Shown one piece after another: positions 1-64,000 of a stretch of 64,000 nucleotides of DNA; the first letter of the stretch is position 1; each line of letters opens with the position of its first letter. The stretch is from a virus, in IMG/VR virus record IMGVR_UViG_3300021197_001752, positions 1-64,000 of that record; one strand, given 5' to 3'. The notes beneath the pieces were generated by a model. It was not told the origin of the DNA and made no database searches. It saw nothing but the letters and a program-made list of their open reading frames with translations. Both the position numbers and the translations under genes were made by a program.

Positions 1-1829
1 TCGGAAATGGTTTCTAACTGTGTAGTTAGTTTCTTGCATTTCTTTTCTTGTTTAGATCGGTCCTTTTCATTATCGGTCAATTGTCCGACGAGTTGCGTAA
101 TATCTTCATCAAAGTTATTATCTTCCAACTTTTTGAGAAGAGCACGGGTTTCAATACTGTCATTCTTGGAGGCTCGGAACTTCTTCTCAAACTGGTCAAG
201 GTCCAAGAACTTGGCTAGGATTTCCTTGCGCTTGGTTGAACCTTCGTTAATAAAAGTCATCGCACCCATCTGACTGGACATACTCGTAAGCAAGAAGTCA
301 TCAATGGTTCCAAAGATCTTACGGATTTCTTTGTCAGTGCCGTTGCGGTCTAGCGAGTTCAGGCTTGTCTCTTCCCCAGTCGCTGGGTCAATCATTGAGA
401 ACTCTACATCAGTCTTGGCTTCGTCAGTTTCTTCGCCGTGAAGTTTCTTTTTATACTTCTCCGACTTTCTCTCAATGATGTAGGCCTTGCCGTCAATATC
501 AATTTCAACACGACCGCAGCCAGCTTGCTTGTTCTGGTTGATGATGTTCAGGTTCTTGCGGTTGTTCTTGCTGATAGAGTTGTAAATCGTGTACAACGCA
601 CTATCAATCACGGAACTCTTGCCTGAGTAGTTCTTACCGAAGACACCGACAACGCCGTTCAGTTTCTCAAAGTTAATGGTGTTGTTCTCTCCGTAGTTGA
701 AGAGATTGTCCCACTGCATACTTTTGAGGGACCACTCCACGTTTCGTAAGGAGGCGTCTTCGCCGTTGACCCGAGCATCGTAGCGTGAGTTTAATTGGAA
801 AACTCTCTCTAAGGTCTTAGCGTCGGGTTCATATTCTTTTAAGTATTCCCGAATAAGTCGCTCTTGGACTTGTTGGTCCCGCAAATTCTCTGTGTTGCCC
901 AAGTCATCAACATCTACACTGGAACGCTTAAGTCCAGCCTTGTTAACGAAAGACAGACTCTCAGGCTTGAAGCGGCTCTTGGCAATGTCCATCACCCGAC
1001 GAATCTTGTCTAGAGAGACTTTGTGGTGAGTCACCACACGAAGTCGGGCTCCTTCGGGAATGTCTAGGTTTCTAGGCATGTTCCCCTTGGCTGTCATCTC
1101 AATTGTCATGAAAGGCTTAACGTTTTCTACAAGATGATGTTCCACGCAGAAGTCAGTCTTGCTATGGATATCCCAGATCAAAAAGCCCTTGTCGTTTGTC
1201 TCGCCGTGATTCTGCTGGATAGTAGAGCCACAATAGCGGATCGTCCCACTTTCGTTGAGAACCTGATTAGTCTTGTGGATATCTCCCAGCATAGCGTAAT
1301 CAAACTTATCGAACACTTTGATGTCGTGGTCGCCATGATCCATGATCCAACCCATGTCGGTTTTACTATTATTAATTGCTCCGTGATAAAGAGCGATGTT
1401 GATAGACTCTGGATCTGTTGGGTCTTGCCAGTTGGTCTCGTCAAAGATTGACAAAACGTTAATAGTCAAGTCGTCCTCTAGCTGAACCTCACCCGAATAC
1501 TTGTGAAGCATAAGGCTTGCGTGGTCTAGTGCTTCCACAATTGGGGTGATGGCATCTTGGCGGCTGCTGTTCCGCAGGTTACCGTCGTGATTCCCGAGGA
1601 TGATGTGCGTCTCGGCGATGTCAGCCAGGTTCTTCAAGAACTCTGTGGCTAGTTCAAAATACTCTGGTGAAAGTTGGGTCTTGGTGTGAGCCAAGTCGCC
1701 TGTGTGGACGATGTAGTCTACGCTTTCTGCTCGCAGGGTCTTATAAATTTCCTCAAATGCATGACGATATTCATGATGATATTTAAGATTTTTGATATGG
1801 GTATCCCCAAAATGTGCTATCCGCACCAT
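1..1829 (-). CDS. Fused SbcD-SbcC type recombination nuclease (gp47-gp46 fusion), 3' end outside window
   Basis: One uninterrupted frame runs from the ATG at 1829 off the left edge (at least 609 residues). Residues 1-340 are a calcineurin-type phosphoesterase like SbcD/Mre11/T4 gp47: GDTH at 8-11, GDLAH at 44-48 and GNHD at 79-82, with LGDIHK near 180. From about residue 355 the same frame becomes an SbcC/Rad50/gp46-type ABC ATPase, with an InFeklnG strand followed by Walker A GKNYSGKS at about 398-405. Beyond it charged, probably coiled-coil sequence continues to the edge. Known role: DNA end processing and recombination-dependent replication. T4 uses two separate genes; here I translated the joint (about 1100-660) and found no stop. 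The start is backed by an AGAAGGAG ribosome-binding site. An internal start at Met371 (base 719) cannot be excluded. The signature and Walker B motifs lie outside the window. Confidence 0.9.
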   Translation of the reverse strand, partial: MVRIAHFGDTHIKNLKYHHEYRHAFEEIYKTLRAESVDYIVHTGDLAHTKTQLSPEYFELATEFLKNLADIAETHIILGNHDGNLRNSSRQDAITPIVEALDHASLMLHKYSGEVQLEDDLTINVLSIFDETNWQDPTDPESINIALYHGAINNSKTDMGWIMDHGDHDIKVFDKFDYAMLGDIHKTNQVLNESGTIRYCGSTIQQNHGETNDKGFLIWDIHSKTDFCVEHHLVENVKPFMTIEMTAKGNMPRNLDIPEGARLRVVTHHKVSLDKIRRVMDIAKSRFKPESLSFVNKAGLKRSSVDVDDLGNTENLRDQQVQERLIREYLKEYEPDAKTLERVFQLNSRYDARVNGEDASLRNVEWSLKSMQWDNLFNYGENNTINFEKLNGVVGVFGKNYSGKSSVIDSALYTIYNSISKNNRKNLNIINQNKQAGCGRVEIDIDGKAYIIERKSEKYKKKLHGEETDEAKTDVEFSMIDPATGEETSLNSLDRNGTDKEIRKIFGTIDDFLLTSMSSQMGAMTFINEGSTKRKEILAKFLDLDQFEKKFRASKNDSIETRALLKKLEDNNFDEDITQLVGQLTDNEKDRSKQEKKCKKLTTQLETIS

Positions 1830-1857
1830 AGGCGCACTCCTTCTATAAGCGTATCTT

Positions 1858-1886
1858 ATTGTATCAGGTATTTTTAGAGGTGTTTA
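1858..1886 (-). promoter_or_regulatory. Possible extended -10 sigma70 promoter for the SbcDC gene
   Basis: Read on the minus strand, TGATACAAT (extended -10, bases 1866-1858) sits 17 bases downstream of a weak -35 TAAACA (1886-1881). The predicted start of transcription falls about 20 bases before the AGAAGGAG ribosome-binding site and ATG of the SbcDC gene. The -35 matches only four of six consensus bases. Confidence 0.4.
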
Positions 1887-1898
1887 GGGTTTTATAGA

Positions 1899-2165
1899 CT
1901 AGTTGGTCATTTTCCGTGTCAACGGATTATAGGCTTTCACAGGACCACGGCGACCTTGGGCCCACTTGTCTAAAATTGGCTGGATAAGTATTTCTGTTGA
2001 GAATTTTTTGGGCAGCTTGTCTCTGCCTAATTCGTTAAACATCTGCTTTAGGTGGTTTTGAATAATTATTCTCGCTTGGGCGATCTCAGCACCCGTGACG
2101 CCAGATCGCTCGCTCATAAGCTCTTCTTTAATAATTTCTCGTAGTTCAGATTCGGTGAATTTCAT
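1899..2165 (-). CDS. Small protein with class B leader (88 aa)
   Basis: Unrecognised protein of 88 residues. The N terminus MKFTESELREIIKE, followed by ELMSE, matches the class B leader seen on the genes starting at 9907, 10296, 10562 and 11331, including the I-K-E end that fits a T4-type prohead protease site. The remainder is a mixed-charge, probably helical domain (residues 20-65) ending in a basic tail (KWAQGRRGPVKAYNPLTRK). It follows the primase gene by 9 bases and precedes the SbcDC promoter region. Function unknown; a head-packaged protein is inferred from the leader only. Confidence 0.75.
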   Translation of the reverse strand: MKFTESELREIIKEELMSERSGVTGAEIAQARIIIQNHLKQMFNELGRDKLPKKFSTEILIQPILDKWAQGRRGPVKAYNPLTRKMTN

Positions 2166-2174
2166 TTCATCCTC

Positions 2175-3116
2175 CTATAGACCAGAAGCCTTCAACATTA
2201 AGTAGTTTGCTGGATTCATAAACGGTGCTGCCTCTGCTCTGCTCAATAACACAGCTTTGGGCATCTCAGCGATATCTTTATAACCAGAAGTATCCATTAA
2301 GCGTACCTCGACGTCGTAAGTTAAGAGAGACTTAACTATTTTCAAACTTTTATCTTTTGCATCGTCATCCAGTGCCATAAGGACAGGTGTGTCGTTAGAA
2401 ATAATCTTATGGAACAACTTACTATCGTCACGCAAAGTGGACCCTAATAAAGGAATGGCATTCTCGCCATAAGCGATGGCATCAAACACACCCTCTACCA
2501 GTACTACTTCTTTGTTCCAGTCAACCAGCAGATCATTAAAAACTATATCCTTGTTGCCAGGTCCATTTAAATATGGAGGCCAGTCCTTCTTATCCCACGA
2601 TCTAGCTACAAAATAATTACATTCTCCTCTAGCAGAAAAACTAGGTATAATAATCCTGTTAGCATATTGTCCTGTTGGGCAATATCCCAGTCGCCACATG
2701 AGCATATCCTGCTTGGTCACGTTTCTAGATCTAAGATATTTTCGTGCCCTGTTATCTGTTGGTCTTGGTGGTCGAGCCAAAGGTATAAACTCCTCTGGTA
2801 GTTCGATAACCTGCTCTACCTCTTGAACAGATACAAATAGATCCTTCAGATCTGAGTCTATTGGATCTTCTTCAAACTCACGCCATTGATAAACATGATT
2901 AAAGTCGCCATAGCGGCGGACAAGTCGGCGTAGAGATTTACCCTTATAGTCGCAGACCCAACACTTAAAAGCTTCTTTAAGAATGTTTACGGATAGCTTT
3001 GGCTTGTGATGACCACAACAAACACATGGATATAAAAGTTCAGATCCCTGACGGATTGAACCTCCAAGGACCTGATCTAATATTCTCTTTTTCTTTACTG
3101 CTGTTACATCTTTCAA
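2175..3116 (-). CDS. DNA primase, T4 gp61-like (zinc finger + TOPRIM)
   Basis: 313 residues, close to T4 gp61 (about 340). An N-terminal zinc-binding module is visible: Cys31, Cys33, Cys34 in PCVCCGHHK, then Cys52 and Cys55 in FKCWVC. The centre (about 120-200) resembles the primase N-terminal catalytic region, with RYLRSRNV and the NRIIIP strand. A TOPRIM domain follows: LVEGVFDAI near 205 (catalytic Glu) and ALDDDAKDKS near 250 (Asp pair). It makes RNA primers for lagging-strand synthesis at the phage replisome. It begins directly after the HAD gene ends (3117), so the two are cotranscribed. It lacks the leader found on neighbouring small genes. Confidence 0.9.
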   Translation of the reverse strand: MKDVTAVKKKRILDQVLGGSIRQGSELLYPCVCCGHHKPKLSVNILKEAFKCWVCDYKGKSLRRLVRRYGDFNHVYQWREFEEDPIDSDLKDLFVSVQEVEQVIELPEEFIPLARPPRPTDNRARKYLRSRNVTKQDMLMWRLGYCPTGQYANRIIIPSFSARGECNYFVARSWDKKDWPPYLNGPGNKDIVFNDLLVDWNKEVVLVEGVFDAIAYGENAIPLLGSTLRDDSKLFHKIISNDTPVLMALDDDAKDKSLKIVKSLLTYDVEVRLMDTSGYKDIAEMPKAVLLSRAEAAPFMNPANYLMLKASGL

Positions 3117-3722
3117 CTACAGTCCAAGTTCTTTTAGTTGCCGAATCGTATTATACACATTATCTGGATCATGTTTAATAGCGACGCCGCCGCCCTCACG
3201 AAACTCGTTGACATATTTATCACGGTCGTCAATCAGAAGTCCTTGCTTTCCGTTCCAAACTCCGTAGGGCTTCTTACTGTCAGACAAGTTGACTTTTTCA
3301 ACTGGAAGCCCTAACTCACGAGCGACCCAAATTCTCTTGCCGACCTTTGAGCCTTCAGCCATCGGAGCAGACAAAATCTCCAACCCTGGGATGTCTTTGA
3401 TATAATCCCAAAGTTCTTTGCCGCCACGCTCCCAGCCGAGGTTAGCCCAGAGGTCAACATCGTTTTCAACCATTCGGTACATGAAATCTCGGACACGATA
3501 GTTCCGAGGCAGGCTACTTTCTTGATCAGACCGAGCAATGTGCCACTTGTTGATCTCGACGTCCCAGCCGCCAAGCTCTTTGGCTGCCGAACGGGCAAGT
3601 TTATAATCAGGATGATCAGGCTCGTGGCGAAGTTCTCGCAACCGCTTATTCATATAACTCAGGACACCATCCTCGAAGTTGACGAGGACACCATCCATAT
3701 CACTAAACACTTGGTATCTCAT
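3117..3722 (-). CDS. HAD-superfamily phosphatase, 5'(3')-deoxyribonucleotidase-like
   Basis: 201 residues with a complete HAD motif set: DMDGVLV at 8-14 (nucleophile Asp8, acid/base Asp10), Ser118 in LSAP (motif II), a Lys around 150-151 (motif III) and LIDDRDK with Asp165/166 (motif IV). The order and the long helical cap between motifs I and II resemble phage and bacterial 5'(3')-deoxynucleotidases (NT5C type). A polynucleotide 3'-phosphatase is an alternative. The gene has a strong GGAGG ribosome-binding site and follows a sigma70-like promoter. It probably works in nucleotide metabolism and is cotranscribed with the primase. Confidence 0.75.
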   Translation of the reverse strand: MRYQVFSDMDGVLVNFEDGVLSYMNKRLRELRHEPDHPDYKLARSAAKELGGWDVEINKWHIARSDQESSLPRNYRVRDFMYRMVENDVDLWANLGWERGGKELWDYIKDIPGLEILSAPMAEGSKVGKRIWVARELGLPVEKVNLSDSKKPYGVWNGKQGLLIDDRDKYVNEFREGGGVAIKHDPDNVYNTIRQLKELGL

Positions 3723-3743
3723 GGGACACCTCCCTCCAACACT

Positions 3744-3771
3744 ATAATAGCATATGCTGGTGGGTTGTCAA
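3744..3771 (-). promoter_or_regulatory. Sigma70-type promoter for HAD/primase genes
   Basis: On the minus strand a perfect -35 TTGACA (3771-3766) is followed after 16 bases by TATTAT (3749-3744, five of six). A TATAGT at 19-base spacing is an alternative -10. It lies in the 60-base gap between the gene ending at 3783 and the HAD start at 3722. Confidence 0.6.
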
Positions 3772-3782
3772 GAGATTATAAT

Positions 3783-4847
3783 TTATTTTCTTCTTCTAAC
3801 CTTAATACGGCGGTTGCCAGAATGCTTACCACCACAATGAGATTCTTCTACATCTTTACGGTTCCCTGGTGGGTTCTCGACAAACATGTCTTTACCACGA
3901 TCGTAGTATTTACCAGCCTTTGGATCGTAATATAATACCTGCCCATCTTCAAACTGGAATGGTCCTTCAAGTCCTGGGAGTGGTCCCATGTCGCCTTTTA
4001 GGTTTGGTACAGTGTGCCTGTCACGAGTGACATATTTGTACAAATCTTTGTTGGACATTTTACTCATTGCTTTTTTCTCTTCATCTGAGCCTCGGTATCC
4101 TTCATCTTTACGGTTACGAGCCGTATAGTCGTTAGACAATTGACCACGCTCAAGTGCATCAAGATATTTCTGATCAGGCTTCTCTACAGAGAGGGGTTCT
4201 TCACCTTTCGCAACAAGTACTGCGTTATACGCTTTCATATATTCTTCGTCGCCCCGACCAATCTTCGATGGGGGGTTGCCCATTTCTGCATCGATTTTGC
4301 CATACTCGGAGAATCTTGCTTCTCCTAAATTATCCTGACGGTTGCCAGCGCCATCTTTATCTTTCATTTGCTTAGCCATGGAAGCAATATCATTAATGGC
4401 TTCCTCTGGAAGACCAGCTAGTTCTCTAGCCTTACCCTCTATATCGATATCTTGCGAATACCTATCTTCATTCATGCCTTCCTTGACCGCTATAAGCTCA
4501 TCAGCAACTATCTCTGTGATATATGGCTCTGGAACTGGGACAAAATCAGATATAGTTCCTTGCTGGTCATGACTAGATTTATAGGTCTGCTCTGCTTCAT
4601 GGGTTACTTTAACTTGGGCTCGGTCGGAAACGACCCGAGTATAGCCTTTCTCGCCCTTAAGCATCATTAGAATACCTTTGTAGTATTTGCGGGTGTTAGT
4701 TCTGTAATCGGCTACTTGGAATTGTACAATGTCGCCCTTCTTGAGAGACTGGGCCATCCTGACATTTCCTGAACCTCCGTGGCGACCTAGATCTCCACCA
4801 TAAGCTTCTTTATCTTCTTTGATTATTCGTACTCTAAACTTTTTCAT
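3783..4847 (-). CDS. Putative leader-bearing protein, 354 aa, unknown function
   Basis: Unrecognised. The ATG at 4847 is preferred over an upstream in-frame GTG because GAGGTG sits 6-7 bases before it. The product starts MKKFRVRIIKE, again ending I-K-E like the neighbouring leaders. Residues about 30-90 look like a small beta-barrel (KKGDIVQFQVADYRTN...YYKGILMML), as in KOW/SH3-like domains. The middle is acidic and helical. The C-terminal third repeats N-R-K/N-R-Q-rich stretches (GNRQDN, ARNRKDE, PGNRKDVEE, SGNRRIKVRRRK) and ends in a strongly basic tail. This charge layout would fit a DNA- or head-associated protein; that is inference. Confidence 0.7.
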   Translation of the reverse strand: MKKFRVRIIKEDKEAYGGDLGRHGGSGNVRMAQSLKKGDIVQFQVADYRTNTRKYYKGILMMLKGEKGYTRVVSDRAQVKVTHEAEQTYKSSHDQQGTISDFVPVPEPYITEIVADELIAVKEGMNEDRYSQDIDIEGKARELAGLPEEAINDIASMAKQMKDKDGAGNRQDNLGEARFSEYGKIDAEMGNPPSKIGRGDEEYMKAYNAVLVAKGEEPLSVEKPDQKYLDALERGQLSNDYTARNRKDEGYRGSDEEKKAMSKMSNKDLYKYVTRDRHTVPNLKGDMGPLPGLEGPFQFEDGQVLYYDPKAGKYYDRGKDMFVENPPGNRKDVEESHCGGKHSGNRRIKVRRRK

Positions 4848-4886
4848 GTTAAACACCTCACAGTAAATAGTCTATAAATTTTTATG

Positions 4887-5591
4887 TTACATAAATGCAC
4901 TAGGCAAAATATCAATATTATAATATTTGCCCAATTTTACAAGAGCGCCAATTGCAATTGCACCGCCAGGGGGTATAAAGAGTGCTAACAAAATTGCGCC
5001 CACTCCAATGTCTCGTAGTTGTCTTTTTAGGAATGACTTTTCTTCCTCGGATAACGCTGTGCCTTTGGCTGCTTTTAATATAAGTTTACCCGCTTCGCCA
5101 GATTCTTTTATTTCCTGCCCGACTTTTGCCAAGCTAGATTTAATAGATTTGATTGCTGATGTAGATTTATCTTTCAGCCAATCTCTCAGCCCCTCATCAA
5201 GAAGCTCCTCGTTGAGGTCAGCCATCTTTTCTTCTTTGATGGCTGCTCGTCCAACTGTAACAACACTTGTTCTACCTCTCTTGTCGGTTACTTCTACCTT
5301 ATAAGACTCACCATCAAATGATAGGACTTTGCCTTTGTTGGCGGGAAATAATCCACGAGGAAGTTTTACTATTTTTCCTACTAGACTTTTATCTTCGGTA
5401 AGATGCTGGGCTGGGCGTCCTTGCTTTATCCAGTCTTCAATAACAAATATTTTTTGGTCTTCCGACAAATTCCAGAAAACCTCCTGCGAATCTTCGCTGA
5501 GGCGGGAGGCATACTGCTTATAAATCTTCTCGTTTACTTTGTGGACTTTTCTAAAATCCCTCCAGTTCTCCATTATAAGCTTATGACTCAT
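4887..5591 (-). CDS. Protein with LETM1-like C-terminal membrane segment (234 aa)
   Basis: Begins MSHKLIMENWRDFRKVHKVNE; the part from Met7 (base 5573) resembles the class A leader in a degenerate form. Residues about 70-115 form a KOW-like module (VGKIVKLPRGLFPANKGKV). The last 45 residues run from SEEEKSFLKRQLRDIG through a hydrophobic segment (AILLALFIPPGGAIAI) to ILPSAF. That arrangement recalls the LETM1-type tail, where a helix, a Pro-Gly-Gly hydrophobic segment and an LPS(A/T)F end occur together. If correct the protein associates with a membrane. Which start is used is open: 5591 overlaps the upstream gene by 11 bases, while 5573 has no clear ribosome-binding site. Confidence 0.65.
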   Translation of the reverse strand: MSHKLIMENWRDFRKVHKVNEKIYKQYASRLSEDSQEVFWNLSEDQKIFVIEDWIKQGRPAQHLTEDKSLVGKIVKLPRGLFPANKGKVLSFDGESYKVEVTDKRGRTSVVTVGRAAIKEEKMADLNEELLDEGLRDWLKDKSTSAIKSIKSSLAKVGQEIKESGEAGKLILKAAKGTALSEEEKSFLKRQLRDIGVGAILLALFIPPGGAIAIGALVKLGKYYNIDILPSAFM

Positions 5592-5829
5592 CTTTGTTCC
5601 CAGCTTCTAAAGTCTTTTTACTTTTCTTGCTATCTGGTAGGCTCTTTTCAATTCTAAATTTGAGCAGAGATTGACCGTTGATTGTTGGCTGCCCTAATGC
5701 ATCTTTTCCAATACTTTTTACGATCACTCGCTTGTTTTTGAATTTACCACCCAAGAGCACATCGCCAACTTTAATGTCAAGCTTGATCTCGCTTAAATAC
5801 TTCCGCCACTCTGTTAGTAGTTTTTTCAT
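5581..5829 (-). CDS. Class A leader protein, small KNKRV-type domain (82 aa)
   Basis: Starts MKKLLTEWRKYLSE, a class A leader ending L-S-E. The rest (LDIKVGDVLLGG, then KFKNKRVIVKSIGKDALGQ, then PTINGQSLLKFRIEK) is a compact beta-rich domain. I recall similar sequences as a recurrent small phage protein, function unknown. A charged Ser/Lys tail follows. The gene abuts the preceding one (5830) and overlaps the next by 11 bases. Its first 24 coding bases are identical to those of the genes starting at 6243 and 6911. Confidence 0.75.
   Translation of the reverse strand: MKKLLTEWRKYLSEIKLDIKVGDVLLGGKFKNKRVIVKSIGKDALGQPTINGQSLLKFRIEKSLPDSKKSKKTLEAGNKDES
5806..5829 (-). repeat. 24-base perfect repeat encoding the leader start (copy 1 of 3)
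   Basis: Bases 5806-5829, 6220-6243 and 6888-6911 are identical over 24 bases. Each is the start of a gene and encodes MKKLLTEW. The bodies of the three genes are unrelated, so the leader-coding DNA is conserved separately from what follows. Similar but imperfect copies begin the genes at 7302, 7832 and 8452. Confidence 0.85.
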
Positions 5830-6243
5830 TTATTTATCTGTTTCCGCAGCTTTGGTAATGTTCATAACAAATCCTGTTTTGCCGAAGAGTTTTTCATATT
5901 CATTCTTGTCATTTTTCCCGAAGGCTCCTACTTCACCTTCCTCTCCCGTTCGTGGGGATCTGACTTCGTAGGTCTTTCTCTCGCCAGAGCCGTCAACGAC
6001 CACCAACTTGGTTGGCTGACCTTTGGCTATCCCTTTGTCTGTTAGTGCTCCGATAACACGATAAACAGGCTTGCGGTTGCCGATAGTAAAAGTATCGCCT
6101 CTGTCTAAGCCCTCCAGATCATCAAGATGAGGTGAGCGTTGGATCTCAGGTCCTCGCTCATCATCAGAAAACCCGCCGAACTCAGCCGCCCAGTCGTTTT
6201 CTTCCTTCATAAACTTACGCCACTCTGTTAGTAGTTTTTTCAT
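5830..6243 (-). CDS. Class A leader protein, beta-rich domain (137 aa)
   Basis: Leader MKKLLTEWRKFMKE ends M-K-E. After an acidic linker (about 15-45) comes a probable beta-barrel: LDRGDTFTIGNRKPVYRVIG, then KLVVVDGSGERKTYEVRSP. The ending contains GKTGFVMNITK. No family recognised. The start overlaps the upstream stop as ATGA (6243/6240), implying translational coupling with the 223-residue gene before it. Confidence 0.7.
   Translation of the reverse strand: MKKLLTEWRKFMKEENDWAAEFGGFSDDERGPEIQRSPHLDDLEGLDRGDTFTIGNRKPVYRVIGALTDKGIAKGQPTKLVVVDGSGERKTYEVRSPRTGEEGEVGAFGKNDKNEYEKLFGKTGFVMNITKAAETDK
6220..6243 (-). repeat. 24-base leader-coding repeat (copy 2 of 3)
   Basis: Identical to 5806-5829 and 6888-6911; covers the first eight codons of the gene starting at 6243. 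Confidence 0.85.
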
Positions 6244-6911
6244 ATTACAAATAACCTTTTGGCTTTTTGTAGTGCTTCGATAGTTTCAGTAGAGCCTTTA
6301 GAATAAATTTTAGACAGCGGGCTTTTAGGCCAGTCAGTACTTCTCCTGCCAATTGGCACAGTCTGATCGCAATCGTCTTCTTTTTTATCTGGAGTTAGTT
6401 GTGGGAAATAATCAAGTGTTTTTGAGGAGATTGAGTCTAGACCATGAGCAACGTCCATTTGGCTTGGTTTTACATCTGAGCGTTTCTCATATTTGTCCCA
6501 TACGGCTAGGGCGTAATCAGATACAGAAAATCTGTCTGGCATAAGACCGCCGCCGTTTTGTGAAGCCCATTCTAGAATCACCTCATATAATAATGGTCCC
6601 CAGCCTCTTTCCGCTCTCGCACCTACAACAACATGTCCATTAAAGCATGGTCCATTTTCATCTTCTATCGCCCTGTCAACCTGCAAACCGCCATAGGGTA
6701 TGCCTGTCTTGCTTTGTTTTAACTCTGAAAACTGCTTATTCTCATAATCCTCAATGCGAACATATCTTACCTGGGCACCATCGCCGCCGCCCTCGACGTC
6801 AAGCACAATACCAATATCGTCAAGTGCTAGCAGAGCGTTCAACTGCTTCTGGATGCGAGGATCAAGACCCTCCTTCAAAAACTCTCTCCACTCTGTTAGT
6901 AGTTTTTTCAT
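6240..6911 (-). CDS. Class A leader protein with GNAT-like core (paralogue of the gene at 7829-8452), 223 aa
   Basis: Leader MKKLLTEWREFLKE, then a domain with HVVVGARAERGWGPLLYEVI, followed by NGGGLMPDR, SVSDYALAVWDKY and KRSDV. The RGWGPLLYE segment is placed like the acetyl-CoA loop (R/Q-x-x-G-x-G/A) of GNAT acetyltransferases, but other GNAT motifs are not obvious, so an acetyltransferase role is only possible. The same core with the same order occurs in the gene at 7829-8452, including DDC-Q and the terminal YSKGST. The two are diverged tandem paralogues sharing one leader type. Confidence 0.75.
   Translation of the reverse strand: MKKLLTEWREFLKEGLDPRIQKQLNALLALDDIGIVLDVEGGGDGAQVRYVRIEDYENKQFSELKQSKTGIPYGGLQVDRAIEDENGPCFNGHVVVGARAERGWGPLLYEVILEWASQNGGGLMPDRFSVSDYALAVWDKYEKRSDVKPSQMDVAHGLDSISSKTLDYFPQLTPDKKEDDCDQTVPIGRRSTDWPKSPLSKIYSKGSTETIEALQKAKRLFVI
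6888..6911 (-). repeat. 24-base leader-coding repeat (copy 3 of 3)
   Basis: Identical to 5806-5829 and 6220-6243; first eight codons of the gene starting at 6911. Confidence 0.85.
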
Positions 6912-6912
6912 T

Positions 6913-7302
6913 TTATTCTTCTTTACCCTTTACAACACCAAGAGGACCAGCTTTAGCCTTTGGTCCTATTAGCTTTTGATCTCCAGATATCTGATCACCA
7001 TTTATAAGAAGGTTGATGGTGTTTATACCCATTAGTGGTTGGTGTACTATTATGTAGACACCCTCTGGATGGTCTGCTATAAACTCTCCCACCCTTGGTT
7101 CTTTATAATTTCTGTCTCTGTCCATAATATATTTTTGTATCAGAGCAGGACTGCCCTCAGCCTCATATCCTAGAGCATTAAGATCATCCATTAATCCATA
7201 AAAATCTCTACCGTTTTTGTTTAGTGCGTTAACCATTTCTTCTTCGTCAAACTCTTGTGACTCATTTAGAAATTGTCGCCATTCGTTTAATAGTTTTTTC
7301 AT
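6913..7302 (-). CDS. Class A leader protein, unknown (129 aa)
   Basis: Leader MKKLLNEWRQFLNE ends L-N-E, followed by an acidic stretch. The body has a helical part (EEMVNALNKNGRDFYGLMDDLNALG) and a beta-rich end (GVYIIVHQPLMGINTINLLING). No family recognised. Its start overlaps the stop of the ADP-ribosyltransferase-like gene (ATGA at 7302/7299), and the next gene starts 2 bases after its stop. Confidence 0.7.
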   Translation of the reverse strand: MKKLLNEWRQFLNESQEFDEEEMVNALNKNGRDFYGLMDDLNALGYEAEGSPALIQKYIMDRDRNYKEPRVGEFIADHPEGVYIIVHQPLMGINTINLLINGDQISGDQKLIGPKAKAGPLGVVKGKEE

Positions 7303-7832
7303 AATCCTAAATCCTCATATGGTATTCCAAGCTCGTCAGCTTTAGCTCTTGCCTTGATCTTCCAAGCCTCTTTGGTTGAAGGAATATCACCGACGCCTTT
7401 TATATTTAGTTTGCTAACATCAAAGACGACTATTTCGTGACCCGAGTGGGCACCATCAAAGCCTTTCTCTGTAAAGTATTTTGTTAATGCTGCTGATCTT
7501 TCAGGGTCATTTGCTTTTGGCGGGAAGCTTACACCCGCTTGTTTCAAGTCGCTTATGTGATCATTGAAGTTGGCTACGTTCTCTAGGCTGTGTTCTACTT
7601 CTAGGACAACTGGGTCTCCACCAAATCTCTTGGCATTTTCTTCTGCATAGCTCATGGCCATGTCACTATCGATCGATAAGTAAATACCCCTACCTAAGTT
7701 ACCACTATCTCTCCTGCCTGCCTTACTGTCATCAAATTTATCAAACACCTCAGTGGTGCCATGATATAAAGTATCTGGTAGGAACTTTGATTCCTTCAGA
7801 TACTTCCGCCACTCTGTTAGCAGTTGTTTCAT
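7299..7832 (-). CDS. Class A leader + ADP-ribosyltransferase-like domain (177 aa)
   Basis: The leader MKQLLTEWRKYLKE ends L-K-E. The remainder carries the three landmarks of an H-Y-E type ADP-ribosyltransferase: LYHGT at 22-26, GRGIYLS at 47-53 followed by an A-x-x-YAEE helix, and HEIVVFD at 132-138 with Glu133 as the catalytic acid candidate. Such enzymes transfer ADP-ribose from NAD to proteins. T4 packages its ADP-ribosyltransferase Alt in the head and injects it to modify host RNA polymerase; the leader suggests the same logic here (inference). Start and stop overlap neighbours as ATGA. The target is unknown. Confidence 0.75.
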   Translation of the reverse strand: MKQLLTEWRKYLKESKFLPDTLYHGTTEVFDKFDDSKAGRRDSGNLGRGIYLSIDSDMAMSYAEENAKRFGGDPVVLEVEHSLENVANFNDHISDLKQAGVSFPPKANDPERSAALTKYFTEKGFDGAHSGHEIVVFDVSKLNIKGVGDIPSTKEAWKIKARAKADELGIPYEDLGL

Positions 7833-8452
7833 TCTTCTAATTTACCTGCCGCACGCAAAGCGTCTAATGTTGGAGTTGAGCCCTTGCTGTATAAATAAGC
7901 TGTGGGTTGGGATGACCAGCCGTACTCCTTATCAAGGTTATTCTTTCTTGCCCACCTAATTGAAGATGATTGCTCGCAGTCATCAGATTCATCGTCAGGG
8001 GTAACCTTCTCAAAATCACGATTGGTAATGTCTAGTTGTTTAGCCTCTACATCTTTTCGTTTCCGCATATAATAATCCCATACTTGATAGGCATCTCTAG
8101 AAACGCTGCCTCGGTCAGCAGTAAGCCCGCCGCCAAGTTCGCTAGTCAGTTCTAGCATTATGTCATATAAAAGTGGACCCCAGCCTTTTCTGGCAGATGC
8201 CTGTACGACCTGATAGCCGTCTAGACAAGGCTTCGATAGTTTTACTGAAGTCATGGACCCCCAAGGGGCATCGTCAGGTGGAGGAGGATCACCAGCGTTT
8301 GCATGGTAGAGTGTTTGACCCTCGTGCTTATAAGCCAATTGAATATCTTGTCCAATGCTAACAAGTATGCTTGATCCTTCAGGGAGATCTTTTATAGTCT
8401 TCATCCCTTCGGACAATAAATACTTTCGCCACTCTGTTAGTATTTCTTTCAT
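7829..8452 (-). CDS. Class A leader protein with GNAT-like core, paralogue of the gene at 6240-6911 (207 aa)
   Basis: The ATG at 8452 is chosen over a longer frame start at 8509: it has AGGA just upstream, overlaps the previous stop as ATGA, and yields the leader MKEILTEWRKYLLSE. The body shares with the 6240-6911 protein the series ARKGWGPLLYDIM, LGGGLTADRGSVS, YQVWDYYMRKRKDV, DDCEQ and the terminal YSKGST-T-AL. A Pro-rich insert (DPPPPDDAPWG) lies before the core. Acetyltransferase activity is possible but unproven. Confidence 0.75.
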   Translation of the reverse strand: MKEILTEWRKYLLSEGMKTIKDLPEGSSILVSIGQDIQLAYKHEGQTLYHANAGDPPPPDDAPWGSMTSVKLSKPCLDGYQVVQASARKGWGPLLYDIMLELTSELGGGLTADRGSVSRDAYQVWDYYMRKRKDVEAKQLDITNRDFEKVTPDDESDDCEQSSSIRWARKNNLDKEYGWSSQPTAYLYSKGSTPTLDALRAAGKLEE

Positions 8453-8982
8453 AGTCCTATAAATATCACATCGCCTGATGATGTGTAATCCCTTGCAAGT
8501 GATTTCCACACTCTCCTGGCATCAGCCGAAGTTCCTGAGCCTATGGTGCAGTGATGTGCCCCTACAAATACACCGCCATAAGACTTGGCGTATTCTGCTG
8601 CTTGAGCGATAAATGCTTTGTATATTTCTTTGCCGTACCCTTTGCCTCGTTGTTCTGGGTTAGTGATCCAGGCATTTTCTATATCGTAAAATCTTGGTCT
8701 GAACTTAGCTGGCACTTCTTTCATTATATAATTGCCGTCTTCGTCCTGTGCCATATCTTTGGTGGTATTGTTGGCTTCAAACTTTTCTTTAGCTTTTATA
8801 AATTCTGGTGTTTCCATAAGAGCGTCAACATCTGACTGACATTCTTTAAATCTTAGGTGTTGCATCCCTTGGGCATAACCAATACCTTGAAGGTCAATAC
8901 GAAAGTATTCCGAGTCACCCTTGAGCTTGAACTTTGAGCCCTCATTTATAAACTGTCGCCACTGTTCCATAAGAAGCTTCAT
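8449..8982 (-). CDS. Class A leader + GNAT acetyltransferase-like domain (177 aa)
   Basis: Leader MKLLMEQWRQFINE ends I-N-E. The core has the GNAT acetyl-CoA loop QRGKGYGKE at 111-119 preceded by the strand ENAWITNPE, followed by a helix (IYKAFIAQAAEYAKSYGG) and a strand with VFVGAHHC. These fit motif A and part of motif B of GNAT N-acetyltransferases, which transfer acetyl groups to amines or proteins. The substrate cannot be inferred. The stop overlaps the next start as ATGA (8452/8449). Confidence 0.75.
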   Translation of the reverse strand: MKLLMEQWRQFINEGSKFKLKGDSEYFRIDLQGIGYAQGMQHLRFKECQSDVDALMETPEFIKAKEKFEANNTTKDMAQDEDGNYIMKEVPAKFRPRFYDIENAWITNPEQRGKGYGKEIYKAFIAQAAEYAKSYGGVFVGAHHCTIGSGTSADARRVWKSLARDYTSSGDVIFIGL

Positions 8983-8983
8983 A

Positions 8984-9151
8984 TTACTTTAGCTCCACTC
9001 TTTTTGATGCAAAATCTACCAATATAAATGGAAATATTGCATGAATAAGTAAGCCACCCGCACATAACATTAGCTTGGCAGAATACTTGCCAGCATGTAG
9101 TAGGTGCTGGAGGTATGTCATGTCTTGTTCTTTCAGGTGCTTTGCTAACAT
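8984..9151 (-). CDS. Short membrane protein, DUF6356-like (55 aa)
   Basis: A 55-codon gene fills the gap between its neighbours. ATG at 9151 has AGAGGA 7 bases upstream; TAA at 8986-8984 is followed by the next ATG at 8982. The product has a charged N-terminal helix (MLAKHLKEQDMTYLQHLLHAG) and one hydrophobic segment, MLCAGGLLIHAIFPFILVDF, then ASKR. The LIHAIFPF signature is what I associate with the small DUF6356 membrane family (recalled, not searched). It lacks the class A/B leader. Confidence 0.65.
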   Translation of the reverse strand: MLAKHLKEQDMTYLQHLLHAGKYSAKLMLCAGGLLIHAIFPFILVDFASKRVELK

Positions 9152-9152
9152 A

Positions 9153-9593
9153 TCATTCCTCTGGGAATTTATTTCTGTTCTGCCAGTCGTGGGACACCTT
9201 ATCCTGATCTATTGGACCGCCCTTAGCCCATGTGCGGCACGAGCGGGCTGAGTGACACTTAAAATGATGCATCCAGCAGTAGCCCAGTTCGCCATCATCA
9301 TCTGATGTTTCCCCTGGCATACAGTCTTTCATTCTTGGTGAGATGTCAAATGCAACACAATTGCCGCAGTTAGATTTTTTAGCTGCCTCTTCAGTTGTGT
9401 TCCAATACTCGGCAATATCTTTCCAGTAATCACCTGGCTCATCTACATTGAGCGGTCCATACTGAATGTGTTCTGCTTTGATGGAAGCATCCCGATTTTT
9501 AGTATTAAGTTCTAAGTCTTGCGTTGCGGGAGGACAAATATACTCCTTGGCAGTATCAACAAACTTTCTCCATTTTACGATTATCTTTTTCAT
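9153..9593 (-). CDS. Class A-like leader + cysteine-rich protein (146 aa)
   Basis: Start at 9593 is chosen (TAATG overlap with the previous stop, AAGGA upstream), giving MKKIIVKWRKFVDTAKE, a leader variant. The C-terminal half is Cys-rich: NCGNCVAF, then KDCMPGE, then LGYCWMHHFKCHSARSC-TW-KGGPI. The spaced Cys and His residues suggest a metal or Fe-S site. No catalytic motif is visible. It follows the gene for a basic protein at 9593-9907 in the same overlapping run. Confidence 0.7.
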   Translation of the reverse strand: MKKIIVKWRKFVDTAKEYICPPATQDLELNTKNRDASIKAEHIQYGPLNVDEPGDYWKDIAEYWNTTEEAAKKSNCGNCVAFDISPRMKDCMPGETSDDDGELGYCWMHHFKCHSARSCRTWAKGGPIDQDKVSHDWQNRNKFPEE

Positions 9594-9907
9594 TACCAGT
9601 CCTTGCAGGCCCAATATCTTGCTTTAAGTTTAGAACCTGGGCTTTTACAATTCATGCGGACCCTAAAGTTCTTTCTGTTTTTTGGCTTGTCTTTGTTATT
9701 TCTCATCTTAGCATCACCGAATTTAACTATTCTTTCTTTACCATCTTCGCAAGCCTTGACAACTTTTTGTTTCTTGCCGTGACCAGTCTCGCCTTTTCTA
9801 ATATATCGCTTTTTGTTGCATTTCATTTTATCTTTATCAAATTCAGCAATCACTGAGGCGATTTCTTCTTTTATAATATTTCGTATTTCGTCTTGAGATA
9901 AATTCAT
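9593..9907 (-). CDS. Class B leader + small basic protein (104 aa)
   Basis: Leader MNLSQDEIRNIIKE, ending I-K-E. The body is Lys-rich with the series KVVKACEDGKERIVKFGDAKM, then FRVRMNCKSPGSKLKARYWACKDW. The FGD..M...FR.R..C...P..K..ARYW.C..W pattern is one I recall from small proteins in phages and giant viruses, of unknown function. Start overlaps the upstream stop as ATGA (9907/9904). One of three consecutive basic, leader-bearing proteins. Confidence 0.75.
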   Translation of the reverse strand: MNLSQDEIRNIIKEEIASVIAEFDKDKMKCNKKRYIRKGETGHGKKQKVVKACEDGKERIVKFGDAKMRNNKDKPKNRKNFRVRMNCKSPGSKLKARYWACKDW

Positions 9908-10296
9908 CCTTTTTTCCCTGCCTTTGATTTTTTACCGTAGTTACCTCGTTTGCTACATGCCCCTGGTGTGGGTCTGCACTTTGGATACTTGGAACGCTTT
10001 TCGTCGCTGCCACGACCGCAAGCTTTACATTTCTTTCTGCCTGTCTTTTTGTCTTTACGGCAGGTGTTACAATCTACCCAGCCGCTCTTACTTCCTTTTT
10101 CGCCCTTGCGTCCAAACCAATCACCAAGATTCGATTCTGATCCTGGCTTGCTGGTGAGTTTACGTTTCTTACGCTTTACTTTTCTTTTCTTGCGTTTCTT
10201 CTTTTTTTTCTCGTCAAGATTCTCAGACTGTTCCGCTAGCAGTTGCTGTAACTGCTCCTGAATCATCTGTTTTAAATCAGAACGAGATAACTTCAT
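9904..10296 (-). CDS. Class B leader + highly basic Cys-containing protein (130 aa)
   Basis: Leader MKLSRSDLKQMIQE, followed by QLQQLLAEQSE. Residues about 30-50 are almost pure Lys/Arg, a strong nucleic-acid-binding signal. The C-terminal half (GWVDCNTCRKDKKTGRKKC, then KACGR, KYPKCRPTPGACSKRG) recalls a small phage family with a W-DC/CGR/YP-CRPT-AC pattern (possibly DUF6321; recalled, not searched). The six Cys residues could bind zinc. Overlaps both neighbours by 4 bases. Confidence 0.75.
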   Translation of the reverse strand: MKLSRSDLKQMIQEQLQQLLAEQSENLDEKKKKKRKKRKVKRKKRKLTSKPGSESNLGDWFGRKGEKGSKSGWVDCNTCRKDKKTGRKKCKACGRGSDEKRSKYPKCRPTPGACSKRGNYGKKSKAGKKG

Positions 10297-10562
10297 TTAT
10301 CTTTACCGCCTTCGCCCCAGTTTTTAGCACCAACTTTGCGGCACTTAACAAGTGCACCTGATGCATAAGCTGATGGCCAAACTTTATACCTTGACTTGAC
10401 CTTGTGATAACAAGCATCTCGCTTCGCCTTACGCTTAACACGTCTCTTTTTCTTTTTTGTTTTGCGGCGGCTAGAAGCTTTTCTCTTAGCTTTACGCTTT
10501 TTCTTTTCGTCTAAGATCGCTTCTCGAATAAGTTCTCTGAGGCTGTCATGTGTAAACTTCAT
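10293..10562 (-). CDS. Class B leader + basic protein with YHKVKSRYKVWPSAYASGALVKC motif (89 aa)
   Basis: Leader MKFTHDSLRELIRE. Residues 19-48 are a Lys/Arg run (KKKRKAKRKASSRRKTKKKK and continuing). The C terminus ACYHKVKSRYKVWPSAYASG, then ALVKCRKVGAKNW, is a motif I recall from many phage proteins (DUF5872-type, recalled only), function unknown. Like its two downstream neighbours it would be well suited to bind packaged DNA. Confidence 0.75.
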   Translation of the reverse strand: MKFTHDSLRELIREAILDEKKKRKAKRKASSRRKTKKKKRRVKRKAKRDACYHKVKSRYKVWPSAYASGALVKCRKVGAKNWGEGGKDK

Positions 10563-10577
10563 ATTCCTGACTCCTCA

Positions 10578-11033
10578 TTATTGTCTTGGGTTTACAACGT
10601 AGGTTCTCTGCTGACCTCCTCCAAAACTATCTGTTTTGAAGTCGTCTTTTCTCATCACTGTGATGACCTTTAGTGTATCAGGACCTTTTTGCATGTTAAG
10701 TACACCGATCACATTAAGATCAGGAACCGATTTGGCTTTGCTGACCCCTTTTATGTGAAACGCCTCATCGTTAGCTAATTCACCGTTTGCGTAATCATTT
10801 ATAATTTTACCTAATGCCATCTCTACTGTTCCGACGATCGCCTCATTAGAAATCTTCTTATCATGGCGAAATTGTCTTTCCTTGCTATGTTTGGTAGCCT
10901 GTAAATCCAGATCATCCAGATCTATAACAATTTTCAAACCACCGACTTTAGCAACATAAGCGCCGCCGCTGCCCAGGTCAGACATTTTTTCTTCGTTGAT
11001 AAAATTCTTCCAAACTGCAAATACGTTATGCAT
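10578..11033 (-). CDS. Leader-like N terminus + unknown domain (151 aa)
   Basis: Starts MHNVFAVWKNFINE, a divergent class A leader ending I-N-E. The rest has the series LKIVIDLDDLDLQATKHSKER, QFRHDKKISNEAI, then VIGVLNMQKGPDTLKVITVMRKDDF and RTYVV. The H-S-x-E-R-Q...I-S motif followed by strands loosely resembles small RelE/DUF4258-type folds, but I would not assign a function. Start overlaps the preceding gene by 8 bases with no clear ribosome-binding site. Confidence 0.65.
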   Translation of the reverse strand: MHNVFAVWKNFINEEKMSDLGSGGAYVAKVGGLKIVIDLDDLDLQATKHSKERQFRHDKKISNEAIVGTVEMALGKIINDYANGELANDEAFHIKGVSKAKSVPDLNVIGVLNMQKGPDTLKVITVMRKDDFKTDSFGGGQQRTYVVNPRQ

Positions 11034-11331
11034 TGGTGGTAACAGCCGCTCTAAGTTTCGTAGGCTCTAGATCTAGCCCGATCATATTCAGCAAAGTATC
11101 TGCAACCATTGCTTGTCTGGCAACGTTTTGTTTTTGCATGTATGCTTTAAGCTTCTCTAGAACTTTCACATCGCCGCCGTCGCCCATTATTTGCTTAAGG
11201 GCAACCTTAACCTGATTAGGTACATCAGCATCCGCTCCAGGCGCTGCCTCAGCTTCTGGCTCTTCTTGGATGTTGGTGGTGTTGATCTCTTCTTTGATCA
11301 AATCTCTGATCATGTCTTTTGTGAGCTTCAT
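11026..11331 (-). CDS. Class B leader protein, acidic linker and helical domain (101 aa)
   Basis: ATG at 11331 has a strong AAGGAG upstream and gives the leader MKLTKDMIRDLIKEE. An acidic Glu/Ala/Pro linker (NIQEEPEAEAAPGADAD) is followed by a helical domain (VKVALKQIMGDGGDVKVLEK, then a Met/Leu-rich helix). No family recognised. First of the leader-bearing genes after the RuvC gene; a small hairpin (11349-11361) sits just before its ribosome-binding site. Confidence 0.7.
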   Translation of the reverse strand: MKLTKDMIRDLIKEEINTTNIQEEPEAEAAPGADADVPNQVKVALKQIMGDGGDVKVLEKLKAYMQKQNVARQAMVADTLLNMIGLDLEPTKLRAAVTTNA

Positions 11332-11348
11332 AGTATTTCTCCTTACGG

Positions 11349-11361
11349 GACGCAAAGCGTC
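11349..11361 (-). promoter_or_regulatory. Short hairpin in the leader of the 11331 gene
   Basis: GACGC-AAA-GCGTC is a perfect 5-base-pair inverted repeat with a 3-base loop, a few bases upstream of the AAGGAG site. There is no following U-run, so it is not a typical terminator. A role in translation or RNA processing is possible but unproven. A second 13-base palindrome (11370-11382) overlaps the RuvC stop codon. Confidence 0.35.
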
Positions 11362-11377
11362 TGTTAGTAAGTAGTCA

Positions 11378-11956
11378 CTACTCTGTCAAAACTATCTTAT
11401 CTGTCAGGAAACCTTTATTGTCCTTGTTCTTCAATAAAAACTCACCAGCCCTAGCAATTACAACTGCGTCTGCTCGATCGTCTGTTCCACGTTTATAGTT
11501 TTTTCCGCCTCTAGCCATTTCATAAGGAAATGATGTCTTTTCTCTTTCTATGACCGCTTGAATGACCATCTTCTTTCTTTGTGGTCCTTTTGTGCCACGA
11601 GGGAAAGATAGCCCATATAAAGATCGAGCCGTGTTGACATTAATAAATGTTGGCTCAAGTTCCAATTCACTAAAGCATAACCAAGACACAACACCATTGA
11701 ACTTAGCCAGTTTAATAATAGTATCTGCTCTTGATCTACCAGGGACAAACCTCTTCAGTGCTGTCTCAATAAAGACATGTTCAAATTTATATTCTCCTCT
11801 CAGAGCATAAAGCTCTGACCCAACCATCTCATATTTGGTGTAGCTGTTATCTATCTTAGACAGGTCCCAGCCCTTGCAGTGCACTAAGTCACCAGTAGTC
11901 GAATCTATGACGGCAACGCCTATCATAGTGGATGAAATATCTAATCCTAGTATCAT
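11378..11956 (-). CDS. RuvC-like Holliday junction resolvase (RNase H fold)
   Basis: 192 residues with a RuvC/RNase H-like acidic set: Asp6 in MILGLDISST, Glu64 in VFIETAL, and DDRADA at 159-164 near the C terminus. This order matches RuvC-type resolvases, which cut four-way DNA junctions; T4 uses an unrelated enzyme (endonuclease VII) for this. The ATG lies only 7 bases after a near-perfect -10 element, so the mRNA would be leaderless or nearly so. There is no leader peptide of class A or B. Confidence 0.8.
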   Translation of the reverse strand: MILGLDISSTMIGVAVIDSTTGDLVHCKGWDLSKIDNSYTKYEMVGSELYALRGEYKFEHVFIETALKRFVPGRSRADTIIKLAKFNGVVSWLCFSELELEPTFINVNTARSLYGLSFPRGTKGPQRKKMVIQAVIEREKTSFPYEMARGGKNYKRGTDDRADAVVIARAGEFLLKNKDNKGFLTDKIVLTE

Positions 11957-11963
11957 ACAGACT

Positions 11964-11992
11964 ATTATATACTATTGTTATCTAAACGTCAA
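11964..11992 (-). promoter_or_regulatory. Near-consensus sigma70 promoter upstream of the RuvC-like gene
   Basis: On the minus strand TTGACG (11992-11987, five of six) is followed after exactly 17 bases by TATAAT (11969-11964, perfect). The -35 overlaps the last codons and stop of the structural gene ending at 11982. It should drive the RuvC gene and, by readthrough, the leader-protein array. It marks the boundary between virion genes and this module. Confidence 0.75.
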
Positions 11993-13076
11993 GCTTTAAT
12001 TTAAAAGTAAATCCCTGAGATTCTTCTTTTCTCACAGGGTTAGCTAACTTGGCTATTCCTATCAGGTTCTTGTCTTGATCATAAATACCGATCTTGCTTA
12101 TGAATACTTGTTTTTCCATTTGCGCACTTGATGAGCAAAAGGCTGACTCCATAGTATTCTTTATATTAACCTTGTCTGGCTCTACAAACGATGTGTTAGA
12201 CAAGTCGATTGCGTCGAACTGTTGCCCGTCAGTATAAAAGGTCGGATTCATTGAAGCATTGAGTTGACCTTCAGGAGCATGAGCAAACATAGTTACTGTG
12301 GGGATTGTATGCGTACCCTCAAAATTAATTTCTGATATGGATGAACTGGGGTGGAATGTCCCTGTACTATGGGCGGCAAAGTTAACCCAGTTAGGTGCAA
12401 ACTGACTTGCTGCTGATCCCGAGTAACAATCTGTGTTGACGCTGGAAATGTGATAACTGGCCGTCAATAGCATAAAGCCCTCATTATATAATACGACCCC
12501 AACAGTACTACCAATATTAGGTCCTTTAGTTTCTATTAGTTCACCATTACGCTTTGAATCCTCTGCTGTTGCCATCAATGAGCCAGTAAAAAAATAGTTT
12601 AATTTTACACTACCTTTTTTTATTGATGACCCAAACATTATACTGGGTATGCTAACCAGATTAACATCACTGCCCGTAAAATATGTTGCAAAGTTATGGT
12701 GCTTATTTAGGTACTCATAATAGTTTATAGTATTTTGGAGGGCTGCCATCCTCTTACGATCACCAAGCTTTTGGATTAGCTCTCTATCGACAGATGCTGA
12801 CAATGGGTAGGTGCCGTTAAAGGTGTCACCATAATCTGAAGTATTGAAAGTATTCTGTGTGGTGCTGTTCAAGACAGTGGTTGTACCATCCTTCACAGCA
12901 AATGGGAATGCACCGTTGACTGTTTCATATAGATCTACAACGCCGTCGCTGACATTTTCATTCCTGCGGTCATTGATATATGCAGATCCGCTATACAGCG
13001 TGACCTTAAACTGCGGGTGTGTTTTTAGTTGGTTATGATATACATCATCTGGACTAAACCGATGGAGATAAGACAT
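11982..13076 (-). CDS. Virion structural protein (364 aa), paralogue of the next gene upstream
   Basis: Thr/Ser-rich, beta-rich protein without an enzyme motif. Its C terminus (ISKIGIYDQDKNLIGIAKLA, then NPVRKEESQGFTFKLKLDV) aligns with that of the 13088-14224 product (ITTVGMYGANNELLAVAKLS, then EPIKKTPANELTLRVRLDY), and both contain a similar mid-region (VGVVLYNEGFMLLTAS and LVYYQAGIAVLTAS). Location at the end of the tail/baseplate run suggests a tail-associated or adhesin-type virion protein. It is the last gene before the RuvC promoter. Confidence 0.75.
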   Translation of the reverse strand: MSYLHRFSPDDVYHNQLKTHPQFKVTLYSGSAYINDRRNENVSDGVVDLYETVNGAFPFAVKDGTTTVLNSTTQNTFNTSDYGDTFNGTYPLSASVDRELIQKLGDRKRMAALQNTINYYEYLNKHHNFATYFTGSDVNLVSIPSIMFGSSIKKGSVKLNYFFTGSLMATAEDSKRNGELIETKGPNIGSTVGVVLYNEGFMLLTASYHISSVNTDCYSGSAASQFAPNWVNFAAHSTGTFHPSSSISEINFEGTHTIPTVTMFAHAPEGQLNASMNPTFYTDGQQFDAIDLSNTSFVEPDKVNIKNTMESAFCSSSAQMEKQVFISKIGIYDQDKNLIGIAKLANPVRKEESQGFTFKLKLDV

Positions 13077-13087
13077 TTTTACCCCCG

Positions 13088-14224
13088 TTAGTAGTCTAGC
13101 CTGACCCTCAACGTTAGCTCATTAGCAGGTGTCTTTTTGATAGGTTCACTGAGCTTTGCTACCGCCAGCAATTCGTTATTAGCACCATACATGCCAACTG
13201 TTGTAATGTACGAAACTGGTGTGTCTGTGGCAGTGCTCTTGACACGTAGTTGACTAGCACTTAGGTACGTTGGATTTGAGCTATAGTTAAACTCATTGGC
13301 GTTAGCACGGCAGAAGTAGACTGAGGAGTTTAGTTCTGTCGTATTGTTGAAGGAGATGTTATCTATTCTGTGATTGATAACTTTAGCAATGTTATTGAGA
13401 CTTGCTGTTACCAGCAGAGCCGTTGACCCTGTAATCGCTCCTGTAGCGAGCAGATGTGTATTGGTTGGTACAATACTGTTCTGTTTGAGAGGTGATGTAC
13501 CTGTTCCTGTGCTACCCGAATCGAATAAGGAAGCGGTGAGGACAGCTATGCCAGCCTGATAATATACTAGACCAACTGAGTTAGAAGTAGCTGTAAACGA
13601 ACCTTCGTTCTGATATAGAATTCCATATTCGCCTGCGGGCGAATTGACAAAGTAGTTAGTTCCTGCATTGAGGTCTCTAAGGTTTACCTTTTTAGCACGA
13701 GCTTTACCAGTACCTGCGTCATTGCCGCCGTCGGGCTGCGAACCTACCAGTAGGTTGCCGCTGACAAACATATCCATTTGGAATGTGCCTTTTTTGATTT
13801 CATCTTTTGTGAGTAGGCGTGAAAAGTTGACAAAGAAAACTTCTTTAAGCTTGGTGCCGCCAGTTAAGTTTCCATCCTCATCGAATTCACGAATAGCGCC
13901 AGAAGCATCATGTCCTACAAGAACTTGTGCCATCTGGTTGTAAAGATTTATTTTTTGAGTACTGAGATTTCCGCCAACTATATGTGTGCCACTAAGAGCG
14001 GAGTTGGATGAATAGCCAGCCGTCACATCAAAGATATGGTTTGCTGATGAACTGAGATAGGGATAATCATATACTGCGGTAAACATAGCGTGTGTATGTG
14101 TTTGTATGTTTTCGTTATTGTATGTTCCCGAGACGATCGTTCCTGTAATTGGAATATTTTCGTGTAACTTAGTTCTTGTGTCTACAACGTCGCTTGGTAG
14201 AAGTGTTTTAAATGTAGTCGCCAT
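13088..14224 (-). CDS. Virion structural protein (378 aa), paralogue of the 11982-13076 product
   Basis: Shares with the 364-residue neighbour the central segment ending in VLTAS and the 40-residue C-terminal domain with vGmYg...LLAVAKL...P(I/V)(K/R)K. It contains FFVNFSRLLTKDEIKKGTFQ, similar in position to SSIKKGSVKLNYFF in the neighbour. Tandem duplication followed by divergence is the simplest reading. Probable tail or baseplate-peripheral component. Confidence 0.75.
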   Translation of the reverse strand: MATTFKTLLPSDVVDTRTKLHENIPITGTIVSGTYNNENIQTHTHAMFTAVYDYPYLSSSANHIFDVTAGYSSNSALSGTHIVGGNLSTQKINLYNQMAQVLVGHDASGAIREFDEDGNLTGGTKLKEVFFVNFSRLLTKDEIKKGTFQMDMFVSGNLLVGSQPDGGNDAGTGKARAKKVNLRDLNAGTNYFVNSPAGEYGILYQNEGSFTATSNSVGLVYYQAGIAVLTASLFDSGSTGTGTSPLKQNSIVPTNTHLLATGAITGSTALLVTASLNNIAKVINHRIDNISFNNTTELNSSVYFCRANANEFNYSSNPTYLSASQLRVKSTATDTPVSYITTVGMYGANNELLAVAKLSEPIKKTPANELTLRVRLDY

Positions 14225-14237
14225 AACTTATCCCTTA

Positions 14238-15209
14238 TTATACCTTAATAAATCTAACAGGTATATCCACACGATACCCTGTAGTAAACCCTGTGACTCT
14301 TATTGTACTATCAATAAATTTGAATGCTTGGCTAGGAGTGGTAAGAGTCATAGTAGAACCACCTAGTGTGTTGAACAAATAATCGCTCGACGCAAGATTG
14401 TCAGTTGCACGGATCTTGAAGTTGAACCTCAGTCCAGCACGTCCAGCGATTGGGGAGTTGAGGTTAGCGGTTTGAGCATTGTTTTGCCCAATTGAATCAA
14501 AGTAAGAACTATCATTTAGGCTACCCTGTAAGGAGAAATAATAACTAGCAATTTGATCATCATCTACAAATGATACTCTTGCGTCTTCAGCATCTGTATC
14601 GGGCGTAACGATTGTTCCAAGCCTGTTATCAATTTCTATCACATAGGCGGTCTCTGTTAGAGTGTTGGAAACACCCAACGGGATCAAACCTAATGCATTG
14701 TTGTCAATACCTTGGTCAAAGGTAATTACAGGCTGATTAGCTAGATCTGCTCTAGCTCCTCTGATAAGCCCTTTGGATGTATTGTCACCAGCAAATATTG
14801 CTGTTGTTGCATCATTGACTGTTATGACATATGATCCAGCCGTTGTTTTGTCCGCAAGGGTTGCCTCAGAAGGATCTGTAGTGGGCCCAGCACCTACATC
14901 ACCGAAGGTGTTCAACTGTACTACTGGGAGGTACAGAAGATCGGTTCGGGCGATGGTCAAAAGCTTTGACTTCATAACACTTGTGTTGTTAGTGAAAGCT
15001 TCAAATACTGGTGATTGAAGAATATTCAAATCATAGTATGCTGAACCACTTGCATGGTTGTAATTGTAAAGTTCGTAGTTGATTTCATCATCACCGAAAG
15101 CGAACTTGGTAATTCTAAAACTACCGTCGCCTTTTGCTAATCTTTTTCTACCAGTGTCGGTAAGTACGGCATCTAATATAATATCGCCGCTATTGTCAAG
15201 AAATGCCAT
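14238..15209 (-). CDS. Virion structural protein (323 aa) with LTxxGRxxLAKG N-terminal motif
   Basis: Starts MAFLDNSGDIILDAVLTDTG, then RKRLAKGDGSFRITKFAFGDDEINY. I recall this N-terminal signature from structural proteins of large phages. A similar motif (LTQYGKYLLSKGKLKPEF, then YSFYDDDVLYD) begins the product of 21607-22419, so the two share an N-terminal module. The rest is Thr/Asn/Asp-rich beta structure. It has its own 63-base upstream gap with a late-promoter-like GATAAATA. Confidence 0.75.
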   Translation of the reverse strand: MAFLDNSGDIILDAVLTDTGRKRLAKGDGSFRITKFAFGDDEINYELYNYNHASGSAYYDLNILQSPVFEAFTNNTSVMKSKLLTIARTDLLYLPVVQLNTFGDVGAGPTTDPSEATLADKTTAGSYVITVNDATTAIFAGDNTSKGLIRGARADLANQPVITFDQGIDNNALGLIPLGVSNTLTETAYVIEIDNRLGTIVTPDTDAEDARVSFVDDDQIASYYFSLQGSLNDSSYFDSIGQNNAQTANLNSPIAGRAGLRFNFKIRATDNLASSDYLFNTLGGSTMTLTTPSQAFKFIDSTIRVTGFTTGYRVDIPVRFIKV

Positions 15210-15257
15210 TATAACTCTCCTATGGACAGGTCGTCAATAATAAGTAGTGCTCGAATC

Positions 15258-15265
15258 TATTTATC
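15258..15265 (-). promoter_or_regulatory. Candidate T4-type late promoter (GATAAATA)
   Basis: GATAAATA on the minus strand, in the 63-base gap before the gene starting at 15209. T4 late promoters are TATAAATA, and relatives accept NATAAATA. The window encodes a gp55-like sigma that would recognise such a site. A single eight-base match in AT-rich DNA is weak evidence. Confidence 0.35.
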
Positions 15266-15272
15266 GCCCTTA

Positions 15273-17678
15273 TCATGACTCTTCCTGCATTTTCTTCTCA
15301 AAGGTACAGTTTAGGTCAAACTGCCTACCTGTATCTAGTGATGTTATTCTGATTTTGTAGTGTTTGCCGAATGTTGTATCGTCAAGTTGCTGACCAACGG
15401 CTAAGTTGCCCTGACCATCTGGCAGGGGCTCGGACACCAAATAAGATGGTCTAACTTGTAAAAATCTAGTCATTGTTCTGGAGTCTTGCTTATTTGGCTC
15501 GATGCGACTTGGTGTGTACTCTTTGATCAATGGGTATGTAATACCTTCAGTTTCTATAATTTCTACCTGCATAATGGCGGTTGGGTTGGAAAAATTACCA
15601 CTTAAATCAACAGATCTAAACGTATAATAATATTTTATGTTCGGAGTTAGGGTGTCAGTAAAAGCCAAGCCTTCATCGGCAGTTACATTTCTATACAGGT
15701 TATCAGAGAAGTTTGCATATGCGGATTTCTTTATGTTTGTTATGCTACCTTCTTCTGGGTCTATGCTATACCCAGGTTCCTCTGTCGTTCTAAATACCTG
15801 CACAACCGTTGTATCTTCACCTTCAGATTTAAATTCAACATGACCTTCAGGTAAGTCAAAGTTTTCTATTAGTTGGTGTTCACGAAGGACTTCAAATCTA
15901 TCCGCATCATTTGATAAGATAGGAATGTATGGAATAGTTCTTTGTCCTGTGAGTTCATCTGTTTGGCGTTCCAGTTTAATTAAGAGCTTGTTTTTTACAC
16001 CCTTATATGGTATAAAGGTAAAATTAGGTGGGACAGGTGGTCTATCAATTATTCTTATCTCTGGAAAAGATATGCCATTTGGTATTACAGTACGCCCCCT
16101 TACTAATATTTCTTCGCCTACAAAGTTTTTCTTAGAAGCGACTGGGACCTTGACCAGAACTAACTCTTTAGCTTGTGTTGTAGTTTTTAATATAAATTGT
16201 GAGGTATTAAAATTAGACTCAAATTCTAAGGTGCCTTGTTCGGAGGTTGTCAATATGTGTGCATACACATCATATTCGTAGTTTATTTCATTTTTTACCT
16301 GCGTGTCAACATATTTAAGAACTCCCAAATCATCACTGTTAGGGAATATGTGAGTAGATAAGACTGCCGCTCGATTAGCGTAGCGTTTTTCTACAGAGTA
16401 AGCTATAATTTCTTGTCCTGTGTCTTCAGCTAGATTATTGGGTAAGCTAATTTTTGCTGGATGTATTGACGTCCTATTGTTTAACCTATCGATCAAGCCT
16501 GGTGCGGTTGCTCGATTGATAATAGTATCAATCCTATCTGTTATAGCTTTCATATATACTCGATCGAGCAAACTAAGACAACTACCAGTATCCTGACCTG
16601 GGTTTCTTTCGTTCCCTCTGAGAGTTAGGAACTCTGCATTTCCTGCTTGTTCATTTTGACCTGCTCTTGCCTGGCTGACCATTTGTTCAATTGCAGGTCC
16701 GATTCTCAGCACCTCCACCTGTCCAGTAAATGATGCTGGCTGGCTCTCAATAGTCTCTTCATCAAGTCTAACTATAGTACTAGTAGATCCTTTAATAGGA
16801 TAGGTTGCTGGCCCAACTCCTGTTTGTATACCAATTATTGTATCGAATAAGGTTGTACTTAGTTTGGCTTGTTCTACCGCCTTCATGAATGGTCCTGTTG
16901 GGGCTGTTGGGAATGTTATATCCACATACATTGGGTACAGATTCTTCTTATCATGTAAGTTTAATATTTGTTTGATCTCTGTTTGTGGGAAAACAGTAAT
17001 ATTTGTTGAATTGGGATCAAAGTCTTGGTTTTCACGTAGAAGAGTTCCGAAGTCATTCCAGTCATCAGGAGTCTGAGGGAGTAAATCATTGCAACGACTT
17101 CTTGCACTAGCCAGCGACCTAGGGGAGCCAACATAAAAATCATTATCACGTTCGCTTAGTATTCTACAGATTTCAGTTTCATATAGGCTAGGAAGGATTC
17201 TCTCATCAAGCATAGGCAAGTTTTCTTCGTATGACCCAGCATAGTAATTATATGTTGGCGTTATCTCCACTATTTGACCTGAAGCATCAACTGTTTTTAG
17301 ATAATCATTAGTTTCTTTAGTGTCCCGAACCCAAGGCAACTGATCTATGTCAATAGCTATCGTGTTATATTCAGTTGGTTCAGTTATTTCAGTATAAAAA
17401 TCAGCAAGTGCCTCTTCAAATTTTCTTAGTTCCCGATCTCCAAAACGACGGTAGTCGTCATCATCAACACCAATCCTTATTGCATCTAGATCAATATTTA
17501 CTTTATTTTCAGTGGCATAAGTGTTTTGATCGACTTGTATTCGCCTTTTATTAAATACTACCTGCCCCCTACCGACTCGGCGTAAATCATCCAAGCCACG
17601 AGTTAGAGCAAAATCATCGAATGATTCAAGAGGTATTCCTTGTGTCGTTCCGAAAAATGTCAAGTTTCTTATACTCAT
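15273..17678 (-). CDS. Large virion structural protein (801 aa)
   Basis: No enzyme motif. The N terminus (MSIRNLTFFGTTQGIPLESF) and the long Asp/Asn-rich body look structural. Towards the C terminus, DTLTPNIKYYYTFRSVDLSG, then NFSNPTAIMQVEI, resembles a fibronectin type III-like fold, common in phage tail proteins. The stop of the preceding 1309-residue gene coincides with its start at 17678. Function beyond tail/baseplate structure is not recognisable. Confidence 0.7.
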   Translation of the reverse strand: MSIRNLTFFGTTQGIPLESFDDFALTRGLDDLRRVGRGQVVFNKRRIQVDQNTYATENKVNIDLDAIRIGVDDDDYRRFGDRELRKFEEALADFYTEITEPTEYNTIAIDIDQLPWVRDTKETNDYLKTVDASGQIVEITPTYNYYAGSYEENLPMLDERILPSLYETEICRILSERDNDFYVGSPRSLASARSRCNDLLPQTPDDWNDFGTLLRENQDFDPNSTNITVFPQTEIKQILNLHDKKNLYPMYVDITFPTAPTGPFMKAVEQAKLSTTLFDTIIGIQTGVGPATYPIKGSTSTIVRLDEETIESQPASFTGQVEVLRIGPAIEQMVSQARAGQNEQAGNAEFLTLRGNERNPGQDTGSCLSLLDRVYMKAITDRIDTIINRATAPGLIDRLNNRTSIHPAKISLPNNLAEDTGQEIIAYSVEKRYANRAAVLSTHIFPNSDDLGVLKYVDTQVKNEINYEYDVYAHILTTSEQGTLEFESNFNTSQFILKTTTQAKELVLVKVPVASKKNFVGEEILVRGRTVIPNGISFPEIRIIDRPPVPPNFTFIPYKGVKNKLLIKLERQTDELTGQRTIPYIPILSNDADRFEVLREHQLIENFDLPEGHVEFKSEGEDTTVVQVFRTTEEPGYSIDPEEGSITNIKKSAYANFSDNLYRNVTADEGLAFTDTLTPNIKYYYTFRSVDLSGNFSNPTAIMQVEIIETEGITYPLIKEYTPSRIEPNKQDSRTMTRFLQVRPSYLVSEPLPDGQGNLAVGQQLDDTTFGKHYKIRITSLDTGRQFDLNCTFEKKMQEES

Positions 17679-20600
17679 CAGTATCCTCCTCCTCCGCCGC
17701 CGCCGAAGTTGCCGCCTTGCTGACGACCCATGTTTCTCATAGGTGTATTAACACGCACTTTTGTTCTCTGGAAATTCCTAGCCTGGGTTTGACCCATTCG
17801 AGACTGTTGCATATTGCGTTGTGTCTGCTGGTTGCGTTGTGTCTGCTGGTTGCGTTGTGTCTTCCTGTTAGTCTGTTGCGACTGACCACGTTGTGAAAAT
17901 TGTCGTGTCTCTTGTACCTGTTTCCCTTTAGGAGCCTGCTGTACAATGTCTAATAAATCTTCAAATCTTGTTTTTGGAGCCGCTTGCTTTTGCGCTGGTG
18001 GTCTGACAATTTCTTCTTGTAGCTCTTGTTTTGGGGTGAGCATATCCATAAAACCTTTAGGGGCCTGATCTTGAGATACAGGTGGTGGTGAGATAATTTC
18101 CTGCACATTCAGCTTTGGTATTACGTTGTTACCAAATCTCTCTAACATTCTAGCTATCTGACCCCTGTCCCCTATATCAGACCCCATATCAGAAAGTCCT
18201 GGAGATAAGTCGAAGCGTTCAAGCTGCTGCTGGTTTATGATTGGTTCAATTTGCTGAGATGGTGCTTCTTCTATCTGTATGCTATTCTCTGTAACTACAA
18301 TATCTGCCTCAGCGTCGGTACGGGTCAAAATAAAATACTGGTTATATGTTGGTAGATCAAGACCGCTTGGAGAACTAATCCCCAACATATCGCCTAAGCG
18401 CCCTAACGAAGGTAAAGCCGAAGTGAACCTACACAGCATGACAGACCTAATCGGTAGGCTATTAATGTCTTGAATTGATATCTCTCGCCAAGCAGCAGAT
18501 GAAACACTTATCTGCTCGCCAGCGGTAAGAGCAAAGCCACTCAATATTTCCACTCTCATGAGTTGTTTGTAATTGAGCCAATAGGATGCATACTTAGAAT
18601 AGTCTCGCATCGGATCTGTCAGATCTGTTTGTTGGTTGTTGGTACCTATAAGTTGCCTTATTTCTTCAAAATCATAGTTATAATTTGGATATTCATCTTC
18701 ATCACTGTTGTACTTAGATAGAACTATATTCACCATTGCCTTAAGTTGATTTGGGAATCTAGTTATATCTTCGAGCATCTTATCTGGTGCCTTTAGTACA
18801 ACCTTAGTAAAAGAATTTGCCTTGTCGTTTTGTTGGGTGCCAGCGTTATTGGTAGATAAAGCCATAGGTCCTAGGAGGTTAACTAAAGCCTTATCGACGT
18901 CCCTATCATTTGTTTGTACCTCTCTTGTCTCCTGCTGCTCGCCTCTTCTTGCTCTGAGGTTTCCTTCTCTGTCCAAGAGATCTTGTTGGTTATTCTCTAC
19001 CTCATCTGAATTGGAATTTCCTAAACCTATCTGTGAAAAAGATGACCTATTATTTACTTGGTCCCTAGTTCTGTTCCTGTCTGTATCGTACTCTATTGTA
19101 ACGCCCCTAGACTGTAACTCTTGCATAAAAATATCTGCCGTGTCAAGACTTATGTCAGGACCCAGCGAGTTTTTATTAACAGCTACTAGATCATCCTTCT
19201 GTCTTCTATACGATATTATACCAGCAGTAAAATCAGCATAACTCTTATAATCACCTACATTATCTTTAACTTGAACTATCGATTGTCCAAGTGGGTTTAA
19301 GATAACAGACGGAGTAAAGTATTTAATTTTTGCTGCATTTATACCTTGCACTCGCTCTGGGTTCGTGAAGTATTTTTCTGTTTCTATATCACAGCGATCA
19401 AGATAATCTGTAAGAGTGACTACTTCTAATCCTGGGTTAGTAGTAGCTACTGGCTCATATCTAAGGTAGTCATATCCAGAACCTTGATCCGCAGATAAAG
19501 TATTATTAAACTTATAATCTATTGAGCTAATCGATCTAGATGTGCTCCCAGCGCCACCGCCGCCAGAAGTGGCGTAGCTAGCTGATTCTGGGTTATCGTC
19601 GCCAGGGTAAACTTCGATACCAGGCACAGTTTTTCTTAGTTCAATTTCTAATTCAGAACCATAGAATTCAAATATATCAACAATGCGACCAATGCTCTCT
19701 GCTCGTTCGTACACCGTCTGATCGGCTGTCCCTGCCATTTTATCTATATAATCACTGATTGATCCTGCCCCACTTATTATTTCAACGCTCGCTAATGCGT
19801 CCATCATAGGTACCCACCTGTCGATGATTGTATCCAATCTATCCGTGGTAGATGAGTGTAGGGTGCGGCGGTCGGCTGGGTCGCTTGATGGTTGGTTAAC
19901 TAAGTCATTAATTATGTTTTTGATATTTTGGGCCTGCTCTAATAGACCGTTTGTCATTTTCAGAACCATGTCAACAGTTGGGTCTACATAGTCTATTTCT
20001 ACGCCATATTGGAAGGTATTTCCTATGGTGTTTCTAGCATTTTGGTTATTATAATCTGTGCATGTCAAGAACATCAGTCCTCTAGTTGCACCATTGCCTT
20101 GTGTTGTAGAGCCGAAATATAGATCCTCGGAAAAATTATTTATAAGCATTTCATTATCTAAACCAATAGAGATATACTCTTTCTCTTGGTCACGACCTGA
20201 TAGCAAGCTGATCCTGCTAGTTGTTGATAAAGAATTGTCATTTACTAGAATGTTTGGATTTATTTGTTGTTTATATAATCTTATCCTTGATACTCCGCTG
20301 CCTAAGCCTAGTGCTAACAAGGAGAAGGTTTCGTTCTCATACAATTTAGGGAATGTACTGGATTGTTTCAAGAACAACCTCTCATTGAAAACGAATGATA
20401 GGTCTATCGCATCATCACGTCTCCTAGAAGCCCACAATTCAGAAAACACCGTAGAGTTGCGTGCAAGAGCTTTATGAACGCCCTCGTCAACATCAACCGT
20501 CATCGATCTTATCTCATCTTCAAAATCAGATAGATTTACACCATTGCTTGTCCCTCCGTTGGTATAACCTGATTTGGTATCTAGGGTCCTGTTGGATAGT

Positions 20601-21607
20601 GCAAATACTCCTCGTAGATCTTGAAATATATTAGATTGAGGTGATAAGTTAGTAGTATCTGGTGATAAAGCATCTTCCGCAGTTTCGGACAGCGGGGTAA
20701 TGAATACATTGGATTGTACAATTGCTGTCGTTACGTTAGTAAATGTAAAATCTAATCTCTCACCTTGAGCAACTTCGTCAAAAACTTGGCGGAGTGCTTC
20801 AGTGTCTATATAAGCAAATGACAAGACTGTCAAGTGATCTGCGTTCAGGGGCACACTAACATATTGAAGCCTAGGCATGTTAGCAACTCTAACCTCTGCA
20901 CCGTTATCATCTATTGTTTTTTCCATTTGTGCTACAAGCTGAGTGTCTTCTAGGAGGGAAGCCATTGACTGTTCTATCACGTATAAATTATTATTAGTTG
21001 ATGCGCCAAAGGTTAAGACTTGGCGGCGACCGTTCTCGTTTAAAGTAAACCTTTCATTTGCACCATATAGACCACTGCCATCAGGATCTGCGCCGAAAAA
21101 TGGGCTTGAGGTTAGTACTCTGATACATGCTGCTAATCGTCTTACAGCGGCTACAAAATCTCTATGGCTTTCACCTGGGTGGAAATGACCATTGTCCATT
21201 CGATGAGTACCCAGAAGACCTAGTAGCTCTGCTGCTTGTGTTGCTTCTTCTATAGAAAAGTTATGATTACCATTAACTAAATCTGAGAGGATTGATAAAT
21301 CACCATCTAAGCCATCTCTCTGTTCTGTAACGGCTCTTATAACGTTCATTATTTGCTTAGTGAGATTAGAGTCGGTTGAAACTAGAGTTCTGATGCTTGT
21401 GTATTGTTGACCTTCTTGATCATCAAACCAAGTATCCTGCGCCTCGTTCTCTACGGTTTCGATAAAACTATTATCTACTGCCAGGTACCCAAAGTTACTA
21501 TCCGCCTGGGCGAGGTCGAGTGAAGGCTCAAAGGTTACCTTTCTAATGCTTATATTTGGTGTTAGACCATCAAATGCGACACAACTGTCAAAACGAAATT
21601 GCGACAT
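17678..21607 (-). CDS. Very large virion structural protein (1309 aa) with Gln/Arg/Gly tail
   Basis: Mixed-charge N-terminal and central regions, then a low-complexity C terminus from about residue 1190: Pro/Gln/Lys-rich (KGFMDMLTPKQELQEE), TQRNQQ repeats and a terminal GGNFGGGGGGGY. Gly/Gln-rich ends of this kind can be flexible or adhesive. No known domain recognised. It lies between two structural genes with zero- or one-base spacing and is probably a tail component. Confidence 0.7.
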   Translation of the reverse strand: MSQFRFDSCVAFDGLTPNISIRKVTFEPSLDLAQADSNFGYLAVDNSFIETVENEAQDTWFDDQEGQQYTSIRTLVSTDSNLTKQIMNVIRAVTEQRDGLDGDLSILSDLVNGNHNFSIEEATQAAELLGLLGTHRMDNGHFHPGESHRDFVAAVRRLAACIRVLTSSPFFGADPDGSGLYGANERFTLNENGRRQVLTFGASTNNNLYVIEQSMASLLEDTQLVAQMEKTIDDNGAEVRVANMPRLQYVSVPLNADHLTVLSFAYIDTEALRQVFDEVAQGERLDFTFTNVTTAIVQSNVFITPLSETAEDALSPDTTNLSPQSNIFQDLRGVFALSNRTLDTKSGYTNGGTSNGVNLSDFEDEIRSMTVDVDEGVHKALARNSTVFSELWASRRRDDAIDLSFVFNERLFLKQSSTFPKLYENETFSLLALGLGSGVSRIRLYKQQINPNILVNDNSLSTTSRISLLSGRDQEKEYISIGLDNEMLINNFSEDLYFGSTTQGNGATRGLMFLTCTDYNNQNARNTIGNTFQYGVEIDYVDPTVDMVLKMTNGLLEQAQNIKNIINDLVNQPSSDPADRRTLHSSTTDRLDTIIDRWVPMMDALASVEIISGAGSISDYIDKMAGTADQTVYERAESIGRIVDIFEFYGSELEIELRKTVPGIEVYPGDDNPESASYATSGGGGAGSTSRSISSIDYKFNNTLSADQGSGYDYLRYEPVATTNPGLEVVTLTDYLDRCDIETEKYFTNPERVQGINAAKIKYFTPSVILNPLGQSIVQVKDNVGDYKSYADFTAGIISYRRQKDDLVAVNKNSLGPDISLDTADIFMQELQSRGVTIEYDTDRNRTRDQVNNRSSFSQIGLGNSNSDEVENNQQDLLDREGNLRARRGEQQETREVQTNDRDVDKALVNLLGPMALSTNNAGTQQNDKANSFTKVVLKAPDKMLEDITRFPNQLKAMVNIVLSKYNSDEDEYPNYNYDFEEIRQLIGTNNQQTDLTDPMRDYSKYASYWLNYKQLMRVEILSGFALTAGEQISVSSAAWREISIQDINSLPIRSVMLCRFTSALPSLGRLGDMLGISSPSGLDLPTYNQYFILTRTDAEADIVVTENSIQIEEAPSQQIEPIINQQQLERFDLSPGLSDMGSDIGDRGQIARMLERFGNNVIPKLNVQEIISPPPVSQDQAPKGFMDMLTPKQELQEEIVRPPAQKQAAPKTRFEDLLDIVQQAPKGKQVQETRQFSQRGQSQQTNRKTQRNQQTQRNQQTQRNMQQSRMGQTQARNFQRTKVRVNTPMRNMGRQQGGNFGGGGGGGY
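17814..17867 (-). repeat. 18-base tandem repeat (three units) in the 1309-aa gene
   Basis: Units 17814-17831 and 17832-17849 are identical; 17850-17867 is a degenerate third copy. Each encodes a TQRNQQ-type hexapeptide in the Gln/Arg-rich tail. The repeat preserves frame, so copy number could vary. Confidence 0.85.
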
Positions 21608-22419
21608 TAGCAGACCTCCCCAGTTCCATCATCATCGGTATATACATCCACACTATCAACTTCCTGATCAGCATCATCGATTTCACGATCGACTCTAATG
21701 TCTAAATAGTATTCCACAAAAGTCTTGTTAAGATCTGGATATCTCTCCAATAGCTCTTCCTCAGATGCTTTGATAAAATCATCTTCGGCTCTTGCGCTCA
21801 TCTCTGGTATAAAGTATAGTTGTTTTTCTATAGCTCCAGAAACAACCTCAAATATTTCAACTGAAAAGTTACCCTTTGGTTTAAATACGCTGTTTACTTC
21901 TTCTACGTTTAATACTACAGGTTTTTCTTCTTCGACGATCAAGCCATATGACTGACTAGAATATGTGATTGATCCTGTAAATTCCATTTGTGGGATTCGC
22001 TGTCCTCTATTGTAGGTCTCAATATACTGATGCGATCCTGTTGGGCTAACAGCACTATTTCTAGCTTTTCTAACTTTCCAAGCGGGCTTGAAATCTTTTG
22101 TTGAATCTATTGTACCAATAGGTTTACTTAGCCCGTGGTTGGTATCGATTACCCCCATTGACTCTTTAGAATATGGAGTAGGGAATTCTATAGAAGAGGA
22201 AAAATCATAAACCACCTTTAGGTACGGCGTTTGTTTAATTCTGCCTACAATATCGTTTTGTAGTTCGGTGACGCCGCCATGCGAGCCATCGTATAAGACG
22301 TCATCGTCGTAAAAGCTATAAAATTCAGGCTTTAGTTTACCCTTGGATAGTAGATACTTACCATATTGAGTCAACTCTATTGCTATCACTTCCTCTTTTT
22401 TGTTGAAATAAGTGGTCAT
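21607..22419 (-). CDS. Virion structural protein (270 aa) with LTxxGxxLLSKG N-terminal motif
   Basis: Starts MTTYFNKKEEVIAIELTQYG, then KYLLSKGKLKPEFYSFYDDD. The signature parallels that of the 14238-15209 product. The middle contains IPQMEFTGSITYS and a Val-rich beta region; the end is very acidic (ADQEVDSVDVYTDDDGTGE). Likely baseplate or tail accessory; start and stop abut neighbouring structural genes. Confidence 0.75.
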   Translation of the reverse strand: MTTYFNKKEEVIAIELTQYGKYLLSKGKLKPEFYSFYDDDVLYDGSHGGVTELQNDIVGRIKQTPYLKVVYDFSSSIEFPTPYSKESMGVIDTNHGLSKPIGTIDSTKDFKPAWKVRKARNSAVSPTGSHQYIETYNRGQRIPQMEFTGSITYSSQSYGLIVEEEKPVVLNVEEVNSVFKPKGNFSVEIFEVVSGAIEKQLYFIPEMSARAEDDFIKASEEELLERYPDLNKTFVEYYLDIRVDREIDDADQEVDSVDVYTDDDGTGEVC

Positions 22420-22443
22420 ATTATAAATACTCTTTTGTCAAAA

Positions 22444-25400
22444 CTATTTGAGTGTTTTCTTTGGATTACTGTTAGATTTATTAGGTAAGACCTTTTTCTT
22501 GGCAGCAGTCTTAGGTCGTTGATCTTTTGTTTTAGCCTTAGGTGGAAGCTCTTTAGGTGGGTTCTTCCTTGGTGCTTTACCTTTTGGTGGGTTAGCTTTT
22601 GGTGGGTTATCTTTTGGTGCTTTTTTTGGACGACCACGTTTTGGTGGTGGTACTTGTGCCTCTTCTCTTTTAGACCCTTCCAGGCTCTTGACATCCTCAG
22701 TATTCTCTTTTTCTTCTACCGTTATCGTATCAATATCTGGTCTAAAAGTAACTGTGGTGTTGATCTTTGCCAATTCAATCATAGAGAAGAAATCGTATGG
22801 CCAGTTGAAACCCTTGGTCCTATTTTCATAAGCGGCTTGTCCTGTAGCACCTGGGACTCTGGCACCAGCTTCTGTAAGACTCTTTTTGATAAGTTCTTCG
22901 TAACTTGACGGTGCTCGTTGTTTGACTTTGAACACCATCCATCTGATATCTGGTCTGAATCCTGGGTCGTCTTTGGAACCGCCTCGTACTAATCTCGATG
23001 TATCTAGAAGATCACGAAGTCTTTCATCTACCTTACCACCACCAGCGCCTGGCTTGGCTCCAAAATCTTGTAGCCCTATACCAGGCATCGCATGATCAAT
23101 CGTAGATATATTCATGGTTGTATTACTAAATTTTGTACTTGGTTCTGGCATTATGCCCTGCCACCAATCTGCCAAATCTTGTTTATTAAGCTCAGTGGTG
23201 AACTCAAATAAATACATTGCTAGTGGTGGATTATCGTTGTCGTAAATTGCACTCTCTGGACGCTTGGACAGGTCCTCTCCATCTGAAGACTGCGGGTAAG
23301 ACTCTGGTACCAAATAAGACATTCTTTGTTCAATAACTGGTGGTAATACGTATTTGGTTAACGATTTTCTAAGTCTGGCAGTCTGCTTACCAAACTCATC
23401 AACCACTTGATTTGATTCATTTTTTAGCGGGATTGGTATAAACTGTATGTTAGCCTCGGTGTCTTCATAATAAGGTAGTGCAATGATTGCCTCATGGACT
23501 GACTTCTTATTTGCTAATCTGCCCAGATCAACTGGCTTATTGACTACTTCTGATGGGAAACCTACCAATTTAGCCAATGATCTTACCTTTCTCTGCCTAT
23601 CCCCAAACGCTGTTATATCCATCAACGAATTTGGTATTTTAGGTAGCATTCTCTCTTCTGCTGCGCCAATAACATTTGGCTGTCCCTGTGTACCAGGATA
23701 AATTATCTGAGCTTTCATTCTCTTCTCTTTATCTCCTGATGAGATATCTCTAAGCACCATCTGCACGCCTTCTCCTGCATCTGGCACTACCCCGTATTGG
23801 TGCCACATTCCTTGTTGTGGTACAACTTCTCTACCATTAGCTGGTGATGTGAACGGCAATAACCCACGGTCGCCAAGACCGACCTTAGCGAATGAAGCCG
23901 TAAAGTTATAAGACCCGCTAGTAGAAGCCCATGGCTCTGCTCTGACTGGGAAATCTAATATGGGGCATTCCCACTTAGGCATGATAACCCAGGCATTATT
24001 TGGTTGAACGTTACCTGGGTGTCTATTGTTAACCGTGAGAGACGCTTTAATTTCCATCTTGTTCTGCCATGCTCGGTTCCACATATATGGTGGAATACCT
24101 AAACCGCCTAAGCCTTCTGTTACAATATTCATCGGCAGATTAAGATTAGCTGACCCAAATGATGCACTGACATCCGTCTTGTTTAGGTCATTATATCGAA
24201 AGTCAAACAGATAATCATTTACATTGCCATACTCATATTGCGCCTCTTCGAGGATCTCATTTATTGACACCATGCCCGAAGCTGTAGGGGAGTAATATAT
24301 TCTTGCAAATGATTCACCGTACCAATAAGGAGGTGTGTAAGGAGCATGATTTCCGTGTAGTAAAGGCCAGCCACTGCCTGAGGGCATACTGCCAGTCAAA
24401 GAAGCATTCAATAAGTTCTTGGCTGTAGTTTGGTATCCATACCTAACCATTCCCCAATCACCTGTTACAACCTGTGCCATGTCATCATCAAACGTATGAG
24501 TAGCCTGACCTTGTGTAGCCAGGATTTCAGCGGCGCTGTTGAAGGCAGAACCAGTTGCTGTTGGTGGTCCATAGGCTATTGGATTAGAGTACAAGTTGAA
24601 CTGATCTGTTTTTCTAAGAGCAACTTCCATGGCATACAATGTACCACTCTGGACCGAAATAGCCTCTGGGTTGACTAAATTAGGATCTGTGGCAATTGTA
24701 GTAAGCCTACTATTCTCTAGGAAGACCTCTGGAACTGCGCCGAAGAAGTTGCCAGCGCCCTTGACATATTTATTGTTTTCAAAGTAATTGAAAGAAGATG
24801 TTGTGTCATTTCTAAACCAGTCATATGTTTGGTTACTATTAAACTTATTTTGCAGCAAATAATCCGTAGGATTGACTATAGTCTCAAACGGTATGCGGTC
24901 TGGGAAGTAAATTTGATGGGCTAACAATTCTTCACTACCTGTTGGTTGCACTTCCTCTGCGGTACCAAGTCGTCTGGGTAGAATTATATCTTTATAAAAT
25001 TTACTTACCTCTCGACGAGTTCCGCCGCCTGAAGTCAAAGGTCCGATTGTATGATCTGACTGCCTAAGTCCTGCTGCTCTTTTAGTATCGCTTACAATTT
25101 CTGCATATGTTTGGGCGTCTGTGGAGCCTGATAGTACTTCACCTATAGTCCCCTTCTCTCTAGGTATCCTATCTTCTTTGACTGTAAACACAGGGTGATC
25201 AACTGCAATGCCAGACTTGATGGAGTTATACATAATACCTGGAGCATAGAAATAATCCAATATGTTTTGCCATCCTGAACCTGATATTTCTGCTTGATTT
25301 GCGCTGCCCAAGCCGCCTGCTACAGGAAACAAGCCTGGTGCATAAGACTGCGAGAACAATGTAGCTATTTGCAAAGATCTTATAACAGGATAAAACCCGT

Positions 25401-28400
25401 CATAAGGTAAAAGCCTTTGTACTGCTTGGGCTTCCATTTTAAAGTCGCTTGGCAAGCCGTTGAGGTCCTGATCCTCTACCATGAACTGAGATAGATATTT
25501 TATAAAGTCAGTATTTTGGAATCTTCTCATGAAACCGTCATCTGCGGAATTATTCAAGCTCGCAAGTGCCGAACCTGTTATGGAATATGACGCTGTGTTC
25601 GCTGCTAGATAATCACCGTTATTAGTGCTTTCATAATGATCTACATGTTCACTAATTCTAAATTCTGGTATTATTCCCATACCACGACCAACTAGCTTTA
25701 CTCCATCAGCAAAGTCTTGATAAGTATTGTAGAACGGTCCTCTAGATCCAATTAGGCTGCCTTTATTACTACCATCAACCGCTCGGCGATCTCGACCTGC
25801 TGTCCAGGGTGGCATAAACAGTGCGCCGCCCATGGAAGGTCCAAACACAGATTGTGTATAGTTGACCCCTGAAGCTATGCTGTCAAAATCAAGATGTACC
25901 ATCTGATTTATATACTGGCAGTTTCTTCTTGTATACCACCCTTGCGGTGCATAACCCTGACTACCTGTTCGAGCGGGTGCGCCTGCTCTGAACCACATCA
26001 GTTCGCCTGCGCCGAGGTTAGCAAAGAAATTCAAGTCCCATCGTACTGCATCGTGGATTCCGAATTGCGCACTAGCTGATACAGAACCGACCGTGACACC
26101 TGATAGTATAGCTACAGAGCCAGAATATATTGAATCGCTGAATAGGAAAGAATCTAAGGGCCATATAGAGGCTGTCCCGTCAGTTGATGCTCCTCCGCTG
26201 CCAGTTCTTTTGGCAACAATACCATCCACTATATCAAATGGGTGTTGGTAATGTTCTTCTAGTGTATAATCTTGACTATTGGTATACCCTATTACTAAGC
26301 GATCGACTTGCCTGTTATGAGTTTTGTATATAAGCTCTACTCTACCCGCCACTTTATCATCTGTATCGGGGTTTGTTATATCTGCCTGGAAAAGATCTGA
26401 CACTATGTGTAAGTTGTTTTGTATCTTATTATTAATCGCATCATCGTCATTCTTCCAACGAGTATAAAGGAAGTTATTTCTCAGCATACTTTCTGACATA
26501 AACTGATTCTTGGATTGCGGGTATATCCGTTGGGTTATTTCATGACTCTTTATCCTGCCGATTCCAGTTTCCTCAGGGGCTAGATTCTTGCTATAGGAAA
26601 CTGATCTTATGTCTCTTAGACTATCATAAAGAAATTTGTCACCTTTGCCAGTATACATATGTTTTACGTTAGCATCACCATTTATAAATCCTTGGCGCTG
26701 ATTACCATATGAATGTTTGATTGTAACATCTCTAAACTTCAGTCTCCCATCCTCTGGACTATTTTCATCTACTAAAGATAAAACCGTTTTGATTGGCTCT
26801 GCTGAAGTATAAAGAAATGGATCATCAAGCGTGCTTTGGATTTCTACCTGCCTGCCGCTCTCGCTCATAGATATTTCAAAAACATTAATCTGATTTGACT
26901 TAACAATACTTTCTCTCGATCTTAGCTGAGATTGTCTTATCTGCTGCCAGCTAGTGTGATTGTTGCCAGTTCCCCAGCGATATTGTACCTGACCATTAGA
27001 GGCTGTAAATATTGGCGATGCATCATTTGAGCGGTAATCAGTCAAGCCATCAAATGGTAGACTTCGGAGATACCCTACTGCTGCGTCTACACCTTGGACA
27101 TCAATTGACGCACCCATAGCTTCCTGTGCTCCTGCGGCTGAAGTATATTTACTAATATCGTTTTCTGTGGCTAAGAAAGTTGCGCCACCTACTTCCGCTG
27201 GTAAAACAAAGGTATCGGCAAATGCTTGTGCTGACTGAGTAATTTCCATTACACCTGGGTTATTATCGGAACGAATTGTCAGGTTTGTGATAGAGGCTGT
27301 TGGGTTAATATCCCCGCTACCATCAGTACTGACCTGACCTATACCCGATGCGGAAATAGCGGAAGACATAGCAGTCATAACAGCCTTTGCATTGCCCACA
27401 CCAGAGATATTGACATAATGTATATTATTGACTACTCCAGCCGATAACAGAGTCTCATGACCTGTTGGTCCGCTACCGCCACTAAGGTCTGTAGAGAATA
27501 GCCACGATGATCCAGTATGATCATATATAATCCAGGCTGCACCAGATAAAATGAATTTATTGAAAGCAGCACCAGCGCCAGAGCCTCTGGCATCGATGCC
27601 AAGTGTTGATAATTCTGCCACTGGACTAATAGAAAATGCTTCACCCTGGGTAATACCAGACTGACCTTCTAGACTAGATGGAGAGGGCACTATTACAGAT
27701 TCTGGTATAAGTCCGCCACTATGGAAAAAGTGGTTATACGTTTGTGTATCAGATCCTGAATAAGCCAAGAACCAAGATAAGTTGTCCGCTTGTGGAATTG
27801 GAGTTGTAATAAAATTATTGTTTTGTACGCTGCCCGTGTTAATAAATTCAATTTGTCCCTGACCGATTGCAGTCAAGTCGAATTGTGCCAAGCGAGGCTT
27901 GGGTCTGCTATTTCTATTTACATCGTGTCTTGATGTTATTACTGAAGAAAAACTACCCGTATTTAGATCTTGGATCGAGAATCCTTGTCCAAGAAAAGAT
28001 CGCTGGATAGCGAAGATGTGACCACCCCAACCCTGAGATAGCGTATTGTTGGCTTGATTGATGGATCGAACCAGAAGGTTTCTGAATGGTAGTGCGTTAT
28101 TAGGTGCTATTTCCTGAGCGTTAAAATCCAAGAAAGCAGGCGTGTTTGTTTCTACGCTGCCTGGTGAGGAGAACCTATTTACAAATACCGTTTTATTTAC
28201 TGTTCTTGCTTTCAGTGTGTACTCGGTGTTTCTACGTGATGGTACTGGTGTCTCTACTAAACCGCCTACATATGGCGACAAGAAGACACTTGGATTATAT
28301 GCATCAGGATCATCTCTAAAATCTAAGTTGTTTATCCTTCTTCCTGAAGTCTGAAGTACTTGATAATTTTTATCAAAGTTTCCTACTATAGTTCCAAGGC

Positions 28401-31400
28401 TGCCTGTCTTGTGGGCTATATTAGCAATATTGACAGGCCTTTTAGCTGTGATACCTCTGTAATAATGCCCCTTGCCTGAACTGTTAGCGCCGCTTTCGGT
28501 GTCCAACCTTGCTAGGCTACCTGTCCCGCTAGCTATTGTAAGTCTGTAGTTTTCACGACGAAGATTTACTGTGCCTTGAATCTGCTCTGACCTTACTCTG
28601 GATAAAAGACCACCAACGTGCTCGCTAGTGAAAGGACCCTGCATTGGCACCTCAAACCCGCTGCCGTAATATGAGTCCTCATGAATGTTTGTCATGTGAC
28701 TACCAGATAAGCCCGTATTAGTTAATTGCTTATTGTGTTCGCTAGCTACAAGCGCCCTGTATAAACTAAACGGAGCCATACGATCGCCCTTATAAGTTTG
28801 CCCAGCAATTGAGACTCTAAACTTCTGCCTTGATTTTTCTAAAGGTGATCCTGCTGGGATTTCCTCATCTGTGCAAGTACTCTGATTTGATACCTCGTCA
28901 AATGATAAGACATTAGCTTTTATCTTGTTGAAGGATTGATTATGTCCGCCAGCAACAGACTTTTCTACGGCACCACCAAATTTATAGAACTTATTTCTTT
29001 GATTGTCAAGCTCTTTCTTACGCACAGATGTAAAAAGATTTTGTCTATCTAGCGTTGTTGCAGCACCAACTGCGGCAGCAGGTCCAAGATTCAAGGGAAA
29101 GTTATCCCTTTCTGCTCTGTTGAGCCACCAGCTACAATTTTCGCCTTGATCATTTTTTATGATATCATCGCTAGCACCTGTAAAGTCGTTTACATCAACA
29201 AGGTTTACTGTGCCTGCGCCATGTGCTACAGCACTACTAATGTTGCCATTTGTGCCAGCTACGGTCATGGTCAAAGTTATTTTCTTATTGTTACTGCCTT
29301 CCGCAGCGGTAATGCCTAGAACACCGATACCTGCGCAACCATCACCTGCTGCTGCCGTGTTACCATATGTAATTCTACTATCTGTGGTACCGTTGATGGC
29401 TTTGACCACCAAAGCGGCATTCGCTGTGTCGCCTGATCCCGCTGTGGCTATAGTGATGGCGTTAGCGCCAAAACTAGAGGGTGAACCACCCGACGACACG
29501 TCAAACTTGATAGTTATAGTAGTGTTGGAACCACCTGCTGCTGTTGGGATCTGAATAGTGAATCTGGTTGATGGATCTGCGGCTGCTTGGTAACCATTCA
29601 TATCAATAGCATCTATAGCAGACGCAACTGATCCTGTCATTGTTATTGGGTGATGGTTGAATCGCCAACTATATTGCTGTTCATATCCACCCTTAACTGA
29701 CCCAGATGGTTCAAATGGGTACATCACAAGACTTGGATACTTGTGCTGATATTTGTTCCTCTCTAGGACATGACTCTCAATAACATTTCTAGTGTTTTCG
29801 GCTACTGGGGCACTAGCTGGGAACAACTGTTCCACAAGATTTGTGAGAGCGCCATCGAACCACTTGTAATAGTCTAGGTATTTATCTAGATCAACTCGTT
29901 GTCCTGTAACACGACGGAAAAATATCTCTCTAAGTTTTTTAAGATCTTTATATTCTGCTCTATATCTGTTTACTGGTTCACCGATAAGATTATTGAACTC
30001 ATCTATTGATGCGAACATTTCAAGCATATCATTTGAGATTGCATCGTACATGCTTTTTTCAACTGCAAAAAAGTGTCTTATAGGTCTGGGTGAACGCCCA
30101 TAAACACTATCATCCGAACCCTCTACAATCACTGTTATCATATCGTCTGAGGAGAATTCTTCTGGTGCTTGCAATCTTAGTGAAGGGAAATATTCTTTCC
30201 TTACTGGAGTGTCACTAGCCTTGAAGAAATCACCACGAGCAGAGTGATGACGCTGAACTGAACCCGCATACTCAACTTGATAGTTGTTTTCATATGCAGT
30301 TGAATTAGAGCCAGAAGAGAAATCATCTACCCTGAACTGTCCGCTAGTATCACTACCCGTAACAGTTTCAAAATCCCAGTTTAGTGCCAAGGATTCTATC
30401 GCTGGTATAAAAACACTAGAGCCACTAGTTTGGAAAGTTTTTACATTTCTGTAAGGATGTACAACACCATATGCATCAGCATCTTTGGCTTGGTGATCCA
30501 CAACAGACGCCGTTAGGAAAGTATTCCAAAAGCGACAAGAGTTAAGCCTGATATCGGATCTGGTCAATAGCGAACCACTAAAGTTTTGTCTATGTGCTCC
30601 AGCATATATTCGCTTTGCTGAGGCAAGCGTAGAAGACCCAGTTACAAAGTTAACTATTTTACTGGCTTCAAAAGATGATCTTTTATCCTCTAGGTCAAAG
30701 CTTGTTCCATATAGCTCAATGATATATGACTGATCATCGTTATCAGTTCCATCTACCTCTTGAGAGAATGGATAAGTTTTTGGTCTAGCTGATAATGCAA
30801 AGACCCATCTTGTATTATGATAAACTTCTTTGAGTGTATCGGTCTTGATAAGTATATTTCCAAACCTGTCTTCGACAACAAAGTATGCATCTCTAGAAGC
30901 TGCCTGGGGACTTGTTATTTCAGAAAAGTCTGTTGTAGCATGAACGGCATATACTTGTAGACCAAAGTCTATCGTATTTGCTGCCCAAGCAGCATCAGTA
31001 GATGTAGTTGTTGTAGTCTTTGGTGTATGGAACCCGAATAAAGAAGAACTAGGTGAGGTTGGCTCGATATACGATGTTTCTGATGGAGTAGGTTTAAGTG
31101 GGAATAAAACATCTGCTTGTAGCGTAAAAGCATTATCCCCAAGATCTAGATTGCCTGAGATAAGACCGCTTGAGCCGCCGTCGTAACCAGTAGCATAATA
31201 GTGTTGATATACTGTAGCGGCTTGATCATCATATCGGCGAAGGCCACTGAAGTCAACAAACTTCTTCTCTGTTGCGGTTGCTTTATAACTGCTAGTTAGG
31301 GTTTGTTCAACATTATCTGCATAGGTACTAATCTTTACTATCTTCTCATCGATTCCCATACAACGCAGAGTATTGCCAAAAGATTTTCTAGTTCCTTTTG

Positions 31401-33558
31401 ATTTTAGAATATATGACAAGTTATTGTAGATGTTCTTGTAGATAATATTTTTAATTTGATGTATAGAGGTTTCTAATGGTCTCTTGTCATCCTTATCAAG
31501 AAATCTAACTATTTCTCCAACAGAATCGAATAGATCAGGAGCCTCGAAACCCAATGATGACAATAGTCTATCGTTGTTTGGAGATTCCTGAATACTTCCC
31601 GTAGGGTAGCTAACGTCTTTTACTGTTAGTACGCCGCCGACCTGGGCATATAAAGTGTCCAGGTAACTTCCCATAATTTGTGTTAGTTTAGCTAGCTCTT
31701 CGCCGTTTTGCTCGTCTTGCTCAATAATCCACCCAGGCATTGTAAAATATAGACTAGAGTTATTTGTATAATCATACTGCTGCCCTAAGGATGACAAATC
31801 ATCTCTAGAGGAAATATATGTTGGGTGCGTATCATAAATAATAGGATCTGCTGTCTCAAAGCCAGCAGCACTAGATGACACTATAGCAGATCCTGTATTT
31901 CTAGTCCCTGATGTAGAGTAACCAGTCCAAGAGCCATTTGATAGTCTGCTAGAATAATCAAGCACAACACTGTCTGTTGCGGAGTCCAGGGTTATACCCT
32001 CATTGAATTTATAATATATCCCTAGTCCAGCGTTATTTATTGTCGTGTTTGAGCCGCCATTGACGCCCATATACCAGTTACGACCTATCTGTTCTGATGT
32101 TCTTGGTTCTTTCCAGAATCTAAATTCATCTAAAGACGCTGATAGTTTACCGTCGCCTGCGGGTATTACCGCACCACCAGTAAAGTCAGTCACATCAACT
32201 ACGTTAACAGTTCCTGCGCCATGGGCAACAGCACTGGTGATATTACCCGATACACCACCCTTGCTAATTGTTAGGGTAACTTTGGTGCCTGCGCTGCCTG
32301 CTGATGCCGCAAGTCCTTGTACCCCTGTTCCTGAAGACCCATCGCCTGAACCGTTTCCATATGTAATTCTGCTATCTGTTTCGCCGTTGATTGCTTTTAT
32401 GACAAGAGCCGCATTTGCAGCATCACTTGAGCCAGCGGTACCGATAGTTATATGGTTAGCGCCTGCGCTTGAGGGACTACCGCCTGATGATATATCAAAT
32501 TTTATTGTAATCGCAGTGTTAGACCCGCCAGCGGCGAGTGGTATTGTCATGTTGAATTTAATCGAGGGATCACCAGCACCCTGATACCCTGCCATATCAA
32601 TAGCATCTGTGGCAGTTGCCGAGGTGCCATAACCACTTGGCTGAATTGGTCCTGGTGAAGTTCTCAATGCGCCCAAGCGACCAATTAGACTTCCCGTTAC
32701 TAAATTGATTGAAGATCCAGTTAGTATATTATTTTGCTTACAAGTTCCGTTTTCGTATAAATCAATGGAGGTAGAAGCACCGCTATTAGAAAACACAAAC
32801 GCATAATGATCCCAAGAACCGCTGCCAAGTGTTAGTCCGCCAGCGGTCGGAATTGATGCCTTGAAGACACCACTAGATCCTGATTGATAAGATACATAAA
32901 ATCTGTCAGCAGAGCCCGAGTCTGTTTCAATTGTTAGGCGACCATAATCATGAGAGCCACTAGCTACTCCATTCCAGACATCCAATACAACTTCTGTTGG
33001 CGAGGAGGTGGAGCTATCAAATTCTGTCTTATTATAATAAAATTCTACTGTTGATCCACTAACACCACCAAATTCAAGATTGTTTGATAGTCCAGAACCT
33101 GTAACAAAGAAAGTACCACTGTGTGGCCCACCTTTAAACTCAATGTGCTCAGCAGTTGTAGGGGTGGTATATCCCTGCTTAGATGCGCCGTCGGTGCCGT
33201 AAATCGCACCTATAGTGACATACCCAGTGGTCTTAGGGTACTCATTATCAAAGATATGTTGCTCAAATGGCGATAAATTATTATAGAAATCAAGCTTTTC
33301 TTTTGAGCTACCATCGTAAGGGTAATAATCTTTGATATATACAAACGTATCATAATAATAACGATAGGCTGAACCATACTTAACAAAGTTATTTGGGTCT
33401 GAAAAATCAATCTTAGGTACAAATGCCCTGGCTTTTGATAAAGCGGCTTCGATCTGTTCTGGTGATTCTATATTATCACCGAGCTTTTTCAGGGTTGATC
33501 GGGTTGTACCGCCAAGTGTTCCCGCTTTTTTTGCGTCAAATAACTTTTTTATGCTCAT
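22444..33558 (-). CDS. Giant virion protein (3704 aa) with LamG-like and duplicated domains
   Basis: A single 11.1 kb frame, among the largest genes expected in a phage. Residues about 130-300 resemble a LamG/concanavalin-like jelly roll (GSTVEFYYNKTEFD, then SWDHYAFVFSNSG), with the rest of that domain continuing after an insert (AGDGKLSASLDEFRFWKEPR). A roughly 150-residue unit is inserted at about 313-461 and again at 1311-1463. The long remainder is Ser/Thr/Gly/Asn-rich, with many TGS turns. The last 90 residues are basic and Pro-rich, with KRGRPKK and repeated NPPK/PPKG units. Likely a tail, fibre or baseplate-attached adhesin protein; exact role unknown. Confidence 0.75.
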   Translation of the reverse strand: MSIKKLFDAKKAGTLGGTTRSTLKKLGDNIESPEQIEAALSKARAFVPKIDFSDPNNFVKYGSAYRYYYDTFVYIKDYYPYDGSSKEKLDFYNNLSPFEQHIFDNEYPKTTGYVTIGAIYGTDGASKQGYTTPTTAEHIEFKGGPHSGTFFVTGSGLSNNLEFGGVSGSTVEFYYNKTEFDSSTSSPTEVVLDVWNGVASGSHDYGRLTIETDSGSADRFYVSYQSGSSGVFKASIPTAGGLTLGSGSWDHYAFVFSNSGASTSIDLYENGTCKQNNILTGSSINLVTGSLIGRLGALRTSPGPIQPSGYGTSATATDAIDMAGYQGAGDPSIKFNMTIPLAAGGSNTAITIKFDISSGGSPSSAGANHITIGTAGSSDAANAALVIKAINGETDSRITYGNGSGDGSSGTGVQGLAASAGSAGTKVTLTISKGGVSGNITSAVAHGAGTVNVVDVTDFTGGAVIPAGDGKLSASLDEFRFWKEPRTSEQIGRNWYMGVNGGSNTTINNAGLGIYYKFNEGITLDSATDSVVLDYSSRLSNGSWTGYSTSGTRNTGSAIVSSSAAGFETADPIIYDTHPTYISSRDDLSSLGQQYDYTNNSSLYFTMPGWIIEQDEQNGEELAKLTQIMGSYLDTLYAQVGGVLTVKDVSYPTGSIQESPNNDRLLSSLGFEAPDLFDSVGEIVRFLDKDDKRPLETSIHQIKNIIYKNIYNNLSYILKSKGTRKSFGNTLRCMGIDEKIVKISTYADNVEQTLTSSYKATATEKKFVDFSGLRRYDDQAATVYQHYYATGYDGGSSGLISGNLDLGDNAFTLQADVLFPLKPTPSETSYIEPTSPSSSLFGFHTPKTTTTTSTDAAWAANTIDFGLQVYAVHATTDFSEITSPQAASRDAYFVVEDRFGNILIKTDTLKEVYHNTRWVFALSARPKTYPFSQEVDGTDNDDQSYIIELYGTSFDLEDKRSSFEASKIVNFVTGSSTLASAKRIYAGAHRQNFSGSLLTRSDIRLNSCRFWNTFLTASVVDHQAKDADAYGVVHPYRNVKTFQTSGSSVFIPAIESLALNWDFETVTGSDTSGQFRVDDFSSGSNSTAYENNYQVEYAGSVQRHHSARGDFFKASDTPVRKEYFPSLRLQAPEEFSSDDMITVIVEGSDDSVYGRSPRPIRHFFAVEKSMYDAISNDMLEMFASIDEFNNLIGEPVNRYRAEYKDLKKLREIFFRRVTGQRVDLDKYLDYYKWFDGALTNLVEQLFPASAPVAENTRNVIESHVLERNKYQHKYPSLVMYPFEPSGSVKGGYEQQYSWRFNHHPITMTGSVASAIDAIDMNGYQAAADPSTRFTIQIPTAAGGSNTTITIKFDVSSGGSPSSFGANAITIATAGSGDTANAALVVKAINGTTDSRITYGNTAAAGDGCAGIGVLGITAAEGSNNKKITLTMTVAGTNGNISSAVAHGAGTVNLVDVNDFTGASDDIIKNDQGENCSWWLNRAERDNFPLNLGPAAAVGAATTLDRQNLFTSVRKKELDNQRNKFYKFGGAVEKSVAGGHNQSFNKIKANVLSFDEVSNQSTCTDEEIPAGSPLEKSRQKFRVSIAGQTYKGDRMAPFSLYRALVASEHNKQLTNTGLSGSHMTNIHEDSYYGSGFEVPMQGPFTSEHVGGLLSRVRSEQIQGTVNLRRENYRLTIASGTGSLARLDTESGANSSGKGHYYRGITAKRPVNIANIAHKTGSLGTIVGNFDKNYQVLQTSGRRINNLDFRDDPDAYNPSVFLSPYVGGLVETPVPSRRNTEYTLKARTVNKTVFVNRFSSPGSVETNTPAFLDFNAQEIAPNNALPFRNLLVRSINQANNTLSQGWGGHIFAIQRSFLGQGFSIQDLNTGSFSSVITSRHDVNRNSRPKPRLAQFDLTAIGQGQIEFINTGSVQNNNFITTPIPQADNLSWFLAYSGSDTQTYNHFFHSGGLIPESVIVPSPSSLEGQSGITQGEAFSISPVAELSTLGIDARGSGAGAAFNKFILSGAAWIIYDHTGSSWLFSTDLSGGSGPTGHETLLSAGVVNNIHYVNISGVGNAKAVMTAMSSAISASGIGQVSTDGSGDINPTASITNLTIRSDNNPGVMEITQSAQAFADTFVLPAEVGGATFLATENDISKYTSAAGAQEAMGASIDVQGVDAAVGYLRSLPFDGLTDYRSNDASPIFTASNGQVQYRWGTGNNHTSWQQIRQSQLRSRESIVKSNQINVFEISMSESGRQVEIQSTLDDPFLYTSAEPIKTVLSLVDENSPEDGRLKFRDVTIKHSYGNQRQGFINGDANVKHMYTGKGDKFLYDSLRDIRSVSYSKNLAPEETGIGRIKSHEITQRIYPQSKNQFMSESMLRNNFLYTRWKNDDDAINNKIQNNLHIVSDLFQADITNPDTDDKVAGRVELIYKTHNRQVDRLVIGYTNSQDYTLEEHYQHPFDIVDGIVAKRTGSGGASTDGTASIWPLDSFLFSDSIYSGSVAILSGVTVGSVSASAQFGIHDAVRWDLNFFANLGAGELMWFRAGAPARTGSQGYAPQGWYTRRNCQYINQMVHLDFDSIASGVNYTQSVFGPSMGGALFMPPWTAGRDRRAVDGSNKGSLIGSRGPFYNTYQDFADGVKLVGRGMGIIPEFRISEHVDHYESTNNGDYLAANTASYSITGSALASLNNSADDGFMRRFQNTDFIKYLSQFMVEDQDLNGLPSDFKMEAQAVQRLLPYDGFYPVIRSLQIATLFSQSYAPGLFPVAGGLGSANQAEISGSGWQNILDYFYAPGIMYNSIKSGIAVDHPVFTVKEDRIPREKGTIGEVLSGSTDAQTYAEIVSDTKRAAGLRQSDHTIGPLTSGGGTRREVSKFYKDIILPRRLGTAEEVQPTGSEELLAHQIYFPDRIPFETIVNPTDYLLQNKFNSNQTYDWFRNDTTSSFNYFENNKYVKGAGNFFGAVPEVFLENSRLTTIATDPNLVNPEAISVQSGTLYAMEVALRKTDQFNLYSNPIAYGPPTATGSAFNSAAEILATQGQATHTFDDDMAQVVTGDWGMVRYGYQTTAKNLLNASLTGSMPSGSGWPLLHGNHAPYTPPYWYGESFARIYYSPTASGMVSINEILEEAQYEYGNVNDYLFDFRYNDLNKTDVSASFGSANLNLPMNIVTEGLGGLGIPPYMWNRAWQNKMEIKASLTVNNRHPGNVQPNNAWVIMPKWECPILDFPVRAEPWASTSGSYNFTASFAKVGLGDRGLLPFTSPANGREVVPQQGMWHQYGVVPDAGEGVQMVLRDISSGDKEKRMKAQIIYPGTQGQPNVIGAAEERMLPKIPNSLMDITAFGDRQRKVRSLAKLVGFPSEVVNKPVDLGRLANKKSVHEAIIALPYYEDTEANIQFIPIPLKNESNQVVDEFGKQTARLRKSLTKYVLPPVIEQRMSYLVPESYPQSSDGEDLSKRPESAIYDNDNPPLAMYLFEFTTELNKQDLADWWQGIMPEPSTKFSNTTMNISTIDHAMPGIGLQDFGAKPGAGGGKVDERLRDLLDTSRLVRGGSKDDPGFRPDIRWMVFKVKQRAPSSYEELIKKSLTEAGARVPGATGQAAYENRTKGFNWPYDFFSMIELAKINTTVTFRPDIDTITVEEKENTEDVKSLEGSKREEAQVPPPKRGRPKKAPKDNPPKANPPKGKAPRKNPPKELPPKAKTKDQRPKTAAKKKVLPNKSNSNPKKTLK
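29168..29625 (-). repeat. Intragenic domain duplication, copy 2 (residues about 1311-1463)
   Basis: Encodes IDAIDMNGYQAAADPSTRFT to VDVNDFTGA. It corresponds along its whole length to the unit encoded at 32174-32620, sharing AAGGSNT, ITIKFD, SSGGSPSS, NAALV(V/I)KAING and SSAVAHGAGTVN. The DNA has diverged while the protein pattern is kept. Confidence 0.8.
32174..32620 (-). repeat. Intragenic domain duplication, copy 1 (residues about 313-461)
   Basis: Encodes TDAIDMAGYQGAGDPSIKFN to VVDVTDFTGG, an Ala/Gly/Ser/Thr-rich beta unit inserted within the LamG-like region. Partner of 29168-29625. Confidence 0.8.
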
Positions 33559-33560
33559 GT

Positions 33561-35042
33561 TTAGGGCTCTTCAACTCTGAATTTGAATATTTCTGCTTGC
33601 TCTTTGTACTGTCCTTGTAAGTAGTACGCAAGTTGTATTCCGTAAGAATATCCTGCTTCTAAAGGACTCATATCTAAGTCGAAGTAGTTACCACTAACAT
33701 CGTATGAAAGCCTGCTATATTTCATAGTTCCAGTGCCATAAGAAACTACTTCTATATTATCTTCTATACGAAATATTTTATAGTAAGCATCTTCGATCAC
33801 AGTATTTTCTACATCGACTGATGCTACTGTATAAATTGTTGGCTGCCATCTCTTGGGTCTAGCAAAGAGTCTTAACCTTGGTTTTTCCAACTTGTGATAT
33901 GTTGGCTTTAGGTTAGTCAATTTATTAAAATAGGGCTCTGTTCTGTCTTCAAGATTTGGTGCAAATGACTGCGGCTTGAAGGAGCCAGTAAAAAATTGGT
34001 TAGAGCCACTGAACCACACATCAAATAATGTTGCGTCGGAACTGGTGATCGCAAAAGAGGCGGTATAAATGCCAGTTGCACGGACACCATTTCTGATCTC
34101 ACGACCACACTCAATCTTTGTGGTGGCTGACCCAGTAGCGTCCGTTACAATAACTGGTGCCCCAGTAGGAATACCATCTGTTGACGTTGTGTAGAACGAT
34201 ACACTTAATGCATCATTCGTAAGACCGCTTATATTTGTTAGGTTTCCTCTAAATCTATTGTACAGGAATAATGTATTTAAATTATCCGCTGCGGACAAAA
34301 CAGAGCTACTAAGAAAGAAATTTCCTCTCTGATCTTTTGCTGAATCATCCCACTGTGCTTCCAACACAGGTCTTTTCAGAAAAAACTCTGTACTTCTTGC
34401 GTGGAATCTTTTAGTGAATAAACTGCCTAAGTTGCCGCTAATAGCGGAATCAATATTCTTAATCAAAAAGCCATAGTTGTTACGTGTGCCTGCAATCCAT
34501 TCCTCCACAGCGGGTGTTACATCTATTTCCATATCTTCGTCGCCGTTGGGGAATAATACAGAGCCTGAGAAGTTGTTGGTGGCCTGGGCGGTAAAATAAT
34601 CACTACCTGTTCCATTCCAGTTTGCAGTAGAAGTTCTTTTCACCCAACTGCACTGGTCTATATCTTTATACCCATCCATATCCATGCCACGACCCTCGTC
34701 CCAACTAGACGATACAACCCTAACATCCAACGTTAAATTATCAGGTAAGGTATCAGCGTGCTTGGCGTTCTTAACTTTTAATATAAAATTAACACTACCA
34801 GAAGCTGGGAGTACTCCGTTTGTTCTGTCTGTAGAAATACTATCTATATCGAACTGTAACAAAATTCTAGCTTCTTCGGCAGTTTGTGAGTTAATGCTAG
34901 CCGAAGTTTGCCCGTGTATGACAAATGATTCTAATATATCAGCCGCACCCATATTAGACCCTGTTGCTCTAGTCTTTAGGTCGGATTTGAATGCATTAGT
35001 GATTGTTGTATCTCTTGTCGCATCATATAATTTAATAGCCAT
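33561..35042 (-). CDS. Virion protein with DNRLRE/CBM96-like domain (493 aa)
   Basis: Residues 1-220 show the DNRLRE/CBM96-type pattern: AIKLYDATRDTTITNAF at the start, then RILLQFDID, VVSSSWDEGRGMD, CSWVKRTSTANWN, EIDVTPAVEEWIAG and NYGFLIKN. Proteins with this fold bind carbohydrate or serve as spacers in surface proteins. The C-terminal half contains a second beta-rich part ending in an FN3-like EAGYSYGIQLAYYLQG. A receptor- or glycan-binding tail role is plausible. Start overlaps the stop of the gp6-like gene (TAATG). Confidence 0.75.
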   Translation of the reverse strand: MAIKLYDATRDTTITNAFKSDLKTRATGSNMGAADILESFVIHGQTSASINSQTAEEARILLQFDIDSISTDRTNGVLPASGSVNFILKVKNAKHADTLPDNLTLDVRVVSSSWDEGRGMDMDGYKDIDQCSWVKRTSTANWNGTGSDYFTAQATNNFSGSVLFPNGDEDMEIDVTPAVEEWIAGTRNNYGFLIKNIDSAISGNLGSLFTKRFHARSTEFFLKRPVLEAQWDDSAKDQRGNFFLSSSVLSAADNLNTLFLYNRFRGNLTNISGLTNDALSVSFYTTSTDGIPTGAPVIVTDATGSATTKIECGREIRNGVRATGIYTASFAITSSDATLFDVWFSGSNQFFTGSFKPQSFAPNLEDRTEPYFNKLTNLKPTYHKLEKPRLRLFARPKRWQPTIYTVASVDVENTVIEDAYYKIFRIEDNIEVVSYGTGTMKYSRLSYDVSGNYFDLDMSPLEAGYSYGIQLAYYLQGQYKEQAEIFKFRVEEP

Positions 35043-36829
35043 TATCGTGCAACTCCTTGTATGTCTTGGTCTGGATCTTTTATTTCAAAAACTACAGTTG
35101 ATGGTGCGTATAGAATTCTACCATCTGGGCTGGTATTTATTTCTATATCGAAAGGAAACTGGCTATAGCCAGCATCTGTTTTCGTGTTCACACTCACCGA
35201 TATTGTATCCACTACCCCAGGTACACTGTTGAGAGTCTTATACAGATCCGTTATGTAGAAAGGTTCTCCAATATTCTTTTTGATTACCATATCATTTTTT
35301 AGACGATTTATACACTCATTAATTACATCAAACCTGTTTGATTCTAGATCAGTAACAACTTCAAAGTCTATTTCTAAGTTAACTATCTTACCAGGTAAAA
35401 TGTCTATTGTGTCATTGATCATCTTATATTGATTTAACCACAGCTTCAAATTGTGTAAAAGCGATGTTGGCGGATTTATAAAGTTTCCATCTTGGTCTTC
35501 TGAGATGACGTAAAGATTAAGATTTCTCTTGAATGAGTCTCTATCCTGTGCTATAGCTGCTCTTTTAATAGACCCATAACTTCCTGGCATCCTATAACAT
35601 AATGCAATATAATCCTGTTTGGTTACTGCTCTGTTTTGTGATGCATAAGAGTCAAAAGCTCTCATCCTTATTTCTTCTTGGGTGGGTGCCGAAACGTCGC
35701 CGATTATTGGTTCTTCATTCGTACTTTCAATTGAAGATTCAATAAAGTCAGTGACTGTAGAGTCTAAGGCAGATAATGATTTATATACCAAATTGACAGC
35801 CGAAGGTGAGTTTACTGTATTTACGCCAGCATTTGCTGTCTCTGTACTGTTGGACCTATAAATTACTGTTAAGATCGTATCTGTTGGCACTACACCAAAC
35901 TTATCGTTCTTTATAAGGTTACTAGGGTCGAAACTATCATCAGTTACATAATTTCTACCATGTACATCTAATACTACATCGGCAGGGTCTGCGATTAAGT
36001 CACCAGTTAGATTACCCTCTGATCCAAAACCAAATTGTAAAAATACTTCACCATCAATGAACTCACTCATGAACCTTCTGGGTACAGGCCTTATTCTTAG
36101 GTTATAAGGTACCACACTCTTATCAGAAGCATTATTAACAATTTGTTCATATATTACATTTTGTGATAGATATGGCACCTGGTAATATTCATTACCCTCT
36201 GAGTCTCTTATTGAAATAACTTCACTGATGTTTAGACCATCCATTTTGAGGCGAAGAAATTTAGTGAACGTTCCTACGGCAAATGTTTCTTGGTTCAATT
36301 CACCTGATATGACTTTCCCTTTGGACTTTATTGCGTAATAAGTGGGATCACCAGTAGCCTCATTGACACGACCAACCACCACCTCGTTTGAGGGATCAGA
36401 AAAATCTATGTCTTCTTGTAAAGTAAAGATACCAGAGGCTTCGGAATTGAAGGTGGTGCCCTTCTTCATAATCGGAATATAATCTATGTTTGGACCTCTA
36501 GTTGTAGTTGAGGCTGGTACTAACACATACACAGTTATGATACCCTCTGTTGCAACAGTTCCAGTCTGCTTATAACCCATCTGGCGGGCTAATCTAGTGA
36601 TATTATCTGTTTCTATTGCACTATCAAGAAAACTCTCATTTGCCTGATAATCAACATAAAAAGATAAGTTGTCTCCGATATAGGATACTGCATCTAACAT
36701 CAAAGAGCCGAACGATGCTTCGTTAAAGTCCTTAAATGTGTCGGGATAATAACGCTTTGCATGATCTATTAATGATTGCTTGATGCTCTCAAAATCACGG
36801 CTAACATAATTTACTGGTCTTTTAGCCAT
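35042..36829 (-). CDS. Baseplate wedge protein, T4 gp6-like (baseplate J family)
   Basis: 595 residues, compared with about 660 in T4 gp6. N-terminal VSRDFESIKQSLIDHAKRYY, FGSLMLDAVSYIGDNLSFYV and NESFLDSAIETDNITRLARQ are the diagnostic start of gp6-type wedge proteins. The C-terminal half has RAVTKQDYIALCYRMPGSYG, IKRAAIAQDRD and VNLEIDFEVV, typical of the baseplate J fold. It forms the inner baseplate wedge ring that links to the hub and tube. Adjacent to the gp25-like gene, as in many myoviruses. Confidence 0.92.
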   Translation of the reverse strand: MAKRPVNYVSRDFESIKQSLIDHAKRYYPDTFKDFNEASFGSLMLDAVSYIGDNLSFYVDYQANESFLDSAIETDNITRLARQMGYKQTGTVATEGIITVYVLVPASTTTRGPNIDYIPIMKKGTTFNSEASGIFTLQEDIDFSDPSNEVVVGRVNEATGDPTYYAIKSKGKVISGELNQETFAVGTFTKFLRLKMDGLNISEVISIRDSEGNEYYQVPYLSQNVIYEQIVNNASDKSVVPYNLRIRPVPRRFMSEFIDGEVFLQFGFGSEGNLTGDLIADPADVVLDVHGRNYVTDDSFDPSNLIKNDKFGVVPTDTILTVIYRSNSTETANAGVNTVNSPSAVNLVYKSLSALDSTVTDFIESSIESTNEEPIIGDVSAPTQEEIRMRAFDSYASQNRAVTKQDYIALCYRMPGSYGSIKRAAIAQDRDSFKRNLNLYVISEDQDGNFINPPTSLLHNLKLWLNQYKMINDTIDILPGKIVNLEIDFEVVTDLESNRFDVINECINRLKNDMVIKKNIGEPFYITDLYKTLNSVPGVVDTISVSVNTKTDAGYSQFPFDIEINTSPDGRILYAPSTVVFEIKDPDQDIQGVAR

Positions 36830-36856
36830 AAATAATAAACTCCTACTAAAATATAT

Positions 36857-37255
36857 TTAGTTTATTGATTCAAATATAGTAAGTGTATCCGACTCATTTA
36901 TAGGCGTAATTTCATATCTTATTCGTATTTGTAGCTGGTTTAGTGCTACTTCCTGACTTTCTGTCGAAGATATAAACTCAATTTCTGTAAGCTCTATGAA
37001 TGGTAGATACGTCGCAACCTGTTTGTTTATTTCGGCTCTTATCTGTTCTAATAGCGAAGGTGTGAAATTGCTAAATAAGAAAGATCTAAGACCGACGCCA
37101 AAGTCAGGTAGCATTACACGTTCGCCCTTGCTAGTCAAAAGGATGTTCTTGAAATTTTGCTGAATAGAATCTCTTATGGTTTTATTGAGACCATATGGTC
37201 CATCCTCTTTTGTATAGGCTAAAGGCAATGCTACTGAAATACCTACTCTTGACAA
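36857..37255 (-). CDS. Baseplate wedge protein, T4 gp25-like (GPW/gp25 family)
   Basis: 132 residues, the same length as T4 gp25. GVSVALPL-type start, NKTIRDSIQQNFKNILLTSK, GERVMLPDFGVGLRSFLF (the E-R-x-M-x-P-x-F-G-x-G core) and LLEQIRAEINKQVATYLPFI are classic gp25 family features. It nucleates sheath polymerisation at the baseplate. Upstream of the gp6-like gene. Confidence 0.95.
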   Translation of the reverse strand: MSRVGISVALPLAYTKEDGPYGLNKTIRDSIQQNFKNILLTSKGERVMLPDFGVGLRSFLFSNFTPSLLEQIRAEINKQVATYLPFIELTEIEFISSTESQEVALNQLQIRIRYEITPINESDTLTIFESIN

Positions 37256-37266
37256 GACTTACTCTC

Positions 37267-40200
37267 CTAGATCAGTGGATCAAAAAACTTTCTAAGTAAC
37301 ATATCTGCGTCTATCGAGGGTTTTACAAATGTAGTGCCCAGTAGACCAGTTGTGTTACAAGAGGTGTCTAAGTAAATAGTTGATACCGCCAGAAGCGGCT
37401 CAACTGGATATAAGTATCTGGAGATATCGTCACGTACCATATTATGATTGCCAGCCTGACCCACTATGGAATCCTTTTGTACCCCAATAGGACCTCGGTC
37501 AGTTACTCGCTCCGTCAGATCAATTGATTCAAATAAAATTTTGTTAGGCTCGTCAGGATCGTCTATAAAAATACCGTCCAAAAATACTGATACAACATCG
37601 GCTATTTCAAAGTCGTCCTCTGCCAATACCTTTTCATATAGGTCCAAAACACCTTGATCCTCTAATGCAAAAGTTATTTTCCTTGTAAGGTAGTTTTCTA
37701 TAACCTCCCTAAAGATACGATCATTGTATTGCCCTTCTCCCTTGGATGCGAATCTAATTCTTTGCCCACTTGGTGAATTAAACAAAGGCCATATTGCACA
37801 CAAGAATGACATCAGTCGTGCGCCTATACCAACAGTGGCAGTTGTTCTTTTTATTTTTTTCTCAAAGTTTGGTCCTGCATTGACTAAAGTAGCTTCTTCC
37901 TGTAAGTCGGCATAAAGCTTCTCGTATGCCTTCCCTGCATTGAATATCCCAGACTCAAAATAATCTTGTCTTGGGTTTTTCTTGAGATTGATATCATCTT
38001 TTCTAAAATAAGCATTGAATATTTCCATGTCATTACCACGATCAATTACCAGATTCTCCATTAAAGGATAGGGGTACTTGCCTGTTTCGTGTGACTCGGG
38101 CGCTCTTAGATATGCTGCTTCACCGTCTTCTTCGCTGCCGACTATATGTGCCTGTTCTATTTGATCAACCGAGATACCAAATCCGTATATATCTTCTTGA
38201 TGCTCGCTCAGATATTCACTCAGCAAAGTCGCCACCTCGGTCCTCTGGAGTGATCTTGGGAGTCGATGATGGTTTGGAATATCATATTTCCTATCGGGTT
38301 GTGTTTGTAAAAATACTAAAACATTCCTGTCTTGTTCCATTTCCTCCTTAAGATTCTCTAAGAACTGACCCTCCTCGTCAAGATAAGTTTCACGGCGGTT
38401 GGCTTGAGGATCAGGTTTTATATCATGAACTATAATTGTTACTATATTATTTGGTATTTCCTGCAATTCATCTCTTTGTTCTACATGGGCATATTTATCA
38501 GCCAATTCACCTGGTAGGGTTGGACCTCGGTCTGTTGGTTCTGTGGGTGCCGACACTACTATTCTAAGATTACCAACACGGTACTCGTCATGCTGTACAT
38601 TATAGCTAACTGCTACACGCTCTGCATTTAAACCACCTGATCCTCTCAAGACTAAATTACGATCGTCTGACACACGGACTAATTGTTCTGATCCATATGT
38701 TTGATCGTCAACGCCTGGAATAAAACCAATATCAAAGCCGCCATATTTGGGAGGTGTGCGACCGAGGATAAATGATTTAGCATCTGATGTGATAAATGCT
38801 TGCGTTCCCGCCGCTATTGCAGAAGAAGCATTAGCCTGAAGAGAGGAAATGGCATCAGGTGCTTTTATGTTGTTGAGAGCATTTATCAAAGCATTGTTGG
38901 CTAGGTTTTCAAAATCACACATTGATTTTATTTTATCTGCTGCTCTCCTTATCTCTTCATCAGCTTGATTTTTAATTTGTTTATCTGTAAGACCTTTATC
39001 TCTCAATAGATCTAAAGCTTTACTTGCTGCCCTAACATAGTCTGCCTTATTGCAGTAGTCAACATAAAATTCCTCTGGCACTATGCCCTTCTTTATTTCA
39101 TCTGATACATTGTCACCGATTTTGTCAAATAGTAAATCTATCTGATCTTCTAATAAGAGTCCAGCAAATTGCTCACGCACCAACTGCATTATCAACGGTC
39201 CTGCATTTCCAGACAATAGAGCTAGCATCTCCATGGAGTTTAGACAGTCCGATACTTTCTCAAAGATTTCTTGAAGTTGCTCTAGAGGGAGTTCTATCCC
39301 AAGCTCATCAACAAGTTTGTTGAGATCTATATCTCCGATTAGATCACCAAGGCGAGATTTACCATACTCTAATAGTTGTGCAGGATTTTTTATATCTCCT
39401 AATTTAGCAATACTATCATCAAGAAGTGGAATATTTTCACAGTCTAAATATTTTTCAAGTGCTTCTTGAACTAAAGCTACCAAAACTTCTCTTAGAGCTT
39501 CTTTGAGTATTTCAGATACTATTTTTAGTATAAATGATAAAAGACCCTCAATAGGTATGAAAGGTATGCTTATTCCAAATAGATTGCGAATTTTGTCTTC
39601 TATTAGCTGATCAAGTGGTAAATTGTTCAAGTCTCGACCAAGGAGTTGGTTCTTCAGTGAATCACCGATTTGGTCTAAGGCACAAGCCAGGTCGTTTTGT
39701 AAAAAGTCCTCAAATTCAGAAGATGGAGCGCAAACAAGTTTTGATGCTCTTGTAGAAAGAGTAGCATCAAGACCCTCCCCCTGGTCACCAGCGCCTGCAA
39801 AGGCCCCTGGTGTATAACCTTCTGCTAGATCTTTCATAGCGAACAACTTTTGTAAGTCCTGTAGGAGCGAATCTCGCAGAGCAGCAAATAATTCATCTAA
39901 TGATATCTGATCTAATACTAAGTCAAATAGGTCAGATAGCTCCTTGATCTGGTCTAAGAGTTGTGGTAGATTACCACAGTTCATGACTGCATCTTCTACT
40001 AGCGGTTCTAGAGACTTTGCTTTTCTTTCTATTTTTTGTTTTTTCTCAATAAAAGATTGTATATTGATAGCTTCGGATTCTTTTTGAGCCGCTGAAACCG
40101 TTCTAATCTGTGCCCCAGGTTTGGTGGCTGATTGGTCTGTATATGCCACCTGAGAGTCTGCTACAATATCATCTGATTCTATTTCTGTTCCTGTACTTGT

Positions 40201-42684
40201 CAGGCTCTGAGATGCTATTTGATCGTCACCATCATCAGTAAGTTTATTTTTGTTATTAACTTTAGTTGGATTGATAGTTGGTGCTGGGTAAGTGTATAGG
40301 CGGACAAAATCTACCCATGGCGTGAGCTTTCGATCGCTAGCATTTGGTGGGTTGTTTTTTACTATTTCCTCTGCAAAAAACACATATCCAAATTCAGTTT
40401 GTTTATAGATCCTAAAATAGTTTTTGTCGCTCTCTAGCTGCGATGGAAACTGTCCCTCTGGTTGATCTTGTATGGAATCTATTTCTAAAGTAGTGGCTAT
40501 TTCGTTATCTATTGTTGCCCTCTTGAAGCCGCTGAAGTACATCCTAGATTTATATATAATGTGCAACATTTGATAATCATTGGTAAGCCCTATTTCTATT
40601 TGATCGTTTGCATCTGGGTATACACCATTGTATGCTAGGGCTGATCTTATCTTACTGGTGAACTTAGATAGAGCCGAAGATTGCCTATATAAATTGACTC
40701 CTATATCAGCCGATCCCAATCCCTGTCCAGCAACAATGCGTGCATATTTTCTAACAATGTGCGAAGCTGTCTCGAATAAAGGGTCCATCTTTTCTAAAGT
40801 AAAAGATATATTTTTTTCTGACCTTTTTTGGCTGGCTAATATAGCTCTCTGGAGGGTTAGTTCATCTAGATCAGTTTTGATATTGCCAGATGCTGCTGAC
40901 TTGTCAAATTCTGTTTTCTTTATTATCAAGGCTATAAGTGGTGCTGAATTTGGTCTTGGGTCAAAGTGAGTCTTCATCTCATGACTCAGAGTGCTAGGCA
41001 TATCAGTTATCGGCTTGTTTAGGTGGTTGCACAAAGCACGATACATCAATTCTTTTAACTCAGGTTCTTCGGCTCGATAGTCTAAGCTGTCCTCAACATC
41101 TGCTGGGGCTTTCATCACTACAAAATAAGAGCCTTCGTCCTTGGCTAGGGCAACTGACTCTGGGTATCTGGGATTATAATAAGAATTGGGGACGCCTCTA
41201 TCAGAGTTAACATTGGTTGTCCAGTCATCATAGTTAAATGCATCTTCTGCTCTATTGTTGGAAGTTATAGCATTGGCATCCGCTTCTTGCTTCTGTTCAG
41301 TAGGTGTTACGTTTTGAACTTTTTCTAGTTTTTGTATATAAACAGTCGGCTCGTCGTCCAAGCGTGGGCCTGGAACTTTCTTTATTTCGTACGCAAATTT
41401 CTCTCTACTAGGATCGGTGGCGGTATCGTAAAAATCTTTTGTGTATTCGTTTACATTTGACCATTTTCTATCGTTTTCATCATCTAATAATCCATCATCG
41501 CCTGCGGCTTGCATAATTCTATTCAGGTGGCTATTAGATATACTACCAACTAAGGATGTTTCTCCCACACTTGGATCTGCGGGTGCGGGTTTCGCATTAG
41601 GCAATTGTGATACCCAAACCGCTCCTTCTGCCAATATTTTTGCATATAATATCTGCCTACCAAGTGGCTTTGTTTGATCCATTTGGAGTGATGCGTTTCT
41701 GGTTGTTGTACCAGACTTAAGCTCCGCTTCCTTTCGCTTTGCTTGAGTTTCTTGCGCTGATAAAGATGCGGTTGTGCTGTCTAGCTCTTTTTGTTCTGCT
41801 TTAGTAGGGATAGTTTGGGCAGTCAAAGGTATAACTGGTTTTCTTGTAGATGCAGTTGCAGTTTGTGTATACATGCCTCTGCCAACCATTATCTCTCTTG
41901 CTAACCTAGTGCCTGGCTCATCTTCTGTAGAAGTCTTTTCCAGGTATAAGAACTTGTATTTTGTTTCTCTAAATAAGAAACCTCTAGTTTCTACTGTGAA
42001 TCCTGCTATCACGTGAGGGTGCAGAGTAGCAAAGTAGATTGCATCCAATAAAGTAAATTCAATCTTGACTGGTGGGAAGGCACGGTTGAACGGTACCCTA
42101 TTAGCTCCTCTTGTTTCCACCGTAAATGGAAATGACATTGGTGCTAGCTTAGTGGCTTGTTGTTTCATAAGTTTATATTTAAACTTAAGTTTTGATGTTT
42201 CCGATATCCGAACTGCATCCTCGGGCGTGGTTGGATTATTTATATCTTCGCTTGGGGGATTATAACGATATCTCAATCCTGCCCTGTATGTATTGAACCA
42301 TGTGCCTTGACTTGTTATGGCAAGATCGATTAATCGTTCTTCTGGATAGCCTCCGTGAAATGCATCCTCGCTTGTAAATATAGTAATATCTGGATTTGGA
42401 TCAATAATAGACCTTTCCTCAACAGATAAGGGGTCTGCGGAGATTTTTCCTTCATATCCAAGATCTTCTTGTGCTGCTTGTGCTGGTACTTCTTCTTGAG
42501 GTATCCTGCCTGTGGCTCTATGAGTTTGTCCATTGGCGTCTACCATGACCACCGTTGCCTGGTTATCACGAACACTTACATTTATTTGACTTATACCATT
42601 TTGCCTAAAATAGGCAAGCTCGGCGTCTGGTGTATCAGGCTGATCTCTGTATAAACTGTATAACTGCTCAAAACTGTGTGACAT
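37267..42684 (-). CDS. Very large baseplate/tail structural protein (1805 aa), unassigned
   Basis: Located between the gp25-like gene and the spike genes. The N-terminal 300 residues are beta-rich (TIFTSEDAFHGGYPEERLID). Middle segments are charged and helical (KKQKIERKAKSLEPLVEDAV). Around 1060-1240 is a hydrophobic helical region (PIEGLLSFILKIVSEILKEA, then YLDCENIPLLDDS). The C terminus contains DISRYLYPVEPLL and ends VKPSIDADMLLRKFFDPLI. No family recognised. Context argues for a baseplate component; a tape-measure role is less likely given the lack of long uniform helices. Confidence 0.65.
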   Translation of the reverse strand: MSHSFEQLYSLYRDQPDTPDAELAYFRQNGISQINVSVRDNQATVVMVDANGQTHRATGRIPQEEVPAQAAQEDLGYEGKISADPLSVEERSIIDPNPDITIFTSEDAFHGGYPEERLIDLAITSQGTWFNTYRAGLRYRYNPPSEDINNPTTPEDAVRISETSKLKFKYKLMKQQATKLAPMSFPFTVETRGANRVPFNRAFPPVKIEFTLLDAIYFATLHPHVIAGFTVETRGFLFRETKYKFLYLEKTSTEDEPGTRLAREIMVGRGMYTQTATASTRKPVIPLTAQTIPTKAEQKELDSTTASLSAQETQAKRKEAELKSGTTTRNASLQMDQTKPLGRQILYAKILAEGAVWVSQLPNAKPAPADPSVGETSLVGSISNSHLNRIMQAAGDDGLLDDENDRKWSNVNEYTKDFYDTATDPSREKFAYEIKKVPGPRLDDEPTVYIQKLEKVQNVTPTEQKQEADANAITSNNRAEDAFNYDDWTTNVNSDRGVPNSYYNPRYPESVALAKDEGSYFVVMKAPADVEDSLDYRAEEPELKELMYRALCNHLNKPITDMPSTLSHEMKTHFDPRPNSAPLIALIIKKTEFDKSAASGNIKTDLDELTLQRAILASQKRSEKNISFTLEKMDPLFETASHIVRKYARIVAGQGLGSADIGVNLYRQSSALSKFTSKIRSALAYNGVYPDANDQIEIGLTNDYQMLHIIYKSRMYFSGFKRATIDNEIATTLEIDSIQDQPEGQFPSQLESDKNYFRIYKQTEFGYVFFAEEIVKNNPPNASDRKLTPWVDFVRLYTYPAPTINPTKVNNKNKLTDDGDDQIASQSLTSTGTEIESDDIVADSQVAYTDQSATKPGAQIRTVSAAQKESEAINIQSFIEKKQKIERKAKSLEPLVEDAVMNCGNLPQLLDQIKELSDLFDLVLDQISLDELFAALRDSLLQDLQKLFAMKDLAEGYTPGAFAGAGDQGEGLDATLSTRASKLVCAPSSEFEDFLQNDLACALDQIGDSLKNQLLGRDLNNLPLDQLIEDKIRNLFGISIPFIPIEGLLSFILKIVSEILKEALREVLVALVQEALEKYLDCENIPLLDDSIAKLGDIKNPAQLLEYGKSRLGDLIGDIDLNKLVDELGIELPLEQLQEIFEKVSDCLNSMEMLALLSGNAGPLIMQLVREQFAGLLLEDQIDLLFDKIGDNVSDEIKKGIVPEEFYVDYCNKADYVRAASKALDLLRDKGLTDKQIKNQADEEIRRAADKIKSMCDFENLANNALINALNNIKAPDAISSLQANASSAIAAGTQAFITSDAKSFILGRTPPKYGGFDIGFIPGVDDQTYGSEQLVRVSDDRNLVLRGSGGLNAERVAVSYNVQHDEYRVGNLRIVVSAPTEPTDRGPTLPGELADKYAHVEQRDELQEIPNNIVTIIVHDIKPDPQANRRETYLDEEGQFLENLKEEMEQDRNVLVFLQTQPDRKYDIPNHHRLPRSLQRTEVATLLSEYLSEHQEDIYGFGISVDQIEQAHIVGSEEDGEAAYLRAPESHETGKYPYPLMENLVIDRGNDMEIFNAYFRKDDINLKKNPRQDYFESGIFNAGKAYEKLYADLQEEATLVNAGPNFEKKIKRTTATVGIGARLMSFLCAIWPLFNSPSGQRIRFASKGEGQYNDRIFREVIENYLTRKITFALEDQGVLDLYEKVLAEDDFEIADVVSVFLDGIFIDDPDEPNKILFESIDLTERVTDRGPIGVQKDSIVGQAGNHNMVRDDISRYLYPVEPLLAVSTIYLDTSCNTTGLLGTTFVKPSIDADMLLRKFFDPLI

Positions 42685-42693
42685 CTATATTTC

Positions 42694-43608
42694 CTAATTC
42701 GTCATATTATATCTACTATAGATTTTGTTTTTATCGTATTTTAGTTTCAACTCTTTGAAGTTAGCCAAATTTGCCTGGAAGGTTGCAATGAACGACAAAG
42801 ACATAGTGTTAAATACAAGCGCAGTTGCTGCACCTGCTGGTGCTGTACCGATGCTTCCTGGCCATGGTATTGCATTACCAATAGCTAAAGCGTTGATAGC
42901 AATACCTTGTTTTTCCACGATCATACTAAGTTGTTTCACCAATTCTGTCATGTCCTCAAAAGCCTTGACCACACTTTTACCTTTTGCTATTGGTTGCATA
43001 TCTGATGTATCGTTACCTGCTATTAATTCAATACCGATTGGCTTTGTTATTGGCTTACCTAATGAATTTTTCTTATCAACCCCAGTAACTATCTTAACAC
43101 CTTCACGACCAACAAGTCTAATACAATCTGCTTTCATTATGGCAGCGGATCGACCCTTAGGAGCGCCATATCGACCGCCTGTACTTATATGAAAATTTCT
43201 ATCTATGTCTGTTTTCTGAGATAAGTATATTGTAGCAGCGTCTAAGATAGGGTCAGGGTTCAAAAATTGGGATTCTGTCTTGAGTGGGTTTTCAGAAATG
43301 ATTTTTTCTTCTTTTACATTTCTCCCGTGTAAGCCTGCAATGAATCTAATAGTTGAAGCATGAGTATGACCTTTGCCGCCATAACCGCTGTTTTCGTCAG
43401 TTGGGCGATCACGACCAAGAATTATAAAGTTATTATTCTCTCCTTGATATACTGTTTCAGAATCTACTTGATTATAATTTCCGTGTGGCTCTACTAATCT
43501 AGAGTTTGAACCACCAAGAGATTTATTACCTGGTCCCTGTTTTACTTTTTTTCTATTTGCAGATACACCCGACTGGTCTACTGCTTTTATTCTTGTGCCA
43601 CCTGACAT
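42694..43608 (-). CDS. Putative baseplate spike-associated protein (304 aa)
   Basis: Basic, Gly/Asn-rich N terminus (MSGGTRIKAVDQSGVSANRK), then NFIILGRDRPTDENSGYGGK and GHTHASTIRFIAGLHGRNV. The Gly/His-rich turn segment and the strand series AAIMKADCIRLVGREGVKIV look like the beta-helical or OB-type parts of spike proteins. The last third is helical with a hydrophobic Ala-rich segment (GTAPAGAATALVFNTMSLS). Immediately downstream of the lysozyme/spike gene, which supports a central hub or spike role. Confidence 0.6.
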   Translation of the reverse strand: MSGGTRIKAVDQSGVSANRKKVKQGPGNKSLGGSNSRLVEPHGNYNQVDSETVYQGENNNFIILGRDRPTDENSGYGGKGHTHASTIRFIAGLHGRNVKEEKIISENPLKTESQFLNPDPILDAATIYLSQKTDIDRNFHISTGGRYGAPKGRSAAIMKADCIRLVGREGVKIVTGVDKKNSLGKPITKPIGIELIAGNDTSDMQPIAKGKSVVKAFEDMTELVKQLSMIVEKQGIAINALAIGNAIPWPGSIGTAPAGAATALVFNTMSLSFIATFQANLANFKELKLKYDKNKIYSRYNMTN

Positions 43609-43617
43609 TATTAACTC

Positions 43618-46023
43618 CTAAGTGTTCCTTTGTTCCCAAAATTCATACTCTTGGCGGCGCTGGGCTTGGGTCGCTCTTCTCTGACGTGCTCTTTCTTTTG
43701 CGGGTACTACTCCTGCTAGCCCATCCCAACTACCATGGTTTTTCTTCACTTTAGAAAATCTTTTACTAGTTGCGCTACTACCAACATATACAAAGTGCCA
43801 TCGTTCTGAGGAAACAGTTCTTATGAAGCCATATCTGTGGGCGTTCTCAGCCATCCACTTCCATGGTTGCACCGCATCATTTTTTGTGCCTTGCCAGTTA
43901 TGGGCTGGTTTTCCCTTGTATCGCCTGGCTTTTGATCTGTGATCATAAAATCTGTCTTCTTCATATGTTGCTTTTTTCCTCTTGAAAGCCAGACCGCCGC
44001 CTGCGGCAGTTTGGAAATCTACTGCTATACCAGAGTTATGATTGGAATAACCAGGCTTAGCCACAGGTATTCTAAAATATTTTCTTTGCGGTGCTCGGCT
44101 GGCTAACCATTTTTCAGCGGCAGCATTGCCTTCACCACCACGGCGGTTATATTCTTCTCTCCATTTAGGCTTCAGGAGGTCTCTTCTGGCTTTAAGCTGC
44201 ACGTCATATGATCTGTATGTAGAATTTATTTGTAATGGTGGTCCATTAGGAACATCTTTTTTATATGCTGCTATCATATTTTTGATCGGCTCTTCTAAGC
44301 TTTTCGCTATTAGGCCTTTCTTTCCCTTAGCAGATCTAACGGGACCATCCTTAATAATTTCAATAGCTGGGATTGCACCTTTAAATTTACCCCTAACCCA
44401 AGAATCAAGTGTAAGCCCATCCTCTGATGGGGGAGAGGCAGCAGGCCTAGGATTGTTGGCTGGTATATTATCACGGCACAGAATGTCTGTTCCTTCGAGC
44501 TTATCATAAGCGAACTTCAAAAGATCGCCGTATTTTTGAGCCTGACCACGACCATTATAATAAGTTGCTAATTTGATGAAATCATAATTTCCTGTTTTTG
44601 CTCCTGCTTTTGCAACCCGACGCCAGTGATAACTGCCCTCGATCCATGTTATGAGTAGTCTATCCGAGACAGCCTCAGGATCACTATCATAGGCTTGCAT
44701 AGCTGCTTCGGGATCATTCTTAAACTCCTTAAGTAAAGATCGACCCATCACCTGAAACTGCCCAAACGAAGTTGATTGAATAGCAGCTATTGGGTCCAAA
44801 GCGTATGCCTTGTTGAAAGCGGCTCTATTAGTTTCTTTACTTACTCTGGAAATATACCAAGCTCTGTCTGGGCTCGCTGGTGGTTTAGGATTACGAGGTG
44901 TCCAAGGTACTTTATTTCTTAGGTCTGGCCTAGCCTTATCAATGTTTCGTGATTTTATTCCGCCTACAAATATATGTGGTTCAAACCTTACAGCACGGGC
45001 GTTGCCTTTGCTTTCTACTTCCATAAATGCTAACAGCAATCTTGGTGGTATCCCCACCCTCTTTGCCAATTCTTCTACTCTACAGAATTTATTTGATGAG
45101 TCTCCCTTTCTACTTTGTCCTTGATTAGGGGATACACCGTTTCCTTCATCGGTAGTCTCACTAAGCTGGTATGATTTATTACACACTATATCAAACGATT
45201 GTTGCTTAGGTGGAGTCTCTATCTTGTTTGGTACTTCTGCTGGTGTCTCAGGATTCTTTTTTGTTTCGGCTTTTACTGGTGCCGTGGAACCTGACGGTGC
45301 AACATCGGTAGTTGTCCACCTGCTATTTGGGGCAGCGACGCCAGTTAAAGATTCTACCTCTTTTGGGTCAGTTGCAGTATTTTCTACTTTTATTTCAGCT
45401 TGTTGGGCAATGTTTTTTGCTGGTAAGGATTCACCCATTGCATGAGTTGTCTTCATCTTAGTTGGCACTACTTCACCACAAGAATCAGCCGCTGTAAAGA
45501 TAGAGAAGTCGTCCTCTTGTTTTTGACCACCTAGAGCATAACCAAGAATGATGCCACCATTCCTGATATTTTTATTATTCCACATCACCATTAAAATCGA
45601 TCCAACTGGAGGTATCGAGTTTATAGTGTTTAGGTCACATGTAAATCTAGGGTATTGCCTAATAATTGGATCGTCTATCGATGTAGGATGACGCAGAACC
45701 ATACCTGGCACTAAACATCTAACAGAAATAGATTTGTCACCTGTAGCTGTATATATAAGCTTGTGACCACCAATCAGTTCTCTATCGCCAATCGATGGTG
45801 ATCTTACTTTACTTTCCAGATTGTGTACCACCATAGCTGGTACCCATGTGCGCCCAGCAAAGCTATCTGTTGAGTTTCGTTCCTGTTGTATCTCTTTGAA
45901 AGTCTCGCCAGAATCTTTGGGATTTGTAAGACTGAATGATTCAGTATTGTGACTTTTCTCTTCGTGCATCTTTTGAAACAATTCAAGCACGGTAGCTTTC
46001 TGGCTTTTATTTTCTACGGACAT
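43618..46023 (-). CDS. Baseplate spike lysozyme: OB-like + N-acetylmuramidase + M15 peptidase (801 aa)
   Basis: Residues about 60-190 resemble the OB region of gp5-type spikes (PSIGDRELIGGHKLIYTATG, then VPPVGSILMVMW-like strands). Residues about 315-500 are a muramidase like the PF11860 family: PPRLLLAFMEVESKGNARAV with the catalytic Glu near 334, FEPHIF and STSFGQFQVMG. Residues about 590-760 are a VanY/M15-type metallopeptidase: STYRSYDVQ, SNHNSGIAVDF near 660 (zinc His and Asp) and ERWHFVYVG near 742. The pair would cut glycan strands and peptide stems of peptidoglycan during tail penetration. T4 gp5 carries only a lysozyme. Ends in a Gln/Arg-rich tail. Confidence 0.85.
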   Translation of the reverse strand: MSVENKSQKATVLELFQKMHEEKSHNTESFSLTNPKDSGETFKEIQQERNSTDSFAGRTWVPAMVVHNLESKVRSPSIGDRELIGGHKLIYTATGDKSISVRCLVPGMVLRHPTSIDDPIIRQYPRFTCDLNTINSIPPVGSILMVMWNNKNIRNGGIILGYALGGQKQEDDFSIFTAADSCGEVVPTKMKTTHAMGESLPAKNIAQQAEIKVENTATDPKEVESLTGVAAPNSRWTTTDVAPSGSTAPVKAETKKNPETPAEVPNKIETPPKQQSFDIVCNKSYQLSETTDEGNGVSPNQGQSRKGDSSNKFCRVEELAKRVGIPPRLLLAFMEVESKGNARAVRFEPHIFVGGIKSRNIDKARPDLRNKVPWTPRNPKPPASPDRAWYISRVSKETNRAAFNKAYALDPIAAIQSTSFGQFQVMGRSLLKEFKNDPEAAMQAYDSDPEAVSDRLLITWIEGSYHWRRVAKAGAKTGNYDFIKLATYYNGRGQAQKYGDLLKFAYDKLEGTDILCRDNIPANNPRPAASPPSEDGLTLDSWVRGKFKGAIPAIEIIKDGPVRSAKGKKGLIAKSLEEPIKNMIAAYKKDVPNGPPLQINSTYRSYDVQLKARRDLLKPKWREEYNRRGGEGNAAAEKWLASRAPQRKYFRIPVAKPGYSNHNSGIAVDFQTAAGGGLAFKRKKATYEEDRFYDHRSKARRYKGKPAHNWQGTKNDAVQPWKWMAENAHRYGFIRTVSSERWHFVYVGSSATSKRFSKVKKNHGSWDGLAGVVPAKERARQRRATQAQRRQEYEFWEQRNT

Positions 46024-46317
46024 TTATCCCTGTCCTTGGATCATATCAAATAGATCATCCTTATCTTCTTCTGATAGCGACTGGCTTTTGGTTGTTGCCT
46101 CTTTCTTATGTACAATTGCAGCAAGCTTGACTAACTGTTCGTTAGAACGCTGTAAAGTCTCTACTAACTTTGCCGCCACTGTTCCTGATTCAGCATATCT
46201 GTCTTTAGCTCCTGAAAGATAATCTTTTAGTTCTTTCAGTAGCTCTTCTGTTGTACTTCTGTCCTGCTCTATGTTAAGAAGAGCTTTGGTTATCAATACA
46301 TCTAAATTTTGTCCCAT
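46024..46317 (-). CDS. Small helical protein (97 aa), unknown
   Basis: Predicted almost entirely helical: LLNIEQDRSTTEELLKELKD, KLVETLQRSNEQLVKLAAIV and an acidic end SLSEEDKDDLFDMIQGQG. It lies between the sigma factor and the spike lysozyme with 4 bases and no gap respectively. Could be a chaperone or structural accessory; no family recognised. Confidence 0.65.
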   Translation of the reverse strand: MGQNLDVLITKALLNIEQDRSTTEELLKELKDYLSGAKDRYAESGTVAAKLVETLQRSNEQLVKLAAIVHKKEATTKSQSLSEEDKDDLFDMIQGQG

Positions 46318-46321
46318 TCAT

Positions 46322-47035
46322 TTATACCTCGCCTTCAAGCCATCTTTTTCTAAAGTCAGCATATTTTTGTCGTAGTCTCTTTAGGCTGCTTACTATCTGC
46401 TTTGTATTCAGCCCAGTGATCTCACGCATGTATAAGTAAATAGCTTTTTTATTAAAAATCTCGATCTGTTCGATGTTATTCATTAGGGTTTGTATAGCAT
46501 CTAATACTTTTCTTTCGTTTTCTCGAAGATCTTCGTCGCCCCATTTACTCACCTCTGTTAGCAAAAAAGCCCAAAACTGATGATCTTCTAAGCTGTCTTC
46601 TATGGTGCCCTTAGCATTATTGTTGACTATATCAATTTCTTTTATTACTGAACCGAATTCAATCTCTCGCTTATTTCTCTTAGTTTGCTTTTTAGCTTTA
46701 TGGGTGAACCAATTTTTTGTGACAACTGAAAAATAAGAAAAAGCCTTAGTCCCACGGTCTGGATTGTATTTATCCAAAATTGTCGTGAGCCATATTTTGC
46801 AATCTTCTTTATGATTGTCCACATTTTGTAAAGAAGTAAACTTATATGTGTAAACTATCTTGTCTACCAACTCATTAAAGGCTGGTTGTATATGCTCAAT
46901 ATATAAACTGGTTCTCAGTTTGAGGTCGTCGGTTCTAGCATATTCCACAATTGCCATTTCAGTATCTTTTGTAAAGTAATGGTTTTTTTTGCTTTTATTT
47001 CTCTTACCTCTGGTCTTAGTATTAGTCTTCTGCAT
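46322..47035 (-). CDS. Late-transcription sigma factor, T4 gp55-like (237 aa)
   Basis: Contains the gp55-type series HYFTKDTEMAIVEYARTDD, IYEHIQPAFNELVDKIVYTY-like helices, LDKYNPDRGTKAFSYFSVVT and KNWF, which corresponds to sigma region 2 (core binding and -10 recognition). The C-terminal part has a predicted helix-turn-helix (EITGLNTKQIVSSLKRLRQK). The basic start (KTRGKRNKSKKN) is common in these proteins. gp55 directs host RNA polymerase to late promoters together with the sliding clamp. It lies just upstream of the virion genes it would be expected to activate. Confidence 0.85.
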   Translation of the reverse strand: MQKTNTKTRGKRNKSKKNHYFTKDTEMAIVEYARTDDLKLRTSLYIEHIQPAFNELVDKIVYTYKFTSLQNVDNHKEDCKIWLTTILDKYNPDRGTKAFSYFSVVTKNWFTHKAKKQTKRNKREIEFGSVIKEIDIVNNNAKGTIEDSLEDHQFWAFLLTEVSKWGDEDLRENERKVLDAIQTLMNNIEQIEIFNKKAIYLYMREITGLNTKQIVSSLKRLRQKYADFRKRWLEGEV

Positions 47036-47321
47036 CTTGTAGGTTCCCTTCTTCCTCGTCTAGAGAAAATAGGACTCTATATTCTTCTAGGTATTGTTTT
47101 GTATCAGTAGAGTGTCGAAGTAGGTTGAGGATAACCTCATCACCAAAATATGCTTCCATTTCACTAACGTCTTTTACATGCTTAGAATATTCATCTAATA
47201 CCGAGTTTATATCTTCAAACCCTTGGGATAAAGCGTTAAATCTAATCAACATCTCTCGTATGTACCACACAATTGCTATGTCGAATAACAAATGGATTGC
47301 TAATAATAACCAACCTATCAT
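47022..47321 (-). CDS. Single-pass membrane protein with acidic cytoplasmic domain (99 aa)
   Basis: N-terminal membrane helix (MIGWLLLAIHLLFDIAIVWY), then a helix and the series VLDEYSKHVKDVSEMEAYFG-D, LLRHSTDTKQYLEEYR and an acidic end. I recall the Y-x-x-H-x-x-x-V-x-E-M-E-x-x-x-G-D pattern from other large phages beside gp55-like genes. Function unknown. Overlaps the sigma gene by 14 bases and the zinc-ribbon gene by 4. Confidence 0.7.
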   Translation of the reverse strand: MIGWLLLAIHLLFDIAIVWYIREMLIRFNALSQGFEDINSVLDEYSKHVKDVSEMEAYFGDEVILNLLRHSTDTKQYLEEYRVLFSLDEEEGNLQDAED

Positions 47322-47572
47322 TTATATTCTTTTTCTTTTGTGGAGTGCTTCTTGTACTTTTTCATCTCTTCTATAGTTTCTGATATTGTGTCTTTGACTT
47401 TTTTACCTGCTTTATCATTTGCAGCAGTTTTTTTATGTATAAAGACTTTACTGATGATTCTTTTTATGTCAGTACTCTTACAAAGTGTGCACTCCTGCAA
47501 TTTTTCTTTATGATGGTGCATTGCATCAAAGCCCTCCTCGCAGGAGGCACACTCGTAAGAATATCTCGGCAT
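47318..47572 (-). CDS. FmdB-family zinc ribbon protein (84 aa)
   Basis: MPRYSYECASCEEGFDAMHH with Cys8/Cys11, then ECTLCKSTDIKR with Cys28/Cys31: the FmdB-type putative regulatory zinc ribbon. A Lys-rich helical tail follows. May bind nucleic acid or act in regulation next to the sigma factor. Start overlaps the previous stop by one base (47572). Confidence 0.8.
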   Translation of the reverse strand: MPRYSYECASCEEGFDAMHHHKEKLQECTLCKSTDIKRIISKVFIHKKTAANDKAGKKVKDTISETIEEMKKYKKHSTKEKEYK

Positions 47573-47790
47573 TACTCAGTTTCAAATACTGGTTTAGTCT
47601 GTGTCACTTGTGCCTTGACTGTTGGTGGGTTCTGTACCATAAGTTCGCCCCCTTTAGTGCCCCAACGCTTCGTGTCAGGTGTCTTGGCAAACTCAAATGA
47701 TTCCAGAATAGGTACAATATCAGTTTGGTCCATCAGACTGTTTTGAAGTGCCATCATAATGGCACCCATTGCTTGATTACTAAGCTTCAT
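47572..47790 (-). CDS. Small conserved phage protein (72 aa), unknown
   Basis: MKLSNQAMGAIMMALQNSLM, DQTDIVPILESFEF, then GELMVQNPPTVK. I recall this pattern from other T4-like phages near gp55, function unknown. The N terminus superficially resembles the class B leaders but lacks the (I/L)-x-E end. First gene after the sigma70 promoter, with a strong GGGAGGAG ribosome-binding site. Confidence 0.75.
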   Translation of the reverse strand: MKLSNQAMGAIMMALQNSLMDQTDIVPILESFEFAKTPDTKRWGTKGGELMVQNPPTVKAQVTQTKPVFETE

Positions 47791-47823
47791 TTTTTTCTCC
47801 TCCCATAATAGGGTTTTGTTTTT

Positions 47824-47852
47824 ACTATAAGATAATATACTACTTTTGTCAA
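47824..47852 (-). promoter_or_regulatory. Near-consensus sigma70 promoter before the gp55 operon
   Basis: On the minus strand a perfect -35 TTGACA (47852-47847), a 17-base spacer and TATAGT (47829-47824, five of six). It lies in the 66-base gap between the epimerase gene and the 72-residue gene. It should start transcription of the sigma factor, and perhaps the virion genes, with host polymerase alone. Confidence 0.75.
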
Positions 47853-47856
47853 GTTG

Positions 47857-48846
47857 TTAAGTATTGTTTATTATATCGCAAATATATTGAGACGCTTTAC
47901 CATCGCCATAAGGACATACCTCTTTGGATAGGTCTACTTTAGTAGCCCAAGTGTCTACTAGATTTTCTAAACATTTTGGTTCTTTGCAGAGAACCGAAAA
48001 AGTATCGAGGCCTTCCACTCTTTCTGTAAAGTCACGGCAAACAATACATGGTTTCTTGAGGAAAGCAGCTTCTTCCTGTACACCTCCACTATCAGTTATT
48101 ATAAATGCACAAGTTGAAAGTTGCTCTATGAATTCTGCATGTCCTAGCGGATCTATAACATTTACGTCAGTTAGGATACTAGAATGCTTTTTAACTTCTG
48201 GGTTGGGGTGGATTGGTAAAATAAACTCAAGGTCTTTATATTTTTGAGCTAAATTGTTTACTACCTTAAACCATTCCTGTATCTCATCTAACTTTTCACG
48301 ACGGTGTAATGTAACGACAACTTTATTAGATTTATGAATAGTCACGTCGGACAGGTTATCTAGAACAGTATTACCCACTATATGAATATTAGTACGACCT
48401 TCTTTTTTAAGATTACTGGCTGATATATCTGTTGGGCACAAATGGATTTCTGCTAGTGCAGAAATAGCACATCTATTAAACTCTTCTGGGTATGGACTGT
48501 ACTTGTCAAATGTTCTTAGTCCTGCTTCTAGGTGTGCTACTGGTATCTTTCTATGGAAAGCTGCCAATGCTGTTGCAAATGCAGAGGTAGTATCACCTTG
48601 CACCATTACACATGTTATATCGACAAATATTTCTTCTTTGTTTAATATTGATTGTATAATCGAATCTAATCGGTTACCGTTATCTAAAATTTCTAATACA
48701 TGATCTGGTTTATTTGCCTTCTTTAATAGGTCAGTGTGTTGTCCTGTGAAGAAGGATTTGAACGGCATGTTCCGCTTTTTCATTTCGTTTATCACAGGAA
48801 GTACTTTTATGTACTCGGGTCTTGTTCCGTAAGTTATAAGAAGCAT
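47857..48846 (-). CDS. wecB: UDP-N-acetylglucosamine 2-epimerase (WecB-like)
   Basis: 329 residues, slightly short for the family (about 370). Diagnostic motifs: TYGTRPEYIK at the start, VQGDTTSAFA, HLEAGLRTF, PEEFNRC, VTLHRREK, TDSGGVQEEA and YGDGKAS at the end. It interconverts UDP-GlcNAc and UDP-ManNAc (or a related hydrolysing epimerisation) for surface polysaccharide. Last gene of the glycan cassette, 2 bases from the nucleotidyltransferase gene. Confidence 0.9.
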   Translation of the reverse strand: MLLITYGTRPEYIKVLPVINEMKKRNMPFKSFFTGQHTDLLKKANKPDHVLEILDNGNRLDSIIQSILNKEEIFVDITCVMVQGDTTSAFATALAAFHRKIPVAHLEAGLRTFDKYSPYPEEFNRCAISALAEIHLCPTDISASNLKKEGRTNIHIVGNTVLDNLSDVTIHKSNKVVVTLHRREKLDEIQEWFKVVNNLAQKYKDLEFILPIHPNPEVKKHSSILTDVNVIDPLGHAEFIEQLSTCAFIITDSGGVQEEAAFLKKPCIVCRDFTERVEGLDTFSVLCKEPKCLENLVDTWATKVDLSKEVCPYGDGKASQYICDIINNT

Positions 48847-48848
48847 GT

Positions 48849-49250
48849 TTACTCGGTAAGGTATTTTACAACAAGGTCATGAATTTTCTCGTCAACATTT
48901 AGTTTCCAAGAATCGTCGCCTTCAGTAATTTTAGTTCTAATATCAGTCGCAGAAATAAATCCGATGTCTTTAGGTGGTACATGTTCTATAATGCCATACC
49001 CGACGCCACGTCCATAATTCACAGAATCTATGTCTGGTATAACCATCACCACTACATCATGATCTTCATATGCCTTTTCTAACATCTCTACTGTCTGTTC
49101 TGTAGTAAAGGGGTTTTTGTCGTCAGGTGGAATATCTCTGACACATATCAAAACAGGTAAGCCCTCATCAAGCTTTTGTGACATAAGCCATTTATGACCA
49201 TTATGAAACGGTTGCCACCTACCAATAAACATTGCTCTTCTGGTACTCAT
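48849..49250 (-). CDS. Cytidylyltransferase-like nucleotidyltransferase (133 aa)
   Basis: HxGH-type nucleotidyltransferase: FIGRWQPFHNGHKWL (HNGH at 16-19) and ISATDIR around 98-105 in place of ISST-x-R. Size and order match small NadM/TagD-like adenylyl- or cytidylyltransferases. It overlaps the APS kinase gene by 4 bases. An ATP-sulfurylase-like supply of APS would fit the neighbourhood, but the sequence does not show sulfurylase motifs, so the substrate is open. Confidence 0.75.
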   Translation of the reverse strand: MSTRRAMFIGRWQPFHNGHKWLMSQKLDEGLPVLICVRDIPPDDKNPFTTEQTVEMLEKAYEDHDVVVMVIPDIDSVNYGRGVGYGIIEHVPPKDIGFISATDIRTKITEGDDSWKLNVDEKIHDLVVKYLTE

Positions 49251-50194
49251 CGGTCTTCTCCTTCTAATAGATCTCTAACTGTGTCTGTCCAGTTTCTAAA
49301 TTTATATGCTCGATCATCAATATACGTGTCGGCTGGAATCTTGAAATTGGATACCTCATCAAAGTATTTTTTTAGACCTCTTTCCTCTAACCAGGCTTCG
49401 ATTACAGATGATGGTCGGGACGATAAGATTACTAACCTCTTACCAGCGTCTTTGAGAACCTCAAATGCAGCCTCTGCGCCGTCCATTGGGTCATCGTATG
49501 CGTTCATCAAACCCTTGAAACCTTGACTATATTTGTGTATCACACCATCAAAATCAATTGCAATAGTTCTTTTTTTGTCTAGCACATTAACCTCGCTTAT
49601 AGTGGAGAAATAACCACTCTCTTCTAGGTGCTCAACGATGTGATTGGCGCACTCTTCTACACTAAACTCTGCCGTATTCACAATGATTTCTGGACTTCTG
49701 GGCTTTTCATAAGGAGCACTAATACCAGTAAAATTAGGTATTTCTCCGCTTCTTGCTTTTTTATATAACCCCTTAGGATCTCTAGCCTCACACGTTTCTA
49801 GAGGAGCTTTTACGTGTATCTCTATAAAGTCTTTTCCAATTATTTCTCTTGCAAATTTTCTGCTCTTACGGTATGGTGAAATAAATGCTGTACACACTAT
49901 TGTGCCAGATTGTCTCAATAAATTAGCTACCTCTGAAATCCTTCGGATGTTCTCTTTTCTATCATCTGGTGAGAATCCAAGGTCGTTGTTGAGGCCAAGC
50001 CTAATATTATCCCCGTCAAGTGTGTGGGTCTGATACCCTTTTCGGAATAATAATAGTTCTACTGCATTGGCTAATGTAGATTTACCTGATCCTGATAAAC
50101 CAGTAAACCATAATACTGCTGGCTTATGTTTATTCTTCTGTATCTTCTCTTCAGTCGATACTGTTGTATTATGAAAGTGTAAGTTGTTTGTCAT
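49247..50194 (-). CDS. Adenylylsulfate kinase (CysC-like) fused to a HAD domain
   Basis: Residues 1-195 are a CysC-type APS kinase: Walker A TGLSGSGKST (31-40), LDGDNIRLGLN, DLGFSPDDRKENIRRISEVA, TAFISPYRKSR and GLYKKARSGEIPNFTG. This makes PAPS, the sulfate donor, from APS and ATP. Residues about 207-315 form a compact HAD fold: IAIDFDGVIHK, ILSSRP and YIDDRA. The HAD part may remove the 3'-phosphate of PAP or process another product; this is inference. Cotranscribed with the DUF2061 protein and near a sulfotransferase gene. Confidence 0.88.
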   Translation of the reverse strand: MTNNLHFHNTTVSTEEKIQKNKHKPAVLWFTGLSGSGKSTLANAVELLLFRKGYQTHTLDGDNIRLGLNNDLGFSPDDRKENIRRISEVANLLRQSGTIVCTAFISPYRKSRKFAREIIGKDFIEIHVKAPLETCEARDPKGLYKKARSGEIPNFTGISAPYEKPRSPEIIVNTAEFSVEECANHIVEHLEESGYFSTISEVNVLDKKRTIAIDFDGVIHKYSQGFKGLMNAYDDPMDGAEAAFEVLKDAGKRLVILSSRPSSVIEAWLEERGLKKYFDEVSNFKIPADTYIDDRAYKFRNWTDTVRDLLEGEDR

Positions 50195-50397
50195 TTTTTT
50201 ACCCCAAACTTAGAGAAATTATACCACACTCTTTCATGGGCATAATATAGAAATATTTTTGTTATTAACTCAACAGCACCGATCTTCACGCCAATCATTG
50301 GGTCGCCAGATATTAGCCAACCCAACAACATTGTGTCTATTGTCCCAACAGCACGCCAGCTTATCGCTTTTGCCAAGTGTCTTTTCTTTGCTACCAT
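50191..50397 (-). CDS. DUF2061 membrane protein (68 aa)
   Basis: MVAKKRHLAKAISWRAVGTI, DTMLLGWLISG, GAVELITKIFLYYAHERVW: the K-x-x-SWR start and YYxHERxW end are the hallmarks of DUF2061. In bacteria this family commonly accompanies cysC or other sulfate-assimilation genes, and here it directly precedes the APS kinase gene. Two short hydrophobic segments suggest membrane insertion. Confidence 0.85.
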   Translation of the reverse strand: MVAKKRHLAKAISWRAVGTIDTMLLGWLISGDPMIGVKIGAVELITKIFLYYAHERVWYNFSKFGVKK

Positions 50398-51344
50398 ACG
50401 AATGTTTTCTTACAATGCTTTACAATATGTATTATTTCTTCATCGAAATCAAACTTTGGCTCCCAGCCCAGTTTCCTCAACTTGCTATCGTCTACAGAAT
50501 ATCGAATATCTTGACCCTCCCTCTCATAAGAAAAGTCTAGATATTTATCATAATCAATGTTTTCTTCCTCTAGGTAGCAGTCTATCACCTTCTTGACCGT
50601 ATCAACGTTTTTTTGTTCAAACCCGCCAGATATATTGAAAATTTCATTTTTTGCGCCAGACTCCATAATAGTAATAATAGCGTTTGCAGTGTCTGCTGCA
50701 TGGAGCCAATTTCTAGTCGGTTCACCCTTGTTATGAAGTCTTATTTTTTTCCCTCTTTGTAATAGTTTTACAGACAAGGGAATTAACTTTTCTGGGTACT
50801 GAAATATACCATAGTTATTGGTAGGTCGGACAATCACATATTCTGTGCCATAAGTCCTATTCCATGATTTGATCAAATGATCTGCGGCTGCTTTGGTTGC
50901 TGAATATGGATTACTAGGGTTCAGAGAACTATCTTCTGTGAATGACCCGCTTTCAAGATCGCCGTATACCTCATCAGTGCTAAAGTGTAGTAAGATTGGT
51001 CTTTCGCAAACATTACTTGGTTTGTTCTGGATAATCTTTAGTAGATTTTGAACACCACTAATGTTTGTGTTGATAAAGTCTGTGTTATCAATTATACTGT
51101 TCCCAACATGCGATTCGGCAGCTAGATTTATTATGTAATCACAATCAGGGATAGTCTCAAGATCACAAATATCTTTTTGTAAAAAAGTAAAACCTGGTAA
51201 GTCCTTGAATGTTTGCACGGCTTCCATATTAGCCGCATATGTTAGTTTGTCTATACCCAGAACCAAATAGCCTCGTTGGAGTAATTCACTTGTAACATGT
51301 GAGCCAATTAACCCCATGCACCCTGTAACTGCCACTATCTTCAT
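50391..51344 (-). CDS. dTDP-glucose 4,6-dehydratase-like NAD-dependent epimerase/dehydratase (RmlB-like)
   Basis: ATG at 51344 overlaps the previous stop as ATGA with GGGG upstream; a TTG two codons earlier is the alternative. Extended SDR motifs: Rossmann GCMGLIGSHV (usually GxxGFIG), AAESHV, STDEVYGD, YSATKAAADHL (catalytic Tyr/Lys) and RPTNNYG. These match RmlB, which makes dTDP-4-keto-6-deoxyglucose. The DegT-like and GNAT genes nearby suggest an acylated amino-deoxysugar. No RmlA is visible in the window. Confidence 0.88.
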   Translation of the reverse strand: MKIVAVTGCMGLIGSHVTSELLQRGYLVLGIDKLTYAANMEAVQTFKDLPGFTFLQKDICDLETIPDCDYIINLAAESHVGNSIIDNTDFINTNISGVQNLLKIIQNKPSNVCERPILLHFSTDEVYGDLESGSFTEDSSLNPSNPYSATKAAADHLIKSWNRTYGTEYVIVRPTNNYGIFQYPEKLIPLSVKLLQRGKKIRLHNKGEPTRNWLHAADTANAIITIMESGAKNEIFNISGGFEQKNVDTVKKVIDCYLEEENIDYDKYLDFSYEREGQDIRYSVDDSKLRKLGWEPKFDFDEEIIHIVKHCKKTFVW

Positions 51345-51775
51345 TTGCAATACCCCACGTAGTCACTGCACACACCATAAGCGTTTGTTGATAATACCAT
51401 GTCAGTCTCCTTTTTTGTATGACATACTATAACAGATCTTGGGGTAAGTTGTTTACCTGGATATGTCCAAATGAAACGATTACTTGTTATAGTGTAGTGA
51501 TCAGACTCGTGCCAAAAGCAATGGGCACCTATGTTTAATAGATGTTCTAGTGCCTCGATGTTTTTAGCATGGCACCATAATTTTGGGCGTAATAAGAAAT
51601 CTGTGGTTATAAGATGTGTTGGCTTATCATGACCTAGGTATATTTTATTATCAATAGACCACACGTCTATTTCCACGTCAAATCCTTGATTGATTACTTC
51701 AGCAATTTTTGCAGGGCTGTTCTCGGTTTCTTCTTCTGGTCCAAAAAGATTGCCCCTGTGAGATACTAATAACAT
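51341..51775 (-). CDS. Short glycerophosphodiester phosphodiesterase-like protein (144 aa)
   Basis: Met at 51775 is chosen because the frame extends upstream into the preceding gene and GGAG lies before it. MLLVSHRGNLFGPEEETENS, GFDVEIDVWSID and YLGHDKPTHLI carry the GDPD catalytic pattern (HRG, E-x-D, GHD). At about 145 residues it is much shorter than typical GDPD enzymes (about 250). It could act on a glycerophosphate-decorated glycan; inference. Confidence 0.7.
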   Translation of the reverse strand: MLLVSHRGNLFGPEEETENSPAKIAEVINQGFDVEIDVWSIDNKIYLGHDKPTHLITTDFLLRPKLWCHAKNIEALEHLLNIGAHCFWHESDHYTITSNRFIWTYPGKQLTPRSVIVCHTKKETDMVLSTNAYGVCSDYVGYCK

Positions 51776-51776
51776 A

Positions 51777-52652
51777 TTATTTGTAAAACTCCGCTCTAGT
51801 GTATGCCCAGTTGCACATACCACCATGGCTTACCACATGTCCCATACTATTGAAGTTATGCCAGCCATTGCTTCGACCCCAGTATATCTCTTCAAAATCA
51901 TACTTGAGGTCTAATATTTGTTGTTTATAGTTTTTCCAGTTTGGCTGCATCTGGTTATAATTCCACCTAAGATCACAAAATCCTATCTCGCCAATATCTC
52001 TAAATGAACAATACTCTTTTAGTAAATCTGGCCAGTTCTTATCTTCGTAGAGTAAAGCTTGTGGGTTGTAAGGCATAGGTGGGATTTTACCAGAAAAGTA
52101 TTTTACAAATGATATACCTGTGTGTCTTAAACCGTCAGCATGAAATGGTTCATTGTTTTTATCCCATATAGAGCCCAATAGATCAATCTCTCCATACATA
52201 AAGCAATCGCCAAATTTATACAGTTCTTTACCAGTCTGCTGTGTCAAGAGAATCATTTTATCTTCTGATTTTATTATGTCGTGGCAATACGATATAATAT
52301 CTTGCTTTGCTATTACAGAATCACCCCTGGTTTTTAGACAATAATCAAAACCTTTTTCTTTTGCGTGTTCTATTCCTAGTGATACAGATTTGTATTGGGC
52401 TGGCATATTGATTACAGTACCGCCGCTATCAACTGGGTGTAAGTCTTCCCAGATAACTTTATCGCAAATATCCTTTGTAGAGTTATAGGGCTCGTGTCCA
52501 TGTCCAACTAAAATTATGTACGCATCAGGATTATTGTTTCTTAAGCTTTGAATATTTGTATCTACTATTTCCTGTTTAGCTAAAAACCCAAGGCTACCTT
52601 GGGGGTCATAATCTGGAATGTGTATCTGCGATACAATACAATTATTTTTCAT
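51777..52652 (-). CDS. WavE-like glycan synthesis protein (291 aa)
   Basis: ATG at 52652 is preferred to the upstream TTG. The series DAYIILVGHGHE, FDYCLKTRGDSVI (D-x-D-like acidic site following K-x-R) and CFMYGEIDLLGSIW resembles the WavE/GT family of LPS synthesis proteins and the second such gene at 53275. Likely a glycosyltransferase. The stop is just before the GDPD-like start. Confidence 0.65.
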   Translation of the reverse strand: MKNNCIVSQIHIPDYDPQGSLGFLAKQEIVDTNIQSLRNNNPDAYIILVGHGHEPYNSTKDICDKVIWEDLHPVDSGGTVINMPAQYKSVSLGIEHAKEKGFDYCLKTRGDSVIAKQDIISYCHDIIKSEDKMILLTQQTGKELYKFGDCFMYGEIDLLGSIWDKNNEPFHADGLRHTGISFVKYFSGKIPPMPYNPQALLYEDKNWPDLLKEYCSFRDIGEIGFCDLRWNYNQMQPNWKNYKQQILDLKYDFEEIYWGRSNGWHNFNSMGHVVSHGGMCNWAYTRAEFYK

Positions 52653-53271
52653 ACTGATACCCAAACAACTCTATGTCTTTTGCGTATAGTTTAGCAACTT
52701 CAGCGGCACTTTCTTCATCATAATGTTCTGTGTAATGCCCATGGTTAGTAGGTCTATGCTGTGTAGAAAATAAGTGTTGATAAAACTTAAACCCCAATTT
52801 GTTCATAAGGACTTTCATATCCGCTTGGATATTTTCTACCCTTAGGATCATATCGACGGCCCTATCCTCTGTATGAGTATAAACATGCTGAGGGAGAAAA
52901 TGAACATCATTTATCCACTTGCCTTCACCGATCCTCATAACAAAATCTTTAAAATCCTTATACTCAGACAATAACGGTTCATCATATCGTATCAAGCCAG
53001 AGTACTCATGTTTTCTATTTTGTGTAAAGTCCATATAGCCTGATAACAACCTAGACCAAGGATTCCTAACAGCAGCAAATGAATAATACCTGTGGTAGTC
53101 AGGCTTTATATTTAGGATCTGTTGGTAACTCATATGGTGTATATGTGGCTCTGGGTCGGACCTATCGTTACCCTTAAGTTCATATAAATCCTTGAGTAGC
53201 ACATGAATTGAAGACCCTGCTGCTTTTGGGTTGTGTACGAATATTATTTTCTTTTCATCATCTATAAACAT
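52642..53271 (-). CDS. PAPS-dependent sulfotransferase (209 aa)
   Basis: The two PAPS-binding elements are clear: FVHNPKAAGSS at 11-21 (5'-phosphosulfate loop, usually HxPKtaGtS) and FAAVRNPWSRLLSGY at 65-79 (3'-phosphate motif with RNP and Ser). The order, size and HFLPQHVYT further on match the Sulfotransfer_2 family, which sulfates glycans. Together with the APS kinase fusion 3 kb downstream it forms a plausible sulfate-transfer route. Overlaps the WavE-like gene by about 11 bases. Confidence 0.88.
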   Translation of the reverse strand: MFIDDEKKIIFVHNPKAAGSSIHVLLKDLYELKGNDRSDPEPHIHHMSYQQILNIKPDYHRYYSFAAVRNPWSRLLSGYMDFTQNRKHEYSGLIRYDEPLLSEYKDFKDFVMRIGEGKWINDVHFLPQHVYTHTEDRAVDMILRVENIQADMKVLMNKLGFKFYQHLFSTQHRPTNHGHYTEHYDEESAAEVAKLYAKDIELFGYQYEK

Positions 53272-53274
53272 ATT

Positions 53275-54054
53275 TTATCTATCATAATAACTTTGGACAT
53301 ATGGGTTCATAAAAGAAAATGTAGCTCCACACTGCGCCCAGCGAGCAATGTATTCTCCCAGTCTATTAATATCAAAAACTTTGAAATATTTATCAAATGT
53401 AGAATGTATATTTTCTTCTACGCCGTGCCAGGTATCCCTAGGTATTCCTGAGCCTATTAGGAAGATGTGCGCCAAAGAAACTTCAGCACTATTAAGCGTT
53501 TGGTCTATATCCTCCTCTTTCTCTAAACCTGGTAACACTATATGATCCCTGTAATATGCTAATGCTATCTTTAGACCATTGTGAATACTTTCTCTTTTGC
53601 AAGCATATATGTGGTCTCCTATGTGATAAGGTGAGCCCATATGAGCCCTCTTATAAAAAATATTACCACAAATAAATTTATGGCTTGATTTTCTAAGTTC
53701 TTTTTTGATAATCGAGAAATCTTCGTAATATTCATCCGAGCGCATTTTTATGATATAATCTGCCGATGATTTCTCTAGACCATTATATGTTGACAAACAA
53801 GCCCAGTAATATGTGGAACAACCAACGATTCCCTTGTACGGTTCACCAGTTGGATCAGCAGGTCGCTGAGGTAGCTCTTCTGATGTTATCACCACATTGT
53901 TATAATCTGATAGCTTCTCTATCCAAGTGCCTGAATCTTCATGGTCCCATGTAGAAATTATAACTTTGTTAAATTGTTTACACAACACATCCATCTTCGA
54001 TAAGAAGACATTGCTACCATCAATGGGTCCTTGAATGATTAGATCAATATTCAT
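53275..54054 (-). CDS. WavE-like LPS synthesis protein (259 aa)
   Basis: Begins MNIDLIIQGPIDGSNV, with the WavE-type IIQGPI start, then YIIKMRSDEYY (acidic metal-binding site) and AHIFLIGSGIPRD. Probable glycosyltransferase for surface-glycan assembly. AAGG in the preceding stop region serves as ribosome-binding site. Sits directly downstream of the split transketolase genes. Confidence 0.75.
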   Translation of the reverse strand: MNIDLIIQGPIDGSNVFLSKMDVLCKQFNKVIISTWDHEDSGTWIEKLSDYNNVVITSEELPQRPADPTGEPYKGIVGCSTYYWACLSTYNGLEKSSADYIIKMRSDEYYEDFSIIKKELRKSSHKFICGNIFYKRAHMGSPYHIGDHIYACKRESIHNGLKIALAYYRDHIVLPGLEKEEDIDQTLNSAEVSLAHIFLIGSGIPRDTWHGVEENIHSTFDKYFKVFDINRLGEYIARWAQCGATFSFMNPYVQSYYDR

Positions 54055-54055
54055 T

Positions 54056-54538
54056 TTACCTTGACAAATTCACATAAGTTGGTTTTCCATTATACATGAT
54101 ACCTTTAAATAAACGTTTCATATCTTCAGGGTCTTCAGGCCAGTGCTTTTCAATATTCTTGAATCCGCTAAGGTGTTCCTTGTCATCAGTCGCCCAATGT
54201 GACCAGCCTAACCAAAGATAATCTTTATCCCTACCCGCACCAATTAATTTGACTGGGATCTTCTCATAATCAACGTAGTTTCTAATAAATTCAAATGGTC
54301 GATACAATGTGAATGGCGTCATTGAATAACATACTACAAGCTTACCCTCTTGGGCTAAGCCAATACTCATCCCCATCATTAATTGTTCTGCTGCGCCTGG
54401 GTTGATAACTCTGTCTGGGAACTCTTCACGAATCTCATCAAAATGTCCATAACCTAAATCACCAACGACAAAAACAATATTTTCGTTTTCTTTCATTTCT
54501 TCATGTAATAAACTGACAAATGTTTTTCTAACGCTCAT
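54056..54538 (-). CDS. Transketolase, C-terminal (pyrimidine-binding) subunit
   Basis: 160 residues: NIVFVVGDLGYG, FPDRVINPGAAEQLMMGMSIGL (catalytic Glu in NxGxAEQ), FTLYRPFEFIRNYV. This is the pyrimidine-binding half of a two-gene transketolase. Overlaps the N-terminal subunit gene by 11 bases. With the upstream partner it would transfer two-carbon ketol units between sugar phosphates, requiring thiamine diphosphate. Confidence 0.88.
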   Translation of the reverse strand: MSVRKTFVSLLHEEMKENENIVFVVGDLGYGHFDEIREEFPDRVINPGAAEQLMMGMSIGLAQEGKLVVCYSMTPFTLYRPFEFIRNYVDYEKIPVKLIGAGRDKDYLWLGWSHWATDDKEHLSGFKNIEKHWPEDPEDMKRLFKGIMYNGKPTYVNLSR

Positions 54539-55172
54539 TATTCAACATCTCCGTACCTAGTTTGTAATCTTCCGCTGAAAGCTTGCAATAGTGTGCATCA
54601 AGATCTTTCAAAAATGGGAAATATGAGTTGACATCGGTTTTGTGAAAGTGTATCCTTGGCAAGAAAGCTTTACAGCGACGCTCAAGATACTCTACATCCA
54701 CTGGGTCATAACAAGCCCATCCATTAGCATTGACATAAATTTCCATATTGTCAACATTATATTCTTCTATGTATCTTAGTGCTTCCCAGACTGAACCTTC
54801 TGCACATTCTCCGTCGCTAACCATAACATGAACCTTGCGGTTCTTATTAGCCAGTGCCCGACCCACAGCGATCACTATACCAGAACCCAGGCTACCAGTT
54901 GATACATAAATGTGATTGTCCTCATCCCAATTAGGGTGTCCGCCGTGTTTTTCTACTAGAGCATCTGCGTCAATATGATCATAATATTTTTCTAATACCA
55001 CGTATAAAGCATAAGCAGCATGACCGTTTGATAACACAAATATATCATCTTCATTTTTGTTTTTGAAGATCTCGTCAATTATATCCACACATGTAAAGCA
55101 ACTCCCAACGTGTTCCTCGTTGTGATCATATAGAAGTTTTAACAATCTTTGGTGTAAGACTTTATCGCTCAT
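54528..55172 (-). CDS. Transketolase, N-terminal (diphosphate-binding) subunit
   Basis: 214 residues. The TPP-binding motif reads VSDGECAEGSVWEALRYIEE to VNANG (usually GDGE...N), preceded by the substrate-binding STGSLGSGIVIAVGRALA and LSNGHAAYALY. Both halves together are about 374 residues, short compared with bacterial split transketolases (about 600). It follows the nucleotidyltransferase-RpiB gene with a 4-base overlap. Confidence 0.9.
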   Translation of the reverse strand: MSDKVLHQRLLKLLYDHNEEHVGSCFTCVDIIDEIFKNKNEDDIFVLSNGHAAYALYVVLEKYYDHIDADALVEKHGGHPNWDEDNHIYVSTGSLGSGIVIAVGRALANKNRKVHVMVSDGECAEGSVWEALRYIEEYNVDNMEIYVNANGWACYDPVDVEYLERRCKAFLPRIHFHKTDVNSYFPFLKDLDAHYCKLSAEDYKLGTEMLNNER

Positions 55173-56335
55173 TTCATCCCCAATGTCTTGCTCATTCTGG
55201 TCATGTGACGTCCACCATCAAACGATGAGTTCTTCCATAATTTCACCATACTATCAAACGTAGACTCGCTAACATACTTACTAGGCACTGAGAACCAGTT
55301 GGCACAGTTGTGGGTCATCGCATGTTCCGCTGTATATTCATCAAATACTAAAGCTGCAATAGTGCCATTCATATTACTCGCTAATATATTTACACCCTGA
55401 CCTGTACGGCAAAAGCCGATGCCAAAGTCACAAATGTTGTTTTGGATTGCCCTAATCGCTTGAGATACATAATCATTGTAATCACAACTTTGATTTACAT
55501 AAGTACCAAAATCAACATAAGGTATATTATTAGCCTCTAATACTCTCCTGGCCATTTCTTTAGCCTCGAACCCTGAATGGTCGCAGGCGATAGCTATAGG
55601 CTTCTGTCCAAATCGTGGTGCTACATGATTGACAAAGAACTCCAACTCTTGTGGTGTTCCCAGGACATGCATTTTCTCTACCTGATGAATGCCAACTTTA
55701 GCACCGTCTCGGATCATATGATTATACATTGGACAGATATAGAACTCATTCTTTACACGAATATTCTTTTCGATCATCTCTTCCGCATACTGAATGAACA
55801 TCTTACCAGTCTTGTAATAATATACACCTACAGCAGCATTTTGGCTGATTACTTCCTTCTCAGCCGTTCTGGTTGCATAACCTTCCTCGTTCATTTCTAC
55901 ATAACTATGGGCTGGACTGTTCGCTTTGAACGTTAGCAAATATCCATCCATCTCTTCTGGCACAGAGGCTGGGTCAAACTGGTTTTCGTAATATACATCA
56001 GGCGTATAAATAAACAGAGGCAAATCATTGTCAATATATTCTCTAGCCAATAAACAGGTGGACACTGATCCATCGGTGATATGATCGACAACGACAATTT
56101 TTACGTCTTCACCAAATTTATCCCTCAATATTTGATCGATTGAGAAGTTGTGAATATGATCTAGGCGCACTGCAAAAATAAGATTGCAATCATCTACCTT
56201 GAATGCATCCATAGCCCAATCAATAACATGTCTGGTATTTGCCATGATTAGCGGCTTGGGCATAGTGTAGCCCTTATCTAAAAACCTCTGTGCTCTACCT
56301 GCTACAGGTAGCAATACGTTATATTTCTTTGTCAT
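55169..56335 (-). CDS. Sugar nucleotidyltransferase fused to ribose-5-phosphate isomerase B-like domain (388 aa)
   Basis: Residues 1-240: LLPVAGRAQRFLDKGYTMPKPLI, the signature of sugar-1-phosphate nucleotidyltransferases, with YTPDVYYE (metal site). Residues about 248-360 resemble RpiB/LacA: IAIACDHSGFEAKEMARRVL, YVDFGTY, DYNDY, GIGFCRTGQGVNILASN and CANWFSVPSKY. RpiB interconverts ribose-5-P and ribulose-5-P. The fusion hints that the isomerised sugar phosphate or its product is activated to a nucleotide sugar. SD AAGGGG before the ATG. Confidence 0.87.
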   Translation of the reverse strand: MTKKYNVLLPVAGRAQRFLDKGYTMPKPLIMANTRHVIDWAMDAFKVDDCNLIFAVRLDHIHNFSIDQILRDKFGEDVKIVVVDHITDGSVSTCLLAREYIDNDLPLFIYTPDVYYENQFDPASVPEEMDGYLLTFKANSPAHSYVEMNEEGYATRTAEKEVISQNAAVGVYYYKTGKMFIQYAEEMIEKNIRVKNEFYICPMYNHMIRDGAKVGIHQVEKMHVLGTPQELEFFVNHVAPRFGQKPIAIACDHSGFEAKEMARRVLEANNIPYVDFGTYVNQSCDYNDYVSQAIRAIQNNICDFGIGFCRTGQGVNILASNMNGTIAALVFDEYTAEHAMTHNCANWFSVPSKYVSESTFDSMVKLWKNSSFDGGRHMTRMSKTLGMK

Positions 56336-56337
56336 CT

Positions 56338-56673
56338 TTACCCCTTATAGGCTCTAATATTTTTTATTACACCATCTTGACTATATGTGATGATGTCTGC
56401 TACTATTATTTCTTGCTTGTCTAGAGTTATCACAATTTCCGCTGTGGCGGTCAAGAGAAGCTTATCAACAGTGCACCGTGTTATATCAACCTTGATATCA
56501 TCTACACTATCAAATAAACCCCTATTTGCTTCTAGGACTTTTTCCCTACCATGGCATTCAACATCCCAATCCATAAGTGACACAGTGCTACTATAAAGCT
56601 CTTTTAGTGCGTCCAAATCCTTACGTTCAAATGCAGAAAAGTATTTCCAAGTTAGTTGATAGAGATCCATCAT
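56338..56673 (-). CDS. NTF2/SnoaL-like small protein (111 aa)
   Basis: Pattern YFSAFERKDLDALKELYSST, VSLMDWDVECHGREKVLEAN and a beta-rich end with ADIITYSQDGVIKNIRAYKG: an NTF2-like alpha+beta barrel used by small isomerases and binding proteins. Located between the kinase and the nucleotidyltransferase-RpiB genes. Likely participates in the sugar pathway; the reaction is unknown. Confidence 0.7.
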   Translation of the reverse strand: MMDLYQLTWKYFSAFERKDLDALKELYSSTVSLMDWDVECHGREKVLEANRGLFDSVDDIKVDITRCTVDKLLLTATAEIVITLDKQEIIVADIITYSQDGVIKNIRAYKG

Positions 56674-57539
56674 TTTACCCCTTGAATAAAGTCTGTAGCA
56701 TATGCATGTGCATACTCAACATTTTTCTTTATATTATTTGGATCTTTCTGTGTGCTATGCATAAAACCTGCTGCGAATGCATCGCCAGCGCCTAGCACAT
56801 CTAACTTTACATCATTTATGTATTCACTACTGACCATGAAATCATTACCCTGTGCGCTAACGAAGCTGCCTCTAGGGCTATGTACGATTGCTGCTGATCC
56901 AACGGATTCGCCGAGCGACATCGCTGCATATATTTCATATTGTTCGCCCGTAACACTTGTGGCACTATCATCCGATGTAATCACAAAATTCATATTTCTT
57001 ACTAGATTCATTATTCTCTTCCTCTCTGCGCTGCTGTGTGCAGCCAAGCAGAAGTCTGCGGATATTATACTAGTTTCTGGGATTTGTGTAAACATTTTTT
57101 TATCTACTCCTAATAAAGTATCTAAATACATGAAATGGTACCACTTTGATTTGGGTAAAATAAAGTCAGAGCTTATCTTACAGGCTCCCCAGTTGACTAT
57201 ACTGCTTCTTCTTTGTTCTTCTGTTTCACATATTATAAAGGCGTTTGTTGTAGGTATCTCTGCACGAGCTACATGATAGTCAAAATTTGGATTCTTGTTT
57301 TTATATTCTTGTAACCTCTCTATTACATCACTGCCCTGTTTATCATTCCCTACTACTGTAGAAACAAATACTTTATACTTTTTATCTATTTCACATAAAC
57401 CTCGGGCGGTATTCATAACGCCGCCAAGGTCAGTCTTTGTTGACAGCCCTAAATTAGATACACCTACTTGAAATGAGTTGGTTGCTTGTACTGTGTCTAG
57501 GAATATATTTCCGACTATGCAGAAATCAAAACTTTTCAT
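56670..57539 (-). CDS. PfkB-family sugar kinase (289 aa)
   Basis: ATG at 57539 is preferred over an upstream TTG. Features: FDFCIVGNIFLD, STKTDLGGVMNTARGL (substrate Gly-Gly), and the PfkB signature KLDVLGAGDAFAAGF near residue 250 (catalytic Asp in GAGDAF). It phosphorylates a sugar or sugar phosphate using ATP. The context (KdsC-like, RpiB, transketolase) argues for a pentose- to heptose-related intermediate; inference. Confidence 0.85.
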   Translation of the reverse strand: MKSFDFCIVGNIFLDTVQATNSFQVGVSNLGLSTKTDLGGVMNTARGLCEIDKKYKVFVSTVVGNDKQGSDVIERLQEYKNKNPNFDYHVARAEIPTTNAFIICETEEQRRSSIVNWGACKISSDFILPKSKWYHFMYLDTLLGVDKKMFTQIPETSIISADFCLAAHSSAERKRIMNLVRNMNFVITSDDSATSVTGEQYEIYAAMSLGESVGSAAIVHSPRGSFVSAQGNDFMVSSEYINDVKLDVLGAGDAFAAGFMHSTQKDPNNIKKNVEYAHAYATDFIQGVK

Positions 57540-58062
57540 TTTTGTCAAGTGCTTCTATATCTTCCATGGTACAATCATTTATTAGTCCACGCTCAAGCAT
57601 CACTCCAACCATTTCCATTATTACGTTACAACCAGCATTGCTTTGGAGAACATTATGATAGCCAAACGCAGAGGTACAAAGCTTTTTCACTTCCCAATTG
57701 GCATCTGCGGGACAAAAAGGATATCTGACGGCCTGTAAGATACTACTATCGAATAAGTCATCGCCAATATAAGCCATGTGTTCAGGAGTTGTATTGTATT
57801 TTTCCTGCAACTCTGGGATGAAGTCTACCTTGTCTTTTCCACGAGCATAAAAGAAATCAATGTTTCGATTTTTAGCCATAGCTTGATTGACAGTATCATC
57901 GCCTGATAGGAAGCAGACATCTATGCCAGCGCCACGAAGCCGCTTGATTGCAGTGAAGTCCTTGTCACAATACGTTTTAGCAAATGGCATACCATCTAAT
58001 CCATAATATTTTCTGCCATCCGTCAGTACACCATCAATGTCCAATATCACTAATTTAATCAT
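57526..58062 (-). CDS. KdsC-like HAD phosphatase (178 aa)
   Basis: 178 residues, typical of KdsC-type phosphatases. Motifs: VILDIDGVLTDGRKYY, FLSGDDTVN, GKDKVDF and YIGDDLFD, ending in a helical tail. KdsC removes phosphate from KDO-8-P; related enzymes act on other nine-carbon sugar phosphates. Together with the kinase it may process a higher-carbon sugar phosphate. Stop overlaps the kinase start by 14 bases. Confidence 0.85.
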   Translation of the reverse strand: MIKLVILDIDGVLTDGRKYYGLDGMPFAKTYCDKDFTAIKRLRGAGIDVCFLSGDDTVNQAMAKNRNIDFFYARGKDKVDFIPELQEKYNTTPEHMAYIGDDLFDSSILQAVRYPFCPADANWEVKKLCTSAFGYHNVLQSNAGCNVIMEMVGVMLERGLINDCTMEDIEALDKNEKF

Positions 58063-58802
58063 ACGAATCCTCTGTCTTCCTTTGTAATATTATACTGCTT
58101 AAGCAAAGGGGTAATTTCTTGTTCATATTCTCCAACATTCCATTTCCCTTTCACAATGGCAGTCGCAATATACGGATATGTACTTGAGTCCCAGTGGTAC
58201 ATGCCACGTCTCTTCTCACCATTATATGTGTAAAGACCTTGAATGTTAAGTTGTTTACATATTTGTGAAGCCATTATCTCAAACTCGTGGATTTTATCAA
58301 TATCCGTTTCGGAATATATTTCAAGTAAATCTTCTGTTCTCCACAATGAGGGCTGCACAGCAAACAGAAAGTCAGGGTTGTGTTCTAACAAATGGAACCC
58401 ACTGTGGTTTTTGAATTGCACATCCCGATGGTTTTCCCGATATAATCCACCCTTTATGAATTTTATGTAACTAATGTCTTCTTCATCTAAGATTTCTTTG
58501 CTTTTTTTTATGCCCTGATAATCAGGAGCATCATACAAAATCATATCTTCATGATGAAAGATACAGTATTCTTCATCGATGTGTCTAAGGCAATGCTCTA
58601 CTCTTTTATCATACTGGTCATTCTCGCTATAATAAATTGCATCCCAGTGATCAGGCAAGAGGTTCTCTGTATCTTTGTCGATAAAAGCATATTTTTTTAT
58701 GCCTGTTAGGTGTTTATCAATTTGACCAGTAAACATTTCCCACACATCACTGTAATCGCTATGTGAGTACATAATGATAGCTATATCCTGCATGTTATTC
58801 AC
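58059..58802 (-). CDS. Probable glycosyltransferase-related protein (247 aa)
   Basis: The N terminus MNNMQDIAIIMYSHSDYSDV leads to IDKDTENLLPDHWD, then EEYCIFHHEDMILYD, where HHEDM provides an acidic metal site as in GT-A proteins. LLEHNPDFLFAVQPSLWRTE follows. I could not name the family. Position within the cassette supports sugar transfer. Confidence 0.6.
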   Translation of the reverse strand: MNNMQDIAIIMYSHSDYSDVWEMFTGQIDKHLTGIKKYAFIDKDTENLLPDHWDAIYYSENDQYDKRVEHCLRHIDEEYCIFHHEDMILYDAPDYQGIKKSKEILDEEDISYIKFIKGGLYRENHRDVQFKNHSGFHLLEHNPDFLFAVQPSLWRTEDLLEIYSETDIDKIHEFEIMASQICKQLNIQGLYTYNGEKRRGMYHWDSSTYPYIATAIVKGKWNVGEYEQEITPLLKQYNITKEDRGFV

Positions 58803-59625
58803 CTGTTATATCAATGTAGCTTGTTTTTTCATATAGCCCTATATCTTTAAAAAACCACTTATAGAACTTATGATTATCAATGCACTGCCATTTATCAAAC
58901 TTAACCAACTTGTCTGTTCGATAATCTTTTGGCTTCTCTTGTTCATTACTAAACTCGTCTTCGGAATTACTATCAAACCAGCCCTCGGTGATTGATTTAT
59001 AATAATCGCTACCAGGTGTATAATACTCCTGTATTTTGTCATATGCACTGCCAACCAAATCCATATTCTCGCTGTTAGAATAAAACCAATGGTCAGCATA
59101 TCCCCAGTTCATCTGATCCCAGTAGGCAGCGTACATCTTATTCATATCTAAGGTTGGGTCAAAATTTATATTGGTTACATAATATGTCTGCGGGTGCTCT
59201 TTACCTCTAGTGCCAATATCGGTTCTAGCTAATATTACTGCATCATACTTAAAGTTGTTCTCTTTCTCGTGTTCTGCTTTTATTTCAAGGACTCTTTTGC
59301 GAGAGTACAGAAAACTGAATGTTTGAAAGATAGAATTGCTTTTATACATTGTTCCGCTACGATCAAAGCCATCATCAAACCATCCCTGGTCCATAGAATC
59401 TAGTTCACTCTTGAAATCTCTTTGTTGTTCGTATTGGACTTTAATGGGATCATACATATGGTGTATCATGTTTTTAACACCTTCGCCTTGTTCCCAACAG
59501 TGAAAAAACACATCCACATCATTGTTGCTCATTACTTTTCTTTTTAAATATTCCCAAGATGCAAAGGCGGCGTTTTCTCCGCCGCTATTCAAAAAGTATC
59601 CGTGGAAACATAGAGCTATCTTCAT
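58795..59625 (-). CDS. Probable glycosyltransferase (276 aa)
   Basis: Starts MKIALCFHGYFLNSGGENAA with NDVDVFFHCWE; later YDAVILARTDIG (R-x-D acidic site after a strand), TYYVTNINF and YADHWFYSNSENMDL. This order matches a recurring phage and bacterial family of putative capsule/LPS glycosyltransferases with an FxHxW strand. Sugar specificity is unknown. Confidence 0.65.
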   Translation of the reverse strand: MKIALCFHGYFLNSGGENAAFASWEYLKRKVMSNNDVDVFFHCWEQGEGVKNMIHHMYDPIKVQYEQQRDFKSELDSMDQGWFDDGFDRSGTMYKSNSIFQTFSFLYSRKRVLEIKAEHEKENNFKYDAVILARTDIGTRGKEHPQTYYVTNINFDPTLDMNKMYAAYWDQMNWGYADHWFYSNSENMDLVGSAYDKIQEYYTPGSDYYKSITEGWFDSNSEDEFSNEQEKPKDYRTDKLVKFDKWQCIDNHKFYKWFFKDIGLYEKTSYIDITGE

Positions 59626-60242
59626 TTTATTCTACAATCTTTGAAAAGTGTAAATTCTGTCAAATCTCTATAAGGAGGGGACTCTGGAATATCAGGGTTG
59701 ATCCTGGGGAAGTTTTGCATCAAGGATAAACCATGAGCAGCCTGTTGCGGAGTCATATACATATTCCAGCCCAGTGTTTTTATATCATCGTCCTGATATC
59801 TGATTCCTTCACTGCGCCCCTCATAGCGAGCCTCTCTGGCCCAGTCAGATAATTCTTTACTATCAGTTAAAATCATACCACCCTTACTAATCTTGAGGTG
59901 CTTTTTGATATGAAAGGATAAGCACATATGTGTGCCTGGTCTATACATATCAGTTGTAAACCTCTTAGCTGCGTCAAAGATTGGAAACGGCTTCAACTGA
60001 TAGATCCCTTGCCAACATAGGTCTTCAAATACCACCTCTCCACCAGCGTGCATGATAGATTGTGGTACTGATAGATAAGTTTGCCTAGGTATCGTTACCT
60101 CTTTATTTTTGACGCCCTCAAACATACAGCACAAAAACAATGCATTAGTACAGGAATCTAGTGATACCGCATAAGGTGCACCTGTATAATCAGCCACCGA
60201 TTGCTCGAACATCTTTACTACTTCATATGGATTCTGTTTCAT
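59622..60242 (-). CDS. Short DegT/DnrJ-family aminotransferase-like protein (206 aa)
   Basis: ATG at 60242 is chosen: the longer frame would lie fully inside the GNAT gene, and GGAAAAAG precedes this start. Motifs: AVSLDSCTNALFL, TIPRQTYLSVPQSIMHAG and LSFHIKKHLKISKGGMILTD, where the PLP lysine and the Gly-Gly turn would lie. DegT enzymes make 3- or 4-amino sugars from keto-sugars. It is only about half the usual length (about 370), lacking the C-terminal small domain, so activity is uncertain. Confidence 0.75.
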   Translation of the reverse strand: MKQNPYEVVKMFEQSVADYTGAPYAVSLDSCTNALFLCCMFEGVKNKEVTIPRQTYLSVPQSIMHAGGEVVFEDLCWQGIYQLKPFPIFDAAKRFTTDMYRPGTHMCLSFHIKKHLKISKGGMILTDSKELSDWAREARYEGRSEGIRYQDDDIKTLGWNMYMTPQQAAHGLSLMQNFPRINPDIPESPPYRDLTEFTLFKDCRIK

Positions 60243-60636
60243 CTTCTTTTTCCAAAATATAATATTTCTTTTTAAAGCCGCATGACTCGAATAGTTTAAG
60301 ACTAGCATCATTTGCAATCTTAACCTTAGCATGTGAGTATGGCTTTTGCTCCATTACATGATTGATAAGTATTTTACCGTAACCATTCCCACATTCCTCA
60401 GGCAGTACAGCTATTCTTATGTCGCCCTCAAGGCTACCAACAAATCCAACAGGTACATCATCCTTTAGCAAGATCCAATAATTTCGAGAATGCTGCTTCA
60501 TATATTTTCTATGTGTCGCTGGGAAGATCTCTTCTTGTTGTATAAACCCTTGTTTAACATCAGGGTGATTCCGTAGGTTACGAACAAATTCCCAATGTTC
60601 TATTTGACAACTAACAACTCTTATTTTACCACTCAT
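60223..60636 (-). CDS. GNAT N-acetyltransferase, PseH/WecD-like (137 aa)
   Basis: Met at 60636 (MSGKIRVVSCQIEHW) is preferred; the frame extends nine codons further upstream into the preceding gene. Motif A reads IRIAVLPEECGNGYGKILIN (G-N-G-Y-G-K), with the terminal ASLKLFESCGFKKK typical of sugar-amine acetyltransferases. Together with the DegT-like gene that follows, it would acylate an amino sugar. Confidence 0.82.
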   Translation of the reverse strand: MSGKIRVVSCQIEHWEFVRNLRNHPDVKQGFIQQEEIFPATHRKYMKQHSRNYWILLKDDVPVGFVGSLEGDIRIAVLPEECGNGYGKILINHVMEQKPYSHAKVKIANDASLKLFESCGFKKKYYILEKEDETESI

Positions 60637-61414
60637 CAATTTGATTCCCATATTGACTATCACTTTTCATCCAATATGAAGTCAGATACCCTCTAGTAAA
60701 ACGCCATCCTTCTAAATTCTGATAAGGATTCAAGGCGCTCCCAGTGTCTAGGAACGTATTGCTTTGATTCTCTTTGAAGCACTGATGTATTACAAAATTA
60801 CTCAGGCTAGCCGCAGAGCAAAGAACAATGTGATCTTTGATATTATTCTTTTCGATGTATTCTTTGACTTGATCGACAGTATCGTAATTGTCAACCATGC
60901 AGTTGCTTCCTATGCGAAATTCCTTCTTTACTTTGAAGGGTAAGCCAGAGAGATCTGCCATCTCGTTGACAATATAAATAATATCCCTATCATTGAACAA
61001 TGGGACTACTTCTTCAACATATCTTGAATAGTTGGAATTGATAAACACATTAGCAAAGGTAAGGTTATCTTCAAACCCTTCTCCGTGGAGATCCATCTGC
61101 CACTTGAAATTCTCTTCTCCGACATCTGTTTTAGTACAAATGCCTTTATAATAGTTGTCAGCCTTATATTGGAAGCTTTCAATAAGCTTTTCACGATGAA
61201 ACTGGTGTTTATTTGGTAAGAATTCTTTTTGTTCTTCTTTGGTATATATGTTATGACCAATACGGTCACCTGTAACAAAATACCCAGGAGCTAATACAAC
61301 TGTTTGGTTCTGCATTATAAACATTTCGCCGTCAGAGAACCGAGCGAAGGCAAAGTTATCTCCTGATTCTAACTTTGTTTTAAACCTATCAAATTCTTGC
61401 TTAAAATCTTTCAT
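60626..61414 (-). CDS. Putative GT-D type glycosyltransferase (262 aa)
   Basis: NFAFARFSDGEMFIM near residues 20-34 resembles the RfGDGE motif of the GT-D (DUF1792) glycosyltransferase fold. LTFANVFINSNYSRYVEEVV, DIIYIVNEMAD and HIVLCSAASLSNFVIHQCF follow as Rossmann-like strands. The end, GSALNPYQNLEGWRFTRGYL, fits too. Probable sugar transfer to a surface glycan. Confidence 0.65.
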   Translation of the reverse strand: MKDFKQEFDRFKTKLESGDNFAFARFSDGEMFIMQNQTVVLAPGYFVTGDRIGHNIYTKEEQKEFLPNKHQFHREKLIESFQYKADNYYKGICTKTDVGEENFKWQMDLHGEGFEDNLTFANVFINSNYSRYVEEVVPLFNDRDIIYIVNEMADLSGLPFKVKKEFRIGSNCMVDNYDTVDQVKEYIEKNNIKDHIVLCSAASLSNFVIHQCFKENQSNTFLDTGSALNPYQNLEGWRFTRGYLTSYWMKSDSQYGNQIDEW

Positions 61415-63054
61415 TTTAGACTCCTAACTGTTTCCCAGCCGCCGCCGACTGCATTGCTGACACAGCGATCTCTTTCGCTGAAGAACTGTTGATGGGAGAC
61501 AGCACTATCAGTTGAAGTTGCCTTGTCATCAATTCCCAACTCATTACCTAAAATTGATCCATGTAGTTGTGGTTTACCTGGAGGATGCGGAGGAACATAA
61601 GTTTGAATACCGCCATACTTTTGGGCTAGATACGAAAATTGTATATCCTCTCCGTTATCCCAGGTATAAGGTTTTTCACGCCATAAATACTGCAACCAAT
61701 CACGTTGGAAAAACCATGCATGACCTACAAGATCTACTCTCTCCAGGTCCTCATTCTGACTTGGCCACCCAACCCTGGAATGGTCAACATAAGAATTGGC
61801 GTTGTTTAGAATCACTCCCGCACTGCCCATAATAGCCTGTCTGTGCCTGCTTGATGCAAGACAGTTTGTAAACCATTCTGAGCCTGGTATTGTATCATCG
61901 TCAAAGATAGCAATATATTTAGTGTCTGCTAATAAGGCAGCGGCAAACCGACCGTAGAACTTCCAGTTATGATTATTATGGAATATCTTATCAACATTCA
62001 ATTTAGTATGATCAAAATTTCTATTATCTTCATGATCGTTAATCCATAACCATATTTCTTTTGGTGGGATACTTTGATTCCTGATAGCTTCTATTTGCTT
62101 CTCTAGGTTATAAGGTCTACGATAAGAATTGAGAATCACAGTAATATCCGAACCGATTTCAGTATTTGTTTTTTTCATGATCTCATCGGTTGCAAACGTT
62201 TTTTCTATTATATTTAACGTGTTGTCTAGTGATCCTTTGATTTTCTTTATTATACTATCTCTTGTACCGTTAACAAACCAATCTTCACTTGCAACTCCCA
62301 ATAACTTTGGATTTGTTATTATTTCACACCCAGCTAGTTTAGCTTCTACTACTGTTCGACAAAAGGTTTCTAATACAGCAGGAAAGAATACAAATTTTTC
62401 ATATTGTGATAGAACCTTAAGAAGTTCCACGGGATTAGGAGCGTCAACCAAATCATACTCAATATTATTTTTTCTACAATATGATTCTGCTACAGCTTGA
62501 TTTTTAGTTGGGTTACTAGATCTCAATATCGCCGCTGGTTTTGTCTTTATAATCTCTAGGTTTTCTGCCGCCTTAATAAAGTCTTCACTCCAGATAGAGC
62601 ACTCAAGATTATGTGGCGTAGAGTCTTTTATATTTCTTGCTAGTACATCACGGTGAATTTTGCTTTGGCATAAAACGGTTGCACAGAGATATAAACCTTC
62701 ACCATTTAAGTATGAATCGTCTGGGACTGTAAAATTTTCATACTTAGACGGATCTCTTCCTGAAATATACTTGTGATCGTGCTCATAAATGATATACTTA
62801 TAATCAGGGTTAGCAGTGGTCAAATCACGTAACATTAATTTACAAGAGGTAGACATGAGCAAATGATTACCAATTATAACACGTTGGTCATCCAATACAG
62901 CATGTTGAAAGTCTTCATCTGTTAGGTTTTCAGATTTCATCTTCCTAACAAAATGTCCTCTATCCTTCAATCCCTGACATACTAGATCATTAACTAGTTC
63001 ACCGCCACCAGGGACCTCATCAGCAAAGACATCTGCTATAAAAATAAACTTCAT
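61411..63054 (-). CDS. Two-domain glycosyltransferase: GT-B (GT4-like) + GT-A (GT2-like), 547 aa
   Basis: Start at 63054 overlaps the previous stop; a 12-codon extension would enter that gene. Residues about 1-285 resemble a GT-B fold (FIADVFADEVPGGGELVNDL, then FFPAVLETFCRTVVEAKLAG, the nucleotide-sugar Glu region). Residues about 300-480 are GT-A: DITVILNSYRRPYNLEKQIE, WLWINDHED, IAIFDDDTIPG (DxD) and DNGEDIQFSYLAQKYG. Two transfer steps may be joined in one protein. Confidence 0.82.
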   Translation of the reverse strand: MKFIFIADVFADEVPGGGELVNDLVCQGLKDRGHFVRKMKSENLTDEDFQHAVLDDQRVIIGNHLLMSTSCKLMLRDLTTANPDYKYIIYEHDHKYISGRDPSKYENFTVPDDSYLNGEGLYLCATVLCQSKIHRDVLARNIKDSTPHNLECSIWSEDFIKAAENLEIIKTKPAAILRSSNPTKNQAVAESYCRKNNIEYDLVDAPNPVELLKVLSQYEKFVFFPAVLETFCRTVVEAKLAGCEIITNPKLLGVASEDWFVNGTRDSIIKKIKGSLDNTLNIIEKTFATDEIMKKTNTEIGSDITVILNSYRRPYNLEKQIEAIRNQSIPPKEIWLWINDHEDNRNFDHTKLNVDKIFHNNHNWKFYGRFAAALLADTKYIAIFDDDTIPGSEWFTNCLASSRHRQAIMGSAGVILNNANSYVDHSRVGWPSQNEDLERVDLVGHAWFFQRDWLQYLWREKPYTWDNGEDIQFSYLAQKYGGIQTYVPPHPPGKPQLHGSILGNELGIDDKATSTDSAVSHQQFFSERDRCVSNAVGGGWETVRSLK

Positions 63055-64000
63055 TATAGCGTGCCAACTTGATTTATATCTGACTGCCATTCTTTACTAG
63101 TGTCAGGGCTGACCTTTAGAACTGCATCAACTACCTGCTTTTGGATAATATCTTCTGAGTGTGTCTCAAATAAGCTATCCTTTAGAGCCATTGCTGTGTT
63201 CTTCTTGGCTTTATGATTTTCATAAAGCTTTCTCATAGTAGACTTTGATTTGTGTTCTTTTGGATAACACCACTGACTATCCTTTTCAAGGACGTTTTCC
63301 CAAACAGCTTCTTCTTGGATAGGTGCTATATCATAGCCAATCTTTTCAAACATGGTTTGTCGGCTAACTTTACCATTACTCTTATTTTTATTGATACACA
63401 AAAAGTCCATATGACCTGACCAACCTGGCGCAGCGATTGGCATACCACTATATGCCGCCTCAAATAACGGAAGACCATACCCTTCACCATGTGTTGTAGT
63501 AACATATGCTTTGATCTTAGGGTGTAAGTAGATCCCGTGTATCTCTTCCTCGGTCATGTTACCATGCAATAAATGCACGCCGCATTTCTTATCTGGGAAT
63601 GGTTGCAAGATCTGCTTAATCATATCTGTACACACCATCCTGTCAGATAAACAGTTTTTGGCTTTATTTGTTTTTACCACTAAACCAATTTCTTCATCAT
63701 GGAATTCTTCAACAAACCATTTGATCAAGGCAGACAAATTCTTCCTCGGACCCCATTGAGAAATAGTGAGAAAGTTGAAGTCATGAGGCAGGTCGATTTT
63801 ATCTGATAAATCTTCTGGTTCTGTATACTTCACAGGGTAATTAATAATCTTTGTATCAGTGTTATATTTGAGGGGTACAACTTGACCGTTAGGTAAATTT
63901 ACCTGTACGTCGTTTCTCATAAAGCCATCGAGAGCATGTTTCGATGTTACTATCATTAAGTCCATCTCGTTTGCAAATTGAATCCAGCCAGGTGAAACTC
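63054..64000 (-). CDS. Glycosyltransferase, GT-B/GT4-like, 5' end outside window
   Basis: The frame continues upstream past 64000 (VSPGWIQFANEMDL...), so the start is missing. Visible: VTSKHALDGF, FNFLTISQWGPRKNLSALIK, HGNMTEEEIHGIYLHPKIKA and TTHGEGYGLPLFEAAYSGMP, the E-x7-E-type nucleotide-sugar site of GT4 enzymes. First gene of the cassette seen here, coupled to the two-domain glycosyltransferase. Confidence 0.85.
   Translation of the reverse strand, partial: VSPGWIQFANEMDLMIVTSKHALDGFMRNDVQVNLPNGQVVPLKYNTDTKIINYPVKYTEPEDLSDKIDLPHDFNFLTISQWGPRKNLSALIKWFVEEFHDEEIGLVVKTNKAKNCLSDRMVCTDMIKQILQPFPDKKCGVHLLHGNMTEEEIHGIYLHPKIKAYVTTTHGEGYGLPLFEAAYSGMPIAAPGWSGHMDFLCINKNKSNGKVSRQTMFEKIGYDIAPIQEEAVWENVLEKDSQWCYPKEHKSKSTMRKLYENHKAKKNTAMALKDSLFETHSEDIIQKQVVDAVLKVSPDTSKEWQSDINQVGTL

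Follow-up and report, generated by a model that had tools for sequence, protein, structure and literature searches.

The internal proteins IPI, IPII and IPIII of bacteriophage T4 provide the closest described parallel to the locus analysed here, since in both cases a short N-terminal leader with a PhixE end is carried by unrelated cargo (PMC9026906, PMC3012670). Genetic dissection of the IPIII leader assigned targeting to residues 4 and 7 and processing to residues 8 and 10 (PMC9026906). T4 also injects an ADP-ribosyltransferase, Alt (PMC9026906). In the parts of the SPN3US and phiKZ literature considered here (PMC5694885, PMC10052503, PMC13282480), head or inner-body proteins are cut by the prohead protease and ejected into the host; the same parts describe no array of short shared leaders, which sets those phages apart at the level of their descriptions.

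The window under study comprises 64,000 nucleotides (positions 1 to 64,000 of IMG/VR record IMGVR_UViG_3300021197_001752). The virus has bacteria as its host group and comes from a marine source. As the initial annotation had reported, seven consecutive coupled genes on the minus strand (5581-8982) share an N-terminal leader, which is 14-15 residues long, reads MKKLLTEWRK(F/Y)LxE and is termed here the W leader (Table 1). Stop and start codons overlap by 4 bases at four of the six junctions, and 0-1 base is left at the remaining two. Among eight neighbouring genes, three have divergent or degenerate W forms and five have a second type, the I leader, MK(I/L/F)(T/S)xxxLRxIIKE. The initial annotation had proposed divergent leaders for the genes starting at 9593 and 11033 and possibly 5573; related forms are present at all three, but the gene at 9593 has lost the Glu that its orthologue in a relative retains (MKKLLTEWRKYINE). 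The scope of the set had been understated, in that the I leader and a second cluster with both leader types (118.5-121.9 kb of the record) had been overlooked, and several leader families exist. The bodies, said to differ completely, mostly do so, but those of 6240-6911 and 7829-8452 are homologous, with 41% identity over an alignment that includes the leader. In all, the W leader was found on 32 body clusters and the I leader on 247. At the place corresponding to 5830-6243, no gene was called in the close relative.

Table 1. Leader-bearing genes of the window; ↓ marks a module border.
Coordinates	Strand	Leader	Body or class	Remarks
8449..8982	-	MKLLMEQWRQFINE	W array; 163-aa weakly GNAT-like body	Pfam Acetyltransf_1 E=0.011, under curated cut-off
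7829..8452	-	MKEILTEWRKYLLSE	W array; GWGPLLY-family body	True ATG at 8452; alignment; leader exchange
7299..7832	-	MKQLLTEWRKYLKE	W array; predicted ADP-ribosyltransferase (ART-PolyVal)	PF18760 E=6.6e-8, over cut-off
6913..7302	-	MKKLLNEWRQFLNE	W array; body without known family	
6240..6911	-	MKKLLTEWREFLKE	W array; GWGPLLY-family body	Paralogue of 7829-8452
5830..6243	-	MKKLLTEWRKFMKE	W array; body without known family	Homologue in L136
5581..5829	-	MKKLLTEWRKYLSE	W array; KFKNKR-family body	
4887..5573	-	MENWRDFRKVHKVNE	Degenerate W leader	Internal module borders HLTE↓DKSLVGK and AIKE↓EKMADL
9153..9593	-	MKKIIVKWRKFVDT	Degenerate W leader; Cys-rich protein	Glu lost
10578..11033	-	MHNVFAVWKNFINE	Divergent W leader	
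11026..11331	-	MKLTKDMIRDLIKE	I leader	
10293..10562	-	MKFTHDSLRELIRE	I leader; very Lys/Arg-rich body	
9904..10296	-	MKLSRSDLKQMIQE	I leader; very Lys/Arg-rich body	
9593..9907	-	MNLSQDEIRNIIKE	I leader; basic body	
1899..2165	-	MKFTESELREIIKE	I leader	Apart from main array

Conservation of the W leader ends sharply at Glu14 in a set of 27 non-redundant proteins. Because these proteins were retrieved through leader residues 1-10 only, the Glu played no part in their selection; it occupies position 14 in 25 of them and is shifted to 13 or 15 in the other two. The leader thus ends in a near-invariant Glu at P1 with Leu/Ile at P3 and Phe/Tyr at P4, as had been noted from the window. None of 80,000 shuffled N-termini from other genes of the close relative G001 matched the W pattern. 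PhixE itself is a weak motif, with about 0.4 occurrences per 22 residues in cargo bodies. For the I leader, the position of the cut is uncertain because a second LLxE often lies about 8 residues further on.

Patterns of substitution indicate that the W leader is conserved at the protein level, pN/pS being 0.27 in the leader and 0.92 just downstream, values on which recent duplication was rejected. The shared 5' sequence could instead be a recombination cassette or a translation-start signal whose encoded peptide is irrelevant, and the rather uniform DNA of codons 1 to 8 in exact W leaders (T6 is ACA in 34 of 34) would help cassette exchange; however, synonymous sites are nearly as diverged in the leader as downstream (pS 0.69 against 0.75) while pN falls to 0.19 against 0.69, and leaders made of different amino acids substitute for each other on one body, so that this explanation is highly improbable. 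The idea of a RiPP leader was set aside, given that the bodies have the size of proteins (about 70-480 aa) and that some of them match enzyme families.

The replacement of one leader by another provides, from comparison of sequences, the strongest evidence for a role in capsid targeting. On homologous bodies, leaders are exchanged from W to Y to I, and the swap point is the Glu. Cargo families that bear the W leader in one lineage of phages have different ones (MKHLRQYIRQILLE, MKITKxQLRxIIKE) in others; bodies homologous to 7829-8452 have the Y leader in other phages, and the KFKNKR family occurs elsewhere with the Y leader, the I leader or no leader. Since no locus was found with both W and Y, leader type follows phage lineage. 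Hundreds of such proteins in related viruses bear other tags. In L140 the leader sits directly on DKSLVGK, the sequence that follows an internal border of 4887-5573.

The W leader was absent from 84,980 cellular genomes, and megablast of the region against phage records gave no match. A profile of the leader across phages had been envisaged at the outset; other leader-bearing viral records were found, but tblastn of the W leader against cultured phages returned nothing. With the I leader, tblastn gave one weak hit, to an uncultured giant phage, and three hits to Streptomyces phages that are probably due to chance. Neither the leader strings nor the families were found in the papers searched, which included those on T4, SPN3US and jumbo phages. 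Flavobacterium phage vB_FspM_immuto (NC_055915), a cultured relative that grows on Flavobacterium sp. LMO8, resembles the leader-bearing phages in that its baseplate, portal, S77 protease and Gp23 capsid protein are related to theirs. It too has shared N-terminal leaders, but with other sequences, and no W leader: four of its genes (gp003, gp076, gp077, gp092) have a MENFDLKKFLVEN-type leader, MENFDLKKFLVENKLTxNSKLLxE, and three (gp080, gp094, gp095) have MKKSxLxxIIKE.

The T4 cleavage sequences that the initial annotation had cited (gp23 FLTE and IPIII FIAE) were verified against T4 sequences, the sites being MKTYQEFIAE↓A in ipII and ipIII, MAKINELLRE↓S in gp24 and FLTE↓A in gp23. When the T4 internal proteins and the W leader are aligned on the Glu, both have aromatic or hydrophobic residues at P7 and P4 and an aliphatic residue at P3, and IPIII residues 4, 7, 8 and 10 align with W8, F11, L12 and E14. 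The leader and MKTYQEFIAE thus share residue classes at P7, P4, P3 and P1, a stretch too short for a test of homology. Both systems also have a T4-type head, a gp21 protease and basic proteins among the cargo. The leaders here differ in sequence and in length (14-15 residues against 10 for IPII and IPIII) and, unlike those of T4, tag many more genes per phage, in arrays, with two leader types in one phage and leader type exchanged on one cargo family.

The window's own record contains neither an S77 protease nor Gp23, since the head module is missing from it (its length is 146.7 kb, that of the close relative 174.6 kb); the match to protease and capsid protein therefore rests on relatives. The gp21-like prohead protease and the capsid cleavage sites that the initial annotation had proposed to look for are therefore absent from this incomplete record. 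G001, the close relative, and further leader-bearing phages do encode an S77 prohead protease of the gp21 type, together with a capsid protein of the gp23 type in which a site resembling LL(K/R)E↓(A/S) occurs; one such capsid site reads QLLKE-ASSMG. The capsid propeptides read, in sequence only, end in LL(K/R)E, VLRE, LISE or IVSE ahead of the HK97 fold, and LLTE or LLNE is present in most protease prodomains. Wherever a viral record with Gp23 was searched for both proteins (8 and 15), the S77 protease was found, and the three leader-bearing records without it also lack Gp23; this co-occurrence is not independent evidence, because the phages with leaders are in any case members of a T4-type lineage. 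A ClpP-like gene of the record (114,987-115,739) has hits to PHROGs annotated as 'head maturation protease'; since the relative encodes it alongside the S77 protease, there is no need to invoke it for cutting the leader.

Two observations argue against the cargo being ordinary early effectors, made after infection and bearing a leader that attaches to the membrane or to a host partner and plays no role in the virion. Leader type tracks the phage lineage, and the leader ends in a protease motif that the capsid protein has too; and the motif LLx(E/K)W...(L/I)xE is confined, in G001, to W leaders and the capsid propeptide. In favour of early effectors, cargo that resembles enzymes (ART, GNAT, kinase) would likewise be suited to taking over the host early, and no late promoter was seen: the T4 late promoter TATAAATA shows no enrichment in the window (7 occurrences where 6.2 are expected) and does not occur within 80 bases upstream of any same-strand gene in the record. 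We consider early effectors quite improbable. The leader arrays do not adjoin head genes, and residues 2-14 of the W leader are predicted, in a low-confidence model, to form an amphipathic helix that could bind many partners. These observations, with the Glu-less leader of 9153-9593, would fit a docking tag for another phage structure, such as the tail, baseplate, replication compartment or modified RNA polymerase, or a tag that binds the head and stays on the protein. Such a tag leaves unexplained why conservation and exchange of W, Y and I end at the Glu of a prohead-protease motif, and why capsid sites match, and is unlikely.

Capsid-targeting sequences of a T4-type phage are most probably what these leaders are, with cargo that would be imported into the head, cut from its leader and presumably injected. 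Wherever the initial interpretation could be compared with sequence, the outcome agreed with its prediction. The leader, its Glu border, protein-level selection, exchange between cargoes and the matching protease and capsid sites of relatives are what the sequences show. Points against capsid targeting include the Glu-less leader, the weakness of PhixE, the uncertain cut of the I leader and the lack of a T4-like late promoter. Cargo synthesized with an N-terminal amphipathic leader would be trapped during head assembly through attachment of the leader to the core or inner shell of the prohead; the gp21-type protease would then cut after the terminal (L/I)-x-Glu, a candidate site of the same kind as in the major capsid protein and protease prodomain, and the freed cargo would stay with the DNA to be injected at the next infection. 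There it may modify the host (ADP-ribosyltransferase, possibly GNAT-like proteins and kinase) or, where Lys/Arg-rich, bind DNA.

The match of 7299-7832 to PF18760 scores 33.9 bits against a curated cut-off of 31.2, and weaker ART matches occur on further W-leader proteins. Its structure model has low confidence (pLDDT 59), with no PDB match better than E=0.2, and fold searches with two low-confidence cargo models gave nothing informative. As with T4 Alt, an ADP-ribosyltransferase, here predicted, would be head cargo, on a leader-bearing protein; unlike Alt, it belongs to a different family (ART-PolyVal) and is much smaller. Given the activity of Alt, this enzyme and the basic proteins were counted in favour of T4-style head cargo.

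A broader proposal, which we advance tentatively and hold at somewhat below even chances, is that W, Y, I and FDLKKFLVEN are lineage-specific, exchangeable labels for head import and removal in uncultured T4-type phages, with cargo swapped and re-tagged at the cut site and, jointly, with some cargo being polyproteins cut at internal (L/I)xE borders. Within it, the W label, which resembles the capsid-propeptide motif LLxKW...LLEG, may bind the same core. If true, a single virion would bring at least a dozen effectors into the host.

Injected proteins act ahead of any phage gene expression. In T4, a restriction enzyme of the host is the target that IPI blocks, and infection of a particular E. 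coli strain requires IPIII (PMC3012670, PMC9391042). If the capsid-targeting interpretation is right, a 14-residue tag would mark head-packed, injected phage proteins from sequence alone, and would therefore yield a list of proteins from uncultured phages that are candidates for first-response anti-defence and host takeover. The present sample holds about 250 such cargo clusters, and most of those scanned have no assigned family. The co-evolution of leader, scaffold and protease would likewise become testable.

A tightly coupled array of seven consecutive genes on the minus strand (5581-8982; four-base stop/start overlaps at four of the six junctions) encodes products that start with MKKLLTEWRK(F/Y)LxE or a near variant (the W leader), as revealed by gene calling and the list of open reading frames; the gene ending at 7829 has its true start at the ATG at 8452. 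Five neighboring genes carry a second leader (I), MK(I/L/F)(T/S)xxxLRxIIKE, and both types occur again at 118.5-121.9 kb of the record, which totals 146,705 bases, the window being its first 64,000. W and I leaders align without gaps, with Glu as residue 14 in both. The initial annotation held that the downstream bodies differ completely, which is true of most, but two of the seven are homologous. A 308-residue protein (L004 5411-6337; record 119,411-120,337) starts with an I leader and contains two further leader-like stretches, one internal (MKITKQQLQNIIRQELAEE) and one close to the C terminus; in G001, a close relative of the window's phage, a separate gene begins at the counterpart of the internal stretch.

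Divergent leader genes of the window and leader exchange in two body families (L-numbers, stretches of viral contigs or records; Y, a third leader type of other phages)
Feature	Location	Leader	Body start	Remark
Divergent W-leader gene	10578-11033	MHNVFAVWKNFINE		
Degenerate W-leader gene	4887-5573	MENWRDFRKVHKVNE		
Degenerate W-leader gene	9153-9593	MKKIIVKWRKFVDT		Glu lost; retained in G001 orthologue
GWGPLLY family, W	window	MKEILTEWRKYLLSE	GMKTIKDLP	
GWGPLLY family, W	L126	MKQLLTEWRKFVLTE	GMKTAAKLP	
GWGPLLY family, Y	L308	MKHLRNYIRKILLTE	AMKTPAMLP	
GWGPLLY family, Y	L313	MKQLRQYIRQVLLTE	GMMTTDDLP	
KFKNKR family, W	window	MKKLLTEWRKYLSE	IKLDIKVGD	
KFKNKR family, Y	L267	MKHLREYIRQILLE	SISLDVDVGD	
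KFKNKR family, I	L169	MKITRRQLRKIISE	ALELDIEEGD	
KFKNKR family, leaderless	L186			

The W pattern had 0 matches in 80,000 shuffled N-termini, and 84,980 cellular genomes yielded no match to a longer W pattern; with residues 1-10 alone specified, a DNA pattern matched 23 stretches on 19 viral contigs. Among 27 non-redundant proteins retrieved by residues 1-10, with positions from 11 on free, position 11 was F or Y in 26, position 12 was L, I, M or V in all 27, and position 14 was E in 25, the remaining two having the (L/I)-x-Glu-like motif (PhixE), the predicted gp21-type prohead protease site, displaced by one residue. These free positions bear out the (L/I/M)-x-E leader end proposed initially. 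Glu frequency in bodies is 8%, and conservation at residue 15 is already at background level. Values of pN/pS were 0.27 (W) and 0.23 (I) for codons 2-14 and 0.92 and 0.90 for codons 16-28, and synonymous sites were highly diverged along both leader and downstream codons. Exact W copies are also rather uniform in DNA over their first eight codons; nevertheless, given the low leader pN/pS and the strongly diverged synonymous sites, neither recent duplication nor a DNA signal accounts for the leader. The patterns argue that the leader is selected as a protein and did not arise by chance.

Sequence comparison of body families revealed that homologous bodies differ in leader and that the switch point is the Glu. 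Inner module borders of the gene at 4887-5573 and its relatives also sit at PhixE (HLTE/DKSLVGK in the window gene, MKLLMEQWRKYLNE/DKSLVGK in L140; slashes mark borders), and one body is preceded by FINE in the window (10578-11033), YIKE in L135 and HLME in L148. In the loci examined, W and Y leaders were never found together, and each coexists with I. Because W and Y do not share loci and the same cargo families bear different leaders, leader type tracks phage lineage, not cargo; this lineage-bound type points to a phage-encoded partner of the leader. The cargo set turns over between relatives; no gene was called in G001 at the position of window gene 5830-6243. Arrays of Y and I leaders occur in L267 (2148-7831), part of a 305,838-base contig (NHDW01000006.1) filed under a Methylococcaceae MAG whose contig of this length carries a gene for Gp23 (the T4-type major capsid protein); it is probably a misbinned giant phage.

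By profile, 7299-7832 encodes an ART-PolyVal ADP-ribosyltransferase (score above the Pfam cut-off), with weaker ART matches in L128 and L133, a GNAT match in L129, and an AAA_33/zeta-toxin-like kinase in the second cluster of the record. Lys/Arg content is very high in two window bodies. Most other bodies scanned matched no family, and cargo structure models were too uncertain to inform. Single linkage (E<1e-4) sorted the sample's bodies into 32 clusters with the W leader and 247 with the I leader.

Searches of the window's own record found neither an S77 (gp21-type) prohead protease nor a Gp23 gene, and its head module is therefore missing. The gp21-like protease foreseen by the initial annotation is present in relatives: G001 (174,625 bases; baseplate protein 95% identical) carries the same leader arrays with terminase, portal, S77 protease (E=2e-28), scaffold and Gp23 genes. 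S77 was found in 8 of 13 and 15 of 18 records of two panels; all Gp23-bearing records also searched for S77 contain it (8 and 15), and the three leader-bearing records without S77 also lack Gp23. The end of the capsid propeptide, located where T4 has FLTE/A, is LL(K/R)E in G001 and eight relatives, except that the two cultured phages have LISE or IVSE; the next residue is mostly A or S. At this position, LL(K/R)E or VLRE stands in nine more capsid proteins read from phages with leaders; matching cleavage sites, as anticipated initially, are predicted in every capsid protein read. Most protease prodomains show LLTE or LLNE. The T4 sequences cited initially (gp23 FLTE, IPIII FIAE) agree with T4 itself (ipII and ipIII, MKTYQEFIAE/A; gp24, MAKINELLRE/S; gp23, FLTE/A). 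In several relatives, the gene adjoining the protease starts with MKKSQLKELIKE or similar, near the I leader in sequence. The pattern (L/I/M)(L/I/M)x(E/K)W...(L/I)xE occurs in G001 only in W leaders and the capsid propeptide (LLTKWEKTGLLE), a suggestive likeness noticed after the fact.

Two giant-phage records (L284/L294; L286/L295) each have two adjoining Gp23-type genes. A ClpP-like serine protease gene (L003 18987-19739; record 114,987-115,739) could be mistaken for a prohead protease; G001 encodes both this type and S77. By sequence look, the window's record also encodes a GroEL-type chaperonin (L003 13423-15006), a bacterial DnaE-type DNA polymerase III alpha subunit (L004 7997-11425), and a block of about 20 genes resembling sugar-nucleotide/glycan synthesis, glycosyltransferases included (window 47857-63965), of unusual extent given the phage's size.

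In T4 genetics of the ten-residue IPIII leader, residues 4 and 7 were found to direct import and residues 8 and 10 processing (PMC9026906); when the two leaders are aligned on the Glu, their counterparts in the W leader are W8, F/Y11, L12 and E14. Most likely, the leader would carry its cargo into the prohead core and be cut off after its Glu, and the cleaved cargo would be held with the DNA and injected. I-type leaders frequently have a second LLxE about 8 residues downstream (PhixE in residues 17-30, 0.80 per protein versus 0.18 in bodies), and the final cut may therefore lie at about residue 22.

The principle of one leader on diverse cargo is already known from T4 capsid-targeting sequences, the internal proteins being a highly diverse set conserved in the leader alone (PMC3012670). 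Judged from the sources searched, what is new is the leader families themselves and the way they replace one another at the cut site, together with how many there are per phage and how widely they occur among uncultured phages; the leader strings were not found in the literature searched. Another group of phages, to which the cultured phage immuto belongs, commonly uses a fourth leader at the N terminus, M(E/D/K)(N)NFDLKKFLVENKLTxNSKLLxE (FDLKKFLVENKLT...LLxE). More than 120 viral-contig stretches with it are among the matches listed (L315-L394), and it stands on four genes of immuto (NC_055915; L124, L272), which makes the targeting idea testable at once.
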